Positions 1-64,000 of a stretch of DNA of 64,000 nucleotides are shown here, piece after piece. The stretch's first letter is position 1. Every line of letters starts with the position of its first letter. The DNA is from Dacryopinax spathularia (Eukaryota; Basidiomycota; Dacrymycetes; Dacrymycetales; Dacrymycetaceae), in contig JBBPFI010000009.1 of NCBI GenBank assembly GCA_037974965.1, forward strand, positions 682,001 to 746,000, written 5' to 3'. A model generated the notes under the pieces. The model was not told the DNA's origin. It made no database searches and saw only the letters and a program-made list of their open reading frames with translations. The position numbers and the translations under genes were made by a program.

Positions 1-1250
1 TAGCTGTGATGACAGTCACCGCTTGAGTAGAGATAGGAGGGAGGAGCGGGCGAACCTTCATCGTGGTCTCTTTAAGCGCCCGTCACCAACTGATCGTGCT
101 CGTCTCCCTCCCCTGCTGGAGCACACCGAGAAGCGACGATTATGGCGGAAAGAACACTGCCTTCGTGCGCTGCCCAGAATGCTGTTTGCTCGAATGAGCC
201 GTTCCACCGCTGTTCCCTTGATCAATATACGTTCGTCAACTGAGCATCAAGAGCGGCGGACCTGGATGTACCCATTTGCCGAAGCGGCATACAGGTCGCT
301 CCCCAGCAGCGTCAAGGCGAGGACATCTTCATTCTGATGCAGCCACGGTTAGACGATGTCATCCAGCGGGCGTAGAGCACGCACCTCCTGCGCGATAATA
401 GTCCGTATGACCGCCCCAGTCTCAAGATCCCAAACCTTGATATACCCGCTCTGACAGCCAGCATAGACCGTATCCTCCCTGACAGCGAGGGAAAGCAAAC
501 CTCCGCTCGTTCCCGCAAGCGTAGTGCGGAGCGTCAGACCGTTCGGCGTGCAGTTTCATATCTGTGCATGCGTCAACAACTGTCTAGGACGCGGTGCAAG
601 GAGGCTGAGAACCGAAGCAGAAGAGGGGAATAGCGAGGGGAATGATAGTAGGGAAGAGTGCAAGGAAAAGGCAGCGCACCTTAACATCCTCATCCCCACT
701 CCCCGTCCCCAGCCCGACCCCGCCCCCCTCCCCCGCATCCGCATGCCAATGAACAAGCGCCACAGCATACACATACCCCCAATGCGCACTCGGTACAATG
801 TTCCCCCTCGGCACCTGCAGGACCTACCAGTCCGCTTGGACGTGCACCGTTTCGGGCACGGGGACGGTTGTCAGGCCGGTGTCTTCGAGTCGGGCGGCGT
901 GGACGAACCGTGGGGAGGAGTTGAAGAATTTGTGCGGTTGGCGGTGGGGCGTGGGTGCGCCCGTGCTCGTGCCTGTACCCGATCCCGGGCCGGGGGTGCG
1001 GGTGGAAGGGGGGGGGGGGGGGGGAGGGGGGAGGGGGGGGAGGGAGCATGGGTGTTGGCGGCGGCGGCGGCAGTGGTGGTGTTGTCGGAAGAGGTAGGCG
1101 GCAGCAAGCGACAGTTGGCGAAAGAGTAGAACTGGATGGACGCGTCCTAACAGCCGAAATAGAGTACAGACTGAGTAGCGTTCACGAGTAGACGTCAAGC
1201 ACGGGAAGGAGGAGGTATATGGGCGTTAAGCTCTCTGTGGACCAAACCTG
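1..1250 (-). pseudogene. Decayed WD40-repeat gene, Dug2-like (glutathione degradosome)
   Basis: Read on the minus strand, this stretch encodes WD40-type blades in order: VWSTESLTP near 1247, an FGC-x-DASIQFY block near 1150, HKFFNSSP near 960, SAHWGYVY near 770, TGSGDEDVK near 690, GYIKVWDLETG near 450, then NEDVLALTLLGSDLY near 310. Several junctions look like true introns, for example GTGCGT...CAG at about 334-384. The block order resembles the N-terminal WD40 half of fungal Dug2, which with Dug3 breaks down glutathione; the M20 peptidase half would lie beyond position 1. Three in-frame stops sit where a sense codon is expected: Gln-to-TAG (1147-1149 and 824-826) and Trp-to-TGA at the end of a WD blade (556-558). 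A one-base loss near 1175 and a length change in the C/G homopolymer also disrupt the frame. All three stops are C:G to T:A changes. The family call is from remembered motifs, so moderate; the gene is broken or the draft sequence is poor here. Confidence 0.55.
1005..1048. repeat. G homopolymer / G-rich tract
   Basis: Nearly uninterrupted runs of G broken by single A residues, lying inside the WD40 pseudogene where its minus-strand product would be proline-rich. The reading frame of the flanking WD40 blocks differs on either side of the tract, so its length is either unstable in nature or mis-sequenced. Confidence 0.8.
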
Positions 1251-2470
1251 TGAGATCTGTCAGATGCTGCTCCTTGCTCGGACAAAGGGGGGAAAGCACA
1301 GAGGAGCGGGGGGAGGAAGAAAGGCGGGGAGGAGGAGGCGAGGCGACTAGAGGGCAGAGGGAAAGGGGGCAAGACGGAGGGGGAGGAAGGGAGAGAGCCC
1401 CAAAGCGTGGAGTTTACTCACCCGCACCGTACTGTACGGCGAGCAACATGCGGACTTGCCACTCCATGATTGAATCACATTTTGAATCTCCTCTCCGAGC
1501 TCTACAAGGACTTCGATCTGGTGGCTTGGATGATAGGTAGGCAACAGAGCGTCTATACTCATGATTCAAGGGCTTCGCGTGGAGCAAAACACTTTTTCCC
1601 TTTTTCACTCCCTTGAAACTCCCTACTTCACCCACTTCAGGCACTTCGATGCGGGTGCACGCAAGTTTCCAGGGCGAGTGTGCCGAAGAGGCGGAATATT
1701 GCGATGAGGCATACTGAGTTGCATGGTACAGTGCCTCCGAAAGGTGGTGGAAAGTACGCAAGTACCTCCCTTCGATCATCAGGGCTTACTACCAACTCCG
1801 AGTCTGCTTCCTTTCCCAGCCCACCGATCACAAGGACGACTTCGACCATTGCGTGCGTCACACGAGCCATGTCCCACCCCCACCCTCGACTTTCTCTCAT
1901 GCCGACCTCTTTCAGGAGGTTGGCGATGGTGAAAGCTCGGCAAGCAGGCGTAGACAAACCGGGCGGACGCAGAGCGGCCCAGCCCTTTCGTTCACCCAAA
2001 GCAACACCTCATGTTCCGTCGTCAAGGTTCCAAACTTGGCTTTTCTCCCCTCAGAAGACGATGTTGTTGGACATGTGAGGGAATTGCAAGGTGTGTACAT
2101 TCACTCACACGAGTCTGCATGTGTGTTAATCCCCTATGTAACGGCGACTTTCGTTACGCCGGCCACCAGTTGAGACCCTTCTGCCTTTACAGCTCCTCCA
2201 CCACTTCTACAGCAGCCAGTTGCGAGCACATCAAGCAGCGATTCAATGGGAATAGGGCAAGGGGATAGGCCGTGGTACGTCTCGGCGTAATCCTGTGGAC
2301 TGAGTGCTGATCTTCATACCGACCAGGGCGACCATGAGGGAGTCTTCTCGAGATCCAACGGACATGTCAACGTAGACGAACAGGGCCTCACGCACGGGAT
2401 GAGCAATCAAGATTTCCGAGGCCGCTCGGAAGATCACCGATGTTCAAGCATTACACTCTTTTCCCCGTCG
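1251..2470. other. No confident gene; purine-rich tract and weak fragments
   Basis: Position 1300-1400 is GA-rich. Minus-strand open stretches at 1414-1779, 1637-1999 and 1912-2100 have no family I recognise. A short piece near 1432-1455 (minus) could be the exon upstream of the WD40 pseudogene. Nothing here can be called as a gene with confidence. Confidence 0.5.
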
Positions 2471-2476
2471 ACTAGA

Positions 2477-3235
2477 TCAGGTAGCGCACTCGTAGAAGGC
2501 GGCTGTCACAAGGCGACGAGCACAAAAGTAACTGGTTGGCCCTTTGGGCGCGCAGTACGAGGTTGACGACAGAGCGGAAGGAGCAGAGCAGACCGCCTTC
2601 GCCCTTGACGATTCCTCTGGGTCTTTGGGACAGGCACAGGATGGCGATCCAATCATACTGGCCCGGAAGGACCATATCCCGTGTCTTCCAGTACGCATAT
2701 GCGCAGCCAAATTCTCAATGCGGCATGTTGTAGTAGGCGCCGTGCCACCAACCGAGATTGGGCACCAGTTGCTTCCGGAAGTACCAGCAAAAGAAGGAGT
2801 TCCTGGACTCCCCACATCGTCGTCTGACATTTTGAAAGGCGACAACCAACTGGACAAAGACGACGATCTGCGAAAGACGACGATCTGCGTTCAGCCTCTT
2901 CAACGAGATATGCGAACCAAAAGCACGGATCTGAAGGTTTGCGCCTCTAAGGTCGGACTGTTCCCCTTCCGGACCGAAATTACTGACACCTTCCAAACAG
3001 ATCGTCTTCCGTATTGTCGGGCTTGCCTCCCTCCCATGGCCGCCCCAAGCGCATCGATGGATTTGGTATATTCTTCGACGGCCTTTGTGGTCTCTGCGAG
3101 GCGCTCGTACGTCTCAATCAGGCCCTCCAGGCATACAAAGACCTTAAGCAGCTCGTCCCTCCGCTCTTCGAGGATATCAAAGCGCGGCTGAACTTGGTCT
3201 GGGAATGGAGAACGAAAATTTTCGGTAGATGATGA
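2477..3235 (-). pseudogene. Possible unknown minus-strand gene fragment
   Basis: Two minus-strand stretches read like protein: a helical segment rich in Glu and Leu (about 3050-3220, including RFDILEERRDELLKVF) and an aromatic segment (about 2715-2800, including LVPNLGWWHGAYYN). An in-frame TGA follows the second block at 2715-2717, then coding-like sequence continues to about 2477. I do not recognise the family. It could be the remains of a host gene with introns, or chance open frames in GC-rich DNA. Confidence 0.25.
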
Positions 3236-4616
3236 ATCGTATTAGGAATGTAAGCTTACTTTCCGGATCGCGCAAACGCTTACTAAAGAGACCCGCAGTC
3301 TCAGGAACCAACGCCCTGCTCCGTCTCTACCTGTAACAATGGCTTGTAAACGGTGCATAATCTACCTCCTCCTTCTCTCTTCTGCATTGACCAGGTGCTC
3401 ACGCGAGTATCTCCTCCCCTGAGTGCGGATCCTTCTTCTGCGTCAAGGCGACAAGGACGGTGTTGTCAGAGCAGTGCTGGTAGCCCAGGAAGGAGAGCTG
3501 AAAAGAGGACAGATGATGGCATCGACGTTAAGCGATGGCTTGCCCTCCCCTTTTTGTGGCTACAGGCGGACACCTTGCTTGCCTCTTCAGCACACTCTTC
3601 TTTCTTATATCTCTTCTCATTTTCATCCTGTACTTCGAGTTGTCTCGCTGATACTGCCTCAGGCAAGGAGAATTTGCGGCGGTATATGCTACATCCGGGG
3701 AGGATAAGTCCTAAATCAGCCGCTCTTGGATACCACGGCTGTGCAGGTCACTTTCATCAGATACAGCATGCCTTCGAAGTATCGAGTGCAGACGCGCCAG
3801 ATGTGCTCGCCAGCTATCGGCCAGCACCTTATGTGCGAGGTACGTGAGTTCATAATCATTGTGGACGGCAAACCAAACACTGTGCTTCCTTTAGGCGGTC
3901 TCTGCCTTCCTCTCCTTCGTCTTTCCTGCTGGTTCATTTCTCGACTCCCACCTCGCTGAGATGACACTCAAAGCTGTACACGAGCAAATTGCATGACGTC
4001 CCTCCGCCTCCGCCGCCTGGCCGCCCGGCCCGGCAGTGGACCTTCTCGGGTACCAGCAGAACAAAGCCCGCCACGCCTGCGTTCCTTTTTGGGTAGTGCG
4101 GCGGGCAAGCCGACAGCTGTTTCTGCCCAACAACACAATCCTCAAGATGAAGCGATACGTGTTGTCGATAGCAGACACTCATATTCTGCGGTCGACTTCA
4201 AAATCACGAGACATTCGAACTTGTGGCCCGCCTCACAACGTGGAACCGTGATGTCATGATGTGTCCGATTGTGATACGAGCCGAACCAGTCGCTGCCAAT
4301 TCCTCGGAGGTTGACGAAATGAGTAAAGTGTGCCATTATACTGTGGAGGCTGGCGAACGATACGAGTCTACCAGATTTCTCCATTATTGCTCCGTGAGTA
4401 TTGATTCTTTTCCGGTTTCGGTATGACTGCCTCAGTTTACTGCTTAACAGCTCGAATCTCTGCGCAGACGGTCTTCTAAAGGGCGCGACCGGACCCTGAC
4501 GCCACAAATGTCCTGTCGGACCTTTTCACGGGCGCGCTTCCACCTTGCCCTCGTACTCGTACCATCAGCATTCTGTACCGCAACAGCTATCAGCTACAAC
4601 AGCGACGATTCCCTTC
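3236..4616. other. No confident gene
   Basis: Several short open stretches occur on both strands (for example 3726-3959 plus and 4223-4426 plus), but none has a recognisable domain or convincing intron structure. The final part upstream of 4617 would contain the promoter of the next gene; no clear promoter element was identified. Confidence 0.4.
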
Positions 4617-6938
4617 ATGCCTCCTGCTCGACGTACCACTGAGAATGCAAAGAAGGGAGGACAACATCAACGATCGGATGGGCTCAAAACGAAGAAGGCG
4701 GCGAAAGCGCGTCCTCCACGCAAAACGCACGAGCCTGAAGACGCATATATCTTGCCCCAAGACACGGGCCACGCTCAGGAACATCGATCGTCCACCAACA
4801 AAGCAAATCACACAGCATCTGTAGATCAAGTGAAGAAGCCGAGGACGACGCGTTCTTCGCGAAAGGTGCCAGAGCCTGAAGATGCGTGCATCGAGGCAGA
4901 AGGCGCGGAGGACGCTACGAGAAAACGTTCACCCTCCAAGGGTCAATGGACCGGCATGGCGTCTACGAGCAAGGCTGGAGCTAAGCACGGCGCGTCAACG
5001 AGAAGCGAAGGAGATACGAGTCATGGAGATCGTGAGGAGTCCTACCAGGCCCCGATCCTGGATTTGGCTACAGATGGCGAGGTCTGTGACTTTGCGATCG
5101 GTGAGGCCGTTCCGGACGGCCAGGTCCAGCTACAGGTGCGTTTGTATGCTTCTTCTTCCACTTTCAAGGCTCATGCCCGCGCCACGTAGCTCCAGGGGGT
5201 GGAAGACGAATTCGTTTGGCAGGCTTTTTGCGACAAAGAGCGGCTCAATCCGAAGGACCCAAATACGCTCGTGAAGAAGAAGCTGACCATGCACTTCCTG
5301 GGGCGCATGCACGTCGTATACGACGACTCCGAGCCGGCTAATATGCCAGACGCCATCCGCCTGCGTATTCAGCATCTGGAAGCGGAAGTTAAGCGCTTTT
5401 GGTCCCAGACTATGGAATCACCCGAACTCAGAAACGAATTGGTGGGACTGATGAGGACGCCCTTACCCGAAAAGGGTGCGCATACCAAGCATATCAAGCT
5501 CGGTCTGCCTTATGTCACTGGCTTATTCGAGTTGGCAAGGATGTTGAAGTTCGCGTATAAGGATATTCCAGAGCCGGAGGATGTGGAAGAATTCGCTTCG
5601 ACTCTTCAGGTTCCGAACACCTACTTCAGCAAGGACGTCAAGACGAATACTGTCGGGTACATCGTAGCCGTCAATAACTTCTTCGATGGTGTACAAGCTC
5701 CATTGTCAAGGGAGCTCGACGTGACCATTAAGAGACGACCCACGAATGATGAAGCAATCGACATTGTCCTGCACATGGTTGAACACTACTACGGGGAGGA
5801 TGGGAGAGCCTTTGCATTTCCCAATTGCCTCACTGTCATCGCTGCCCTTCTCATGATTCCGGTAAGCTATATTCCGCCAGATTCAATCTGGGCTGACGCA
5901 TATAAGCGCATCACTCTCAATCGCAACGGCATTCCCAAGCTGGACAAAGCCGAAACCGGCGGTCATGCCAAGGGTAAAGGTCGTCAAATCGATACCGCAT
6001 ATAATCCTTCAGACGTCATGCGAGCCGTCCTGGTGATGGCTGAGATATCGCCTGTGGCGATCCTTATGCGGGCAAATTTGAAGAAGAACGATTTGTCGCT
6101 GCACGCTTTGCTGGAGGTATGACGCCCGCAGTGTTCCTGATAGACTTCTAATCCACATCAGGCACATGCCTTGCACGGCGGAAAGTATCCCGTGGCGCGC
6201 CTCGATCCCGCTTCTTTCGGCTTTGTACGAATCGAGCAGTGTCTGTTGCGGGGTCTGCTCAAGGTGGTTGTCTCGCCCAATATCCTGCGCCATGGAGCTC
6301 AAGGCGTATGGGAAGCGATCTGCGAAGAGCTCTGGCCTCTTCGGCACATCAGCTTCGCTGGGAAACGCCTGACCTTTCGGGCGTGTATATGTCAGATGAT
6401 GCCTCCTTCCGAAGAGCTTGATGACCTCGACGCAGATCTCTATTATACGGAAAGGGAGCTGCTAGAGAAATGCGTGGAATTTGCACGGCGTGGTATGGGC
6501 CCATGGGACGATGAGATCCGCCTGCCCTTGCGATTTGAGCCGTTTATCACGACTGACAGTCCCTGGGTCATTGGGCTCGCCCGTTACAACGCCTATCCAA
6601 CGACCGTAGATACGTTGTTTCAATGGATCGTTGATAGCGGGCGAGCTTGGGTGAGTGCAAATTAGAGTTGCAGATGCCTGCTGATATTAGGGCAGCGACT
6701 GGTGTTGCAGACATCGGATATTTGCGAGGACGATGAAGCACTTCTTGCCCTGAGCATATGGTACGGCTTCATTCTTGCAGCGATCGGAAATAGCAACTTC
6801 GACGCGAAGCATTACCTCAAGGAGTATTGTTCGATTGACCTCGATGCCATGACTTGTAAAGTGCGTCTCATTGCTGTGGGAAAGGCTCGTCTGTACCGGG
6901 AGAACGCCGTGCGACGAGGAGAATGGACGAGACCGTGA
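4617..6938 (+). CDS. Hypothetical protein, multi-exon, disordered N-terminus
   Basis: Starts at the ATG of MPPARRTTENAKKGG (4617). The first exon is low-complexity and Lys/Arg-rich with a twice-repeated PEDA-type motif (HEPEDAY and PEPEDAC). An intron GTGCGT...GTAG (about 5134-5189) joins it to a globular region with GVEDEFVWQAF, HFLGRMHVVYDD and FFDGVQAPLSRELDV. Further introns follow at about 6118-6161 (GTATGA...CAG) and 6650-6712 (GTGAGT...CAG). The last exon ends at 6938 after GEWTRP. Reading stays open through all junctions, so the gene looks intact, about 650-700 residues. I do not recognise the family. It converges on the Plavaka transposase gene, with about 300 bp between their ends; no functional link can be inferred. 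Confidence 0.7.
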
Positions 6939-7233
6939 CTGGGTTCTTCGCAATGTTCAGACGGTATCAATAGGCGCAGTGTATCACAGGATAGCAATGC
7001 CTAGAGGTATTAGGTATGTGTTAGGTTCGCCCTCTAAGGTGCAATACAATCGGATCGCAGGTAGGAAGTTCATCCACTGACGCGATATGGAATGTATGCC
7101 GTTAGGTCCGAAATGGTAAAGGGCATGTCTCTATTACAATCCCAAACGCGTCAGACAATGTGAGAGTCATGGACAGCCAGAGAGACAGAAACGTCTCTGA
7201 GCACAATGACAAGTGTCAACTCAACACCTATCT
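6939..7233. other. Convergent intergenic region
   Basis: Short stretch between the 3' ends of two convergent genes. It may hold their terminators and one end of the Plavaka transposon, but no clear terminal inverted repeat partner was found by eye. Confidence 0.4.
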
Positions 7234-10200
7234 CTAAAAAAGGGTGAACATATCTTTATCCAAATACGGGTTCAGGAAGAAGGTTTCACAACGGTCAAGA
7301 ACATTCTCTGCGGTGCATTCAGCCTCCTCAACCAAGGTCGGTTGTAGCATGCAGTTCCTCCGGACACGCTTCAGCTCAATCACGCTGGTAATGAGCTCGC
7401 CTTGTTCCGTTCGCTGTTTTGACAGTGTGTAAAGGCCGGACGGATGTCGAGACGTTTTTGAAGGCTTGCTATACCACTCAACATAAGCCAGCGGTTCGCT
7501 ACTGTCCACTCCCAACAGTGTCTTGCGCTCCCTCAAGGGGATACGAAAGATGAGACGAAGGCGTGCTACAAACAAGCCTGCAAATGAAATAAGGACGGTT
7601 TGCAAGCTAGTAAGAGGTCTCGTACCGGTGATCTTCCCATTCGCCGCAAAGCTTTCACCTTCAGGCGAGACCAACACTGTGTCGAACCGAGCCGGGTGGT
7701 CATACTTCAGACGCCCTTCTCCGCTTGTACGCGCACGGCACGCATGGACAACAGATTCGTTCATGTTTCGCCTTCCTGGCGCAGCCACCGTTGGCGGAGG
7801 TTTGGTCCGCGCTGGGTAGATGATGCGACACTTCGCCCATACTTCGATCCGTGCAGATTTCAGGTGCTTACGATACTCCTCCAAAGTTCCGGTGACTTTG
7901 CTGGGGTGATGCCTGCGTGCAAAAGTCCACAGTGCAGAAGCGAACTGCTGGCAATCCCAGTGTGCTTGATCCAGTATAGCCGGTACCGGTAAGGACGGAA
8001 ACGTAGGTTGAGCGGATAAGTTGTGACTCGTCGCCGGGCCGGCTCCTTCCATGGGAACTTGCTCTTTGGTTTGCGACTCAATCGTGCGTAATTCGAGCTC
8101 TGAAGGCAACGTCACTCCTGCTTCAAAAAGCGCTCCTGACACTCACCTTCCAGTCGGGATTCAACCGTTGCCGCAAAAGTCGCGACGGCCTCCGCCCGTG
8201 AGATTCGAAGGGCCATTTCTTGCTCGGTTGTTCCTGCGCGCCCACTGCTCTCGCGGAAAGCCATTTTGACAACTCCATGCAAAGTTTCCATCACAGCGGT
8301 GTCGAAATTATCCAAGGCACCGCCATCTAAGATATCACTCATGTAATGCACCAAAGAGTGTAACTTCGGAATACGGAAAAGATTTCCTGTATGTACCTGA
8401 TCAGACATAGGTCCTCCGTTCTCTGAACGAGGTCTCACCATCTGCCTCATCGCCAAGGTCCTTTTTCTTGCGAGCACCCAGAGCTATGAAGGCGTGTTTT
8501 CCCGAGTGAAAACGCAGCAACGCTTGACGTAAAAGCGCAACAGTTCCATCGGTGTGTGTCTCCAGAGCTGCCAGGTAGTAGAAGTCCAGCAGTGCGCGAC
8601 ACGCTTGCATGACTTCCTTGCCCTCTTCGCCGCTATCGCGCAACTTCTTCGAGCCGCATATGGCACCCAGAAAGACTCTTGCCACGTCCTTGTACTCTTT
8701 TCCCGTCATTTGTACCAGCGTGCTAATCCCGTGGGTAAAGGCTCGGGCCCCAGAAGTGGGTGGTGCGCATTGGAAGCCCCTGTCCAGTGGTTTCTTACCT
8801 AGAATGTCGGTCATCCACTCCATTAGATGCTTTAGCATGCCTTGCAGTAGCTGATGCAAGGTATCTGGCCGTAACGTCAGATGTATCTGACAAAGCGGAA
8901 GACCGGCGAAGAAAGGCTCTAGCACAGGCGTCATTGACAGGGCTTTTACGACGGTCATGGCCGTCCGGAGGTTACCCTTTTGAGTGTGGGTGGCAGGGTG
9001 ATATTCTAACCCTGCAAAGGTAGTAAGCAGGCGGGCTACAGGGAGGAGCAACAAAACTTTCCAGGGATACACGGCAGCGCTTCCTCCTGTCCGGCAACTT
9101 CTCCATTCAGCTGCTTCGGCTCGTTTGAAAGTAAGCGAAGGACTGCCACTGTCGTTGCCTGATCGCGTATCTTGCAGGGGAATGCATACTGTTGTTCATC
9201 GGCGGGGTCCTCATCCCCGATGAGCTCTTGACCGATGTGCTGATAGTTGATCGTGCCGCGGGGACATCGAAGAGAAAGCGAACAGGCTACTTGACATTGC
9301 TCGGGGTAATCTGCCACGTATGCCCCCAGGATGAGATGACACTTTCTCAGATGTCCATCACCCGCCCGCAAGGTTATCCCTTTCAAACCCAGTCGAACCA
9401 GTGGTTCCAGGATATGTGAGAGACATTGGTGGAAAAGTCGTTGCCGAGCGACTCGTGCCTTCTCCTCGCTCCAGCCTTGCCCATCAAACTTGACGGTGGG
9501 GAGCATTGCCAGAAGGAGTGTGGCTCTCTGCGAGGGAGCACGCCGAATTGCCTTTGGTAAGTTTCCGATAGTAAGATAGACGGGATATCCATATCGATCC
9601 CCTGCGTGCTGTGTGAGCAATGTTTTGTCGCTCCCGATAATCAACGGAACGAGGGTGTCCCCAGCGGGAAGATTCGCCTAAAATCGCTCTAGACGCATAC
9701 CCCCACGGTGACGATAATATGCGCTTACTTGAGTTGCCGGCCACCAATCCCCTGTCCACATCTCTGACAGGATTCTGTACTGTTTTTCCTCGTCCGAATA
9801 GTGCCTCTCCGGGTTGTAATGAAGATGCGCAGCAAAACGGGGATCGCCAAATATGGTTTTCACGAGCTCGACAATATTTCTATGCCAAAGCACAGCCTGA
9901 TTGTCCGTGTCCATCAATTGGAATTGAGTACGTTCCCATTTCACAGATCGAGTCGACAGACGGCGTTCAATGATAGCATGAAGCTCTCTGCAATTTTTGA
10001 ACGATAGATCGAGCTTCTTTACAAGCTTGTCGAAGCAATCAGCTCATGGAGCTATGTAGGTGAGAAACACATTGAACAACCGACGTACCTCAGGGTCAAG
10101 CAGTCGAGTGGCTGCTGCTTGACTCGGTGACTCCTCCAATATCCACTTCGCAACCAACCAGTCCAAGCGGTGACGAAAGGGCGCATATACATTGTCTGCT

Positions 10201-10655
10201 TGTTCGGAAGGCGGGGGCTCGTTCTGGTCGGCAAATTCGTCCCTTTCAAAGTTGCCGCAAGGCTGACCAGCCATTGGTATATACGGCTCGATGCTAGCAG
10301 GCGGCTTGCTCAAAGGGGCGAATACTAGGTCGCGGTCGGCGCCAGCCGGTTCATTTTCGGATTTCGCTTGGAAATCGTGCACCTCGTCAAGGGAGTGAGA
10401 GGATGCGGGCTCGGGGAGCTTCTTGCGAGGGCAGTTCTGCCCAAGTCCGCGAGCGGAGAAAGGGATAGGGGTTGCTGTGGCATCGTCCTCATCGTAAGCA
10501 CTGCTCTTGATACGGAGCAAATCTACCGCGTCAGGAGTTTGATTCAGTGCCGTATTGAGGGCCGAGGAGCATAACGTCCCCTTGCGATGAGCGAGATGGC
10601 GGCGGAGACCATCATCACTCCGGTAGTTTTTGTCGCATCCAAGGCAGCTTGGCAT
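7234..10655 (-). CDS. Plavaka-family (CMC superfamily) DNA transposase
   Basis: Starts at the ATG at 10655 with a C2H2-like finger (CLGCDKNYRSDDGLRRH). It then shows Plavaka hallmarks: LSFKNCRELH, the first catalytic region GSDKTLLTQHAGD followed by PVYLTIGNLPKAIRR (about 9650-9540), LRPDTLHQLLQGMLKH with the second Asp (about 8890), and IPKLHSLVHY with METLHGVVK providing the likely Glu (about 8370-8270). Introns with good borders lie at about 9675-9725 (GTAAGC...TTTTAG), 9008-9075 (GTGTAT...TTGCAG), 8392-8443 (GTGAGA...ACAG) and 8096-8145 (GTGAGT...TTCAG). One in-frame TGA near 10046-10048 is either a nonsense codon or lies in an intron of about 46 nt (GTGTTT...ACAAG). Unlike the other DNA transposons here it looks almost intact, so it may be young or domesticated. 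Plavaka enzymes mobilise large cut-and-paste elements; terminal repeats were not found. Confidence 0.85.
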
Positions 10656-11293
10656 CGGATTAAAGTGCGAGGTGTTGTCGCCCAGATTTCAGTCCCGGCA
10701 AGTCTACAGCCTATATCGTGGTGTGAGATGGAGTCGTCTGATTCCCTGCGTTTGTTCTCGTTGGTCCCAGCTCTAGAACAAGATAGTGGGCGACAAGCAG
10801 ACGAGTAGCCCCGGTTGAAGACGAGGTGGCAGGCTTGCTGTTCGTCACGGTTTCGCGACCTTTCGCACGACGAAATGCGGTCTGCCGGCAATCTCAGGGA
10901 GCACCAAAGAGCAATGCAGTTCCGTATGACAGTGGACTAGGTAGTACGTGTCAACTTCACACAGTCGAGAGGGAGGAGGTACAAGGACGGGTCGAGACAG
11001 TCGCGCCCAAAGCGGCCAAGGCTAAAAACTTCCACAAGCACAGCGGCAGTAACTGGGTCACCGGTCCCTCTCGAATATCTCGGAATATTCTTAGCGACAA
11101 GCGCGAGCTCTGATCAGGCCGGAGTAGATAGAGGTGAATGAGATCGTGAATGGCACGGAGCAGGAAATTGAGCAGTATACGGAAGCATTGACAGTCCTCC
11201 AGCCTGCCGTGTATGAATGCCACCTGACCGAGCTATCTAGCTATCTACCTAGTTACCAAAGCTAATATTACGCGACAAGCCACCTTCCGTTTG
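10656..11293. other. Region between Plavaka gene and DUF6532 gene
   Basis: Upstream of the Plavaka start and downstream of the DUF6532 stop, both on the minus strand. It should contain the Plavaka promoter and possibly that element's outer end. No inverted repeat, tRNA or further gene was recognised. Confidence 0.4.
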
Positions 11294-14200
11294 TTAGGTT
11301 TCCTTGGCCCTTGGAGTCTGTTTGCGGCGCGATCTGACCTTGCTTGTTGTGTTAGGGAGCTCCGGATCAAGCTTCTGTGGACGCCGAATGATTCTGTTCG
11401 ATATCGCCGATCGCAGGACTGGTGGCTCCATGACAGGTGATTTACTGGCTCGTGTGCATCTCCTCGTTCTAGAGTGAGTCCTACTTTCAACCTCCAGCGA
11501 TCTCCCTTCGGGGCGGGGTTGATATTCCTCCGAACATGGCTGATTTTGAGTTCCGACGGGACTCGCCTGTATGCCGGCTTCCCGCAAGGTGCCTGCATTG
11601 CTGTCCTTACCGCTTGAGTTGATTGGAAGATTGCTGCGGCTAGAGTCGTCACCAGGCGTAGTGGCGGTTTCTGCTTCAGAGGCGCGGGTTGCCCTGATGG
11701 GTGTTGACTCCGATGGTTTCAACTGCATTCCCTCACCCGTGTCTGCTGGCAAGAGAGGGACGACACCGGTGGGGGCGTGCGGGGTTGCCAATGCGGCCGT
11801 TTTGAGAACTTTGATTGGCGACACCAGCGGTGTGACGACACCTTGATAGAGTGGTACACCGCCTGTTGTACTGGGGCCAAACACGAGTTTGGGAACTGCA
11901 TCTGTTGCGTCGTGAGCAGACGGTGAGATCGAGACCAAGCGACGGTCGTTGCCTTGTGTGGGTGATTTGGCGCTTGCCGCTTGCGGAACCGAATCCTTAT
12001 CTCCCGCCTTCAAGGGCGGAGAAGGAACCGTTCGGTTCCGTGCTGTGGGACCAGAGCGTCGCTCGTGGTGACCGGTTGCTGTGGATTGGTCAGATCCCGA
12101 AAAGGGGAGGAGCGACGTTACTTACGACTGACGAGGGGAGATTCATTCTCACTGAGGCTCATCGCATCCTCCTGCGCATGGAGCTGTGCCGTAAAAGCAT
12201 GGAGACGGTCGTCCTCAGTTACGCAGTCCGGAACGAGTTTGTCCATGAGATCCCATGGACGACCTTCCTGGGGAAAAGGAGCATTGGCGGGCAAGGGTGG
12301 GATGACCAAAGTGGGTCGCGCGTTTATCGGAGAAAGAAGAAGGTCCATACTTGCCTGTGACGAAAGGAACGTGCCATCTTGCTCGCTGTAGCAAACATCG
12401 GTGTCGTCGCTTGCATCAGAGTGACGAATCTGTTGGTTTTCCTGTTCCCAGGCGGGTCTGAATTCTGAATGCGCGGAAATAGCGGCATCGGGGGGAATGC
12501 CGTTCCGATTCTGCTCAGCCAGCTCTGCTTCAACAGCCCTGTTGAGATCCATGCTTGTTTCCGAAACGTCATCATTGTGTATCTCGAACGGAGTATGCGC
12601 TGATGGTCGAAGGCTTGACCTCTCACGCATACTGCCATCCTTTGTTGGCTTATCTGGCGATTTCGTGATGACAGGAGCAGCTTCAACGTCCGAGTCATCC
12701 GTTCCCTCCATGACGGGCGACACATAACCGAAGGACTCCTCTTCGTCGGTGGACTCCTGGAAACCGCTTTGTGCGCTGTTAGACCAGTCAGTCATTACTC
12801 CAATCTGACGAGGATGTGGACTCACACGCCCTTCTTAACTAAGGCATTCATTAGCCGCTCATACTGCCGTGGTCGTTTGCTGGCAAATTTGCGCACTTCC
12901 TCCACGTGCTTCCGGTACGAGGCAGCCCAAATATCGGCTGTAAAATGATGCTTGGGGCCGAAGCCGAGGACACCCGTGGTCCACTGAGAAAGGCTGGCTT
13001 GTATCTATGGCATATAAGCTTGGATGCACAAGGTCATGGTAGTTGGGACGGAAGCTCACCGCGGTGATTGGGAGAGCGAGAAGCGCCGGGTCTTTCGTCA
13101 TGAATGCATCCATGTAGACAATACCGTCGCTCTTGCGGTGCTTAAAGTAAGCGTTGCAAAACACATCCTCAATAGCAGGGTGCTGGAAGAGTAGAGTCGG
13201 TTTACCCTTCACATTACATAGTATGTCAGGCTCTGCGAACGAACAACAGTGATGTCATGCTCACCTTCGTATCGCAATCCTTGAATAAGAAACGGAAGCC
13301 TTGCAGCAGCCGGTGTGCTTCAGCGGCAACCTGGTCAGGTTCACCGATGAAACGATCAAGATAGTAACGTTTCACGGCGGCGTCTGCAATGGTCTTGATT
13401 TCTCCCCTGAGCTGTGACCTCCGCTGCTCAACCTAGCTAATATGAGTAAGATACTCAAAGACGAATTTCCAGTACGCGCTTACAATGCCCTTAATACTCT
13501 CAGAGTACAGTTCCGATTTCTTGAAACGGCTCTTGTAATGGCTTTGCACATAACCAAGCTCCTCCGCAACGTCCTTGAAATCGGCCGTGATCCACCGGGA
13601 ACTTTTGGTGTCCTCAGGGAAAGCATCCGTCGAGCTCATTCTTACGCGATATCGACGATTGAGTTTGCACACGATGCGCCGGCTCGCAGGGGTTAGGTCC
13701 GCCATTCGAGAGTGGCTTCCAGTGCTTGACCGGATATCTTCCCGCTGCTGCTGCTTCCCTGGCTTGCTCCGTTTCCTGCTTAGAGGCGAGACAGAGCACG
13801 ACGATACCACATGGTACTGTTAGCATCAAGGGTCAGGCTCAAGTGAGACACGAATAGCAGACGAGCGTACACGTATGGAGTCGTTGATGCCGTTGTCGCC
13901 TTTCTTACGGGGGACGCGGCCAGGCTTGACGCTGTTACAAGTGCCTTCGAACATCTCAGTGCGCGCCTACGGAAGAAAGCTTGCACCTACTTGCATGGGG
14001 CGAAGGAATCTCGGCTGCAAAACCGCGGCTGGACGGGTTGTGCGAAAGCTGATCCTTCCTGCGTGCGCGATGCTCGGGACGTGGTCTGCTGGTAGGTAAC
14101 GGGGAGCCACTATCAAGCCGAGCGGAAGAGGAGGATTGGTTACTGTCTGACGTAGGCTTCGGTCCCGCTCTGCGATGGGCTGCTGCGCGCTGGGCGTGGT

Positions 14201-14687
14201 CGTTGGCCGATGAAGGTAGACCTTCTCTTAAAGCCGATCCCTTTGCTGCAGCATACGCTTCGCGCCTTCCGTGTGGCTCTGTCCCGCGACGGCATGCGGC
14301 GAAATGGACCCTTCGGCCTGATACTTCTCCATGTGCCTTGCTTTGCCCGCCAGCTCGTTGCGAGGCTGCGTGACTAGTACTGTCGACATCTTCATCGCTT
14401 AGGACGTCCGAAGAGAGCTCTAGCTCGGTTGTGTCGGCTGGGCTGCTGCAAGGCGATGGAGAAGCAGAGCGGTCTACAAAGACGGCATGAGCACGGATTC
14501 AAGATACGATTGACAATACCGGGCGCACCGATCCAATGGAACCCTCGACCTTTGTTGGCTGGATTCCTCCTCTCCTCCTTATCTGCGTTGGCAGACGGCT
14601 CTTGGCAATGTTAGCGAGAGTCTCGGAGGTCTGAACAAAGGTTCCCTGACCTCTTGAATCGTTCCACCGCACACCGGAGCCCATCAT
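11294..14687 (-). CDS. DUF6532-domain protein with long disordered flanks
   Basis: Probable start at tandem ATGs near 14687. The N-terminal third is low-complexity, Ser/Arg-rich sequence with introns. The conserved core runs from about 13690 (ASRRIVCKLNRRY) through RGEIKTIADAAVKRYY, FQHPAIEDVFCNAYFKH and DGIVYMDAF to SLSQWTTGVLGFG and WAASYRKHVEEVRKF (about 12870). This is the pattern of the Agaricomycete DUF6532 domain, of unknown function. Introns have sound borders, such as GTGAGC...CATAG near 13005-13062 and GTGTGAGT...AACAG near 12782-12835. The C-terminal part is acidic and Ser-rich, then basic, ending in RRKQTPRAKET at 11294. No break was seen. DUF6532 genes are expanded in mushroom genomes, often near transposons; this one lies directly upstream of a Plavaka gene on the same strand. 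Confidence 0.75.
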
Positions 14688-15775
14688 AGTCAGCGCTGAC
14701 TCGGAAGGGACCCGCCTTAGGCCACTGTCGTCGCTACCAAGTACTAAGTACTCGGCCAAGGACGTGGTGCAAAGGATGCCCACACTCAGAGATGTACGGA
14801 ACTAGGCGCTGCGCGTACGTGGCAAGGCAAAAAAAACATGTAGCTGGGTCTCTCACGTTGTTGATGACCTTGGGTCTACACCTGCGGAAGTATCCGTGAA
14901 TCTACACGGGTCTACGGCACTCGGAGCGCGGACCAAAACCTGAGGCTTCGATTGCCCCGAAACAGTGGAATTTGACTGTGTACATCAGAACGCCGCCCAT
15001 ATCTCAATCGCGCCCGATCTACTGCAGGACGAGCGCGAAACGAAATTGGGATGTGGTCGAACCCGCCAGTTGCCGGCTCGCAGCAGTCGGAGAAATCCGT
15101 CTCGACCCTCAATGCTCCCCTACGAGCTACTACACCTCATCCAGAACCCAGCGGCCTCTGCGTAGGTTACGACTGCAATGCGACATACTCTTATTGTCAT
15201 GCAGACGCGTCCTGGTTCTCCTCATCAGAAGCAATACCTTGATACCCGCATTTATATGATCTCTATGCCTGGTCTGCTTCAATTCATCCTGTGGACGGTT
15301 TGTCTCGTGCTGCGGCCCATCCTCCCCACACTGCGCAACTGGTCTCTCTGCACATCTCATTCACATCTGCTGTCGCTCGCAATCGCCCCTATATCATGTC
15401 GTTTCAAGCGGTCCACTTCGTTTGGCGCGCGCCGCGCACCGCAAATCCTGAAGGCCGGTACCTCTCACCGCTAATGCCTTGGCTGTCGGTACGGCACATA
15501 GCTCGCGGATCGATCTCTTCGTCCAGCACAGACTCTTTGTTCAGCATGTGCGTGCCTCGACCAGGCCGCCATCTCAACCGCGAACGGTATACCCTACTAA
15601 ACGGTGTACCCTGCAACGGCGGATACGCAATACACATCAAGCCTCCTCTGGTGCAGGGCTCGGGCCTCCCAAGCTTCGTGTACGGCAAACTTCTGATTGT
15701 GCCTACAGTACCTCATGCACAGCGAACTCACACAGCGCATACCTCATGCAGCGCAGCCTCGTATTTCGAACACCT
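14688..15775. other. Intergenic region before the inverted repeat
   Basis: Holds the likely promoter of the DUF6532 gene. Several overlapping open frames exist on both strands (for example 15291-15929 plus), but none shows a domain or consistent codon pattern. Nothing else is supported. Confidence 0.4.
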
Positions 15776-16010
15776 CCAAGATTGTCCGATTTTAGCAAGA
15801 TTGTCCGATTTCTCGGTCGGTAGCTTATCAGCAAATCCTCTGCTATGGCATGTGAGCCGTCACGAAGGATCATGGTTTGATGTGACTCGGCCGAGCTACG
15901 ATTTGTCCGATTTTACCAAGATTGTCTGATTTCGTATTCTGTAGCCTGTCAGTATATCCTTTGTCACTGTATGCCAGTTGTCACGTCCAGCGTCTTTTGG
16001 GGAGGGACAT
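15776..16010. repeat. Tandem repeat of about 120 bp at the outer arm end
   Basis: Units carry AAGATTGTCCGATTTTACC followed by sequence resembling CACGAAGGATC. Two clear units and a more diverged third are spaced by about 120 bp. The same units close the right arm near 26155-26388, and there a further part-unit continues about 35 bp beyond the arm end, so the duplication boundary falls within a repeat unit. Confidence 0.7.
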
Positions 16011-16302
16011 TTGTAAGACGGCCATCTCAGCTACGTATCCACATCTGTCAGCCTCATTGTCCTTCCCGATCATACTGGAAAACAAGGATTCACATCAGCG
16101 TCCGCGCGGCGTTACGCCCACATATTCTCACAGTTTCTGGATTGAGATCCGCCAACACTACGGATCCGCGTTTGCGGATCCTCTCCAGACTGGGATCCGC
16201 ACACACAGCTTACCATGAAAGTATGTTCGCTTGCAGGTGGGGGCCCCTGCCGGAAATATCATATATCGAGATTCATATTATTGATGGTACAGATGCGACG
16301 TG

Positions 16303-17160
16303 ACGCTGTCGAAGGCGTGCGGTTGGCGTTTACCGCCATGTACGGCCATCAACACGGGGAACGCACCCGTGGTTTGCTGAGTCCGCATACGGTGTGGAAC
16401 GCTTCTTGTCAACCAACAATCGGGCAGGAAGAGTATGCTTCCGCCCGTACAGATATCTTGATCGGGCCAAGACGAAAGAATGGGAAATCTGGATAGTGTT
16501 CTCTGTAGAGCTGTGACGTGAGGCTGTCGAAGGCGTGCGGTCGTTTTCCACCATGTACGGCGATCGACGCGAAGAACGGGAATCTGGATATTGACGGTAG
16601 ACTCGGAGGCGGGAGCCCGGAGGCGTACGATTGGCGTATACCGCCATGTACGGCCATCAGCACGAGAACACACCCCTTTTGTTTGCCTCCGTATACCGTC
16701 CGAAACGCTTCCTGACTACCATCAACGGATACCATGGGGCAGAATAGATGGTCGGCCAAAGACGAGAAAACGGGAAATCTGGATAATGTTCTCTGTAGAG
16801 CTGTGACATGAGGCTGTCGAAGGCGTGCGGTCGTTTTCCACCATGTACAGCGATCGACGCGAAGAACGGGAATCTGGTATATTGACGGTAGACTCGGAGG
16901 CGGGAGCCCGGAGGCGTACGATTGGCGTATACCGCCATGTACGGCCATCAGCACAGGAACGCACCCCATTTGTTTGTCGCCGTATACGGTGGAAAACGCT
17001 CCCTGACTACCATCACCGCAAACAATGGGGCAGAATACTCTGATCGGCCAAAGACGAGAAAACGGGAATCTGGATATTGACGGTAGCGGTGTGACGCGAG
17101 GTTGTCGGAAGGCGTGCTGCGGGCGTTTACCGCCATGTACGGCCATCAACACGAGAAGGT
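16303..17160. repeat. Tandem array of about 290-bp units (left arm)
   Basis: About three and a half units. Two neighbouring units begin TGAGGCTGTCGAAGGCGTGC at about 16518 and 16809, a spacing of 291 bp. Each unit includes TACCGCCATGTACGGCCATC and palindrome-like cores such as CGTATACGG. Long antisense frames across the array are by-products of a period divisible by three and are not called as genes. Confidence 0.85.
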
Positions 17161-18154
17161 AGCCCCCGTTTGCCTCCGTACATATGCAGTTTGTGGGAGC
17201 ACACAGCCTGGCCAAGACGGCAGCGGGCCGTACATCGCAGAATACCGTCCCACTCGTTGATCGCAACCCCGACCCTTGCATTCTGCGGATTCTTCTGCAT
17301 GACAAATTACTTACGTCAGGTCCGCCCCTGCCTCATGATGTTCGGCCGATCAAGCAGAGCGAGAAGCAGCCATGTCAGTTGTTCCCCTGCGATCATTGAT
17401 GGCAACAACATTCAACAGGTTATATAGAGAGCATTATTGGCCCCCGCAGGCCTCGAACCAATACTTATGAATACCCATTCCTCTCGCGTGCCGTGCGCTC
17501 CGTATCGCAGCCGACAGGCCATATCGCTGCGGTGTCTGCCAGGTGAGGGTCACCTACCCTCCAATCCAACGTTGAGCACCTGGTCTCCCTTCGTCCGATC
17601 CGTCTATCCTCTGTGTGCTCACCTCCGAGCATCGACTGGTTGCGCCGTACATATATCTGACAACACTGCGGAAATGGGGCCCGAGATGCCGCTCCCCACT
17701 AACCTTTTACCCGTGATGATTAACGGACGTTTACGGCAACGTCGAGCCTTTGGCGTCGCCAGTGGCTGAGCTCGTATCACATGGTGCCCGCTGAATCATA
17801 CATTCGAAAAGGCTCCACCTCGCTTTGATTTGACCCTCACCACCAACCTACACCGCTTCAGAACCATACCGAACGCCTCCCTCACTGATCCCCAGTGAGC
17901 TCTGTTCTGCATCCACGTTGATTGCATGTGAGTACCCATGTTACCAGCGAGCTCTTCCATGTGCTGATAATCTTGCTCTGTTTCGTGATGCAAAGCGCCA
18001 CAGGTTTGACTACCGCCGCACGCGAGCTAGACCGCAGCCAGCTTTCCGAGCGAGCAACAATGCACTCCAGTATGATTTGTTCCCCTCGGAGCGCGCATAA
18101 CTGCTCATCAGCATTGTGCTTGTAGACGTACCCCCCTCCGTATGCAAGACCCGC
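17161..18154. other. Arm segment with possible upstream exons
   Basis: Between the tandem array and the gene at 18155. A stretch near 17800-18100 could hold 5' exons of that gene (a coding-like piece with a GTGAGT donor near 17928), but the frame is not continuous and the model is uncertain. The same sequence is present, inverted, at 24010-25003. Confidence 0.35.
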
Positions 18155-18634
18155 ATGTCCGTCACTCCGACAGGCGGGCTGTGTGCCATCTTCGAACGCT
18201 TGGACAAATGCGAATACACCCCAGGTACTTGCGCGGCGCTCCCAACTGCGAACGCCAAACCGTGCTTGACGCGCCAGGATGGACAACTGCCCGCGGGGAC
18301 CGATCTCAACAACACAGAGGCGCTTTCCGTATTTCTCAACCGGCTCGATTATGTGGACGTGTCTATCAAGGCCAACAACACGCTCCCAAACTCGCCATTC
18401 GGGATCACGACGCCGGAGGCCTACGCCAAACGTCAGCGGGCGCGAGAACAAGCGGCACAACTGCGCCGCGAGCGCCGTCAGAGGCGCGAAAAAGACGGGG
18501 AAAAGTACTCGCGCATTTCCTCCCATGATTCAGACGACCATTCCTTTACTGGCAGCGAGTCGGACTCGGATGATAGCCAGACTTCTTACCGCGCATGGTG
18601 GGATTGGCTTGGGTGCTGTACGGCTCGTGCCTAG
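18155..18634 (+). CDS. Unknown protein, 3' exon (left-arm copy)
   Basis: The start is uncertain; the first ATG in this frame is at 18155, but the frame is open from about 18091 and earlier exons are possible. The N-terminal part has several Cys (LCAIFERLDKCEYTPGTC) and the C-terminal part is strongly basic (QRAREQAAQLRRERRQRREK), then acidic and Ser-rich (SESDSDDSQ), ending WWDWLGCCTARA. No family recognised. The opposite strand has a 214-residue open frame (17882-18526) starting with ATG, which could be the real gene; the charge-segregated composition makes me prefer the plus-strand reading. An identical copy sits in the right arm, pointing toward this one. Confidence 0.4.
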   Translation: MSVTPTGGLCAIFERLDKCEYTPGTCAALPTANAKPCLTRQDGQLPAGTDLNNTEALSVFLNRLDYVDVSIKANNTLPNSPFGITTPEAYAKRQRAREQAAQLRRERRQRREKDGEKYSRISSHDSDDHSFTGSESDSDDSQTSYRAWWDWLGCCTARA

Positions 18635-18760
18635 GTACGGGCTCGCTCGAATCGCTGTTGTCGAGCCCCAGTACATAGAACTGTCTCCTGCACGCCTTCA
18701 TAACAGTGTCTTAGCCTAATAGCGTCTTCTCCAAAGGGTGATTATACAAAGAACTATTCT

Positions 18761-19151
18761 TTGCACACCGGGAACCGTGTACGCCGGATCGTCAATTGTA
18801 TGCACGGAACCATTCCCTGCCAGCGCGCCTTGTGCGCTCATCCGGGCCCATGCTCACTTTCAGTCGCACTGAGTCCGCCTTGCTCCTCTCTCGTCATTGT
18901 CCATCACCAAGCCGCTCCGCAACCTCCTTATGAGACTTCTCCTCACATCCACCGACTAAGATTAGGCCTATTAGCCGGCCAACAACCAGTGGTCCATTGT
19001 GCATCCGAGGAACGATACTGTAACAACCTGTCGGAGTCAAGCGGCTTTTGTCGGGGGTCGCTTGCGCACCGTCTCTCTCCATCAACCCCCAAGATATCCC
19101 AAACTACCTGCGGCTGGTGTTCTGCTCACCGTCGATCCTCTTCCGACGAAC
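18761..19151. other. Inner edge of left arm to spacer gene
   Basis: Unique sequence starting immediately after the arm ends. It is pyrimidine-rich before 19152 and probably contains the promoter of the spacer gene. Confidence 0.4.
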
Positions 19152-22100
19152 ATGGAGGACCATTCGGGCGACTTTCTTCAGCACCGGAACCTCAGTCGCG
19201 GTAGTCGAGCTGCAAGCCATAGTACGGACATACCCGATGTTGGGCGTCCCAGACCTTCCACCGTATCTCGGAGTATAGGTCGCTACGACCCGCAAGACCG
19301 AGAGCACGACGCACCGTCCTATGCTTCGGTTGTACCCCAGAAACGTCCGTACATGCCAGGTGAGGAAGAGCGTACATTTGTATAGCGCATGTACTCAGCT
19401 GGGTATAGATCACCCGGAGCTCAGACGTTCACGGATGCAGCCTTTCCCGACGAACACACAGCCAGTTCTGCTGAACGCGAGTGGCCCTGGGTCTTCTGCG
19501 GGAGTGGCCGCCAGAGAGCGCGCAGGTCCACTGGGTGAGAAAGACGGTCACTCCACTTCGAGCCAGCCTCTCAAACTGATTGGTATATTCAGATCATTGG
19601 GAACAGCAACGGGTTCATATGGATCGTCCGCAGTTACACTTGAATATTTCGGAGGTGTCACGTCATCCGCAACACTGGCATCAACAGTCTACTCCAGTTG
19701 AGTCCCATAATCACATGAACCGGGTATTACTCGCTTCAGGCCCCCATTTTCCTCGACACACCACGACGAGCTCCGTGCGGAAAAGTTATGGTGATCCAAG
19801 CACTCGGCCTCGAGAATCCTACGAGCCGTCGTCGGCCAGTCTCAACTACGGTAGGGCTTCGGACAATCCGAGTCGCGACTACCACTCGCGAGGGCTTCAC
19901 GACCGCGGAGAAAGGCATGTAGCCAGCTCAATGCGACCCGTCGCTTCAATAAGCAGTGTGCGCCCAACAGATTTGGTGGCTAGGGATCTCCGGGAGAGCA
20001 TCTGGAACCTCCTAGCTGAGGGATTTCAGACATGCACGGCCAAGCAATGTGGTAAGCTCATTTCGCTCGTCATGCTGGCAATTTCACTCACTGAGCTCCA
20101 GGAGATCTCGTTGCCACAACGGTCGACGCCATGCTGGAGGCATACCATGGTCTCCTGAGCAGGGCCGACGCTTCCGATTCACCGCAACTGTCTGCAGGGA
20201 TAAGCGATCTCTTGCGAGTGCTGGATATTTTGCGACAAGGCCACATCGGCGTCGCCCAAAATGCGCTGCGGCAAGTAGCTCATGACGTCTTGCGCAATTT
20301 CGTGCCACATCAGGATCTGGCTACCCTGACCAAGGACTTGCTTCAGAGCTACCTTGGCACGCTTGCATTGCGCCTTAAGGACCCACAGGTCGGACCGGTG
20401 CCGTCAGTACACGTCCAGGCGTTCGCCCTCAACTCTCCGGCCCAGCTCGCTTCGCAGGCTGTTCAATCCCCTCAGACGAACATTCCAACTGTGCAATGCT
20501 ATCCTGCCTCAGCCAGTCAGCCGTGTGGTGATTCTAACCCGCTCCATGGTACCGTCTCCGTAGGCGACAGGCCCCGAAGCGAACTTGCCCACCCTTCGGC
20601 CGAAGAAGTTCCTGGCTCTGCTGCTCGGGCGGCCATTCCCTCAGGTCCGACTTCTCGTGCAAGCCACGACGATGCTGTACCGGCTTGTGCGGCCCTTCAG
20701 CCGTCTATTCCGCCGTATACGGCGGTCGACGCCGGTTTACTGAAGTTTGCGCCGGATGATCCCACACTCCCGCCACTGGGTATGAATGCCGCTGCGGAGG
20801 GCTCGGCTAGACAAACTGCCCACGGGCTCTTCTGTCCCACTTCCTTGCCGCCTGCAGCGTCTTCAGCAATCCCCCCTTCAACGTCAACCACCTTCGCAGT
20901 CGGCACTGTCCGCTCGCCAATCAGCTCCACCGCTGATGTTTCGCCAACAGCACCGATAGTTGGCGATACTTCGATCAGCGGTATCTCCGGCCCTCCTCCC
21001 TCTACCCTCTCCGATCCAGCCCCAGCTCCTGCGGGGTCCTTTGAGCCTCCCAGAAATCCGTCCCAGCCTGTGGACAGCACTGCGCAGATGGTGTCCGATC
21101 CGCCGCAGCCGTCTATGCAAAGTACGGTTGGATTTGACCTCGTCCATGATCCCCAAGCGAAGAAGTTCGGCGAGTACGATGAACGCGTGGAAGAACTGGA
21201 TGGGCAGCGCGTTGCGGTCTGGGGCACTGGTGTCTATCCGAAGGAGTTGCAAGCCATGTATGAGGCCGACCCTTCTATGCCTGGGCGGTGGCCAAACAGG
21301 CCGCAGGCTTATCTAAACAGGGACACGCACAAGTTCCTGCTGAGCACTGATCTTTATCGGTGGATGAGTGAGCTAGTTCATTGTTGGATTATGTTCGCAA
21401 CTCATGATCTCTAGTGGATTCGCCACTGCAAGGCACAGTGATGTGGAAAGAGCTTCCTGGTGCACTGCGAAAGAAACGTTGCAAGATCGTCGGTTACCAT
21501 CGGTTGCTTCCCCTTCCGGGAGCCGATCAACATCCGTATCAGGGGCAAAGTGTGCAAATCTGGCTGTTTGTCCGGAACTTCTGGGAGCGAAGGACGCGGA
21601 TCGTCCCCTTGACTTCGAGTAAGCACATGTCTGGAGATCGTCCTACTCGCATTGACCTCTTGTTTGCAGAAGAGCAGGAGGAGAGCGATCCTATCATCCT
21701 GGAGTACGAAAACGGCGGTCCGGTTTTGCGCGCATCCCACTTTAGCCAGCTGTTCCCGAAAGCCCCAATGCATAACCTCAACCTCATCGTCTTCAAGAAA
21801 TTCGACCTCTCCCAGCCCGCGCCAGATTGGGAGGCCTGCTATGCCAAGAGCAAGGAATCGAAAAAGGATCGCAAGGATCGCAAGGAGACCAAGGAGACCA
21901 TGGAGCATGAGGCTCATGAGGAGGATACGGTCAGCAGGGCCGCCGAGGAGGGCAAGTCCCGCAAGGAGAGCAAGGGGACTGAAAAGTCGAAGAAGGGAAA
22001 AGGCAAGAGTCGTAGGCAAAACTCGCCGCACGAGCAAGCAGAAGCCAATGCCTTCACGCCATCGCTTGCACACGGCGCAGCGGTGAGACCACCGGACGCT

Positions 22101-22742
22101 GGTCCCAATGCGCCTTCCGCTTCTGGATCAGCCGTCGCCCCTCAAAACCCCCATGACACGCCGCATGACAGTAACGGCGTCTCCGCTGACTCTTTGCTGC
22201 AAGATCCGAACAGCCTGCTCGCCAGGGGAGGATCGCCTGCCTCCGACCGTCATTCCCCTGACAGGACGATCCCCGTCTCATCGCACAACCGTCCGCGAAC
22301 TCGCTCAACTGTAGCGGAGGAGCAGCGCCAAGAACGCCTTGTAGCTGCCAAAACAGTACCACCTCCTGTTAGACCGGCTCTTTCCCGCAAACCTTCTGCA
22401 CTCTCGGACAGACCTACTGCTCCGGGATCAATCCCCAAAGCTCGTTCCCGATCGGTGTCTTTCCGATTGCCAAGCCAGTCGCCTGCGAATACTCCGCCCA
22501 GCGCTTCAAATGATTCCCAAACACCTGCTGAACAGAACGGATCGACCGACGACGATCTGGCTTCGGTTCCCAAAAATGTGCACGGCCAGGCTCCGCAGAG
22601 GTCTCTTGGTGGAACCTCTACACCAGCCTCATCTACACGCGAGGTAGCAGACGTCTCCACATCCCAAACAGCGGACGAACCTGCCAGATCGACAACGCCT
22701 GATTCTTCTCCTCCTCCTGGAATTATCCTACGCAGAAGTTGA
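19152..22742 (+). CDS. Hypothetical multi-exon protein in the inverted-repeat spacer
   Basis: Start at the ATG of MEDHSGDFLQ (19152). Introns with good borders include about 20051-20101 (GTAAGC...CCAG), 21369-21414 (GTGAGC...CTAG) and 21620-21668 (GTAAGC...GCAG). The first globular part (VDAMLEAYHGLLSRAD and DLLRVLDILRQGH) is followed by a long Pro/Ser/Ala-rich linker, then a conserved-looking block (LDGQRVAVWGTGVYPKEL, KRCKIVGYHRLLPLPGADQ, LIVFKKFDLSQP), a Lys/Glu-rich segment of about 60 residues and a disordered tail ending PPGIILRRS. Length is about 1,050-1,100 residues. The alternation of structured block and charged low-complexity tail suggests a nuclear or scaffold protein, but no domain is recognised and no function is claimed. 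No break was seen. Confidence 0.7.
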
Positions 22743-23403
22743 TGACACCGTCTCTGGTACGGGTGCCTTCTAATCCGTCTCTATCTGAGTTTCGGCCGGC
22801 GTTGTTGCCGGAAAAGGGTGAATCACCCTTCGACAACATTCGTATCGCCTGCCATCATCCCATGCTGCGAGGTTCACTTGCTCTGCAATGGAATTAACAA
22901 TCGATATCGTAGATATGTATTCACGCACTGGTGGTAAACCACCTGTCTGTAACCGTGTTCCACACCTTTTCCTTCCCTCGCAGCTGTTGTACTATCCTGA
23001 TAATGAGAACAACCATATTTGCCCGAGACCGACCAAATACATATTCCGCTTGTCTAGCATATACTTCATTGCTCTGGCTCACATTGCTCCGAAGGACAGG
23101 AGCGATCCTTCGGAGCGATGAAAACCGCAGATAGCTAGAACTCCTCCATTGATAACCAAGTTTCCAATTCCCACCGGCAGTGAAAAGCAGCTCCGCTTCT
23201 CGTTACAGCTACGCAGTCGTCCGCATCATCACACCCCGCGAGCTCATCTCTTCCAAGCGGTGCTCGGCCTCCCCGCTCTATGAATACTTAACACCGAGTG
23301 TTCAAAGATTCACCCAGCGGGCCCGATGGTGATGGAGGTCCACCACTAATGTATGCGGGTATCCCTTCGGCACTTTCATATGGTCTGTTATGACGCTGTG
23401 GAC
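22743..23403. other. Spacer 3' region
   Basis: Between the stop of the spacer gene and the right arm. It is more AT-rich than its surroundings. No gene, repeat or terminator could be supported beyond the expected 3' end. Confidence 0.4.
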
Positions 23404-23529
23404 AGAATAGTTCTTTGTATAATCACCCTTTGGAGAAGACGCTATTAGGCTAAGACACTGTTATGAAGGCGTGCAGGAGACAGTTCTATGTACTGGGGCT
23501 CGACAACAGCGATTCGAGCGAGCCCGTAC

Positions 23530-24009
23530 CTAGGCACGAGCCGTACAGCACCCAAGCCAATCCCACCATGCGCGGTAAGAAGTCTGGCTATCATCCGAGT
23601 CCGACTCGCTGCCAGTAAAGGAATGGTCGTCTGAATCATGGGAGGAAATGCGCGAGTACTTTTCCCCGTCTTTTTCGCGCCTCTGACGGCGCTCGCGGCG
23701 CAGTTGTGCCGCTTGTTCTCGCGCCCGCTGACGTTTGGCGTAGGCCTCCGGCGTCGTGATCCCGAATGGCGAGTTTGGGAGCGTGTTGTTGGCCTTGATA
23801 GACACGTCCACATAATCGAGCCGGTTGAGAAATACGGAAAGCGCCTCTGTGTTGTTGAGATCGGTCCCCGCGGGCAGTTGTCCATCCTGGCGCGTCAAGC
23901 ACGGTTTGGCGTTCGCAGTTGGGAGCGCCGCGCAAGTACCTGGGGTGTATTCGCATTTGTCCAAGCGTTCGAAGATGGCACACAGCCCGCCTGTCGGAGT
24001 GACGGACAT
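23530..24009 (-). CDS. Unknown protein, 3' exon (right-arm copy)
   Basis: Mirror copy of the frame at 18155-18634, identical in sequence and pointing into the spacer. The same uncertainty about start codon and coding strand applies. Confidence 0.4.
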   Translation of the reverse strand: MSVTPTGGLCAIFERLDKCEYTPGTCAALPTANAKPCLTRQDGQLPAGTDLNNTEALSVFLNRLDYVDVSIKANNTLPNSPFGITTPEAYAKRQRAREQAAQLRRERRQRREKDGEKYSRISSHDSDDHSFTGSESDSDDSQTSYRAWWDWLGCCTARA

Positions 24010-25003
24010 GCGGGTCTTGCATACGGAGGGGGGTACGTCTACAAGCACAATGCTGATGAGCAGTTATGCGCGCTCCGAGGGGAACAAATCATACTGGAGT
24101 GCATTGTTGCTCGCTCGGAAAGCTGGCTGCGGTCTAGCTCGCGTGCGGCGGTAGTCAAACCTGTGGCGCTTTGCATCACGAAACAGAGCAAGATTATCAG
24201 CACATGGAAGAGCTCGCTGGTAACATGGGTACTCACATGCAATCAACGTGGATGCAGAACAGAGCTCACTGGGGATCAGTGAGGGAGGCGTTCGGTATGG
24301 TTCTGAAGCGGTGTAGGTTGGTGGTGAGGGTCAAATCAAAGCGAGGTGGAGCCTTTTCGAATGTATGATTCAGCGGGCACCATGTGATACGAGCTCAGCC
24401 ACTGGCGACGCCAAAGGCTCGACGTTGCCGTAAACGTCCGTTAATCATCACGGGTAAAAGGTTAGTGGGGAGCGGCATCTCGGGCCCCATTTCCGCAGTG
24501 TTGTCAGATATATGTACGGCGCAACCAGTCGATGCTCGGAGGTGAGCACACAGAGGATAGACGGATCGGACGAAGGGAGACCAGGTGCTCAACGTTGGAT
24601 TGGAGGGTAGGTGACCCTCACCTGGCAGACACCGCAGCGATATGGCCTGTCGGCTGCGATACGGAGCGCACGGCACGCGAGAGGAATGGGTATTCATAAG
24701 TATTGGTTCGAGGCCTGCGGGGGCCAATAATGCTCTCTATATAACCTGTTGAATGTTGTTGCCATCAATGATCGCAGGGGAACAACTGACATGGCTGCTT
24801 CTCGCTCTGCTTGATCGGCCGAACATCATGAGGCAGGGGCGGACCTGACGTAAGTAATTTGTCATGCAGAAGAATCCGCAGAATGCAAGGGTCGGGGTTG
24901 CGATCAACGAGTGGGACGGTATTCTGCGATGTACGGCCCGCTGCCGTCTTGGCCAGGCTGTGTGCTCCCACAAACTGCATATGTACGGAGGCAAACGGGG
25001 GCT

Positions 25004-25861
25004 ACCTTCTCGTGTTGATGGCCGTACATGGCGGTAAACGCCCGCAGCACGCCTTCCGACAACCTCGCGTCACACCGCTACCGTCAATATCCAGATTCCC
25101 GTTTTCTCGTCTTTGGCCGATCAGAGTATTCTGCCCCATTGTTTGCGGTGATGGTAGTCAGGGAGCGTTTTCCACCGTATACGGCGACAAACAAATGGGG
25201 TGCGTTCCTGTGCTGATGGCCGTACATGGCGGTATACGCCAATCGTACGCCTCCGGGCTCCCGCCTCCGAGTCTACCGTCAATATACCAGATTCCCGTTC
25301 TTCGCGTCGATCGCTGTACATGGTGGAAAACGACCGCACGCCTTCGACAGCCTCATGTCACAGCTCTACAGAGAACATTATCCAGATTTCCCGTTTTCTC
25401 GTCTTTGGCCGACCATCTATTCTGCCCCATGGTATCCGTTGATGGTAGTCAGGAAGCGTTTCGGACGGTATACGGAGGCAAACAAAAGGGGTGTGTTCTC
25501 GTGCTGATGGCCGTACATGGCGGTATACGCCAATCGTACGCCTCCGGGCTCCCGCCTCCGAGTCTACCGTCAATATCCAGATTCCCGTTCTTCGCGTCGA
25601 TCGCCGTACATGGTGGAAAACGACCGCACGCCTTCGACAGCCTCACGTCACAGCTCTACAGAGAACACTATCCAGATTTCCCATTCTTTCGTCTTGGCCC
25701 GATCAAGATATCTGTACGGGCGGAAGCATACTCTTCCTGCCCGATTGTTGGTTGACAAGAAGCGTTCCACACCGTATGCGGACTCAGCAAACCACGGGTG
25801 CGTTCCCCGTGTTGATGGCCGTACATGGCGGTAAACGCCAACCGCACGCCTTCGACAGCGT
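25004..25861. repeat. Tandem array of about 290-bp units (right arm)
   Basis: Mirror image of the array at 16303-17160, with the same unit number and order. Confidence 0.85.
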
Positions 25862-26388
25862 CACGTCGCATCTGTACCATCAATAATATGAATCTCGATA
25901 TATGATATTTCCGGCAGGGGCCCCCACCTGCAAGCGAACATACTTTCATGGTAAGCTGTGTGTGCGGATCCCAGTCTGGAGAGGATCCGCAAACGCGGAT
26001 CCGTAGTGTTGGCGGATCTCAATCCAGAAACTGTGAGAATATGTGGGCGTAACGCCGCGCGGACGCTGATGTGAATCCTTGTTTTCCAGTATGATCGGGA
26101 AGGACAATGAGGCTGACAGATGTGGATACGTAGCTGAGATGGCCGTCTTACAAATGTCCCTCCCCAAAAGACGCTGGACGTGACAACTGGCATACAGTGA
26201 CAAAGGATATACTGACAGGCTACAGAATACGAAATCAGACAATCTTGGTAAAATCGGACAAATCGTAGCTCGGCCGAGTCACATCAAACCATGATCCTTC
26301 GTGACGGCTCACATGCCATAGCAGAGGATTTGCTGATAAGCTACCGACCGAGAAATCGGACAATCTTGGTAAAATCGGACAATCTTGG

Positions 26389-26727
26389 CCTGGCCGAATG
26401 ACATCGAACCAGGATCCTTCGTGGGCTTACCAGGTGTGAAGGCACCATCCGCAGCTTCACCGGTTGGAGATTCCAGGGAGATACGGACCGTGATAAAATT
26501 GGGTGCCACCTGCAGAACGCACATTTGCGGCCATATCCGGGCAACGCTCGTTTACAATGGGCGCAAGGCTGGCAATGATTGGCCGCGCTCGGGGGCCGAC
26601 CCTAGACAAGAAACAGCTCAAACCCCCTTCGACTCGCTGCGGCCCGCTCTCCGCGATAGAATACAACTGAGGCCCTTCGGCTAGAAGAAGATGTCGCTAA
26701 ATCGGTGCATCATATCTATCATTTCCT
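26389..26727. other. Right flank of the inverted duplication
   Basis: Begins with the remaining part-unit of the 120-bp repeat, then unique sequence. Open frames on both strands have no recognisable domain. Confidence 0.4.
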
Positions 26728-27833
26728 TTAGAAGTCTTCTGTCTGCGGCCAAAGAGTCAGCGCACAGTGTTGTCTGCGTACGTCATGGAAAACGGGCTTA
26801 CCCAGATCAGGACCGAGCTCTGAGTGCTTGATCAGCTGAACATCTGCAAGGCCTACGACACAACCGATCACTTCGATGTAGGTTCCCTGGGTTCCAATCG
26901 GAGCAGGATAGTCCTTATCGCCCATCAGCATGCGAAGAAGAAGGTAGATGCACTTATCTACGATGGGCACGTAAACCCTCACCAGCCCGCCGTCCACAGC
27001 TTTGGCCGAGAACTGCGGGAGGGTGACCTACAAGAAGCGTTGACGCCCAAGATGCCCAAGCCATGGGACATGCTTACAGGAATGTCCTGGAGTTCGAGAG
27101 ACAATTCAAACATGTCACCCCGAGAAAGAGGGCATCATCGAAGCATAGATCCACGGAGTTGGGAGGGCGAACGGGAGCATGGAGCCTGAAACGGCTGTGT
27201 GGTCGTGCAGACTGGCCAGGGCGATATTCCACACGTGAGTTCTGGGCTGCAAACTTTCAGCGCGTCGTCCATCAATCGCCAGGGTAGACGAACAGACCTG
27301 TGCTTCTTCTGAGCTGGCGGATGCTTCGACACGCAGTGGTGATGCACGCGCTCGTCGGACGGGCGGCCGGCATGGTTTGATTGACAGGCTTGAGTTTCGT
27401 GAGGTCGTGGTCTACCTGACGGGACGCGAGTGGGAAATGGGGAAAGATAAGGTCCGAATGAGAAGAGCATCCGCTATGTCACCATGGAGAGGGCCACCAC
27501 CGCGCTAATGCGCGAGTGGGTCCATGGCTGCTTCTTCATCCAAGTACTTGCCGTATCCGCGGAAGCGGACCAAGCGGTCGGTTCCGTTCATTCGGCAAGC
27601 GATCATACGGCGGATTACGCCGTCTTTGGCCGTAAATCAGCCACACCTGCTAGCAAATCATCCATCTGCGGTCCAGTGATCAGGGAGCACGCGTCTCCAT
27701 CAACGCGCACCTTCCATGCGGAACGCCCAAGCTGTTCCGTACTTGCGAAGGAGATGTCCATTCCGCAGGAGACTCGGGCGGGCCGTGTATCGCCGTAAAC
27801 GAAGCTCTGGCTCTGGGAGCGGGTCGGGCCCAC
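26728..27833 (-). pseudogene. Possible unknown minus-strand gene pieces
   Basis: A minus-strand stretch at 26728-26997 reads like protein (including DKCIYLLLRMLMGDKD and LADVQLIKHSELGPDLG) and may be joined by an intron GTAAGC...GTAG (about 27034-27080) to upstream sequence. Another piece at 27615-27833 shows SFASTEQLGRSAWKVRVDGD. Frames between them are not continuous. Family unknown; it may be a decayed gene or wrongly linked exons. Confidence 0.25.
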
Positions 27834-27982
27834 CGTTCACGCCCGGTACTGTGCGTGGTACGGTATGCGCCCGTATATCCTTCTTCGATGATGCATTTCC
27901 TGCTAGCCCAAGGCGGTACTAGTCAGCCCGTCTATATCGTCTCGACCCGACACTCACCACGCGCTGCAGCTCCCAAGTACCC

Positions 27983-28378
27983 ATGCATCCCGCCCTCAAC
28001 GACGACACCCTGGCCCTCATCCTACTCCAAATTATCGGCCAGTATCGCCTACGCCCCTTCCTCAAGCTGTCGGTCGTTACTACGATATACGGGTGCGATA
28101 GGAAGGCCGATCGTCTAGAAGCCACGCTCGCCCTGCAAGTCAAACGGACCAGTGGGCGATCGGAAGGCTGTCGGCCAGTCTGCCTGAGTGACGTTACGCT
28201 GGACATGCAAGATGCAGAGCTGAAAAGTTGGATACGGGAGAAGGGATTGAAGGGAGACATATGGGGTGCGGGAGAGACGGGGAAGAAGTGGGTAGATTTC
28301 ACCGACGAGGAGATTCAGCAGGAGGCTGCCACCTATCGCGATGTCCAACTTGGATTATTACGGCGATACATTGCGTAG
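27983..28378 (+). CDS. Small hypothetical protein (131 residues)
   Basis: Single open frame from an ATG at 27983. It begins MHPALNDDTLALILLQIIG, which loosely recalls the opening helix of an F-box, and ends in a charged helical segment (KKWVDFTDEEIQQEAATYRD). No definite domain is seen. It could be one exon of a larger gene or a remnant. Confidence 0.35.
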   Translation: MHPALNDDTLALILLQIIGQYRLRPFLKLSVVTTIYGCDRKADRLEATLALQVKRTSGRSEGCRPVCLSDVTLDMQDAELKSWIREKGLKGDIWGAGETGKKWVDFTDEEIQQEAATYRDVQLGLLRRYIA

Positions 28379-29142
28379 AAAGGGTAGAGCTTGCAGGGCC
28401 GAGATACCTAGCCAGGAGCCCCAAGATACAGCGAGAGTTAGGCGGCTGGTCTTCGGTTATATAGATGTGGTCGGGATTGAACAAGGCCTTGCAATTCGGC
28501 GAGCTTGCGCGTCCATATATATCAGAAGTGGCCCAAGCGCCACGGACCTGCGTGAACGATCCTGGCGGAGGTCGATAGTCGACGTAATAGTGCAGCGGCA
28601 GCAGTCGGGAGACAGTACTGGTGTTCGTCTGGGTTCAGGGTTCGAATTAAGCGCCCGTGCGACCCTGCGGCAGAGCTTGGAAGTTACCAACCATTACCGG
28701 TACCGTTTACGCAATCCGCAGCATCAACTTACGTCTTTGCCCTCAGCATTGATGAAATAAGTGGCGGGTTGCCGGCCGTAGCTTGCTCCTGGTCCGTGAT
28801 CGTAATCACTGGAAGAAGGGAATCGATCTACGCACCACGTGCGCCGCAAGTCAGAAATCAGCAACCGAGTACACGGCAGCTCGCGCGAATTGCGCCCTGA
28901 ATTTACCTAACACAAGAACAATCAGTGGTGAGTTGAACGGACCTTGACAGTTAGAGAACCAGAAAATCTTTCGCACTGACGGTTTGTGGCGACTGAGGAA
29001 GCGAGGGGCGATGAATTCCGGTTCGGGTTAGGGTGCCTCCCATATTTCACTTCAGGATCCAGTGAAGTCCCTCCTTTCTCAGCACTTATCATCTACGCAG
29101 TCGGTCGACACCACTCTAATCTCTAATCTCTCTTTTAACAAA
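28379..29142. other. Intergenic region
   Basis: No supported gene. The part just before 29143 is rich in CT (around 29075-29135), as is common upstream of fungal starts, and ends in CAAAATGG around the next start codon. Confidence 0.4.
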
Positions 29143-30589
29143 ATGGAGTCGATGTTGGAGATGGGCGGCAACGAAGGGAAGGCTGATCATACAGCGCTCG
29201 GCAATGTGGGCAGACGAAGGGTGATGGAGGACTCAAGCCGGGCAAGTAGACCCGACCAGGTGCCACGCTCACCTCAAGGTTTGTGGTAGTAGTGAAGACT
29301 CCTATATTATCTAACTTGGTCTTTCACCTCAATACCGCCCAGACGCCTTATTCTCACCTCTGACCGAGTCGTCTAACCGCTCGCAAGCCATGGCGCAGCG
29401 AGGCCAGTATCAAAACGTTCGTCAGCGCTTCAATTCCACGGTCGGAACCTGTCAATCCCCGGAACCCATGGAAGATATTCCCCTCCAACCGATGCAGGAA
29501 GACGTTGCTTCTAGCTCGGACGACATACCCACCTTCGTGTCGTCTCGCTCCCTCGGCAGCTTGCAATCATCTCCTCGCCTCCGCACACCAACTCGTGCCG
29601 CCACACTTCCCCTCATGTCTTACCACCAGGACGGATCTAGATCGAACTTTGCTCAGCCGCAGCCCTCTGTTCAGCCAGACCATCGTTCTCAGTCGTCCCC
29701 CGGTTCTTTCGGTTCTCGCCCGCCGGACCTGGAAGACGGATTAGGCATCCCTTCTTCGCAGTCGGCGCTTTGGAAAAGAATGATCGAGGCTATCGCTCGC
29801 CTATTGAGCGGATCTCGGCCTCTCCCTCCCCCATCCCATATTCTCCTGAGGCTGTCCACTCTGAACGCGGATACGATCGAATTCTGGATGCCGGCGGCAA
29901 TGGCGACCGAGGAAAAGGATCGTACAATGGAAGAGTGGATGATTAGGGTGTTGGACCTAGCGAGCGCGGAACATCGATTGGGGGTGAGTTTTCTCTCTAA
30001 CTTGCAACATCTCAAGTACATTGACAATATCTCGAGGTCATGGAAGTAGCTGAAGGTGCCAGACCCAACATCGAAGCTGCGCAAGCACTTCTGGACAGGC
30101 CTCTGCCGCCAGTGCCTGGTCGTGAGGCCACTCCTAACGAGCTTCGAGCCTACAAATTAATCCTCGCTGCGACGACCTGGCGCAATGGGTATCTCGAATA
30201 TTTCATCGATCGCTACAAGAGCGAGGAGAGGGCCGAGATTGGACGCCAGCACTGGAGCGAAGCTCGTTTGTGGTGGTTCCGACGCAAACACCACTTGCGT
30301 GCCCGTCGTTTGGCTCGCTTGTCGTCCCGGACGACGACCGCAATGTATATCGAGAATATTACAGGCAACATACAAGGTCTCCTCTACGACCTGGGACCCT
30401 TCCTAGCGACCACACTGCTGGCCTACAAATTCGCTATTATCACGATCACAGGTAAGAGGGTTACGTTCTCACTGAATGACGTCAAGCTGACCAGCGCAAG
30501 TCCTCCTTTTCGTCATCGTCTTCGGATACCATAAAAACATCAAGGAGTGGTTGGAAGACCTCATCATGGTAAAAGGACGCAATAGCTAA
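29143..30589 (+). CDS. Hypothetical protein with C-terminal membrane segment
   Basis: Four exons with clean borders: 29143-29278, 29343-29983, 30037-30451 and 30501-30589, giving about 427 residues. Introns are 50-64 nt and begin GTTTGT, GTGAGT and GTAAGA. The start is the ATG in CAAAATGG. The N-terminal half is polar and disordered. The middle has helical, Trp-rich segments (ALWKRMIEAIARLLSG, EARLWWFRRKHHLRARR). Near the C-terminus two hydrophobic stretches (FLATTLLAYKFAIITIT and VLLFVIVFGY) suggest a membrane hairpin or tail anchor, followed by a short charged tail. No family recognised. It is the cleanest small gene in the window, with no break. Confidence 0.8.
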
Positions 30590-32125
30590 TCTGAAGTCGT
30601 CCGTATTTCTCTTTCTTTCCGAGTCTCATACGTTGCCGATATCGTCAGTTAAGGTCGCGTTTTGAGATAGTTCTACCCTAACGATTCTTTGATAATCGCG
30701 TTTCACTATTGTATACTGAGGCGACAGGAAGTTCGTTCCACCGCATCACAAACACTTCGCAGGACTCGGTAGATGGTGTGGATCCCGAACGTTGGGCAGG
30801 AAGATGTCCGATCTTCTGGAAGTAGTTGCGGTATCGGGGAGGAGTAAAACCACTCGTCCTGGTATGTATCGCCCCGTATAAGGCCTGTAGCTCTGTCCGA
30901 GCCTCGGCCACAAGCTCCAATGGGTACAAGTCGATGCTGCAAGTCTTCGGTTACCATGAGTTGAGGATGTGAACCATATATTGTCTCGGGCAGGACGTAT
31001 GCTTCGCAACTTCCGGTGTGACAATCACTACGTCATTGCTATTCCCAGCCCCAATCGCTTTGTCTTCCCACCATGTGAGCATAGCGCAAGCCCAAAGGCG
31101 AGGAGCAACGTAAGACATTCCGCCCAGAAAGGAAAGCGAATAAAATCAAGAATCTCAAACCAAGCGAAGAGGGACAACAGGCTTCTGAGATATCATGGTA
31201 TTATATTCGATTGGAAAGCTACATGGGGTGACTGCTGATTTCGTAGAGTTGACTCGCTCGGCGCCGGGCAATAGAAGGCTTGGTCCGCGGGGAGATAGAA
31301 CAAATGCGGAGAATCACTGGTAGCACAGGCTAGCGAGTATTGACGATAGGGTTGCGGCATTGTGTCTGAGGAGGTGTCTTGAAGCATTTACGCAGGAGCG
31401 CCGAATGTATTCAAGCAGCCAAGCAGCAAAGATGAGCAGTCGGAGAGCACGGATGTTTGCCTTGGCGAGCAACAGGCGCCCGTTAACTTGAAGTTGCTAA
31501 TCGCAAATGCCGTTGAAGGGTCGTAAGTGGGCGTATATGAAATCGTATACTGAACCGTACACGGAGGAACGGATATACCCTTCGGCTGTTTAGGGGTCCT
31601 ACCGACGGATATAAGATAAGGTAAAGGGTCCTGCTCAGCTGCAAATGTCGGATTCTAATCACTCCGGTTTAAAGGCCGCTGCCTACTTATCAGCAGTAGT
31701 TAGGGATGATATTAGTAATATGACCTATTGGAAAGCAGTTGGATATCATTCCTTCCACTTTTGACCAGTGTTCCACTTTTGAGACTCAATCAACGATCAT
31801 TTGAAATACCTCCTTCTACATGCATATATACATACAGACGCGCTCGAAGAAATTGCACTCAACCCTGATAGGGCCGTCATGCACAAGAATTTTGTAAATT
31901 ATGAAGGATCGACATAATAAAAATGGCTTTCACAATTATAATGAGTGATAGCGCACTATAACAGCTATCAGGCTGCAGAGTACCGTAGAAAAATAGTGAA
32001 TTTTGACAGAGATATGGTGATGTTTGGTCGGAGTCCCCGGTCTTTGTACCCTAACCGAACTCAGCACCTTTTTCAAGAAAAATGCAGAAAACAAGACTCA
32101 CTGATCCGATTGCCTTCAAACTTTG
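30590..32125. other. Gene-free transition into CpG-poor DNA
   Basis: No supported coding region. Base composition changes here: CG dinucleotides become sparse and AT content rises toward 31.7-32.1 kb. One end of the first Tc1-like element should lie between about 31.75 and 32.1 kb, but a matching terminal repeat was not found by eye. Confidence 0.4.
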
Positions 32126-33199
32126 TCAGTACTTAGTATACCATCCCTTGGCCTGGCGGAGAGTCTCTACACGTCGAGGCATGGAGTCATACAACTTGTC
32201 AATATAGGGTTGGTCAAGGGAGTACCATTCCTGCTGAAGCGCCTCCCAGAGCTGGTCTTCATTTGTCGGAAGAGGGTTTCGACGTCGGATCCTGCTGTCA
32301 AGCTCATCCCAGGCATGCTCAATAATGTTCATGTCTGGTGACGAAGCTGGCCAGTTGAGAATAGTGTAGCCCTCTCGACCCATGTAGTTCAGCGTGGCTT
32401 TTGCGGTGTGGATTGGTGCATTATCTTGCTGGAAAATAGTATCCCGTGTGCTGAAAAACTTGTCCTCAAGCATTCCCTTATAGGCATCTTCAAGAAGTGC
32501 AATATATCCTTGAGCGTTGAGTTGTCCTTCGATGCGGGAAAGTCACCCAGGCCCGTTCCGAGTCAAGCAGCCCCAAACCATAACACTCCCACCTCCGTGC
32601 TTCACCACTTTCCTCACATTCTGTGGCGCCAACTCTTCCCCAACCCTTTGCCTGCAATACATCCTCCCATCGGACCCGAAGAGATTGAACTTGGATTCAT
32701 CGGAAAAGATGACCCAGCGCCAGTCGACTTCGGTCCAGTGGCAATGTTCATTTGCCCAAGCAAGATGACGCACAATGTTCACTGCGCTGAGGTATGGCTT
32801 GACTCGGCGGACTCGCCCAAAAAAACCCATCTCACACAAGGCACGGCGGATGGTTGAATCGCCAAGGTGTTGGAAGAGCTGGCGCCGGAGGTCTGCTCCA
32901 TCTCGAGCCTTTCCAGAAAGGATATATCAAATTGCCAAGCGGAGGTCTCGAGGGCTGAGAAGTCGGGCATGGCCAACACGTGGGGTCTTTGAGTAGAATA
33001 GGGCATGATTTCCGTACTTGGCAAGGTTCCGTCGGACTGTTGTTGGGTGACTGCCAAGCTTCCTTGCAATCTGAATGGAGTTCAGACCAGCTTCGTTGTA
33101 GGCAAATGCCCGAGGCCGCTTTGTTGGGGTGAACATGACATAGGGCGAGCGGCGCACTTTGGTTGGAGTAGAAGGAGGACTTGGAATGATGCGGAGCAT
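32126..33199 (-). pseudogene. Tc1-like transposase, copy 1 (two stops)
   Basis: Minus-strand frame from the ATG at 33199 to 32126. It shows a helix-turn-helix region (YNEAGLNSIQIARKLGSH), then the DDE core: IFSDESKFNLFGSDGR, QQDNAPIHTAKA and WPASSPDMNIIEHAWDELD, fitting Tc1-type DD34E. The whole frame stays open apart from two in-frame TGA codons (32927-32929 and 32543-32545). At the second, the homologous copy at 35145-36194 has Arg, so CGA-to-TGA is likely. There is no frameshift. Tc1 transposases cut and paste into TA dinucleotides. Inactive as it stands. Confidence 0.85.
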
Positions 33200-33684
33200 T
33201 TCTGAGGCTGTTTGTAGGTGATGCAGGAGTGCTATCGAGCACTCACAATTGCTTGTACTGTCAGATTTATAGAGGGGCAATGTTTTCTGGTTGATTTGGG
33301 TGAGGGCACACTTTTTGCGCCCTCACATGTTTGAGGCCCATGCACCTTGCTTATCAGTTTTCTGCTGATTTCTGCAATCAGAACTCCGCTCAAATTCCGT
33401 CCAGCTTTTCTTTATATGGGAACACAGCTTTCTTATCAAGGAAATCTATCTAGAAAGCGGCTCAGCGTATGCCGAAACCGCGACCAACATGACCGCTCGC
33501 GTCATTACATGACGGGTGCAATTTCATCGAGTGCGTCTGTATATACATATATCTGCTCCCCTCCTTCCCAACTTCCTTATTAAGGTCTTGGATTCTGACC
33601 AGTCAAAATCATATACTGGTCCTGATATGTGCAAATGATAACCAGTAACGTAGATACTGGGTGAAGTACATGAGGCTGCCAAAG
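33200..33684. other. Tc1-like copy 1 upstream end
   Basis: Expected to contain the transposase promoter and one element end. A hairpin-forming inverted repeat (GTGAGGGC...GCGCCCTCAC) sits at about 33300-33327. No confident terminal repeat pair. Confidence 0.4.
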
Positions 33685-34457
33685 TCACATAACATTGGAT
33701 GTATGTAACCATATGGTAGCTTGAAACACACCAGTATGTATCTTATTAAATAATGGTAAGCTTGTAGTGATTTCACCCACAAATGTTAAGGTTTCAGGCA
33801 GATTTTGCTCACCAAATTGGTATTTACTGCATTCATATTGTCCAAGGGAGGAGTTAGGATCCAGTAAGTACTGGTCAGCAAGTTTTGGGAGCATTTCACA
33901 CATTATCGTGAGGTCACAGCCAATAAACCTTTGCTGGCTTGCCACATCATGTTCATAGGGTGTGATGCTTAAGTGATGAAGAAAGAGCCATATAAGCAAG
34001 GAGTGTATGGCAATAAGTGGAGAAATGATAAGCCATGGCCAGAGTGCAATTGAAGGTAGCCAGCCCAAACACTGGTGGCTGTGTGAATTTTGTAGCTCCG
34101 CTAAAATGAAATAAAAATTGATAAAAAGCAGATCTAAACACCGAAAGTGTGCACATGGAACCTGTCCACAAAAACCAGTGCTCGGAGGGTTTGTGTGGAC
34201 CGCTGGGACCCCCAAACAGGCGACCAAGCAAGCTGTCCACCAAGAGCTTCCATACATAGGAGACCCCACCTGTTCCTCACAGAATTAGACCCTAGTAAGA
34301 GGGTCCGGCCAGCCCCTCCCACACCTCTCAGTAGAGCCCTTTTCTTCATTTGCACCATCCAGCACCAATCCGGGAGTTTGCGTCCGGTATTGACATGTGG
34401 AGTGCAGCCGGTCCAGCAAGGTCTTCTATGGCCATTCCAGAGCGGCAGTTCGGCCAA
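33685..34457 (-). pseudogene. Unknown protein fragment, minus strand
   Basis: A minus-strand frame at 33685-34269 contains a hydrophobic region (FINFYFILAEL and IAIHSLLIWLFLHHL) followed by CDLTIMCEMLPKLADQYLL and ETLTFVGEITTSLPLF. It reads like a real protein piece but has no recognised domain or start. It precedes other minus-strand fragments of unknown multi-copy proteins and may belong with them. Confidence 0.3.
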
Positions 34458-35096
34458 TCATCCGCATGCGACAGGGTTCATGCACGCAATGCATTCCATA
34501 TTGTCTGGACTAGCAACAATGTAGAAGTAAATACGGTCTAGACTATAATAAATCCCCTTTTGACTACTCTGGTCCGTTTTCCCCACCTTCTTCTGAGAAC
34601 ACTGTACTCTGCATCCATTGCAGAGTCGGCCAGCCTTGCAAAGGTGGCCAGTCTACATGTGGTACTGTCCTCTCTGAAAAAACCTGCCTGTCAGACACCG
34701 CCAGAGGCAAGTGGGGTTCGTCAACCTGAGCTCCACTGGATATCACGGTCCGGATGCACTGAGCGTCCAGAGCCTTTTGCTGTGCACATTTTGCCCGCTC
34801 CTTTTCCAGCTCCACCATTCGTTGCCTGGCCCAAGCCACATTCTCTGCAGGCGTCATTTTCCAGAAGAAGCAAGTCCCTTCGAGAGGAGCATTGTGGAGA
34901 GCGTTCAGCTCTGTCATTCCAAGCGAGGAGGGGTTGACAAAGTCCAGAGTGGGCCAGCCTTCAAGTATAAGACGTTAAGTGTCCTGAATATGTGTCCCGA
35001 ATTTTGCATACTGCATTGTGGCTTTGTCGTTATTAGCCGCTTTTCCTGTGCCCATGGTTAGCCAGACCTTCTGGACACATTGAGAGATGGGATGTA

Positions 35097-36482
35097 CAGT
35101 GGCGGCCAAAACTTTTGCACACGGCGACCCTGACGCGCTTTTCATTACCACGACGTGTAGTAACCATTCGCCTCGATCAAGTCGGAGACTCTCTCTGGAA
35201 GCGAAGCATACAAGGACGATATGTAGGTGGTACCAAGGGCTGCCCATTCCTCTTTCAACGCCTCCCACAGCTGCTCAACATTGGTAGGGAGGGGATTGCG
35301 ACGATGGACACGACGGTCAAGTTCATGCCATGCATTCTCGATGGGGCTCATGTCGGGCGAGTATGCAGGCCAGTCGAGGACGTCCATCTTCTCCTCCTCG
35401 AAGTACTTGAGAGCGGCCTTAGCCTTGTGAATCGGAGCGTTGTCTTGTTGGAACCAGACGGAGCTGTGTGACTTGTGGTGGTCGAGGAGAGTTCCTTGGT
35501 GCGCATCCTTCAGGATCCTGATGTAATCGGCTGCTGTGATGCGACCTTCAATTCGATGCAGGCGACCTGTACCCCATGGTGTGATATAACCCCAGACCAT
35601 GACAGACCCCCTGCCATGCTTAACAACCTTGATGACATTGTGGGGGAGGAGTTGTTCTCCAGGGCGGTGTTGGCAGTAGAGGCGACCATCGGACCCAAAA
35701 AGGTTGAACTTCGACTCATCCGAAAAGATTGTTGCACCCCATTCATCGTCACCTCAATTCTTGTGGGCAATAGCCCATTCAAGGCATCGCTCAGCAGCCT
35801 TTTCAGACAGCCATGGTTTGACACGGCAGATCCGACCAAAGAGTCCGATTTCACAGAGCACGCGGCGGATGGTGCGAGGTGAGACTTCAGGGAACAGCTG
35901 ACGGCGGAGATCTTCTCCATCACGGGCCTGAGCAGTATCGATGCATTCTTCTATGATTGGGTGCCAATCTGGGTGGATGACTCGAGGGCGCCCGGGCTGA
36001 GAGAGTGTCCAATAGAAGGACTCAGCATTTTTGTAACGAGCAATAGTGCGACGCACAGTGGAAGAATGACAGTTGAGTTTCTCGGCAATCTGAACAGAGT
36101 CCATCCCCGCTTCGTGATAGGCAACTGCTCTGGCTCGCCGGGTTGGTGTGAACTTGGTGTAAGGTTTGCGGTTCCTCTTGGGTGTGCTAGGCATGAGGGG
36201 AAGAGAGCAGTGAGGCAGAATAGCGGGCAAAGAGGGCTTGCTTTATGGGCAGCAATTGCGCTTGTGTGATAAGGTCACGTTTCACAATCAGGCAAACTGC
36301 CTACCTCGCACATTTCTGGTCACATTTTTCTTATCATCTGCTCAGTAAGCAATATTCAGTTGCTGCCCGAGCTTCCAGAAGGTGTTTTATTACAAAAACT
36401 ACGAGTTTCGGCCAGAAGTTGATGGCGACTTACATGACGACGCGTCAAGGGTCGCCGTGTGCAAAAGTTTTGGCCGCCACTG
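35097..36482 (-). mobile_element. Tc1-like element, copy 2, with terminal repeats and TA duplication
   Basis: 1,386 bp bounded by near-perfect terminal inverted repeats of about 40 bp starting CAGTGGCGGCCAAAACTTTT, with TA on each side (35095-35096 and 36483-36484), the usual Tc1 target duplication. It contains the transposase gene at 35145-36194. It lies inside the unknown protein gene above. Confidence 0.93.
35145..36194 (-). pseudogene. Tc1-like transposase, copy 2 (single TGA)
   Basis: Minus-strand frame from the ATG at 36194 (MPSTPKRNRKPYTKFTPTRR). Motifs: HTH around YHEAGMDSVQIAEKLNCHSS, then IFSDESKFNLFGSDGR, WFQQDNAPIHKAKAAL and WPAYSPDMSPIENAWHELD (DD34E). The only break is TGA at 35754-35756, where copy 1 has Trp (TGG-to-TGA). 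About 350 codons, the normal length for the family. It shares most blocks with copy 1, so the two are relatives rather than recent duplicates. Confidence 0.88.
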
Positions 36483-37100
36483 TATGCACCCCAGTGACCA
36501 GCATTCTCCGTACCAAGGCCTTCATCCCTTTTTTCCAGGCAAGCAATGAGCTTGCCACACCTGGCCCATGGTCAACCCTTGACTGTGAGGACATAAGAAC
36601 ACCTACCTCTGGATCCTTGCGTGATAAAGATCTCGAAGTCCTTGGCCAATTCTTGTCCAGACTTGCCGACCAGATGCCTAACAAATGCCTTGCCCACATC
36701 AGTTCCAAAGAACTGTGGCATGCCGTAATCCAAAGCTGCACCCTTTGCAAGAAACCCAAACATATGTTGGGATGTCCTTCGATGAAAAGCATGTACCTGC
36801 CTCCCCAGGTTAGTTTGCACTATTTCTGTCCAGCAAGACACTGCGCTCCTCCTTAGCCAGAGCTTGAGATGTTGCTGACTGATCCACCTCTCTTGCCTTT
36901 CTGGACGCACACAATTGACTGCTCTGCGCATCTTGGTGAGCATCTAGAAGAGCGCATTCCTCCTCTGCCGCTGCTGTATTTGCCCGCAACTCCTCTAGAC
37001 GGCTTTTCCAAGCCAGTTGATCTGCATGCATGTCGAATTTGCATTCTGGAAGGTGTCAGTGAGGCCAGACCATTGAGACAGGTGAAATTGGCATACCTTG

Positions 37101-37816
37101 TGCTGCAAACTCTTGCTTGGTGAAAAAGACCGCCACATTCTTGAGATTAGGAGCTCACGGTTTCCGGAATTGTTGTATGTTTGGGTGACCCATCACTGCA
37201 TCCCACATTGCATCCTCGGGTAACCCTGTCTGGAGCGCAGCTTGTCAAATGCTTTTGTCCAGAGAGGCAGAAATATCAATGGCCAGATCTTGGGGGTATG
37301 CATGGCATTCTCAATTATCTCGCCATTTTGCATCTTGGGATGCCCAAGGATGACTTTGTGCTGTGGTCATGCTGCCTCCCGATTCAAGACCAATAGCCCC
37401 AGTCCAGATAATAGTAGAGAGTGATACAAAAAAAAGGTCCTGAGCACGCCAAGTCGTAGTAGAACGTGGAGAAGAAGATCGATTTGCAGTGCGGAGCCAA
37501 TGTCCAGACACGTCTCACAAAAGAGCATGTGACATAACAATCACGTGCTTGTCTGGACGACAGCAGATGCATCCAACCTTGTCACACGTGACTACTATTA
37601 TATGCAACCAACAATGGTATTCTCGGGAGCCTACAACACATGTACATCTCTGGACAGGGCCACTAGCTATGTTTCACCAACCCGCAGCAAGTCTGGACAG
37701 GAAGAGAGGGGAAGATGCAAGAGAGAAGGAGGGAGAGAGAGAGAAGAAGAGAGAGGGAAGAGAAAGAAGGTGAAGAAGAGAAAGAAGGAGAAGAAGAGAA
37801 AGAAGAGGGGAGGGAA
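37101..37816. other. Gap with a purine-rich microsatellite
   Basis: No supported gene. 37690-37815 on the plus strand is almost pure GA (GAGAGAGA and GAAGAAGA blocks). The rest is unremarkable, CpG-poor sequence with scattered TCCAGA/TCTGGA motifs. Confidence 0.6.
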
Positions 37817-38938
37817 TCATTCCGGACATACTGGGTGTAGACATTGTCGTGAGCAATGAAAGGGTGGGAGGGAAGACACTCTGGCATAGGGAAAGGGACA
37901 CCACAGTCCGGACATACATTGATCCACCCACTCTTCATCGCTGGAGTCACTCCAGCCCGTCCTGACTTCCTCCCTATGCGCCCAGTCCAGAAGCTTAGCC
38001 TGATTCATCACATTCAGAATCCCCTCAAAGTTGAAGTTGAACACGCGATCTTCCGGACACAAGAAGCTGGCAAGGTTGAACACGACATCCACTATGTCAA
38101 ACCAGTCCCGAGGATTGAAATAGAAGTATGCACAGGTCACCGCGTGCATCACCCTCTGGAGCATGGTTGTCTGCGCCTGACCACGGAAGTGAGCGACATA
38201 CATCTGGACCGCCTCAGTCATGAGAGAAGGGAGGGTGGGCCATTCCATGGGGTTGTTCAAGATCTGGCAGCCATTGAACACAGGATGTCCAGCATGACGG
38301 TGTTGCTGTGCATGTCCTCTGGAAGGAGGAGGCGAGTCCAAAGTGTTCAACTCCGCTGGATCCAGATCCTTGACCAAGGTGGCATCGTCCAGAGGTTGGG
38401 CGGCTTGATCCATGTCTGCTTGAGTCACGACCATGTTGATGCGCTGCATGTTGCCGGTATTATTGTACCGGTCCATGCAGCACATCTTTAAGTCCCAAAT
38501 GTAGTATGCGATCTTTGTCCGGAACAGCTTAATAATATGTTCCAAGGTCTTGCGGAGGAAGGGATCATTCCACGCAGTGCAAGAGTACCAGTCCACACAT
38601 TCCGGATGACCATTGCACTCTGCTGTGTCCGTACAAAAGAAGTGGAACGCAAATCCGGCGTTCAGCGTGTAATCTACCATGGTGCTCTGGACTGTGCATC
38701 AGAGAAAGCACTCTCCCAAGTATGACACACTTACAAAGTCAAAGAGAGGACGGATATAGTCCTGTTTGAAGGACAGTTTCCGGATCTCTGGGTTCCATCC
38801 ATCCTTTCATATGTGAACATGGCGGGACGCAGCATTCAGATGATCCGTGGAAGACCCTTGCATGACCGGAATGGACTGGATGACGTAGGCAACCATCTTC
38901 CTGTATGCATCGCCCTTCAGCTCACCCTCTGGATGATA

Positions 38939-40261
38939 CAGTAGCGAGCAAAAGTAATGACGCGGGACCCTGAGTGTTGTTTGTCGCTGTCGTCGTTGTC
39001 TGTTCGTGCCATTGTCTCTTGCATTTCTTGATACCTTTATACATACCTTGATATCCAAACTTGGGATGGTGACTACTTGGGCTGCTGCAAGAAAAGCCCC
39101 AAAGCCGCATGTTTATGCAACACCTTCCAAACGTTGCGCAATCCTTGTGCTCCGGAAGCATGGGATGCCATGGGCCGATATCGCTGGCGAGCTCAACATT
39201 TCGATTTGGACCACGCAAAGACAGTATAACTGGCTGGTCTATGGAGGTCACCATCTCTACTCCCCTGTGAGGAGACCTGGTCATTGCCGCTTGCTTTCAC
39301 CCAACAGTGTCGACCGAGCTGTTCAGGGTTTCGATGATGGCGAGTTCATGGATGCTGCAGACTGTTAAAGAAGGCTCTTTCCATACGTCAGTCTTCACAC
39401 AGTGTGTTGGGCACTTATCAAGCGTGGATTGCATGGTGGGAGTGCTGCCAAGAAGCCTTTGTTGGAAGAAGCACATGCAAGAATCCGCCTGCAATGGTGC
39501 CTCGAGTGACAGGACTGGACCATTGATGACTGGAAGCAAGTGGTCTTTTCCGACGAGTCAGCTGTCAGCATTTCAGGTTCATATGGCCGACGTTATGTTA
39601 GAAGAAGAGTGGGAGAGTGGTACAAGCCTGGTAAAACCATACCAACAGTCAAGCATCCGAAGAAGATTTTGGTTTATGGCTGTATCTCGCATTTGGGGCC
39701 CGGTCCCCTATATTGCTTCATCGACACAGTTGATTCCGAAAAGGACATTTGCGCTGTGGATCAAAGTTACTTGCAAGGCTTGATTCGACGGCGGAAGATG
39801 ACAACAGAGTTCATTTATCAGCATGATAATGATAGGAAGAGCAAATCTCTGCCTGTCATGAAATGGCTTGACCGGCATGGAGTTTACCTCATGGATTGGC
39901 CGCCCTACTCCCCTGAGCTAAACCTGATTGAGAACTGTTGGGACTGGATCAAGGCAAAGCTCTCCAAGCGCTCTCCAGCCCCTCGGACGCCTGAAGAGTT
40001 GTGGAAGGCCGCCGAGGAAGAATGGGATGCAATCCCAGCCTGGTATATCGAGAAGCTTTATACATCACTGCCTCATAGAATAGCGCTCATGATCCAGAAT
40101 AATGGCTACCATATCAAATACTAGGATAATACCTTCATAATGCACCTATACACTTTTGTTGATGATATGTAGCAATGTTGTGTTTAAGCCAACGAAAAAC
40201 CGCCCAGCCAACCGTCACAAGGGCCCGCAATGAAAAGCGTCATTACTTTTGCTTGCTACTG
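38939..40261 (+). mobile_element. Tc1-like element, copy 3, with terminal repeats and TA duplication
   Basis: 1,323 bp between inverted repeats starting CAGTAGCGAGCAAAAGTAAT at the left and its near-match (CAGTAGCAAGCAAAAGTAAT) read inward from the right. TA flanks both ends (38937-38938 and 40262-40263). The transposase reads plus, opposite to the gene it interrupts. Confidence 0.93.
39066..40124 (+). pseudogene. Tc1/mariner-type transposase, copy 3 (two stops)
   Basis: Starts at the ATG of MVTTWAAARKAPKPH. HTH part: LRKHGMPWADIAGELNIS. Catalytic blocks: VVFSDESAVSISGSYGRR, FIYQHDNDRKSKSLPVMKW and WPPYSPELNLIENCWDWIK. It diverges strongly from copies 1 and 2 and is a different lineage. Two in-frame stops are visible, TAA at 39366-39368 (likely from CAA) and TGA at 39507-39509 (likely from CGA); no frameshift was needed to follow the protein. 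The middle motif has lost the usual His-Thr after the second Asp. Confidence 0.85.
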
Positions 40262-41000
40262 TATTGCATGGGCATCTTGGCCCTGAACTCCATTGGGGCG
40301 ATAGCAGTGTTCCAGAAGAGGTGGGCAAAGCCCATAACCATGCCATAATGTTCCCAACAAGGTCCATTGCTTGCGAGGTTTGTCAAGAACCTAATTTGGG
40401 GGAGGACTAATGTTTTATGATCAGCTCCGGACTGCATATATGCGCAAGTAGCACAACTCACCAAAGTCCTTATGGTCTGGATGGAAGGGTGGGTTGAAGA
40501 AAAGGTTCTGGGGGTTGCAGGGGTACCAACTGATTCACCACTACCTCTGCTTTTAAGACTGGCATGAGGATGGACTCGGGGTCCAGAACCTTCTTCCGCG
40601 AGTATGGGTTCGACTTGTCCCAGGCCCAATGCAGGAATGCTGCCTGGAACCTTGCCGTCTGGAGGCATGGGAAGAGCTGGACTGGTCCAGCGATGGGAGG
40701 GCTGTTGGGGTTGAGATAGCCCCCCGTCATTACGATGACTCCATCCAGAGTCTTCACTGGGCCGCGAGTCAGGTTGGGAGTCTGGACAGGTCCAAGATAT
40801 GCGGGACCTGCCTCCTCCTCCACATGGATTGCCCTTTGACTCTGGACATACTTGGGCACATAGCCGGGATCGGGAGGGCATATACCCCCCGGCAGTGGAG
40901 ACGTTGGCGTCCCCTATAAGCATCCAGACACTCTGCAAGGTGAGGGCATCATCAAGGTGTCCTGTTGGGCGAGGTGTCTGGACACCTGGCCACCAGGACG

Positions 41001-41947
41001 GCCAGAGGACAGTGGTGCTCTTAGTGGTCCTGAATTGTGACTTGAGGGAGTGCAGGGGAACATCCAGATGGGTGAACGTGGATTGTATGGGCGAGGGATG
41101 AGCGATAAGCCAATGTCAGGAGGGGAAGTGGTGGTGGGGAGTCAAGAGAGGGTGGGGACAATAACGAATCCGGACCAGTCATTATATGCGCACAGGGGTA
41201 AGCCTGCATATGAGTCAGAAATGCTTGTTGCTGTCCAGACTGCAGTGGGCATACCTGATGACTTGCCCTTCGGCTACTCTCACTTGTGAGTCACACCTCG
41301 CCCCTTTTCTTTCCGGAGAGGACTTCGGTTTGCAGCTCAACCGGGGCAAAGTATATGCATCTGGATGTTTGTTAGCATGCATACATCTGCCAGCAACCAA
41401 TGACGCACCTGGATCCTGACCTGAAAATGCGTCTGGATGCACTAGCAGATGCTCAAGCATGCTAGAGCACGTTGGGGTGGCCTCAGTCGCAGTCCAGACC
41501 AGGGAAGACCTTTGTACTTACCACCAGCATCCGGACAGCAACAGCAACAGAGTAGGCAACAGGCAAAGGCTTGGAGCATCAAGGGTGAGGTCCAGAGGAG
41601 TGGTGGTGGTGGTAATCAAGAGAAATAAGGCGGTGAGGGAGTCTGGAGAGATAAGAGGCTTGTCGTAGGAGTGGATGTCGAGAGAGAGAAGAGGGAGGGG
41701 AGGAGGCCTTGTGGTGGCCTGCCCGTTGGCATCCAGACCGAACAGCTGCAATCTGAGCTGCCGATCTTGGGCTCCGAGGCTGCCACGTGGGTCCGGATGT
41801 CAACAGATCCTGCCCCTGGATGCATGTGGAGGACCCTGACTGTGCCACAATCATGTGACATATGTCCAATATGTAAGAATATGTCCGGTAAGTAAGAATA
41901 TGGTTGCTCTGGACCATGTTCTTATTAATATTAATTGTTTTAATGTA
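41001..41947. other. CpG-poor region with scattered TCCRGA motifs
   Basis: A minus-strand frame at 41518-41751 is Leu/Pro/Thr-rich without a domain. The stretch may be the 5' end of the interrupted multi-copy gene. TCCAGA, TCCGGA and CTGGAC words recur many times. Sequence near 41900-41945 is AT-rich and ends at the TA flanking the first pogo element. Confidence 0.35.
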
Positions 41948-44066
41948 CAGTGCAACCCGTGATTAAGCATGACCATGGTTAAGCATACACCCAGATTATG
42001 CATGGGCCCAGCCGACTCCCAGATCGTAGTTAGAAAATTGGGAGGGCAATAAGCATACCTCTGCATTAGCATATTGCATAGCAAATTTGATGTCACTTTG
42101 ATATGTTTATGCTTATTAATAAGGGTGTGCGGTCCGGAACGGTTTGGAGAAAAGCTTGGCAAGGTAAACATTGGCTCGCTTTATAATGCCGCTAGGAATT
42201 CTAGGGAATCCCCTGTTGAAACCATGAAGCACACCCTTTCTGCAGTGGTGCCCGAGCAAGAGGAGAGTAAACACCATACCTTGACTTTGCATGATAAAAT
42301 CATTATCCTTGACTATGCCAAAGATCATCCAACAGAGTCTCAAACCAATATCGCTTCTCACTTCCAGAAGAATGGCTTTCCAGCTCTAACCCAGTCGTCA
42401 GTCTCCTGCTTCCTTGCCAGCGAGCAGCAGCTCCACACCCAAGCAGCACAGAAAGGCAACCTATCATTCAAATGCCCCAGGAAACCCGAGTATCCAGATG
42501 TGGAGCAGAGCCTTGTGACATGGCTGGTCCAGGCGCAGGCAAAAGGAGTGAAGATCTCTGGTGATGTTCTGTGGACCAAGACACGTCGATATGCCCAGCT
42601 TCATGGCGTTGACTCAGAAGAGTTCCTTTCACTCTCCAACGGCTGGCTGGAAAGGTTTAAGCTGCAATACAGCTTGAAGGAGTGGAGGTTGCATGGCGAG
42701 GCCGGATCCGTTGATATCGACCAGCTTGAACCAGCACAGAAGAGGCTGCTTGCAATCACAGACAAATTTGCACCTGACGATATCTTCAACATGGATGAGA
42801 CGGGTCTCAATGACCGCATGCCACCAGACCATGGTCTTGCCTCTGAGAACCATGCTGGTGTGACTACCGACAAGCATCGGATCACCTTAGCATTCACCGT
42901 GAACAGCACAGGCACAGAGCAGCTCCCTCCTCTGTTCATCGCCCATGCTTGGAAGCCGTGATGCCCTCTGAAGAAGACTGGACCGCAGTTGGGGTTTGAT
43001 TATCATGCCAACAAGAAGGCATGGATGACCAGCGCAATTTTTCAGAAGTACCGCTTGCTTTCTTCATCATGGCCGCTTGCTAAGTCCCTTTCAGATATCT
43101 TGAAGCACTTGATCTCCAAAGGCGGCGAGCTGGGCGGAAGATCCTTCTCCTTCTTGACAATGCCCCCAGCCATATTTACGATGCGTCAACAATCCACAAC
43201 ATCTGAGTTGAGTTCTTTCTGCCCAAAATGACATCCCAAATCCAGCCACTCGATGCTGGAATTATTTGAGCATTCAAGGGACACTATAAACGCCTTTTCT
43301 GTGAATGGGCTGTTGATCTGGAAGAGCTTGGCGAGACCGATATTTACTCTGTCAATCTTTTGGAAGCAATGCGGCTCTGCCTACAAGCCTGGGAATGCGT
43401 CACCAGCAAGATGATTGCCAACTGCTGGCATCATGTCCAAATCATCACACCTTGAGGCCCAGATGGCAAGCCGCTAAACACTCCCTTCGAGCGCTTTCCT
43501 GCACCTGAAGATTCTGTTCAAGACGAAGATCTCGAGGCTGCAACATCCTGCCTTGGCGAGCTGCTTCACAACATGGTTGAGACAGGGATCATTGCCCGAA
43601 ACCGTGTCATGGCCATCGAAGAGCTCCTGAACCCAGAGGAAGAGGAAGAAACCAAGAAAGAATGGGATGACCTCGATATCCTTGAGCAGACATTATCTGA
43701 TATCCGGATCAGCGCTGGTCATGATGAGGGCTTCACAGAAGATGATGTGGTTGCAGAGACTGGGTCTCGCTGGACCAAGCAGGAAGCACTAGAAGCAATC
43801 ACTGAGCTTGTGCACATGTTTAAAGGATGGGTGGGTAAGGAGTATGAGGCAGCACTAGGGCTGTTCCCTCGCCTCTCTCGAGCTCTCAAATATGATCAGG
43901 CACAAAAAAAGTCGCAAATCACGTTAGATAAGTACTTTCGCTAGGTAGAACATCGGTATCTTGACAAATGATCACCTGTCCCTCCACCCTCCTGAATAAG
44001 CATTGCCTGAGAATAAGCATAACTGACCCCTTCCACCGAGCCCATGCTTAATTGCGGGTCGCACTG
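41948..44066 (+). mobile_element. pogo/Fot1-like element 1 with terminal repeats
   Basis: 2,119 bp. The left end is CAGTGCAACCCGTGATTAAG and the right end read inward is CAGTGCGACCCGCAATTAAG, imperfect repeats of about 24 bp. Flanked by TA (41946-41947 and 44067-44068). The right-hand TA is also the left flank of the next element. Confidence 0.9.
42224..43944 (+). pseudogene. pogo/Tigger-like transposase (CENP-B type), four TGA stops
   Basis: Starts at ATG 42224. The N-terminal half has two DNA-binding helical domains as in CENP-B (LTLHDKIIILDYAKDHP; WLVQAQAKGVKISGDVLWTK and NGWLERFKLQYSLKEWRLHG). The catalytic core is NMDETGL (about 42791), LLLLDNAPSHI (about 43142) and QPLDAGII followed by AFKGHYKRLF, giving Asp-Asp-Asp. 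A 47-nt intron (43048-43094, GTACCG...TTTCAG) restores the frame. The C-terminal acidic tail ends at 43944. The only breaks are four in-frame TGA codons (42959, 43204, 43267, 43453); at the first three Arg is expected from family knowledge, so CGA-to-TGA. Otherwise full length. Confidence 0.88.
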
Positions 44067-44068
44067 TA

Positions 44069-45929
44069 GGTTAGCAGTGACTGGGTCAGGGTGCATGCCA
44101 CTGCAAGGTGCTAAGACATCTCGTTGCTCTCCTACCTTGTACTCTCCGTAGCTTGTTCAACTCCATGCCTGCCTCATACCTATCTTATCCTGAGAGCCAG
44201 AGGATGCTGGCGCTTCAAGCACTTGAAGCGGATCCCAATCTATCTGTCTGTGAAGCTGCAAGATGGTACGAAGTCCCTTCCACCACCCTCCAGTGCAGGG
44301 TGAATGGCTGGCCATCCTGATGCAACACTCGAAGCCCAAAGGCTCTTCTGACTGCTGCTGAGGAGGATGTGCTGGTCCAGTACATCTTGAGGCTTGATGA
44401 GGGAGGGTTTCCACCACAGAGGGGAGATGTGGAAGGGATGGCAAATCTGCTGCTGGCGAAATGGGGTGAGACGAGCACTGGGAAGGCATGGACAGACCGG
44501 ATGATCAAACGACACCCAGAGCTGCAGATGCGCTTCTCACGGCCATACACCTATCAGCAAGCAAAGCAGGAAGATCCCATCACAATTGCTGCATGGTTTA
44601 GGCTTGTGCTGAACATGCAAGCAAAGTACGGTGTCCAACCTGGCAACTTCTACAATTTGATGAGTCTGGCTTTGCATTTGGAATGATCAAGGCATCGAAG
44701 GTCATCACCAGTGCAGCAGGGTCTTCCAGACCCAAGGCTGTCCAGCCGGGCAATTGAGAGTGGGCAACAGCAATCTGCTGCATTGCGGCAGATGGCTTTG
44801 TCCTGGCACTGTTCCTCTGCATCTTGGGGCAATACCACCTTGCTCGGTGGTATGCAGACACTGATCTCCCAGCCAACTGGGTCATTAAGCCAACAGACAA
44901 GGGCGGGACTGACAACTCTAGGGGCCTTGACTGGCTCCAGCACTTTGATCGCCTGACTAAGGGCTGCCGGACAGGTCGCTGGAGAATGCTGGGTTCTTGA
45001 TGGTCACAAAAGCCATGTCACTCCCAAGTTCAGGCAATATTGCAAGAATAACGACATTGTTCCACTCTGCCTACCTGCCCATTCCTCCCATCTTACCCAG
45101 CCTCTTGATGTTGGGCTTTTTGGTCCGCTCAAGCAAGCATACAGCAACTAAGTTTGCTCCCTGATGCAAGCAGGTGTCACACACATCTCGAAGCCCGACT
45201 TCCTGAAAGCCTTTGGCATTGCTTTCACCAAAGCATTCACAATCTCAAACATCAAGAGCGCTTTCCAAGGTGCAGGCCTGGTGCCTCTAAACGAAAATGC
45301 GGTTCTCTCCCAGCTCAATGTGCGACTCTGGACACCTACACCTACAGCTGTGTCTGAGGGCCTGCATGAACCATGGGTCTCGCAGACACCCAAGACAGCT
45401 GAAGAGGCTATTGCCCAGTGCACGCTGATCAAGAAGCGCATCCTTCAGCATCAAGGAAGCTCACTCACACCAATGTTTCGAGCCATTGACCATCTTGCAA
45501 GCGCAGTCATCCAAACAAACCATGACATGACGCTCCTGTCCAGACGGGTTGGTGCACTTGAGAAGCGCAGAATGCAAAGATGTCCAAGTGACAGAGGATC
45601 CCAAATGCCCACCTGCAGGATGCCGGAATGCTCACAGGAGAGGAGGCTCAACAGCTATTGGCTGAGCATGGGCTTGCTTGACAGGAAAATGACGAGATAG
45701 TTCCAGGGGAGGGACCAGCAAAATGGGCCAAACCAGCCAGCGATGCTGTGGAATCTGTAGAAAACAAGGTCATAATGCTAGAACCTGCCTAGCACAAGAT
45801 GAGATAGAGGGCATGAGCAAGAGTGACTTGGATTGATCAATAATGCATTGTGGTTGAGCTATTGATGTGCTGATGCGGTGGGTCCCAAAACCTGACCTGT
45901 TCATTGCTTCAACCCATTCACTGCTAACC
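44069..45929 (+). mobile_element. pogo/Fot1-like element 2, abutting element 1
   Basis: 1,861 bp. Left end GGTTAGCAGTGACTGGGT; right end read inward GGTTAGCAGTGAATGGGT. Flanks are TA (44067-44068 and 45930-45931). It carries the transposase remains at 44165-45700. Confidence 0.85.
44165..45700 (+). pseudogene. Fot1/pogo-type transposase, several breaks
   Basis: Begins MPASYLSYPESQRMLALQAL with an HTH (LSVCEAARWYEVPSTTLQ), a CENP-B-like block (AEEDVLVQYILRLDEGGFPP; TGKAWTDRMIKRHPELQMRF) and DDE remains: DESGFAFGMIKAS (about 44661), DLPANWVIKPTDKGG, DGHKSHVTPKF (about 45001) and AHSSHLTQPLDVGLFGPLKQ (about 45082). Stops: TGA 44318-44320 (RPSR-type Arg expected), TGA 44755-44757 (Arg expected) and TAA 45149-45151 (Gln expected). 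Two frame shifts occur, near 44655 and 44990. The C-terminal region ends LDRKMTR at 45700. It belongs to a different lineage from element 1. Confidence 0.82.
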
Positions 45930-45931
45930 TA

Positions 45932-46063
45932 CGTTAAATGGGGCTCATTAGGCAGTGAGGTGCATGAATGACCTCCTGTGTGAAGGAGAAGTATATATCT
46001 CTGGTTGCCATGACATCACCCTATGCAAGGAATTTGCTGCATGTGAGACACCTGAGGACCATA
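45932..46063. other. Unique sequence next to the minisatellite
   Basis: Short unique stretch leading into the 18-bp repeats; open in the same plus-strand frame as the repeats from about 45955. Confidence 0.35.
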
Positions 46064-46190
46064 TCGCCTGCAAGGACACCCTCACAGGTGAGAACGCCAT
46101 CGCAGGTGAGGATGCCATTGCATGCAAGGACAACATTGCCGGTGAGGATGCCATTGCAGGCGAGGACAACATTGCAGGCATCGAAGCTCG
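46064..46190. repeat. 18-bp minisatellite, block 1
   Basis: Degenerate repeats of GGTGAGGATGCCATTGCA type, each 18 bp or a close multiple, so a six-residue pattern (GEDAIA / CKDNIA) is kept in the plus frame. A second block with GCAAGGACATCATTGCAT units occurs at 46490-46650. The period is not that of a CRISPR array and there are no unique spacers. Confidence 0.8.
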
Positions 46191-46211
46191 ATCGCAGCAA
46201 ATCCATTGGCC

Positions 46212-46213
<2 letters not shown>

Positions 46214-46245
<32 letters not shown>
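46214..46245. repeat. (GA)n microsatellite
   Basis: About sixteen GA dinucleotides in a row. Confidence 0.95.
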
Positions 46246-46249
<4 letters not shown>

Positions 46250-46297
46250 CGGAAAGGTGAAATAAGAGAGACAATTTGGACGATGACATATTCATAA

Positions 46298-46311
46298 GGG
46301 GGGGGGGGGGT
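46298..46311. repeat. Poly-G run
   Basis: A run of about twelve G residues within otherwise AT-balanced DNA. Confidence 0.9.
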
Positions 46312-46489
46312 GATTTATTTTGAGAGCTCTGGAGGCTTGTGCGGCAGCGGAAGGACAGGCTTTGAGGACACAAGTGTTGTCCTTCTCAATCCTTACTATC
46401 AGAGCCATAGTTCCTCGCTGGCAATGGGTCCATGAACAAAAAGGCTAGTGGGTACAAGGAGCCATCAGCGTGGCGAGGACAACATCACC

Positions 46490-46650
46490 GGCAAGGTCAA
46501 CATTGCATGCAAGGACATCATTGCATGCAAGGACATCATTATAGGCAAGGATGCCATTGCATGCAAGGTTGAACATTGCATGAGAGGACAATATGGCATG
46601 CAAGGACAACATTACATGCAAGGACTACATCACATGCAAGGATGACATTG
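46490..46650. repeat. 18-bp minisatellite, block 2
   Basis: Units of the form TGCAAGGACATCATTGCA, related to block 1 with GGTGAG replaced by TGCAAG. The plus frame encodes a CKDIIA-type repeat. Confidence 0.8.
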
Positions 46651-46660
46651 CCTGCCTGTA

Positions 46661-46733
46661 GATGAAATAGGTGAGAAAGGCACAGATCTAGCAGTGTGGT
46701 TTGATGACTGACAACTCGATTGGTACTTGCATT
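46661..46733. repeat. Direct repeat, copy 1
   Basis: About 73 bp (starting TAGATGAAATAGGTGAGAAA) repeated at 47244-47315. Most differences are C/T or G/A, including two CG positions in the downstream copy that are CA or TG here. Copies are 583 bp apart; they might be ends of a small element or a local duplication. Confidence 0.75.
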
Positions 46734-47243
46734 GAACTCCCCCTTGTTGGGCAGATGATGCTGGAATTGACAAAAGGTTAGCATTGAGGACTGCTGCCGG
46801 AGAATTGTTTATGCATCAGATTGGGTGTACACAATGAGAAGTTGAGAGAATTTCCCTTCCAAAAATACTGCTTGTGACAAATTCTGATAGAGAAACAGTA
46901 GTACTGGTGATGGTCATACCACATTGTGACAACTGTGAAGGGATCTCACTTGGCCAATTCACAAGTATACTCTATGGAAGTAAGCTCAGGTATAAAATTT
47001 AGCACTTAGGGATGTGCATACCTCGTTGGATTCACCATGCTTGGGTAGTATCACCAAAACCACAAGTACTTAGACCAAACTGAAAATGTGATACTTTGGA
47101 CCTACCGATACAAATGATGGTTGCCTGCGAAAGCACCCATTTGGTCCTTTGGTAGTGTAAGGTGTTTGTAACACCAATCCCAGGGGAGTCAACATAGTTC
47201 AGGCCATTTGCAAGAATGGAACTCTTCATCCACTGATGTTGCT
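46734..47243. other. Sequence between the direct repeats
   Basis: AT-balanced, CpG-poor, without a supported gene. Confidence 0.4.
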
Positions 47244-47315
47244 GTAGATGAGATGAGTGAGAAAGGCGCAGATCCAGCAGTGCGGTTTGATGACTGACAA
47301 CTTGATTAGTACTCG
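47244..47315. repeat. Direct repeat, copy 2
   Basis: Partner of 46661-46733, starting TAGATGAGATGAGTGAGAAA. Confidence 0.75.
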
Positions 47316-47551
47316 TGTGTTGCTCACTGTGTGAACTGTTGTCAGATAAGCACTTTCGAAAGGGCCACCAGGGATTCCCCCCCCCAACCCCTCATTACGG
47401 TTCTGCGATGTACCTAATGCTTGAGAAGTTCGAATATTCCGAGGGCACAAATAAGATGTGATCACACATGTCAACATGCATCCAATGTACACCAGAGTGC
47501 TGGGATGCTTGCTCATCAATTGGAACCACCTTGCCAAGTAGGTTGTAGAGG

Positions 47552-47640
47552 GAGCAATACAGGCAGCGCAACCTGCATAGGCAGCAATACAGCTAGTGCA
47601 ACCTGCGTAGGCAGCAATACAGCCAGCGCAACCTGCATAG
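47552..47640. repeat. 30-bp tandem repeat, three units
   Basis: Units of GCAATACAGCCAGCGCAACC plus TGCATAGGCA, repeated about three times in register. Confidence 0.85.
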
Positions 47641-47991
47641 GAAGTCATACAAGTATAGTAAGTGATTCAGGCCAACTCATTAATGGGGTGATTTGCCCTA
47701 GAAGCCACAAGGTATATGCTATCTTCCAGACAATACTGTATTATTTTGATGGTCATTCCCTACTTGGGACACATGTTCTCTTACCCCACTTCACTAATGC
47801 AGATGGACGCAATCCATTAATACCTACAGTTCCATCCGGAATGATGTACAAAATGGACTGTTCTGGTAACTAAGCTAACCCAGGCTTCAAGAGTAATCCA
47901 CAACCCATTCCCTACTATACATTCAGGACACTACTGAAAACATTGGCTATCTGGTCTAACTCTTCTCCATCCCTGTCATCCAGAAGGTGAC
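47641..47991. other. Left flank of the first gypsy fossil
   Basis: No gene supported; CpG-poor unique sequence. Confidence 0.4.
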
Positions 47992-48299
47992 TGAATAGAT
48001 ACTGTTAGGTTAGACCCAAAGCATCAAGGGATAGCATTGATATGGCTTTTTGGTGGTGTCCCGTATGTATTTCGGAGTCGAAAAGAGTGATCTGACGTGG
48101 GGTCAAGTCGAAGTGATAGGTAGAGCAAACAAGGGGCAAAACGGAATCGATAACGAGTGTCTGGTACAGATCTCTGCTTATATACGAATCTAAGTAATGA
48201 GTTTGGACTCGTCCGCCACCCTTTTTCTATCCGAAACGCAGGTTTCGGATCGCGGATCCAGCCCAGCCGGTCCTGCCCGTGTGTCCGGTCCCTATGTCG
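47992..48299 (-). repeat. 3' LTR of gypsy fossil 1
   Basis: About 308 bp, inverted relative to the LTRs at 51899 and 62497. The shared end reads AGTATCTATTCA, and shared core words include GGATCCGCGATCCGAAACC. By eye it is closer to the LTR at 62497 than to the one at 51899. Confidence 0.85.
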
Positions 48300-48439
48300 A
48301 AGTCGCGATAGTTACCGAAATTCCGATAAGCAGCTCATCCATGCCCCACCTTAGATCTTGACTGTCCCCAGTCAACTGGCTTCTAGGGCGTCGTGTTGGG
48401 GTGGAAACAAAAGGAAGGAAAGGAGTCGAATAGGAAAGG

Positions 48440-48541
48440 CAAGAACGATGGAAGGGACGAGAGGAAGAGATAGAAGGAGAGAAGGAGAGAGAGAGAAGGA
48501 AAGAGAGAGAGAAAGAGAGAGAGAGAGAAAGAGAGAGAGAT
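48440..48541. repeat. GA-rich tract upstream of antisense gene copy 1
   Basis: Purine-rich, mostly GAGA. The corresponding TC-rich tract (62275-62345) flanks the second copy of the gene in the inverted orientation, so it belongs to the element family and may be part of the gene's promoter. Confidence 0.8.
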
Positions 48542-48855
48542 GATCGCGGATGTTGGGCACCAACTGAGATGCTGCTGGGACGTACACGAGGCAGGCCCGG
48601 CATATTGCCGGCAGTCCTATCCAACGTTACAGCCGAGTTTGAGCAGTTTTGCTATTTCGAATGGCGACTTGTCCGAATTTGCGTCGGTCCTTACCAGGGT
48701 CTTTGCCAAAAGAGAAGCACGTGTCGGCATCCGCGTGTGGAACCAAAATTTCGACTCATTATGTTTGTCTCTGACGCCGCCCATTTCATTGTCTCTCTCT
48801 TTTCTCCACCTTCGTCACCACCGACATCTCAACTTTTTAAGTTCGTTTACTCCAA

Positions 48856-51262
48856 ATGTCTATGGCGCCCCGCATGCAGCCCGAAGACCGGCTTCACAAG
48901 GCCGAAATGGAGCTCGCTGGACTTCGCACCCAGCAGGAAGAACGCGCAAAGCGTGCGGCGGCGCGCAACTCGACGACGCCCGCCAAGACGACTCCGAAGG
49001 TGGCGGAGGAGGAGGAGAAAGAAGAAGGAGAAGTAGGGGAAGTCGAACAGGTGCGCCCGGTATTGTTTTTCGAATGGAGCTTGCTGCTGACACTTTTATA
49101 GGAGGCCGATAGTGAAGGGGAGGCAGCCAATATTGCTGCGCCCGCCGACGATCAAGGCGAAGCGGTCGCGCCGGCTGATGAGGCTGAAGAGGCGGACGAC
49201 ATGGTCGTGGACAGTGCTGTCCCGGCTGAAGAGGACGTTGTGCCGACTACGGACGACGTCGCAATTGCTGGACGAGCCGATGGAGGAAGCTGCAGCGCCC
49301 ATGCCTGCGCCCAAGGTCGCGAAGACAGTCGCTGCGCCGAAGGTCGCCAAAAAGGCGAAGTCGACCTCCATCCGGAGGTCAGCAACACCGAAAACGGTTG
49401 CGCTGAAGGAGAAGACGCCGGCACCGGTTGCCGAAGCGGCCAAGAAGATCGCGGCAAAGCCCATCGCCACGGTCAAGAAGATTGTGGCGGCTCCAGCTGT
49501 TATCGACTATGTCGATGCGGAGGAGTCATTCAAGGAGGCGTTGGAGTCGGAGGAGGAGGCGATCGAGTCGGAGGAAGAGGTCACGGAGATCGTCCCGGTC
49601 ATGCGAAGCATCCGGGAGGTCATGCTCGCCATTCCGGCAAGGCCGGAAGACAGAGCGGTGTGGGCGGCGAACGAAGATAACGTTCGCTCCGTCCGTGTAA
49701 GTTTCCCTTTTCTTTTCGGTTCGTTCATTGCTAATACGGATTTGTAGCGCAATTTGATAGCTGCTCTGGCAGCAAAGAACGGTACAATCGCGGATGTGGA
49801 CAAGGTCCGCGTCCGTTACTTTGGTCCTGCGACGCAGGCGGCCTGGAAAAAGGCCAAGGTACGTTTTTCGGTAGTTTCGATATTCTTTTCGATCACTGAC
49901 TTGTACTTGGTAGGGAGTTCCTGACTTCGTGATCGGTGTACGCGGCCCTCCGATTGAGGAGGGTGAAGATATCGCGCCGAGCCCGGCACAGGTACACCCC
50001 TTTTCGAACGTTTTCGGCAGGACATATGGCTAACACATTGCTGTAGGTTGCGGCAAAGGCAAAACTGACGGTGCGCGAACCGGTGCCCATCGTGAAGAAG
50101 GTCGAGACCGCAAAGCGGTCGGTTGCGAAGACGCCAGAGCCGGTGAAAGAGGTGAAGAAGGACAAGAAGGAGGCAGCAAAGCCGCAGACAAGGGAAGAGG
50201 TGGTCGTTGTCCTGTCGGACACGGTACGTTTCTTTTATACAGTGTTCGCGAAATGCTTCTGACTGGTGCGATAGGAAAAGGAGTCGTCCACGGCAAAGGG
50301 GCCCTCGCCGCCATAAGGTCAAGTTGGCCGTGATTGTGCCGGAGTCGGTGAGTGCCTTTGAACAACCATCGCCAAACGTACCGATCATATACGCAGGATG
50401 TCGAGTCGCTTCAGTCAGTCGCGACTGCCGCCAAGGCGAAGCCAAAGCCGAAGGCAAAGGGAAAGGGCAAGGGGAAGGAGAAGAAGAGAGAAGTACGTCT
50501 TCGCAATTGATAGGAGATGATACTGAGCTAACTTCGGTCCGATAGCGCACTCCTGGACTTCCCAACAATGACCCGGTATGCTCTTCTGTCTCTACTTGAC
50601 GTGCTATGGAACGCTGACTCGATTTTAGTGCAACCAGTGCTCTGAGCGGGGCCGAGCCTGCTCCGGTGGCTATTGTTTCGATCCGACGGTGGACGACCTC
50701 CTTCTGCGTTGTGGGCGGATCTGGGACCAGTGCCTGAAGCATTGCGATCGCGGTGGATGTGACTTCGCCCAGGCCAGTAAGTGTTTTCGGTTTTTTGACG
50801 TATTTCGGACGTCACTAATCTGTGGTTGTAGCGGCCCGCCGTCATCGTGTCGGCGTCAAACGCGATATCGGCGAGGTCGACGACGCGGCGCCCGGCCCCT
50901 CCAGCAAGCGGGCGAAGATCGCGATCATGGCGCAGCCGAACCCGAAGACGGAAAACTGCCCCGTCGCCGCTGCGCTCCGGCTCCCCCTTCGTAAGTCCAT
51001 TTTGTTTATTTCGAATATTTCGATTGACCTTCGTTATAGATAAAGCGGTCGACATCTTGCGCGACGAGGTCAAGCTGGCCGCCTCGCTCGTCGTGATGAT
51101 GTTGCACTCCCTCGGCAACCTGCAGGACGTGCTCGAGGACAAGAAGACCCACGCCACGGTCTATGTGATCCTGTGCGACGGCAAGACATACGACGAGTCG
51201 CGCCTCGTCCGTGTTGTGCCCAAGGATGACGATATGGAGCGCGTCAGGTCGGACGAGGAGTA
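48856..51262 (+). CDS. Antisense cargo gene of the gypsy family, copy 1
   Basis: Runs opposite to the element's pol, between pol and the 3' LTR. It starts at the ATG of MSMAPRMQPEDRLHKAEMEL (48856) with a short coiled segment, followed by an acidic part, a Lys/Ala/Pro-rich part (VAKTVAAPKVAKKAKSTS), an acidic repeat (SEEEAIESEEEVTEI), a block RYFGPATQAAWKKAK, another Lys-rich part, a Cys-rich block (CNQCSERGRACSGGYC, then CGRIWDQCLKHCDRGGC) and a C-terminal helical domain (VDILRDEVKLAASLVVMM) ending RSDEE. At least six introns of about 50 nt with GT-AG borders separate these parts. The Cys block suggests zinc binding; charge patterns suggest chromatin or nucleic acid contact. Function unknown. 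As part of a fossil element no assessment of individual lesions is given. Confidence 0.7.
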
Positions 51263-51534
51263 GAACAGAGTCCGGAGGGTTTCGGCAGCGGGTCGAAATG
51301 GAGGGAGCGGTAGTTAGAAATGCTCCAGGTAGTTTTTGCTGTACAATAGATAGTGTGGTGGAAAGAAACAGTGTGAAAAACCAATCGCGTGAATTTCGGT
51401 AATTTCGGTCGAAGGACTTTAAGATATTTGGCCTATGGTGTCTGGTATGCAGGCTTGCGACGTCTAAGTCTATGTCGTCTAGGTTCGAAATGATATTTCG
51501 GATTATTCCGGCTTTCATATGTCTGCCGCATCGT

Positions 51535-51668
51535 CATCCTCTCCGTCGTCTTCGTCTTCGTCTTCTTCTCCTTCTTCTTCTTCTGCTTTGTCTTCTTCTC
51601 CTTCGTCTTCTTCTGCTTCGTCTTCTTCTCCTTCTTCTTCTTCTGCTTCGTCGTCTTCTGTGGCTTCC
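51535..51668. repeat. TTC/TCC-rich microsatellite in the gypsy pol tail (fossil 1)
   Basis: Encodes a Glu/Asp-rich tail on the minus strand. The matching GAA tract in fossil 2 lies at 59219-59294. Confidence 0.85.
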
Positions 51669-51898
51669 CGTTCTTCTCTCGGCCGCCCTGCCTGCGGGTC
51701 CACATCGACCGCGTATGGCGCTTCCCAAAGCTTACGCAGTATTGCATCGATGTGCGTCCTCAAATCCAAGCGAGCATAGTACGGAATAAGCCTGAAGGCC
51801 GCGATGGAATTTTGAAAAGGCGTACCGTCAAGGTCTGTGACCACATATGCTCCACCGCGTGTGCGTTTGACAACAACAAAAGGACCGAGATATAACTT

Positions 51899-52204
51899 TG
51901 ACATAGGGACCGGATGCGCAGGCAGGATTGCTGGACTGGATCCGTGATCCGAAACCTGCGTTTTGGATATGAAAAGGATGGCGGATGTGTCCGAACTCAT
52001 TACTTAGACTCATATATAAGCTGTGATGTGTAGAAAACATTCGTTATCAATTCTGTTTTGCCCCTTACTAGATCCTCTTGCCTTCTTGACTCAACCCAGC
52101 TTCATATCACTCTTTTCGACTCCAAAATACGTACGGAACACCACCAAAAAGCCATATTGATGTTATCCCTTGATGCTTTGGGTCTAACCTGGCAGTATCT
52201 ATTC
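51899..52204 (+). repeat. 5' LTR of gypsy fossil 2
   Basis: 306 bp starting TGACATAGGGACC and ending GTATCTATTCA (TG...CA). A TATATAAG box-like word lies near 52014. Confidence 0.85.
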
Positions 52205-54697
52205 ATTTGGAGGTCGATCTGGGATAATTTCCGACTTGGCCTTCGATGTCCATTCACTGATATAACGATACAAATGCTGCCAACCTGTCCACTCGTAGTG
52301 GAAAACCATATTCGATGGTTCCGTCTCGCCTACTGATTCATGCTACAACTTTGAACCTTACCACACGATCCCGCTCCGCTCTGGTCTCGTCCCGGAGTAT
52401 CGAAAAACTTTCTATCTGACACCCCATCACATCCGAAATAGCTGAAATGCCCACAGTAGACCCTGTTGTCTCAGCGCCACGCGGGAGCATGCCTCTCCAT
52501 ATGGCCCGGCTGTATCTCGACAGTGTTGCACCTGAAACAGTGGTACAGTACTTTGAGGATGTGGAGCAGTGTGCCAAAATGCTGGACTACCCCTGAAAGA
52601 CTGTATCAAGTGGGCACTTTGGTACACCCCCACCAATGTTGCTGAAACCTGGAGAACTTTCCCATCCGCGGAGGGCAAAGATTACCCGGCATTCAAATAG
52701 GATGTCTTAGGACTCTACCCTGGCGCAGTAGAAGACGACTCCCTCTATACACAAAGTGATCTTGAATGGGTCATTAGTATGAGTGCCAGCATTCAAATGA
52801 TTAACCATGCCCAGCTCACAGAATACCGCCGCATTTTCCTTCACATTTCAACACGGCTCAGCAAGAAGAAGTGAATTTCGGATTACGAGAGAAATGTGTT
52901 GTTCATGCGGGGTTTTCATTACGAGTTCCAGGACAAACTCCGGAACCGCCTGCTCATTAAAAAGCCTGACCAGCGCCCGGACGAGCCCTATGACATGGAG
53001 GATGTGATTGCGGCGGCTGAGTTCTTGTTGGCCGGCACTTCAACAAGTGGTCCATATGTGCCCCTCACTTCGGTGAGCACGATGCCAGCCGTACTATCTC
53101 CGGCAGCAGGTGGACATCAGTCCGGACCGGTTCCTAACCGCCTGGTCAAGACCGAAACGGAAGCCGGTCTAATGATAGCTATCTTGACACTCATGACAAC
53201 GGTCGAAATGCTTCTGCGATGCAACATGGAACGCGGCGCGTTACGGCGGCTGTCAACGGAAATTTTGGTCAAGGGTACCCAACGCAGGTGCCATGACCTG
53301 CAACAAATCCGAACCTGTCCAATAACGGAGGGTGTCTATGGTGCCGGCAGTCTGGACACATGATGCGAGAGTGTAACGATCTCAAAGACCATCTTCGACG
53401 GGGCCTGGTAATCTGAAATGCTACAATGAACCACCTGACGCTGCCGGAGGGTATGCTGCTGCCCCGTGTAATGGGAGTGAATATGAAAGAGAACGTTGTT
53501 TCTTGGCATAGTTGCAATCTGAATCAGATGGTTGCAGACTTAAATGCTCGGGCAAATATTCTGAACCATGTGAATGCCTCAGTAAACCTTGTTTTGGTCG
53601 TATCGGATGTCCCGCCCTTTACGATAGATGTCCCTAACATTGTCTTGCCCTTTTCGCTTGCCAATTTTCATTTGGCCCCAGCTGACATGATGGAGCTGAA
53701 ACGGACACTTGCGGTGCTCCAAACACAGCTAAATCAAGCCTGAAACCCGAAACAACAAGAGGGGCGGCCACTCCCAATACATCGAGAGCATGCACCCAAA
53801 CTGGTGAGAGCTAAGAATGTACCAAACCGTTGCGTATGGGAAACAACACCGGAGGAAATTATCGAATGCTTGGTCGAAGAGCAGGAGATGGTCGATAAGC
53901 CAGTTGGAAACACCGGAATCAAAGAGCAGGCTCGTACCCATCTCAGAGCCCCAGTAGAGGATGACACCCAAGCCGAAAAGGTTATTTCGTTGATAATGGG
54001 TAGCGAGCTCACCATGTTGGTCCGGGATATGCTTGCCATTTCTCCTCAAATCCGAAAATACTTTTGTCAACAAACCACCACAAAGCGGCTACCCAAGCCC
54101 ATTACGGTTTTATTGGTAGACCCTACAGCACCCCTAGAGGTTGTTTTGGAAGATATCGAAAAACAGCTGCTGCCCAAGGCACAAAGCGATATCTACGATT
54201 ATGTGATGCACGTGTCCGTAAATCCAAAGGCACCTGCAGGAGCCATTGTGGCTCCGTCGATGGTCGAGCTTTGGACCATCAATGTGCTGGTTGCAGATGA
54301 TGATGTAGCTGTTGCTGGTATGCTGGATTCTGGCGCATCGCTGGTTCTTATGAATCACAATATTTGGAAGAAGCTGCACATCATTTACAAGCAAACTCTG
54401 GGACACATCCATTCTGCCAACGGAGCGACGACGGCCACCGAAGGCCTGATCCAAAATCTCCGTTTATCGGTTGGACCAGTTACCGGGCTGTTTCAGGTTC
54501 ATGTCATAAAGAATCTCCCGGTCCTACTGCTCTTAGGCAGGCCATTCCTTACGCTATTCAATGCCAAAATGAAAGACTTCGGTAATGGCAAATTGGAGCT
54601 GACCATAACCTGCCCGAATACCGGAGTTACTGTTGTCCTTACGACTCACGCAGCCGGAAATCATTCCAAACCGGCTGCAATAGAGGAGGATTTTTAG
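52205..54697 (+). pseudogene. gag and protease region of gypsy fossil 2 (broken)
   Basis: A gag-like stretch (DKLRNRLLIKKPDQRPDEP) is followed by a zinc-knuckle remnant near 53340-53390 and an aspartic protease block (AGMLDSGASLVLMNHNIWKK, about 54315) with downstream LLLGRPFLTLFNAKM, as in retropepsins. Fossil; broken in several places. Confidence 0.75.
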
Positions 54698-54976
54698 GAG
54701 TCAAGGACCCGGTAAACCTATGGCGAGATGACCAGCCTATATTGGCATTTGCCTTTCTTATTCCACAAATAGATTTTATCGATCACGAAACCTTATCTCA
54801 ACATTATTATTTCGATACCCTCCAACATGCGCTCGCGATCCGAAAATACAAGAAAGTCGATGAGCGGGTGAAACCCGTCCCGCCACCACAACCTGAGCAC
54901 CTCAAAATATGACGTCGTTTCCCCTCAAAACCTCTCAAACACATGAAACCCTTACCGAAACATCTGCCTGAGTTGT

Positions 54977-56129
54977 CAGGGCACACCATACTAGCAAAGC
55001 CCGAAACATGAAGATGAGGGCAAAGCGGATCGACACTGGTGGCCCTGACAGCCGAACAACCCATAATAAGGTCGCTAGGTGGATCGGAGACCGACTTGAG
55101 GTCTCGGGCCAACGTTGACCATACTTGTATGGGTGTCGGGCCATCAGGCCATGTTGGGAGCAATGGTAGTGGGGGTCGGTGGTGTCGGGTCCAATAGCAG
55201 TACTCAGCCTGCTTCAGCATCCCAACGCGGGAGGTCCGGATGAGGGGGTTGTGGCTGTCGACCACAATCAAATGTGTCGAGGGAGCCAGAGGTCGAGTCG
55301 TCTAGAGTCGATACCCACAACAAGGGCAGTCGGCAGTAGTCATCGCTCGGAGGAGGGGTTCGGCAGTGGGTCTATGGTGTCGCCACCAATCGGACTCCAG
55401 TCGCCCGGGGTGTCGACCAGAAGACTGGACATCGGCTGTTGAGAGCGTGCTTCGGCTCATCGGTACTCATAACCGGAATGCCAAAGGACAAGTCACCGGT
55501 ACAATCACGAGTCGATCACAGGTCAGGGTCGGGTCAGAGGAAGAGGAGGGGAACTCGGCATCGAACATAGCACGAGTATGGCGAGAGACTGCGAACCAAT
55601 CCGAGAAGAGTTTCGCTCAGAGGTCATATCCGACAACATGTCGAAAAGGCCTAGTCGCGCTAGCGGTTGTACGCTTCGGCTCGTCGGTATATCGGACCGG
55701 GATATGGAAGGTGTCGCCAGTGGTGTTGCAAGTCGAGAGGTACAACGAGGGGGAATAGAGCAGTGTCGTCATGGGTCGTCACTTTGGCATCCGTGCCAGA
55801 AGTCGGTCAAGGCACGTCGCACAGGTAACTGCCCAACTCAAGGGAGTCGGTCTTCAGGTCGCACTGGACGGTGGGATTCCTGAGAGAACAGATCTGAGGC
55901 TACAGTGCCCCCAGACCCGTGCACTAAGTACATGCAGAAAAGGAAGCAATACTACGGTGGCTTGGAACTGTACAGCCCTACCTCAGGGTGCAGCCGACAC
56001 TGCGCGATACCTACAACACTCTTGACACTGCTCTCCAAAGGTCCCTATTGTTGGCCCAAATGCGGTGTGTCGGTGGTGTATCAGGCTGCAGTTGTGTGTG
56101 TGTCGGAGTTGACGGGACGTCCCCTGACA
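54977..56129. mobile_element. Solo-LTR-like insertion inside gypsy fossil 2
   Basis: 1,153 bp beginning TGTCAGGG and ending CCCTGACA, flanked by TGAGT on both sides (a 5-bp target duplication). TG...CA ends with a 5-bp duplication fit a solo LTR; the 8-bp inverted ends would also fit a small non-autonomous DNA transposon. It has no convincing coding region. A partial inverted copy lies at about 63300-63920. It sits in pol between the protease and RT parts. Confidence 0.75.
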
Positions 56130-56175
56130 TGAGTTCTCTCCGGGCTTTCGACTTACCCAGGAACGGTTTGATGCC

Positions 56176-58856
56176 TTGAACATCAACCGACATAATTTTC
56201 TCTGGCTGGATGAGGAGAAACTGGTGGCATGGATTTATCGCGAGCACGAACATGCGTTTTCTTGGACAGAATCCGAACTTGGGCGCTTTCGTGATGACTA
56301 CTTTGATCCAGTCGTACTTCCTAGAGTCAAACACACTCCATGGCAAGAGCGAAATACACCCATCCCTCCCGGAATCCTCGAGAGTGTCCTTGACATGCTT
56401 CGCGAGAAGGTTAAGGCCGGAACATATGAGCCCTCTCAATCTGTGTACAGGTCAAAGTGGTTCGTCGTGCCGAAAAAGAGTGGGGAACACCGCCTGGTTA
56501 TCAATGCACAGCCGCTGAATGGTGTCATGATCCAAAGCACTTCGGTCCCACCGATTACGGAACACCTTCTCGAGAGTTATGGCGGACGAGCATGCTATGG
56601 GCTTCTGGATTTTTATTGCAGTTTTGAGCAGCATTCACTTGCCCCAGAATCGCGGGATCTGACGTCCTTCCAAACGCTTATCGGACCTCTCCGCTATACT
56701 GTTGCCCCGATAGGAGCCCACAACATGCCTGGTATCATGCAGGATAACGTAAATTTCCTGTTCAGCGACGAGATACCTCATATCACAACGCCTTTTATTG
56801 ATGACCTAGGCATTAAAGGGCCTACAACTCGTTACGAGACTAAAGGCGGGTACGAAACGATCCGCGAAAACAAGGGGATACGCCGTTTCGTATTCGAACA
56901 CCTCACAAATGTTCACCGAATCATTACTCGAGCGGAACATGCCGGAGCGACCTTTTCCGGGCCAAAGGCGGAGCTATGCTCACCCGAAATTATTCTTTTG
57001 GGCCATCGATGCTCCTACGAAGGCCGACACCCTGATCCAGCTAAGGTGCAAAAGATAATCGAATGGAAACTACCTTGCGAAAATATTTCGGAGGTACGCG
57101 CGTTCCTGGGGACCGTTGGCATCATGCAAATTTTCATTTGCGATTTCGCCCGGATCGCTCGGCCCCTCAAGAACCTCAAGCGAAAGGATGTCGAGTTCTG
57201 TTTCAGAGATCGCAAACTGAACACGGTGCGCCAGCTACAAGCAGCAGCACTCGAAGCAGAACGTAACCACGTTTTGACACCAATCGATTAGAAATGCGGA
57301 CGTCCGGTCACACTCGCGGTAGACTCCTCCAACATTGCAGTTGGTTTCGTACTATATCAGGAGGATGAAAAGGGACGGTGGCGTCCATGTTGATTCGGCT
57401 TGGTCGCATGGAACGACAGAGAATTGAAATACTCGCAGCCTAAGCTTGAGCTGTATGGGGTATATCAGGCGCTCCGACACTACCGTATCCGGCTGGTTGG
57501 CTTGCCTGAATTTACACTAGAAGTGGACGCGAAATATATCAAGGGAATGCTGAACAATCCCGATGCATGCCCAACTACGGTGCTTAATTGGTGGGTGTCC
57601 TGGATTCACCTATTCCCATTCAAACTCGTACACGTACTGGCTGACCGACATGTTGCCCCAGACGGTTTATCGCGCCGGCCACCGGCCGAGATTACCGAAT
57701 TCGAAAACCGACTTCCAGACGAATTTGAAGATGATACGCTTAACCTATCTCAGGTGTTTACACTAGAACTCGCATCACAGCCGCAAGTTCTGGTTCTTTT
57801 GGCCCAGGGGGGGATGATTCCGAAGTAGAGGCGGAGATACCTCATGATGCCAAGACAGTTAAGCAGGACAAGACGATTGAAAAGGTTATTCGATACCTTC
57901 GGTCCTTTCGCCGGCCTCCGGGTATGCTTGATAAGGAGTTCAAAGCGTTCTTACGGTATACTACGATATTCTTCCTGCTGGGCGAAGACGATTTGTATAA
58001 GAGAGACAGTAACGGAAAGCACCGGCTTTACGTTTCATACCCGGACCAACTCGAGATATTAGAGGCAATGCATGACAACCTTGGTCACCGCGGGTTCAGG
58101 ACGGTACACGCTCACATCTGGCTCCGGTACTGGTGGCCAAGTCTTACACAAGACATTAAGTGGTTCCTCAAGACGTGCGACCAATGCCAGGCGCAACAAA
58201 TGAAACATGTACACTTTCCGCCGACTGCACAAATGCCACAGAACCTCTTCTATAGAGCTCACTGCAACACAATGTTCATGCCAGTATCGCGAGGGAAGCA
58301 GCGGGGATATCGGTACATATTTCAGGCCCGCTGCTCTCTTACACATTATCCGGAGTTCGCGATCTCGAAAACCAAAAACGCCGAAAATATTGCTGAGTTC
58401 CTCTATAGCTCCATGCTATGCCGCTGGGGGGCTATTGCCGAAATTGTCAGCGACAATGGTACGCCTAGGGTCCGCGCTTTAGAGCAGCTCGCGGCAAAAT
58501 ATAACATAACGCATATCCGAATTTCAGGGCACAACTCGCGCGCGAATGGGACGGTGGAACAGAGTCATCGGAATGTTTGCCAATCTATTGTCAAGGTCTG
58601 CAAAGGGAATACAGCTGACTGGCCTGCTTCGGTGCCAGCGGTATTCTGGGCCAAACACATTTTGGTCCATACGTCAACCAGGATGAGTCCGTATTATATG
58701 GCACATGGTACTCATCCTACGTTACCCATCGATATTGTTCAAGCAACCTGGTTGGTTCCACCACCGGAGAAGATATTCAGCCGTGCAGAACTAATAGCAT
58801 ACCGTGCGAGACAATTACTCAAACGCGAGACAGATTTGAATGAGATCCGACGCTGA
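56176..58856 (+). pseudogene. RT, RNase H and integrase region of gypsy fossil 2 (broken)
   Basis: Reverse transcriptase blocks (VYRSKWFVVPKKSGEHRLVI; YGLLDFYCSFEQHSL; HITTPFIDDLGIKG), an RNase H part around 57400-57560 (SQPKLELYGVYQALRHYRI), and integrase with the HHCC-type region (TCDQCQAQQMKH) and core (IAEIVSDNGTPRVRALEQL; GHNSRANGTVEQSHRN). The order RT-RNase H-integrase marks Ty3/gypsy. Fossil with several breaks. Confidence 0.88.
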
Positions 58857-59033
58857 ATCCTGCAGGCTCAGCAAGTATCGGCTGAGCGATTCTGCAAAAA
58901 GTTCGAAAATATAATATCGGACGAAACGTTTGAACCTGGCCACTTGGTGTTGATTCGAAACACTGCGAACAACGGACCAATGAGGGATAAAACACTTCCA
59001 TGATATCTCGGTCCGTTCCTTGTTGTCAAATGT

Positions 59034-59429
59034 ACGCACGGTCGAGCATATGTAGTCGCAGACCTCGATGGTACACCCTCCCAAAACTCGATCACGGCCT
59101 TCAGGATTATTCCGTATCATGCTCACATGGATTTGAGGACGCACATCGACGACATCCTACGTAAGCTTTGGGAAGTGCCATACGTGGTCAACGCGGACGC
59201 GCAGGTAAGGCGAGCAGGAGAGGAAGAAGAAGAACAAGATGAAGGAGACAAAGAAGAAGAAGAAGAAGAAGAAGAAGAAGAAGAAGAAGACGTTGTGGCG
59301 GAGATATGGGGGCCAAAATATGTTTTCAAACCTAGACGACATAGACTTAGACGTCGCAAGCCTGCATACCAGACACCACAGACCAAATACCTGAAGTCCT
59401 TCCCTCCGAAATTACCGAAATTCATGTGA
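59034..59429 (+). pseudogene. C-terminal tail of gypsy pol (fossil 2)
   Basis: Matches the tail in fossil 1 (GRAYVVADLDGTPSQNSITA, then SFPPKLPKFM) with a Glu-rich repeat encoded by GAA repeats at 59219-59294. It ends shortly before the antisense gene's stop codon, so the two coding regions converge. Confidence 0.7.
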
Positions 59430-59549
59430 TTGGTTTTTCACACTGTTTCTTTCCACCGCACTATCTATCGTACAGCAAAAACTAACTGGAGCATTCTAAC
59501 TACGGCTCCCTCCCTTTCAACCCGCTGCCGAAAGCCTTCGGACCCCGTT

Positions 59550-61956
59550 CTACTCCTCGTCCGACTCGACCTGCTCCATCTCGTCGTCCTTCGGCACGAC
59601 GCAGACAAGGCGCAACTTGTCGAACCTCTTGCCATTGCGCAGGATTGCGTAGACCGTGGCATGGGTCTTCTTGCCCTCAATTGTGTCTTGGAGGTTGCCG
59701 AGGGAGTGCGACATCATTGCGACAAGCGATGCGGCCAGTTCGACCTCGTCGCGCAAGATGTCAACCGCCTTATCTATGACAAAAGTCAACCAAAATTCTC
59801 CGAAATGAAAATACGACACTTACAAATGGGGAGCTTGAGCACGGCGGCCAGAGGGCAGTTCTCCGTCTTTGGGTTTGGCTCCACCATGATCGCAACCTTC
59901 GCGCATTTGGCGGAGGGGCCAGGCACCGCGTCTTCCACCTCGCCGATATCACGCTTGACGCCGACACAATGACGGCGGGCCGCTACAAGTACACATTAGC
60001 AATGTCCGAGATTCGTTGAAAAGCCGGAAAGACTTACTGGCTTGCGCGAAGTCACATCCGCCACGATCGCGATGCTTCAGGCACTGGTCGCAGATCCAAC
60101 CATGGCGCAAGAGGATGTCATCCGCCATTGGATCGAAATGGTAGCCGCCCGAGCAGGCTTGGCCCCGCTCAGAGCACTGGTTGCACTAGCATCGTGTGAG
60201 CATTGGACATAACGTGAAGCAGAGACAAAAAGAACATACCGGGTCGTCGTTGGGAAGTCCAGGAGTGCGCTACCGGACCGAAGTTAGCTCAACATACTCT
60301 CCTACAAATCACAAACATGTACCTCCTTCTTCTTCTCCTTTCCCTTCCCCTTTCCCTTCGCCTTCGGCTTCGGCTTCTCCTGGGCGGCCGTCGCAACCGA
60401 CGGGAGCGATTTAGCATCCTATGTGCGTTGTCAGTACGTTTTGCGATGCAGAAACAGATGCCCTTACCGACTCCGGCACAATCGCGGCCGACTTGATCTT
60501 ATGACGGCAAGAGCTCCTCAGCGCAGACGACTCCTTTTCCTATCGCACTGGTTAGAATGCATTCGAAAACAAAGTGAAAATGAGACGTACCGTGTCTGAC
60601 AGGACAACGACCACCTCCTGTCTCGTCTGCAGCTTTGGCACCTCCTTCTTCTCCTTCTTCACCTCCTTCGCCGGCTCCGGTGTCTTCGCGACCGACCGCT
60701 TTGCAGTCTTGACCTTCTTCACGACGGGCGCCGGTTCGCGCGCCATCACCTTTGCCTTAGCCGCGACCTACAGCAATGTGTTAGCCTTCTGACCTGCCAA
60801 AAACATCTGAAATGCCTACCTGTGCTGGGCTCGGTGCGATATCTTCACCTTCCTTGATGGGAGGGCCGCGTACACTGATTGCAAAGTCAGAAGCTCCCTA
60901 TAAATTGCAAGTCAGTGATTGAAAAGATACCGAAATAACCGAAAAGTGTACCTTGGCCTTCTTCCAGGCTGCCTGCGTTGCAGGACCAGAGTAAGGAATG
61001 CGGACCTTGTCCACATCCATGATCGTACCGTTCTTGGCTGCCAGAGCAGCTATCAAATTGTGCTACAATCCGTATTAGCAATGAACAAATCGAAAAAGAA
61101 AAAGGAAACGTACACGGACGGCGCGAACGTTATTGTCGTTCGCTGCCCACACGGCTCTGTCTTCCGGCCTTGCCAGGATGGTGAGCACGACTTCCCGGAT
61201 GCTTCACACGACCAGGACGATCTCCGTGACCTCTTCCTCCGACTCGATCGCCTCCTCCTCCGACTCCAACGCCTCCTTGAATGACTCCTCCGCATCGACA
61301 TAGTCGATAACAGCTGGAGCCGCCACAATCTTCTTGACCGTGGCGATGGGCTTTGCCGCGATCTTCTTGGCCGCTTCGGCAACCGGTGCCGGCGTCTTCT
61401 CCTTCAGCGCAACCGTTTTCGGTGTTGCTGACCTCCGGATGGAGGTCGACTTCGCCTTTTTGGCGACCTTCGGCGCAGCGACTGTCTTCGCGACCTTCGA
61501 CGCAGGCGCGGGTGGCGCGGCTTCCTCCATCGGCTCGTCCTTGCTGACCGCCATGTCGTCCAGAGCCGGTGCAATGTCTTCTTCAGCTGGGACAGCACCG
61601 TCCACGACCATGTCGTCCGCCCCTTCAGCCTCATCGGCCGGCGCGACCGCTTCGCCTTGATTGTCGGCGGGCGCAGCGATATCGGCGGCATCTGCCTCAC
61701 TATTGGCCTCCTATAACAGTGTTAGCAGCAAGTCCCATTCGAAAAACAATACCGGGCGTACCTGTTCAACTTCCCCTACCTCCCCTTCCTCCTTCTCCTC
61801 CTCCTCCGCCGCCTTCAGAGTCGTCTCGGCGGGCGTTGTCGACTTGGACGCCGCCGCACGCTTTGCGTGTTCGTCCTGCTGGGCGCGAAGTCCAGTGAGC
61901 TCCATTTCAACCTTGCAAAGCCGGTCTTCGGGCTGCATGCAGGGTGCCATAGACAT
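59550..61956 (-). CDS. Antisense cargo gene of the gypsy family, copy 2
   Basis: Same gene as 48856-51262, again antisense to pol and in the same place in the element. It starts at the ATG of MSMAPCMQPEDRLCKVEMEL (61956) and ends at 59550. The same blocks occur in order: coiled start, acidic part, VAKTVAAPKVAKKAKSTS, acidic repeat, Lys-rich part, CNQCSERGQACSGGY block, and C-terminal helix VDILRDEVELAASLVAMM. Intron positions appear shared. The coding blocks are more alike between copies than the introns, by eye. Treated as part of a fossil element; state of individual lesions not described. Confidence 0.7.
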
Positions 61957-62496
61957 TTGAAGTAAGCAAAATTGAAAGTTGAGATGTCGGTGGTGACAAA
62001 GGTGGAGAAAAGAGAGAGACAGTGAAATGGGCGGCGTCAGAGACAAACATAATGAGTCAAAATTTTGGTTCTGCACGCGGATGCTGACACGTGCTTCTCT
62101 TTCGGCAAAGACCCTAGCGAGGACTGACAGAAATTCGGACAAGTTGCCATTCGAAATGGCAAACTGCTCAAACTCTGCTGTAATGATTGGATATCCCTGC
62201 CGCCAATACTTCGGACTCGTCCGCCAAACGTCCCAGCAGCATCTCGGTTGGTTCGCAACCTCCGCAATCATCCCGCGTTCTCTCTCTTTCTCTTTCTCTC
62301 TCTCTTTCTCTCTTTCTCTCCTTCCTTCCGCCCTTTCTCCCTCGTTCTTTCTGTTCTCTATTCCACTACTCCACTTCAATTTGTTTCATTTCCACACCCA
62401 CACGACACTCTACGAGTCGGTTGACTGGGGACAGTCAAGATCTAAAGTGGGGCATGGATGAGCTGCTTATCGGAATTTCGGTCACTATCGCGACTT

Positions 62497-62803
62497 CGAC
62501 ATAGGGATCGGACACACGGGCAGGACCGCTGGACTGGATCCGCGATCCGAAACCTGCGTTTTGGATATGAAAAGGGTGGCGGACGAGTCCGAACTCATTA
62601 CTTAGACTCGTATATAAGCAGAGATATGTACCAGACTTTCGTTATTGATTCCGTTTTGCCCCTTACTTGCTCCATTTACCACTACAACTCGACCCCGTGC
62701 CAGATCACTCTTTTTGACTCCAAAATATGTACGGGACACCACCGAAGAGCCATATTGACGTTATCCCTTGATGCTTTGGGTCTAACCTAACAGTATCTAT
62801 TCA
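62497..62803 (+). repeat. 3' LTR of gypsy fossil 2
   Basis: About 307 bp ending TCTATTCA, followed by CTAGGTC. It shares a TATATAAGCAG word with the other LTRs. Confidence 0.85.
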
Positions 62804-63299
62804 CTAGGTCTACTACACAAGTATTGTGGAGGATCCTGAGAGATCAGATCTAAGGATGACATGATGAGAAAGAGCGCTGTCATATGCACATCCAGCAGAA
62901 TCAGACAAGAGTGGAGGGGAAACTGTACAGTTACCAGATCATAAGGGTAGGCTTCTCCAGACTTAGAGGAGTGCAAGAGATGTGCGAAGCCTTCAAGATG
63001 CCTACCAATATGGGCAAACCCTTACAGGCAACATGGTTGTTGATTGACCCAAGTTATGTGCAAGCGCTGAAGCTGAAGACGATGCAACTGGCATGTGCAA
63101 TTCCAGCATACAATGTTGATGGGTCGCTCAACCAGTGAGGGAGCATAATGCACACGGTAGACTTGATTGTGAGCTGCAGCAGCCACACCAAGCAGGTGAT
63201 GCAAGGTGATATTGGGGCACCCATGGCTGATGAAGCATAATCCCAAAATCGACTGGCAGGTGAGGATGCTAACAATGACATGATGTCCACCTGAGTGTG
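62804..63299. other. CpG-poor region after the gypsy element
   Basis: Open frames occur (for example 62884-63138 plus) but none is recognised. It might belong to the same repeat as the following entry, with which its minus strand shares weak similarity to the interior of the 54977-56129 insertion. Confidence 0.35.
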
Positions 63300-63920
63300 C
63301 CCTTTGCATATGGCTTTGGACTATGTTCAAAGCCAAGTTTCCCCACCTTCCTCCAACCCAACCCCAACCTATGATTGACTTGCAATTGCAATCTAACTGT
63401 CGACTCATCCTTCGAGATTTCCGTTTATGAGTACCGATGTGCCGAAGCATGCTCTCGACAGCCAACGTCCAGTCTTATGGTCGACACCCTTGGCGCCAGG
63501 ACTCCGATTGGTGACAAACACCATTGACCCTCTCCCCACTCCCTCCGTCAAGCGACAACTACTGGCGACTGCCCTTGTGCTGGGCATTGACTCTAGATGA
63601 CTCAACTCTGGCTCACTTGACACATTTAAATGTGGTCGACAGCCAAACCCCTCCCTCCGAACCTCCCTCATCGGGATGCCAAAGCAGACCGAGTACTGCT
63701 GTCAGACCCAATACCACCGACCCCCACTACCACTGCTCCCAACATGGCCTGATGGCCCGACACCCCTATGAGCATGGTTGATGCCGATGCAAGACCCTGA
63801 GTCGGTCTGCAATCTGCCTATTGACCTTATATGGGTTGTTCGGCCATCAGGGCCACCAGTGTCAATCCGCTTTGCCCTCATCGTTATGTCTTGGGCTTTG
63901 CTAGTATGGTGTGCCCTGAC
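63300..63920. repeat. Inverted, decayed partial copy of the 54977 insertion
   Basis: The reverse complement aligns by eye with about 54977-55560, including TGTCAGGGCACACCATACTA at the end near 63920. Differences are mainly transitions, many at CG positions, with the copy here CpG-poor. The other end of the repeat is not recognisable. Confidence 0.75.
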
Positions 63921-64000
63921 ATTATCAACTTCTGTTGTTTACTGGTATAGACACTATTGGATCATCTGATATAGTAGTTATTGTAACTGAGTCAACTGCG

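Follow-up and report, generated by a model that had tools for sequence, protein, structure and literature searches.

An intron-rich gene antisense to pol, shared by two Ty3/gypsy copies, shows signs of purifying selection

The analysed window comprises 64,000 nt and is crowded with transposon relics. It contains two inverted Ty3/gypsy relics, copy A (47992-51893) and copy B (about 51895-62803), which align over 3,916 columns at 83% identity. The host of this element family is most likely a basidiomycete fungus. Copy B begins with a 5' LTR (51895-52205, plus strand) that is 38 nt short at its start relative to the inferred LTR and joins A at a short shared stretch. A putative primer-binding site without tRNA match (52208-52224, plus strand) begins with TGG 2 nt past this LTR. 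It is followed on the same strand by a gag CCHC zinc-knuckle pattern detected in frame (53333-53374), a protease piece (53744-54697; Pfam gag-asp_proteas, E 1.8e-7), a reverse transcriptase piece (56128-57291), an RNase H piece (57394-57828; Pfam RT_RNaseH, E 9.6e-5, below the curated Pfam cut-off) and an integrase piece (57744-58856; Integrase_H2C2, E 2.1e-16; PFV integrase, E 1.4e-7; Ty3, E 0.0015). The reverse transcriptase piece matches the PDB sequences 4ol8 (E 1.1e-12), 7kse (E 1.5e-12) and Ty3 Gag-Pol 7q5b (E 1.6e-11); a Pfam search yielded no RT family for it. From the list of open reading frames, an integrase C-terminal GPF module with acidic tail, named by eye, was assigned to 59004-59429 (plus strand), for which a Pfam search gave no significant match. 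The 3' LTR of B (62455-62803, plus strand; 349 nt) was delimited by LTR alignment, its first base by eye. Thus, copy B displays the Ty3/gypsy order protease, reverse transcriptase, RNase H and integrase between direct LTRs with TG...CA ends, these ends being inferred, and a PBS-like site after the 5' LTR. It is interrupted by a repeat that is also present at 63321-63921. Copy A lacks its 5' end. Only the last part of its pol is kept, the GPF module and acidic tail at about 51391-51893 (minus strand), located by tblastn with the corresponding piece of B and in the list of open reading frames. The 3' LTR of A (47992-48341, minus strand) measures 350 nt and reads TGGATGAG...CTATTCA in pol orientation; it was defined by the end of similarity and LTR alignment, with the TGGATGAG end set by eye.

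In both copies, the stretch from integrase to 3' LTR contains a further gene, located on the strand opposite to pol. It consists of 11 exons separated by 10 GT-AG introns of 49-55 nt at homologous places in A and B, and in 19 of the 20 introns a branch-point-like motif is found 10-13 nt before the intron end. The gene model starts exactly at 48856 on the plus strand in A and at 61956 on the minus strand in B. In copy A (48856-51263, plus strand), the exons are 48856-49050, 49102-49696, 49748-49858, 49914-49991, 50047-50223, 50275-50347, 50397-50492, 50546-50575, 50629-50776, 50832-50990 and 51040-51263; exons 2 and 6 each carry one frameshifting indel relative to B. In copy B (59550-61956, minus strand; 628 codons with one premature in-frame stop at codon 234 in exon 2), they are 61956-61762, 61710-61114, 61062-60952, 60897-60820, 60767-60591, 60539-60468, 60418-60323, 60269-60240, 60185-60038, 59982-59824 and 59773-59550. 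The gene is arranged tail to tail with the GPF module of B, and 120 nt separate the two ends. The original prediction of an antisense gene with a Cys-rich block and introns of about 50 nt between integrase and 3' LTR of both copies is hence borne out.

An open reading path by itself is worth nothing as evidence for such a gene, because a free choice of introns gives similar path lengths in shuffled sequences: it yields 627 codons in B and 671 in A, 385 and 511 on the respective opposite strands, and 305-651 in 40 dinucleotide shuffles of B. This argument was therefore rejected. A bacterial promoter scan was also set aside as inapplicable to a fungus. The evidence for the gene is instead provided by common splice signals and by the pattern of change between A and B. 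Under a strict intron definition (GTR, branch-point motif, YAG, 45-60 nt), which was written after the introns had been seen, 8 of the 10 introns are found in both copies. In 300 shuffles of the alignment columns, the mean was 1.0 and the maximum 5, and on the opposite (pol) strand of the A/B stretch no conserved strict intron was detected. All ten introns are kept in both copies. This fits the earlier proposal that introns survive in the element because the gene is antisense to the genomic RNA.

The similarity between A and B ends at 47992 and 62803, i.e. at the outer LTR end, and the flanks beyond are unlike. Therefore, A and B are two separate insertions, and the antisense gene has passed through at least two of them. 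The two 3' LTRs differ by 9.7%, compared to 15.4% between both LTRs of B, and a 283-nt stretch is identical between A and B. Gene conversion or a chimeric B, suggested by these two observations, apparently blurs dating; LTR-based dating was dropped because of the closer similarity between the 3' LTRs of A and B than within the LTR pair of B. It might be assumed that a second mobile element brought the gene along when it landed in antisense orientation in an ancestral gypsy element, and that the gene then hitch-hiked. The many relics in the window and the repeat within B would agree with such a history, but the protein does not match any transposase family in Pfam, and this origin appears distinctly improbable.

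The synonymous versus nonsynonymous comparison of the copies, proposed as a check, points to constraint. Over 531 codons, A and B differ at 64, 52 and 123 sites in codon positions 1, 2 and 3, respectively (chi-square p 1e-8). Beyond the identical tract, third positions differ by 24.4% and introns 3-10 by 25.7% (p 0.69), compared to 10.8% for positions 1 and 2 (p 6e-11). Two indel events in 1886 exon nt contrast with six in 517 intron nt (p 0.002). The dN/dS of A versus B is 0.28 (bootstrap 0.21-0.37). A null based on composition only (0.57-0.99) was replaced by a stricter, CpG-aware one, which treats C or G as the ancestral base at transitions, a guess, and has a mean of 0.48 instead of 1. These simulations gave a dN/dS of 0.36-0.60, the lowest single value being 0.29 (n=500), so that the observed value is below 500 of 500. 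CpG decay accounts for part of the low ratio. The number of in-frame stops (3 observed, two of which are terminal, compared to an average of 5.1 and a range of 2-10 in the simulations) was dropped as evidence because it is not clearly under the neutral expectation. Taken together, the comparison shows signs of purifying selection on the protein. If A and B had arisen by a single segmental duplication, and if the gene were read by chance from a low-complexity stretch rich in Lys, Ala, Pro and Glu codons, neither the different outer flanks nor the common splice signals, the mostly intronic indels and the codon-position bias would be expected. Hence, such an artefact is extremely improbable in spite of the open paths in shuffles and a stop number that is not clearly low.

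Alternatively, an ancestral element could have trapped an intron-bearing fungal gene in antisense orientation and carried it as a passenger without any use. Ten introns and a conserved leader resemble a host transcription unit, and the protein is not similar to known Pfam families including viral and transposon ones. A passenger, however, should drift, whereas the dN/dS of 0.28, below all CpG-aware simulations, is about that of the pol GPF fragment (0.27, from 64 codons and without interval) in the two copies of the window. This alternative is rather unlikely. In line with the original prediction, the arrangement is coherent rather than accidental: the gene runs antisense to pol, has the architecture of a spliced gene, is common to two separate insertions and shows constraint.

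Conservation extends beyond the exons. In the leader or promoter-proximal block (copy A: 48640-48855, plus strand; left edge chosen by eye on A/B identity), 194 of 214 sites are identical between the copies (90.7%), compared to 309 of 416 (74.3%) in introns 3-10. The flank past the stop codon reaches 90.5% against the same 74.3%. The conserved leader and 3' flank would also be compatible with a role of the antisense transcript itself, as double-stranded RNA or by interference with gag-pol transcription, for which coding would be incidental. RNA-level roles have been proposed for plant antisense ORFs (PMC7264820). An RNA-only role would need neither the three-periodic change that spares amino acids nor the kept splice signals, and is therefore improbable.

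The predicted protein contains Lys/Ala/Pro stretches, mainly in exons 2, 5 and 7, and a Cys-rich block that corresponds to exon 9 (A 50629-50776, plus strand; B 60185-60038, minus strand). Previously called zinc-ribbon-like, this block is indeed Cys-rich, but the term six-cysteine block is more apt. Its spacing in copy B is C-x2-C-x6-C-x20-C-x2-C-x8-C; copy A retains five of the six cysteines. The fungal Zn(2)Cys6 cluster has the pattern C-x2-C-x6-C-x5-12-C-x2-C-x6-8-C. The block resembles it in that a third Cys accompanies both of its C-x2-C pairs, as C-x2-C-x6-C and as C-x2-C-x8-C. Membership was rejected: the middle loop has 20 residues compared to 5-12, and no such family was found up to E 10. 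Pfam searches with the protein returned no family for copy B, Stig1 at E 1.1 in one of the two copies, and no viral, transposon or TRP28 family; in the PDB, no solved relative was detected up to E 1. Structure models of exons 9 and 11 reached a mean pLDDT of only 56.7 and 65.1, respectively, i.e. low confidence, and in exon 11 only a helix over about residues 2-30 is confident. No usable relatives were found among viral contigs (integrase, reverse transcriptase, exons 9 and 11) or prokaryote genome contigs (exons 9 and 11), collections in which an absence says little about fungi. One match of 15 residues in a Bacteroidales record (L001) was taken as chance. The six-Cys block and the Lys/Ala/Pro stretches suggest that the product is probably a nuclear nucleic-acid-binding protein.

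We consider an accessory gene of this Ty3/gypsy family the most plausible reading (probability about 0.6): it would have its own leader, be spliced by the host and encode a nuclear nucleic-acid- or chromatin-binding product that tunes the element. Reading would start from this leader, close to the 3' LTR, on the strand opposite to pol, and the host would remove the 10 introns from the antisense transcript. As the genomic RNA carries these introns in antisense, they would not be removed before reverse transcription, and new insertions would receive intact copies. The product of about 628 aa might enter the nucleus, bind nucleic acid or chromatin via its Lys/Ala/Pro-rich stretches and the six-cysteine block, and tune expression or integration of the element. 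Transcription, splicing, nuclear site and regulatory role are inferred, and the gene is known from two copies, both of them broken. The comparison of the copies establishes where the gene lies and on which strand, how its introns are arranged, that it occurs in two insertions and that its protein is constrained between them.

Antisense genes at this place are already known. Zhao et al. reportedly described Boty-like elements with antisense brtn in 2011, and the Botrytis and Sclerotinia hosts of Boty are ascomycetes. The Boty-like Ty3/gypsy elements of Botrytis cinerea and of Sclerotinia sclerotiorum carry brtn antisense between pol and 3' LTR (PMC7264820, PMC8365987, PMC4227169); the passages on brtn make no statement about introns. 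Boty is thus likewise a fungal LTR element with an extra gene in this location; the likeness concerns position and strand, and the hosts differ. The earlier statement that antisense extra ORFs occur in plant LTR families holds, but these ORFs are not confined to plants, as brtn illustrates (PMC7264820, PMC8365987). Plant elements with an antisense ORF comprise maize Grande with gene23, rice RIRE2, Silene Retand (TRP28) and PvRetro13 (PMC7264820, PMC11963269). Gene23, which is driven by a promoter of its own and whose product is nuclear (PMC7264820), offers an analogy for the reading proposed above. In these elements, the antisense gene lies between pol and 3' LTR and is kept across copies; here, both copies in the window (2/2) have it in the same aORF-3R position opposite to gag-pol. 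In contrast, the word intron does not occur in PMC7264820 and PMC11963269, the former of which calls for a search for spliced antisense transcripts, and the encoded proteins are others. Among the literature matches listed, which cover titles and abstract starts with most subscription papers outside their scope, no basidiomycete gypsy element with such an intron-rich antisense gene was found; one may nevertheless already be in print. The intron-rich version looks new. With its signs of purifying selection, it suggests that a spliced gene can be preserved whole by a retroelement across reverse transcription. Annotation pipelines could assign genes of this kind to the host by mistake, and the question of what antisense accessory genes do becomes directly testable.

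The HBZ gene of HTLV-1 is spliced. Like the gene described here, HBZ belongs to a retroelement and lies in antisense close to the 3' LTR (PMC11963269), and it acts as a nuclear regulator, a role that the product here may share. Element and host are unrelated, and the HTLV antisense promoter is located inside the 3' LTR (PMC7264820), whereas about 300 nt separate the conserved leader from the LTR in the present element. Tentatively, and with less than even confidence, one may imagine a basidiomycete gypsy lineage whose standard equipment includes an antisense regulatory gene with many introns. In this counterpart of HBZ among retroelements, the antisense position would allow a full spliceosome-dependent, host-style gene to persist through reverse transcription. 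The gene might regulate transcription of the element, or the arrangement might tie expression of the gene to nuclear splicing.

Towards its right end, the window holds two Ty3/gypsy relics of one family, inverted relative to each other, and in both an 11-exon gene lies opposite to pol, between integrase and the 3' LTR. In copy A, it extends from an ATG at 48856 to a TAG whose last base is 51263, and in copy B from 61956 to 59550. The original prediction of introns of about 50 nt in a gene antisense to pol in both fossils was borne out: Each copy has ten GT-AG introns of 49-55 nt at identical positions. A CTNAY/TTRAY motif precedes the intron end by 10-13 nt in 19 of 20 introns, the exception being intron 6 of A. 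Using a strict intron definition, drawn up only after the introns had been seen, 8 of 10 were recovered in both copies, compared to none on the opposite strand and a mean of 1.0 (maximum 5) in 300 column shuffles. The B gene comprises 628 codons and is open apart from a single TGA in exon 2; relative to it, the A gene carries one 2-nt and one 1-nt indel. Gene and pol of B are arranged tail to tail, with 120 nt from gene end to pol stop.

Of copy A (47992-51893, pol on the minus strand), the antisense gene and the 3' LTR have been retained, and pol is reduced to its last part. In copy B (51895-62803, plus-strand pol), the 5' LTR is truncated; it is followed by a gag CCHC pattern, protease, RT, RNase H, integrase with a GPF-type end, the antisense gene and the 3' LTR. 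Both copies are broken; pol of B is split into four open pieces from RT to GPF (56128-59429). Between the protease and RT parts, the B stretch ~54950-56120 fits no pol frame, and ~600 nt of it are found again, inverted, at 63321-63921 (81%). It is probably a nested mobile element. A and B align with 83% identity over 3,916 columns. As this similarity does not extend past the outer LTR end (47992/62803) and the flanking DNA is dissimilar, they are most likely separate insertions. Their junction (51893-51895) lies within a short stretch that the LTR has in common with the pol end of A, and B is therefore no clean nested insertion. This stretch reads ACTT[T/C]GACATAGGGA (51885-51910). With 38 nt missing from the start of the B 5' LTR, the junction resembles the product of a microhomology rearrangement rather than a nested insertion. 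The 3' LTRs of A (47992-48341) and B (62455-62803) differ by 9.7%, whereas the 5' LTR of B (51895-52205) differs from its own 3' LTR by 15.4%. Because of these values and of 283 identical nt (49313-49595 of A and the inverted partner in B), either gene conversion between A and B, which is likely, or a chimeric B can be considered. As the copies elsewhere differ by ~17%, the identical tract probably reflects recent gene conversion.

Elsewhere in the window, a 2,995-nt inverted repeat (15776-18770/23394-26388; 99.87% identity, 4.6 kb between arms) with internal repeats at ~290 nt spacing may stem from a very recent inverted duplication or be an artefact of assembly. Transposon relics are found at 8401-9677 (-), 35145-35753 (-), 39510-40124 (+), 42053-42961 (+) and 44321-44686 (+), in this order Plavaka, two DDE_3 and two HTH_Tnp_Tc5. 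On the basis of the short introns and the Plavaka transposase, a type typical of Agaricomycetes, the host is considered a basidiomycete. CpG observed/expected is 0.56 at 30000-47900 versus 0.95-1.21 in five other stretches tested; this is an old, CpG-decayed stretch holding transposon relics. 18-nt repeat units (GCAAGGACAACATTGCAG-like) cluster at 46034-46659.

The case for more than chance rests on the pattern of change between A and B. The long open path was dropped as evidence (627 codons versus 305-651 in 40 shuffles), as was the in-frame stop count, which is not clearly low. Of 629 codons, 627 were usable; over the 531 left after tract removal, differences at codon positions 1/2/3 amount to 64/52/123. 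Past the tract, third positions differ by 24.4%, similar to introns 3-10 (25.7%, p 0.69), and positions 1+2 by 10.8% (p 6e-11). dN/dS, the comparison the original prediction had called for, is 0.28 (0.21-0.37; 0.30 including the tract) and 0.27 in the pol GPF fragment (64 codons). Redistributing the same changes by base yielded 0.57-0.99, and keeping CpG context 0.36-0.60, with 0 of 500 simulations as low as observed. Therefore, CpG decay accounts for part of the low ratio and protein constraint for the remainder. Indel events number 2 in 1886 nt of exons versus 6 in 517 nt of introns (p 0.002).

The protein has an acidic N-terminal part, Lys/Ala/Pro-rich stretches resembling linker-histone tails, a six-cysteine block in exon 9 (C-x2-C-x6-C-x20-C-x2-C-x8-C in B, 5 of 6 Cys retained in A) and a C-terminal exon beginning with a helix. 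This make-up suggests a nuclear nucleic-acid-binding protein. Pfam yielded no family match apart from Stig1 (E 1.1, one copy), taken as chance, PDB sequences no match up to E 1, and the virus and prokaryote collections no relatives. With block edges set by eye, A/B identity is 90.7% in the leader (48640-48855) and 90.5% after the stop (51264-51390), compared to 74.3% in introns 3-10. The 300 nt separating leader from LTR are no better kept (72.8%). Together, these values suggest that a putative promoter of its own rather than the LTR drives the gene, although the LTRs are likewise well kept (90.3%).

LTR elements are reverse-transcribed from their genomic RNA. Therefore, introns of sense genes would be lost or a hindrance, whereas antisense introns are inert. 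The antisense gene would be transcribed in the nucleus from its leader, and the transcript spliced and translated. The original prediction had considered such a gene undescribed in fungal gypsy elements. This needs correction, as the kind is already known from Boty brtn; in the parts of the literature searched, no antisense gene with many introns, or any in a basidiomycete, was found among the matches listed. In Grande, gene23 has its own promoter and a nuclear product (PMC7264820, PMC11963269). By likeness to gene23 and retroviral antisense genes (PMC7264820, PMC11963269), the product might regulate the element, the weakest step of the proposed mechanism.
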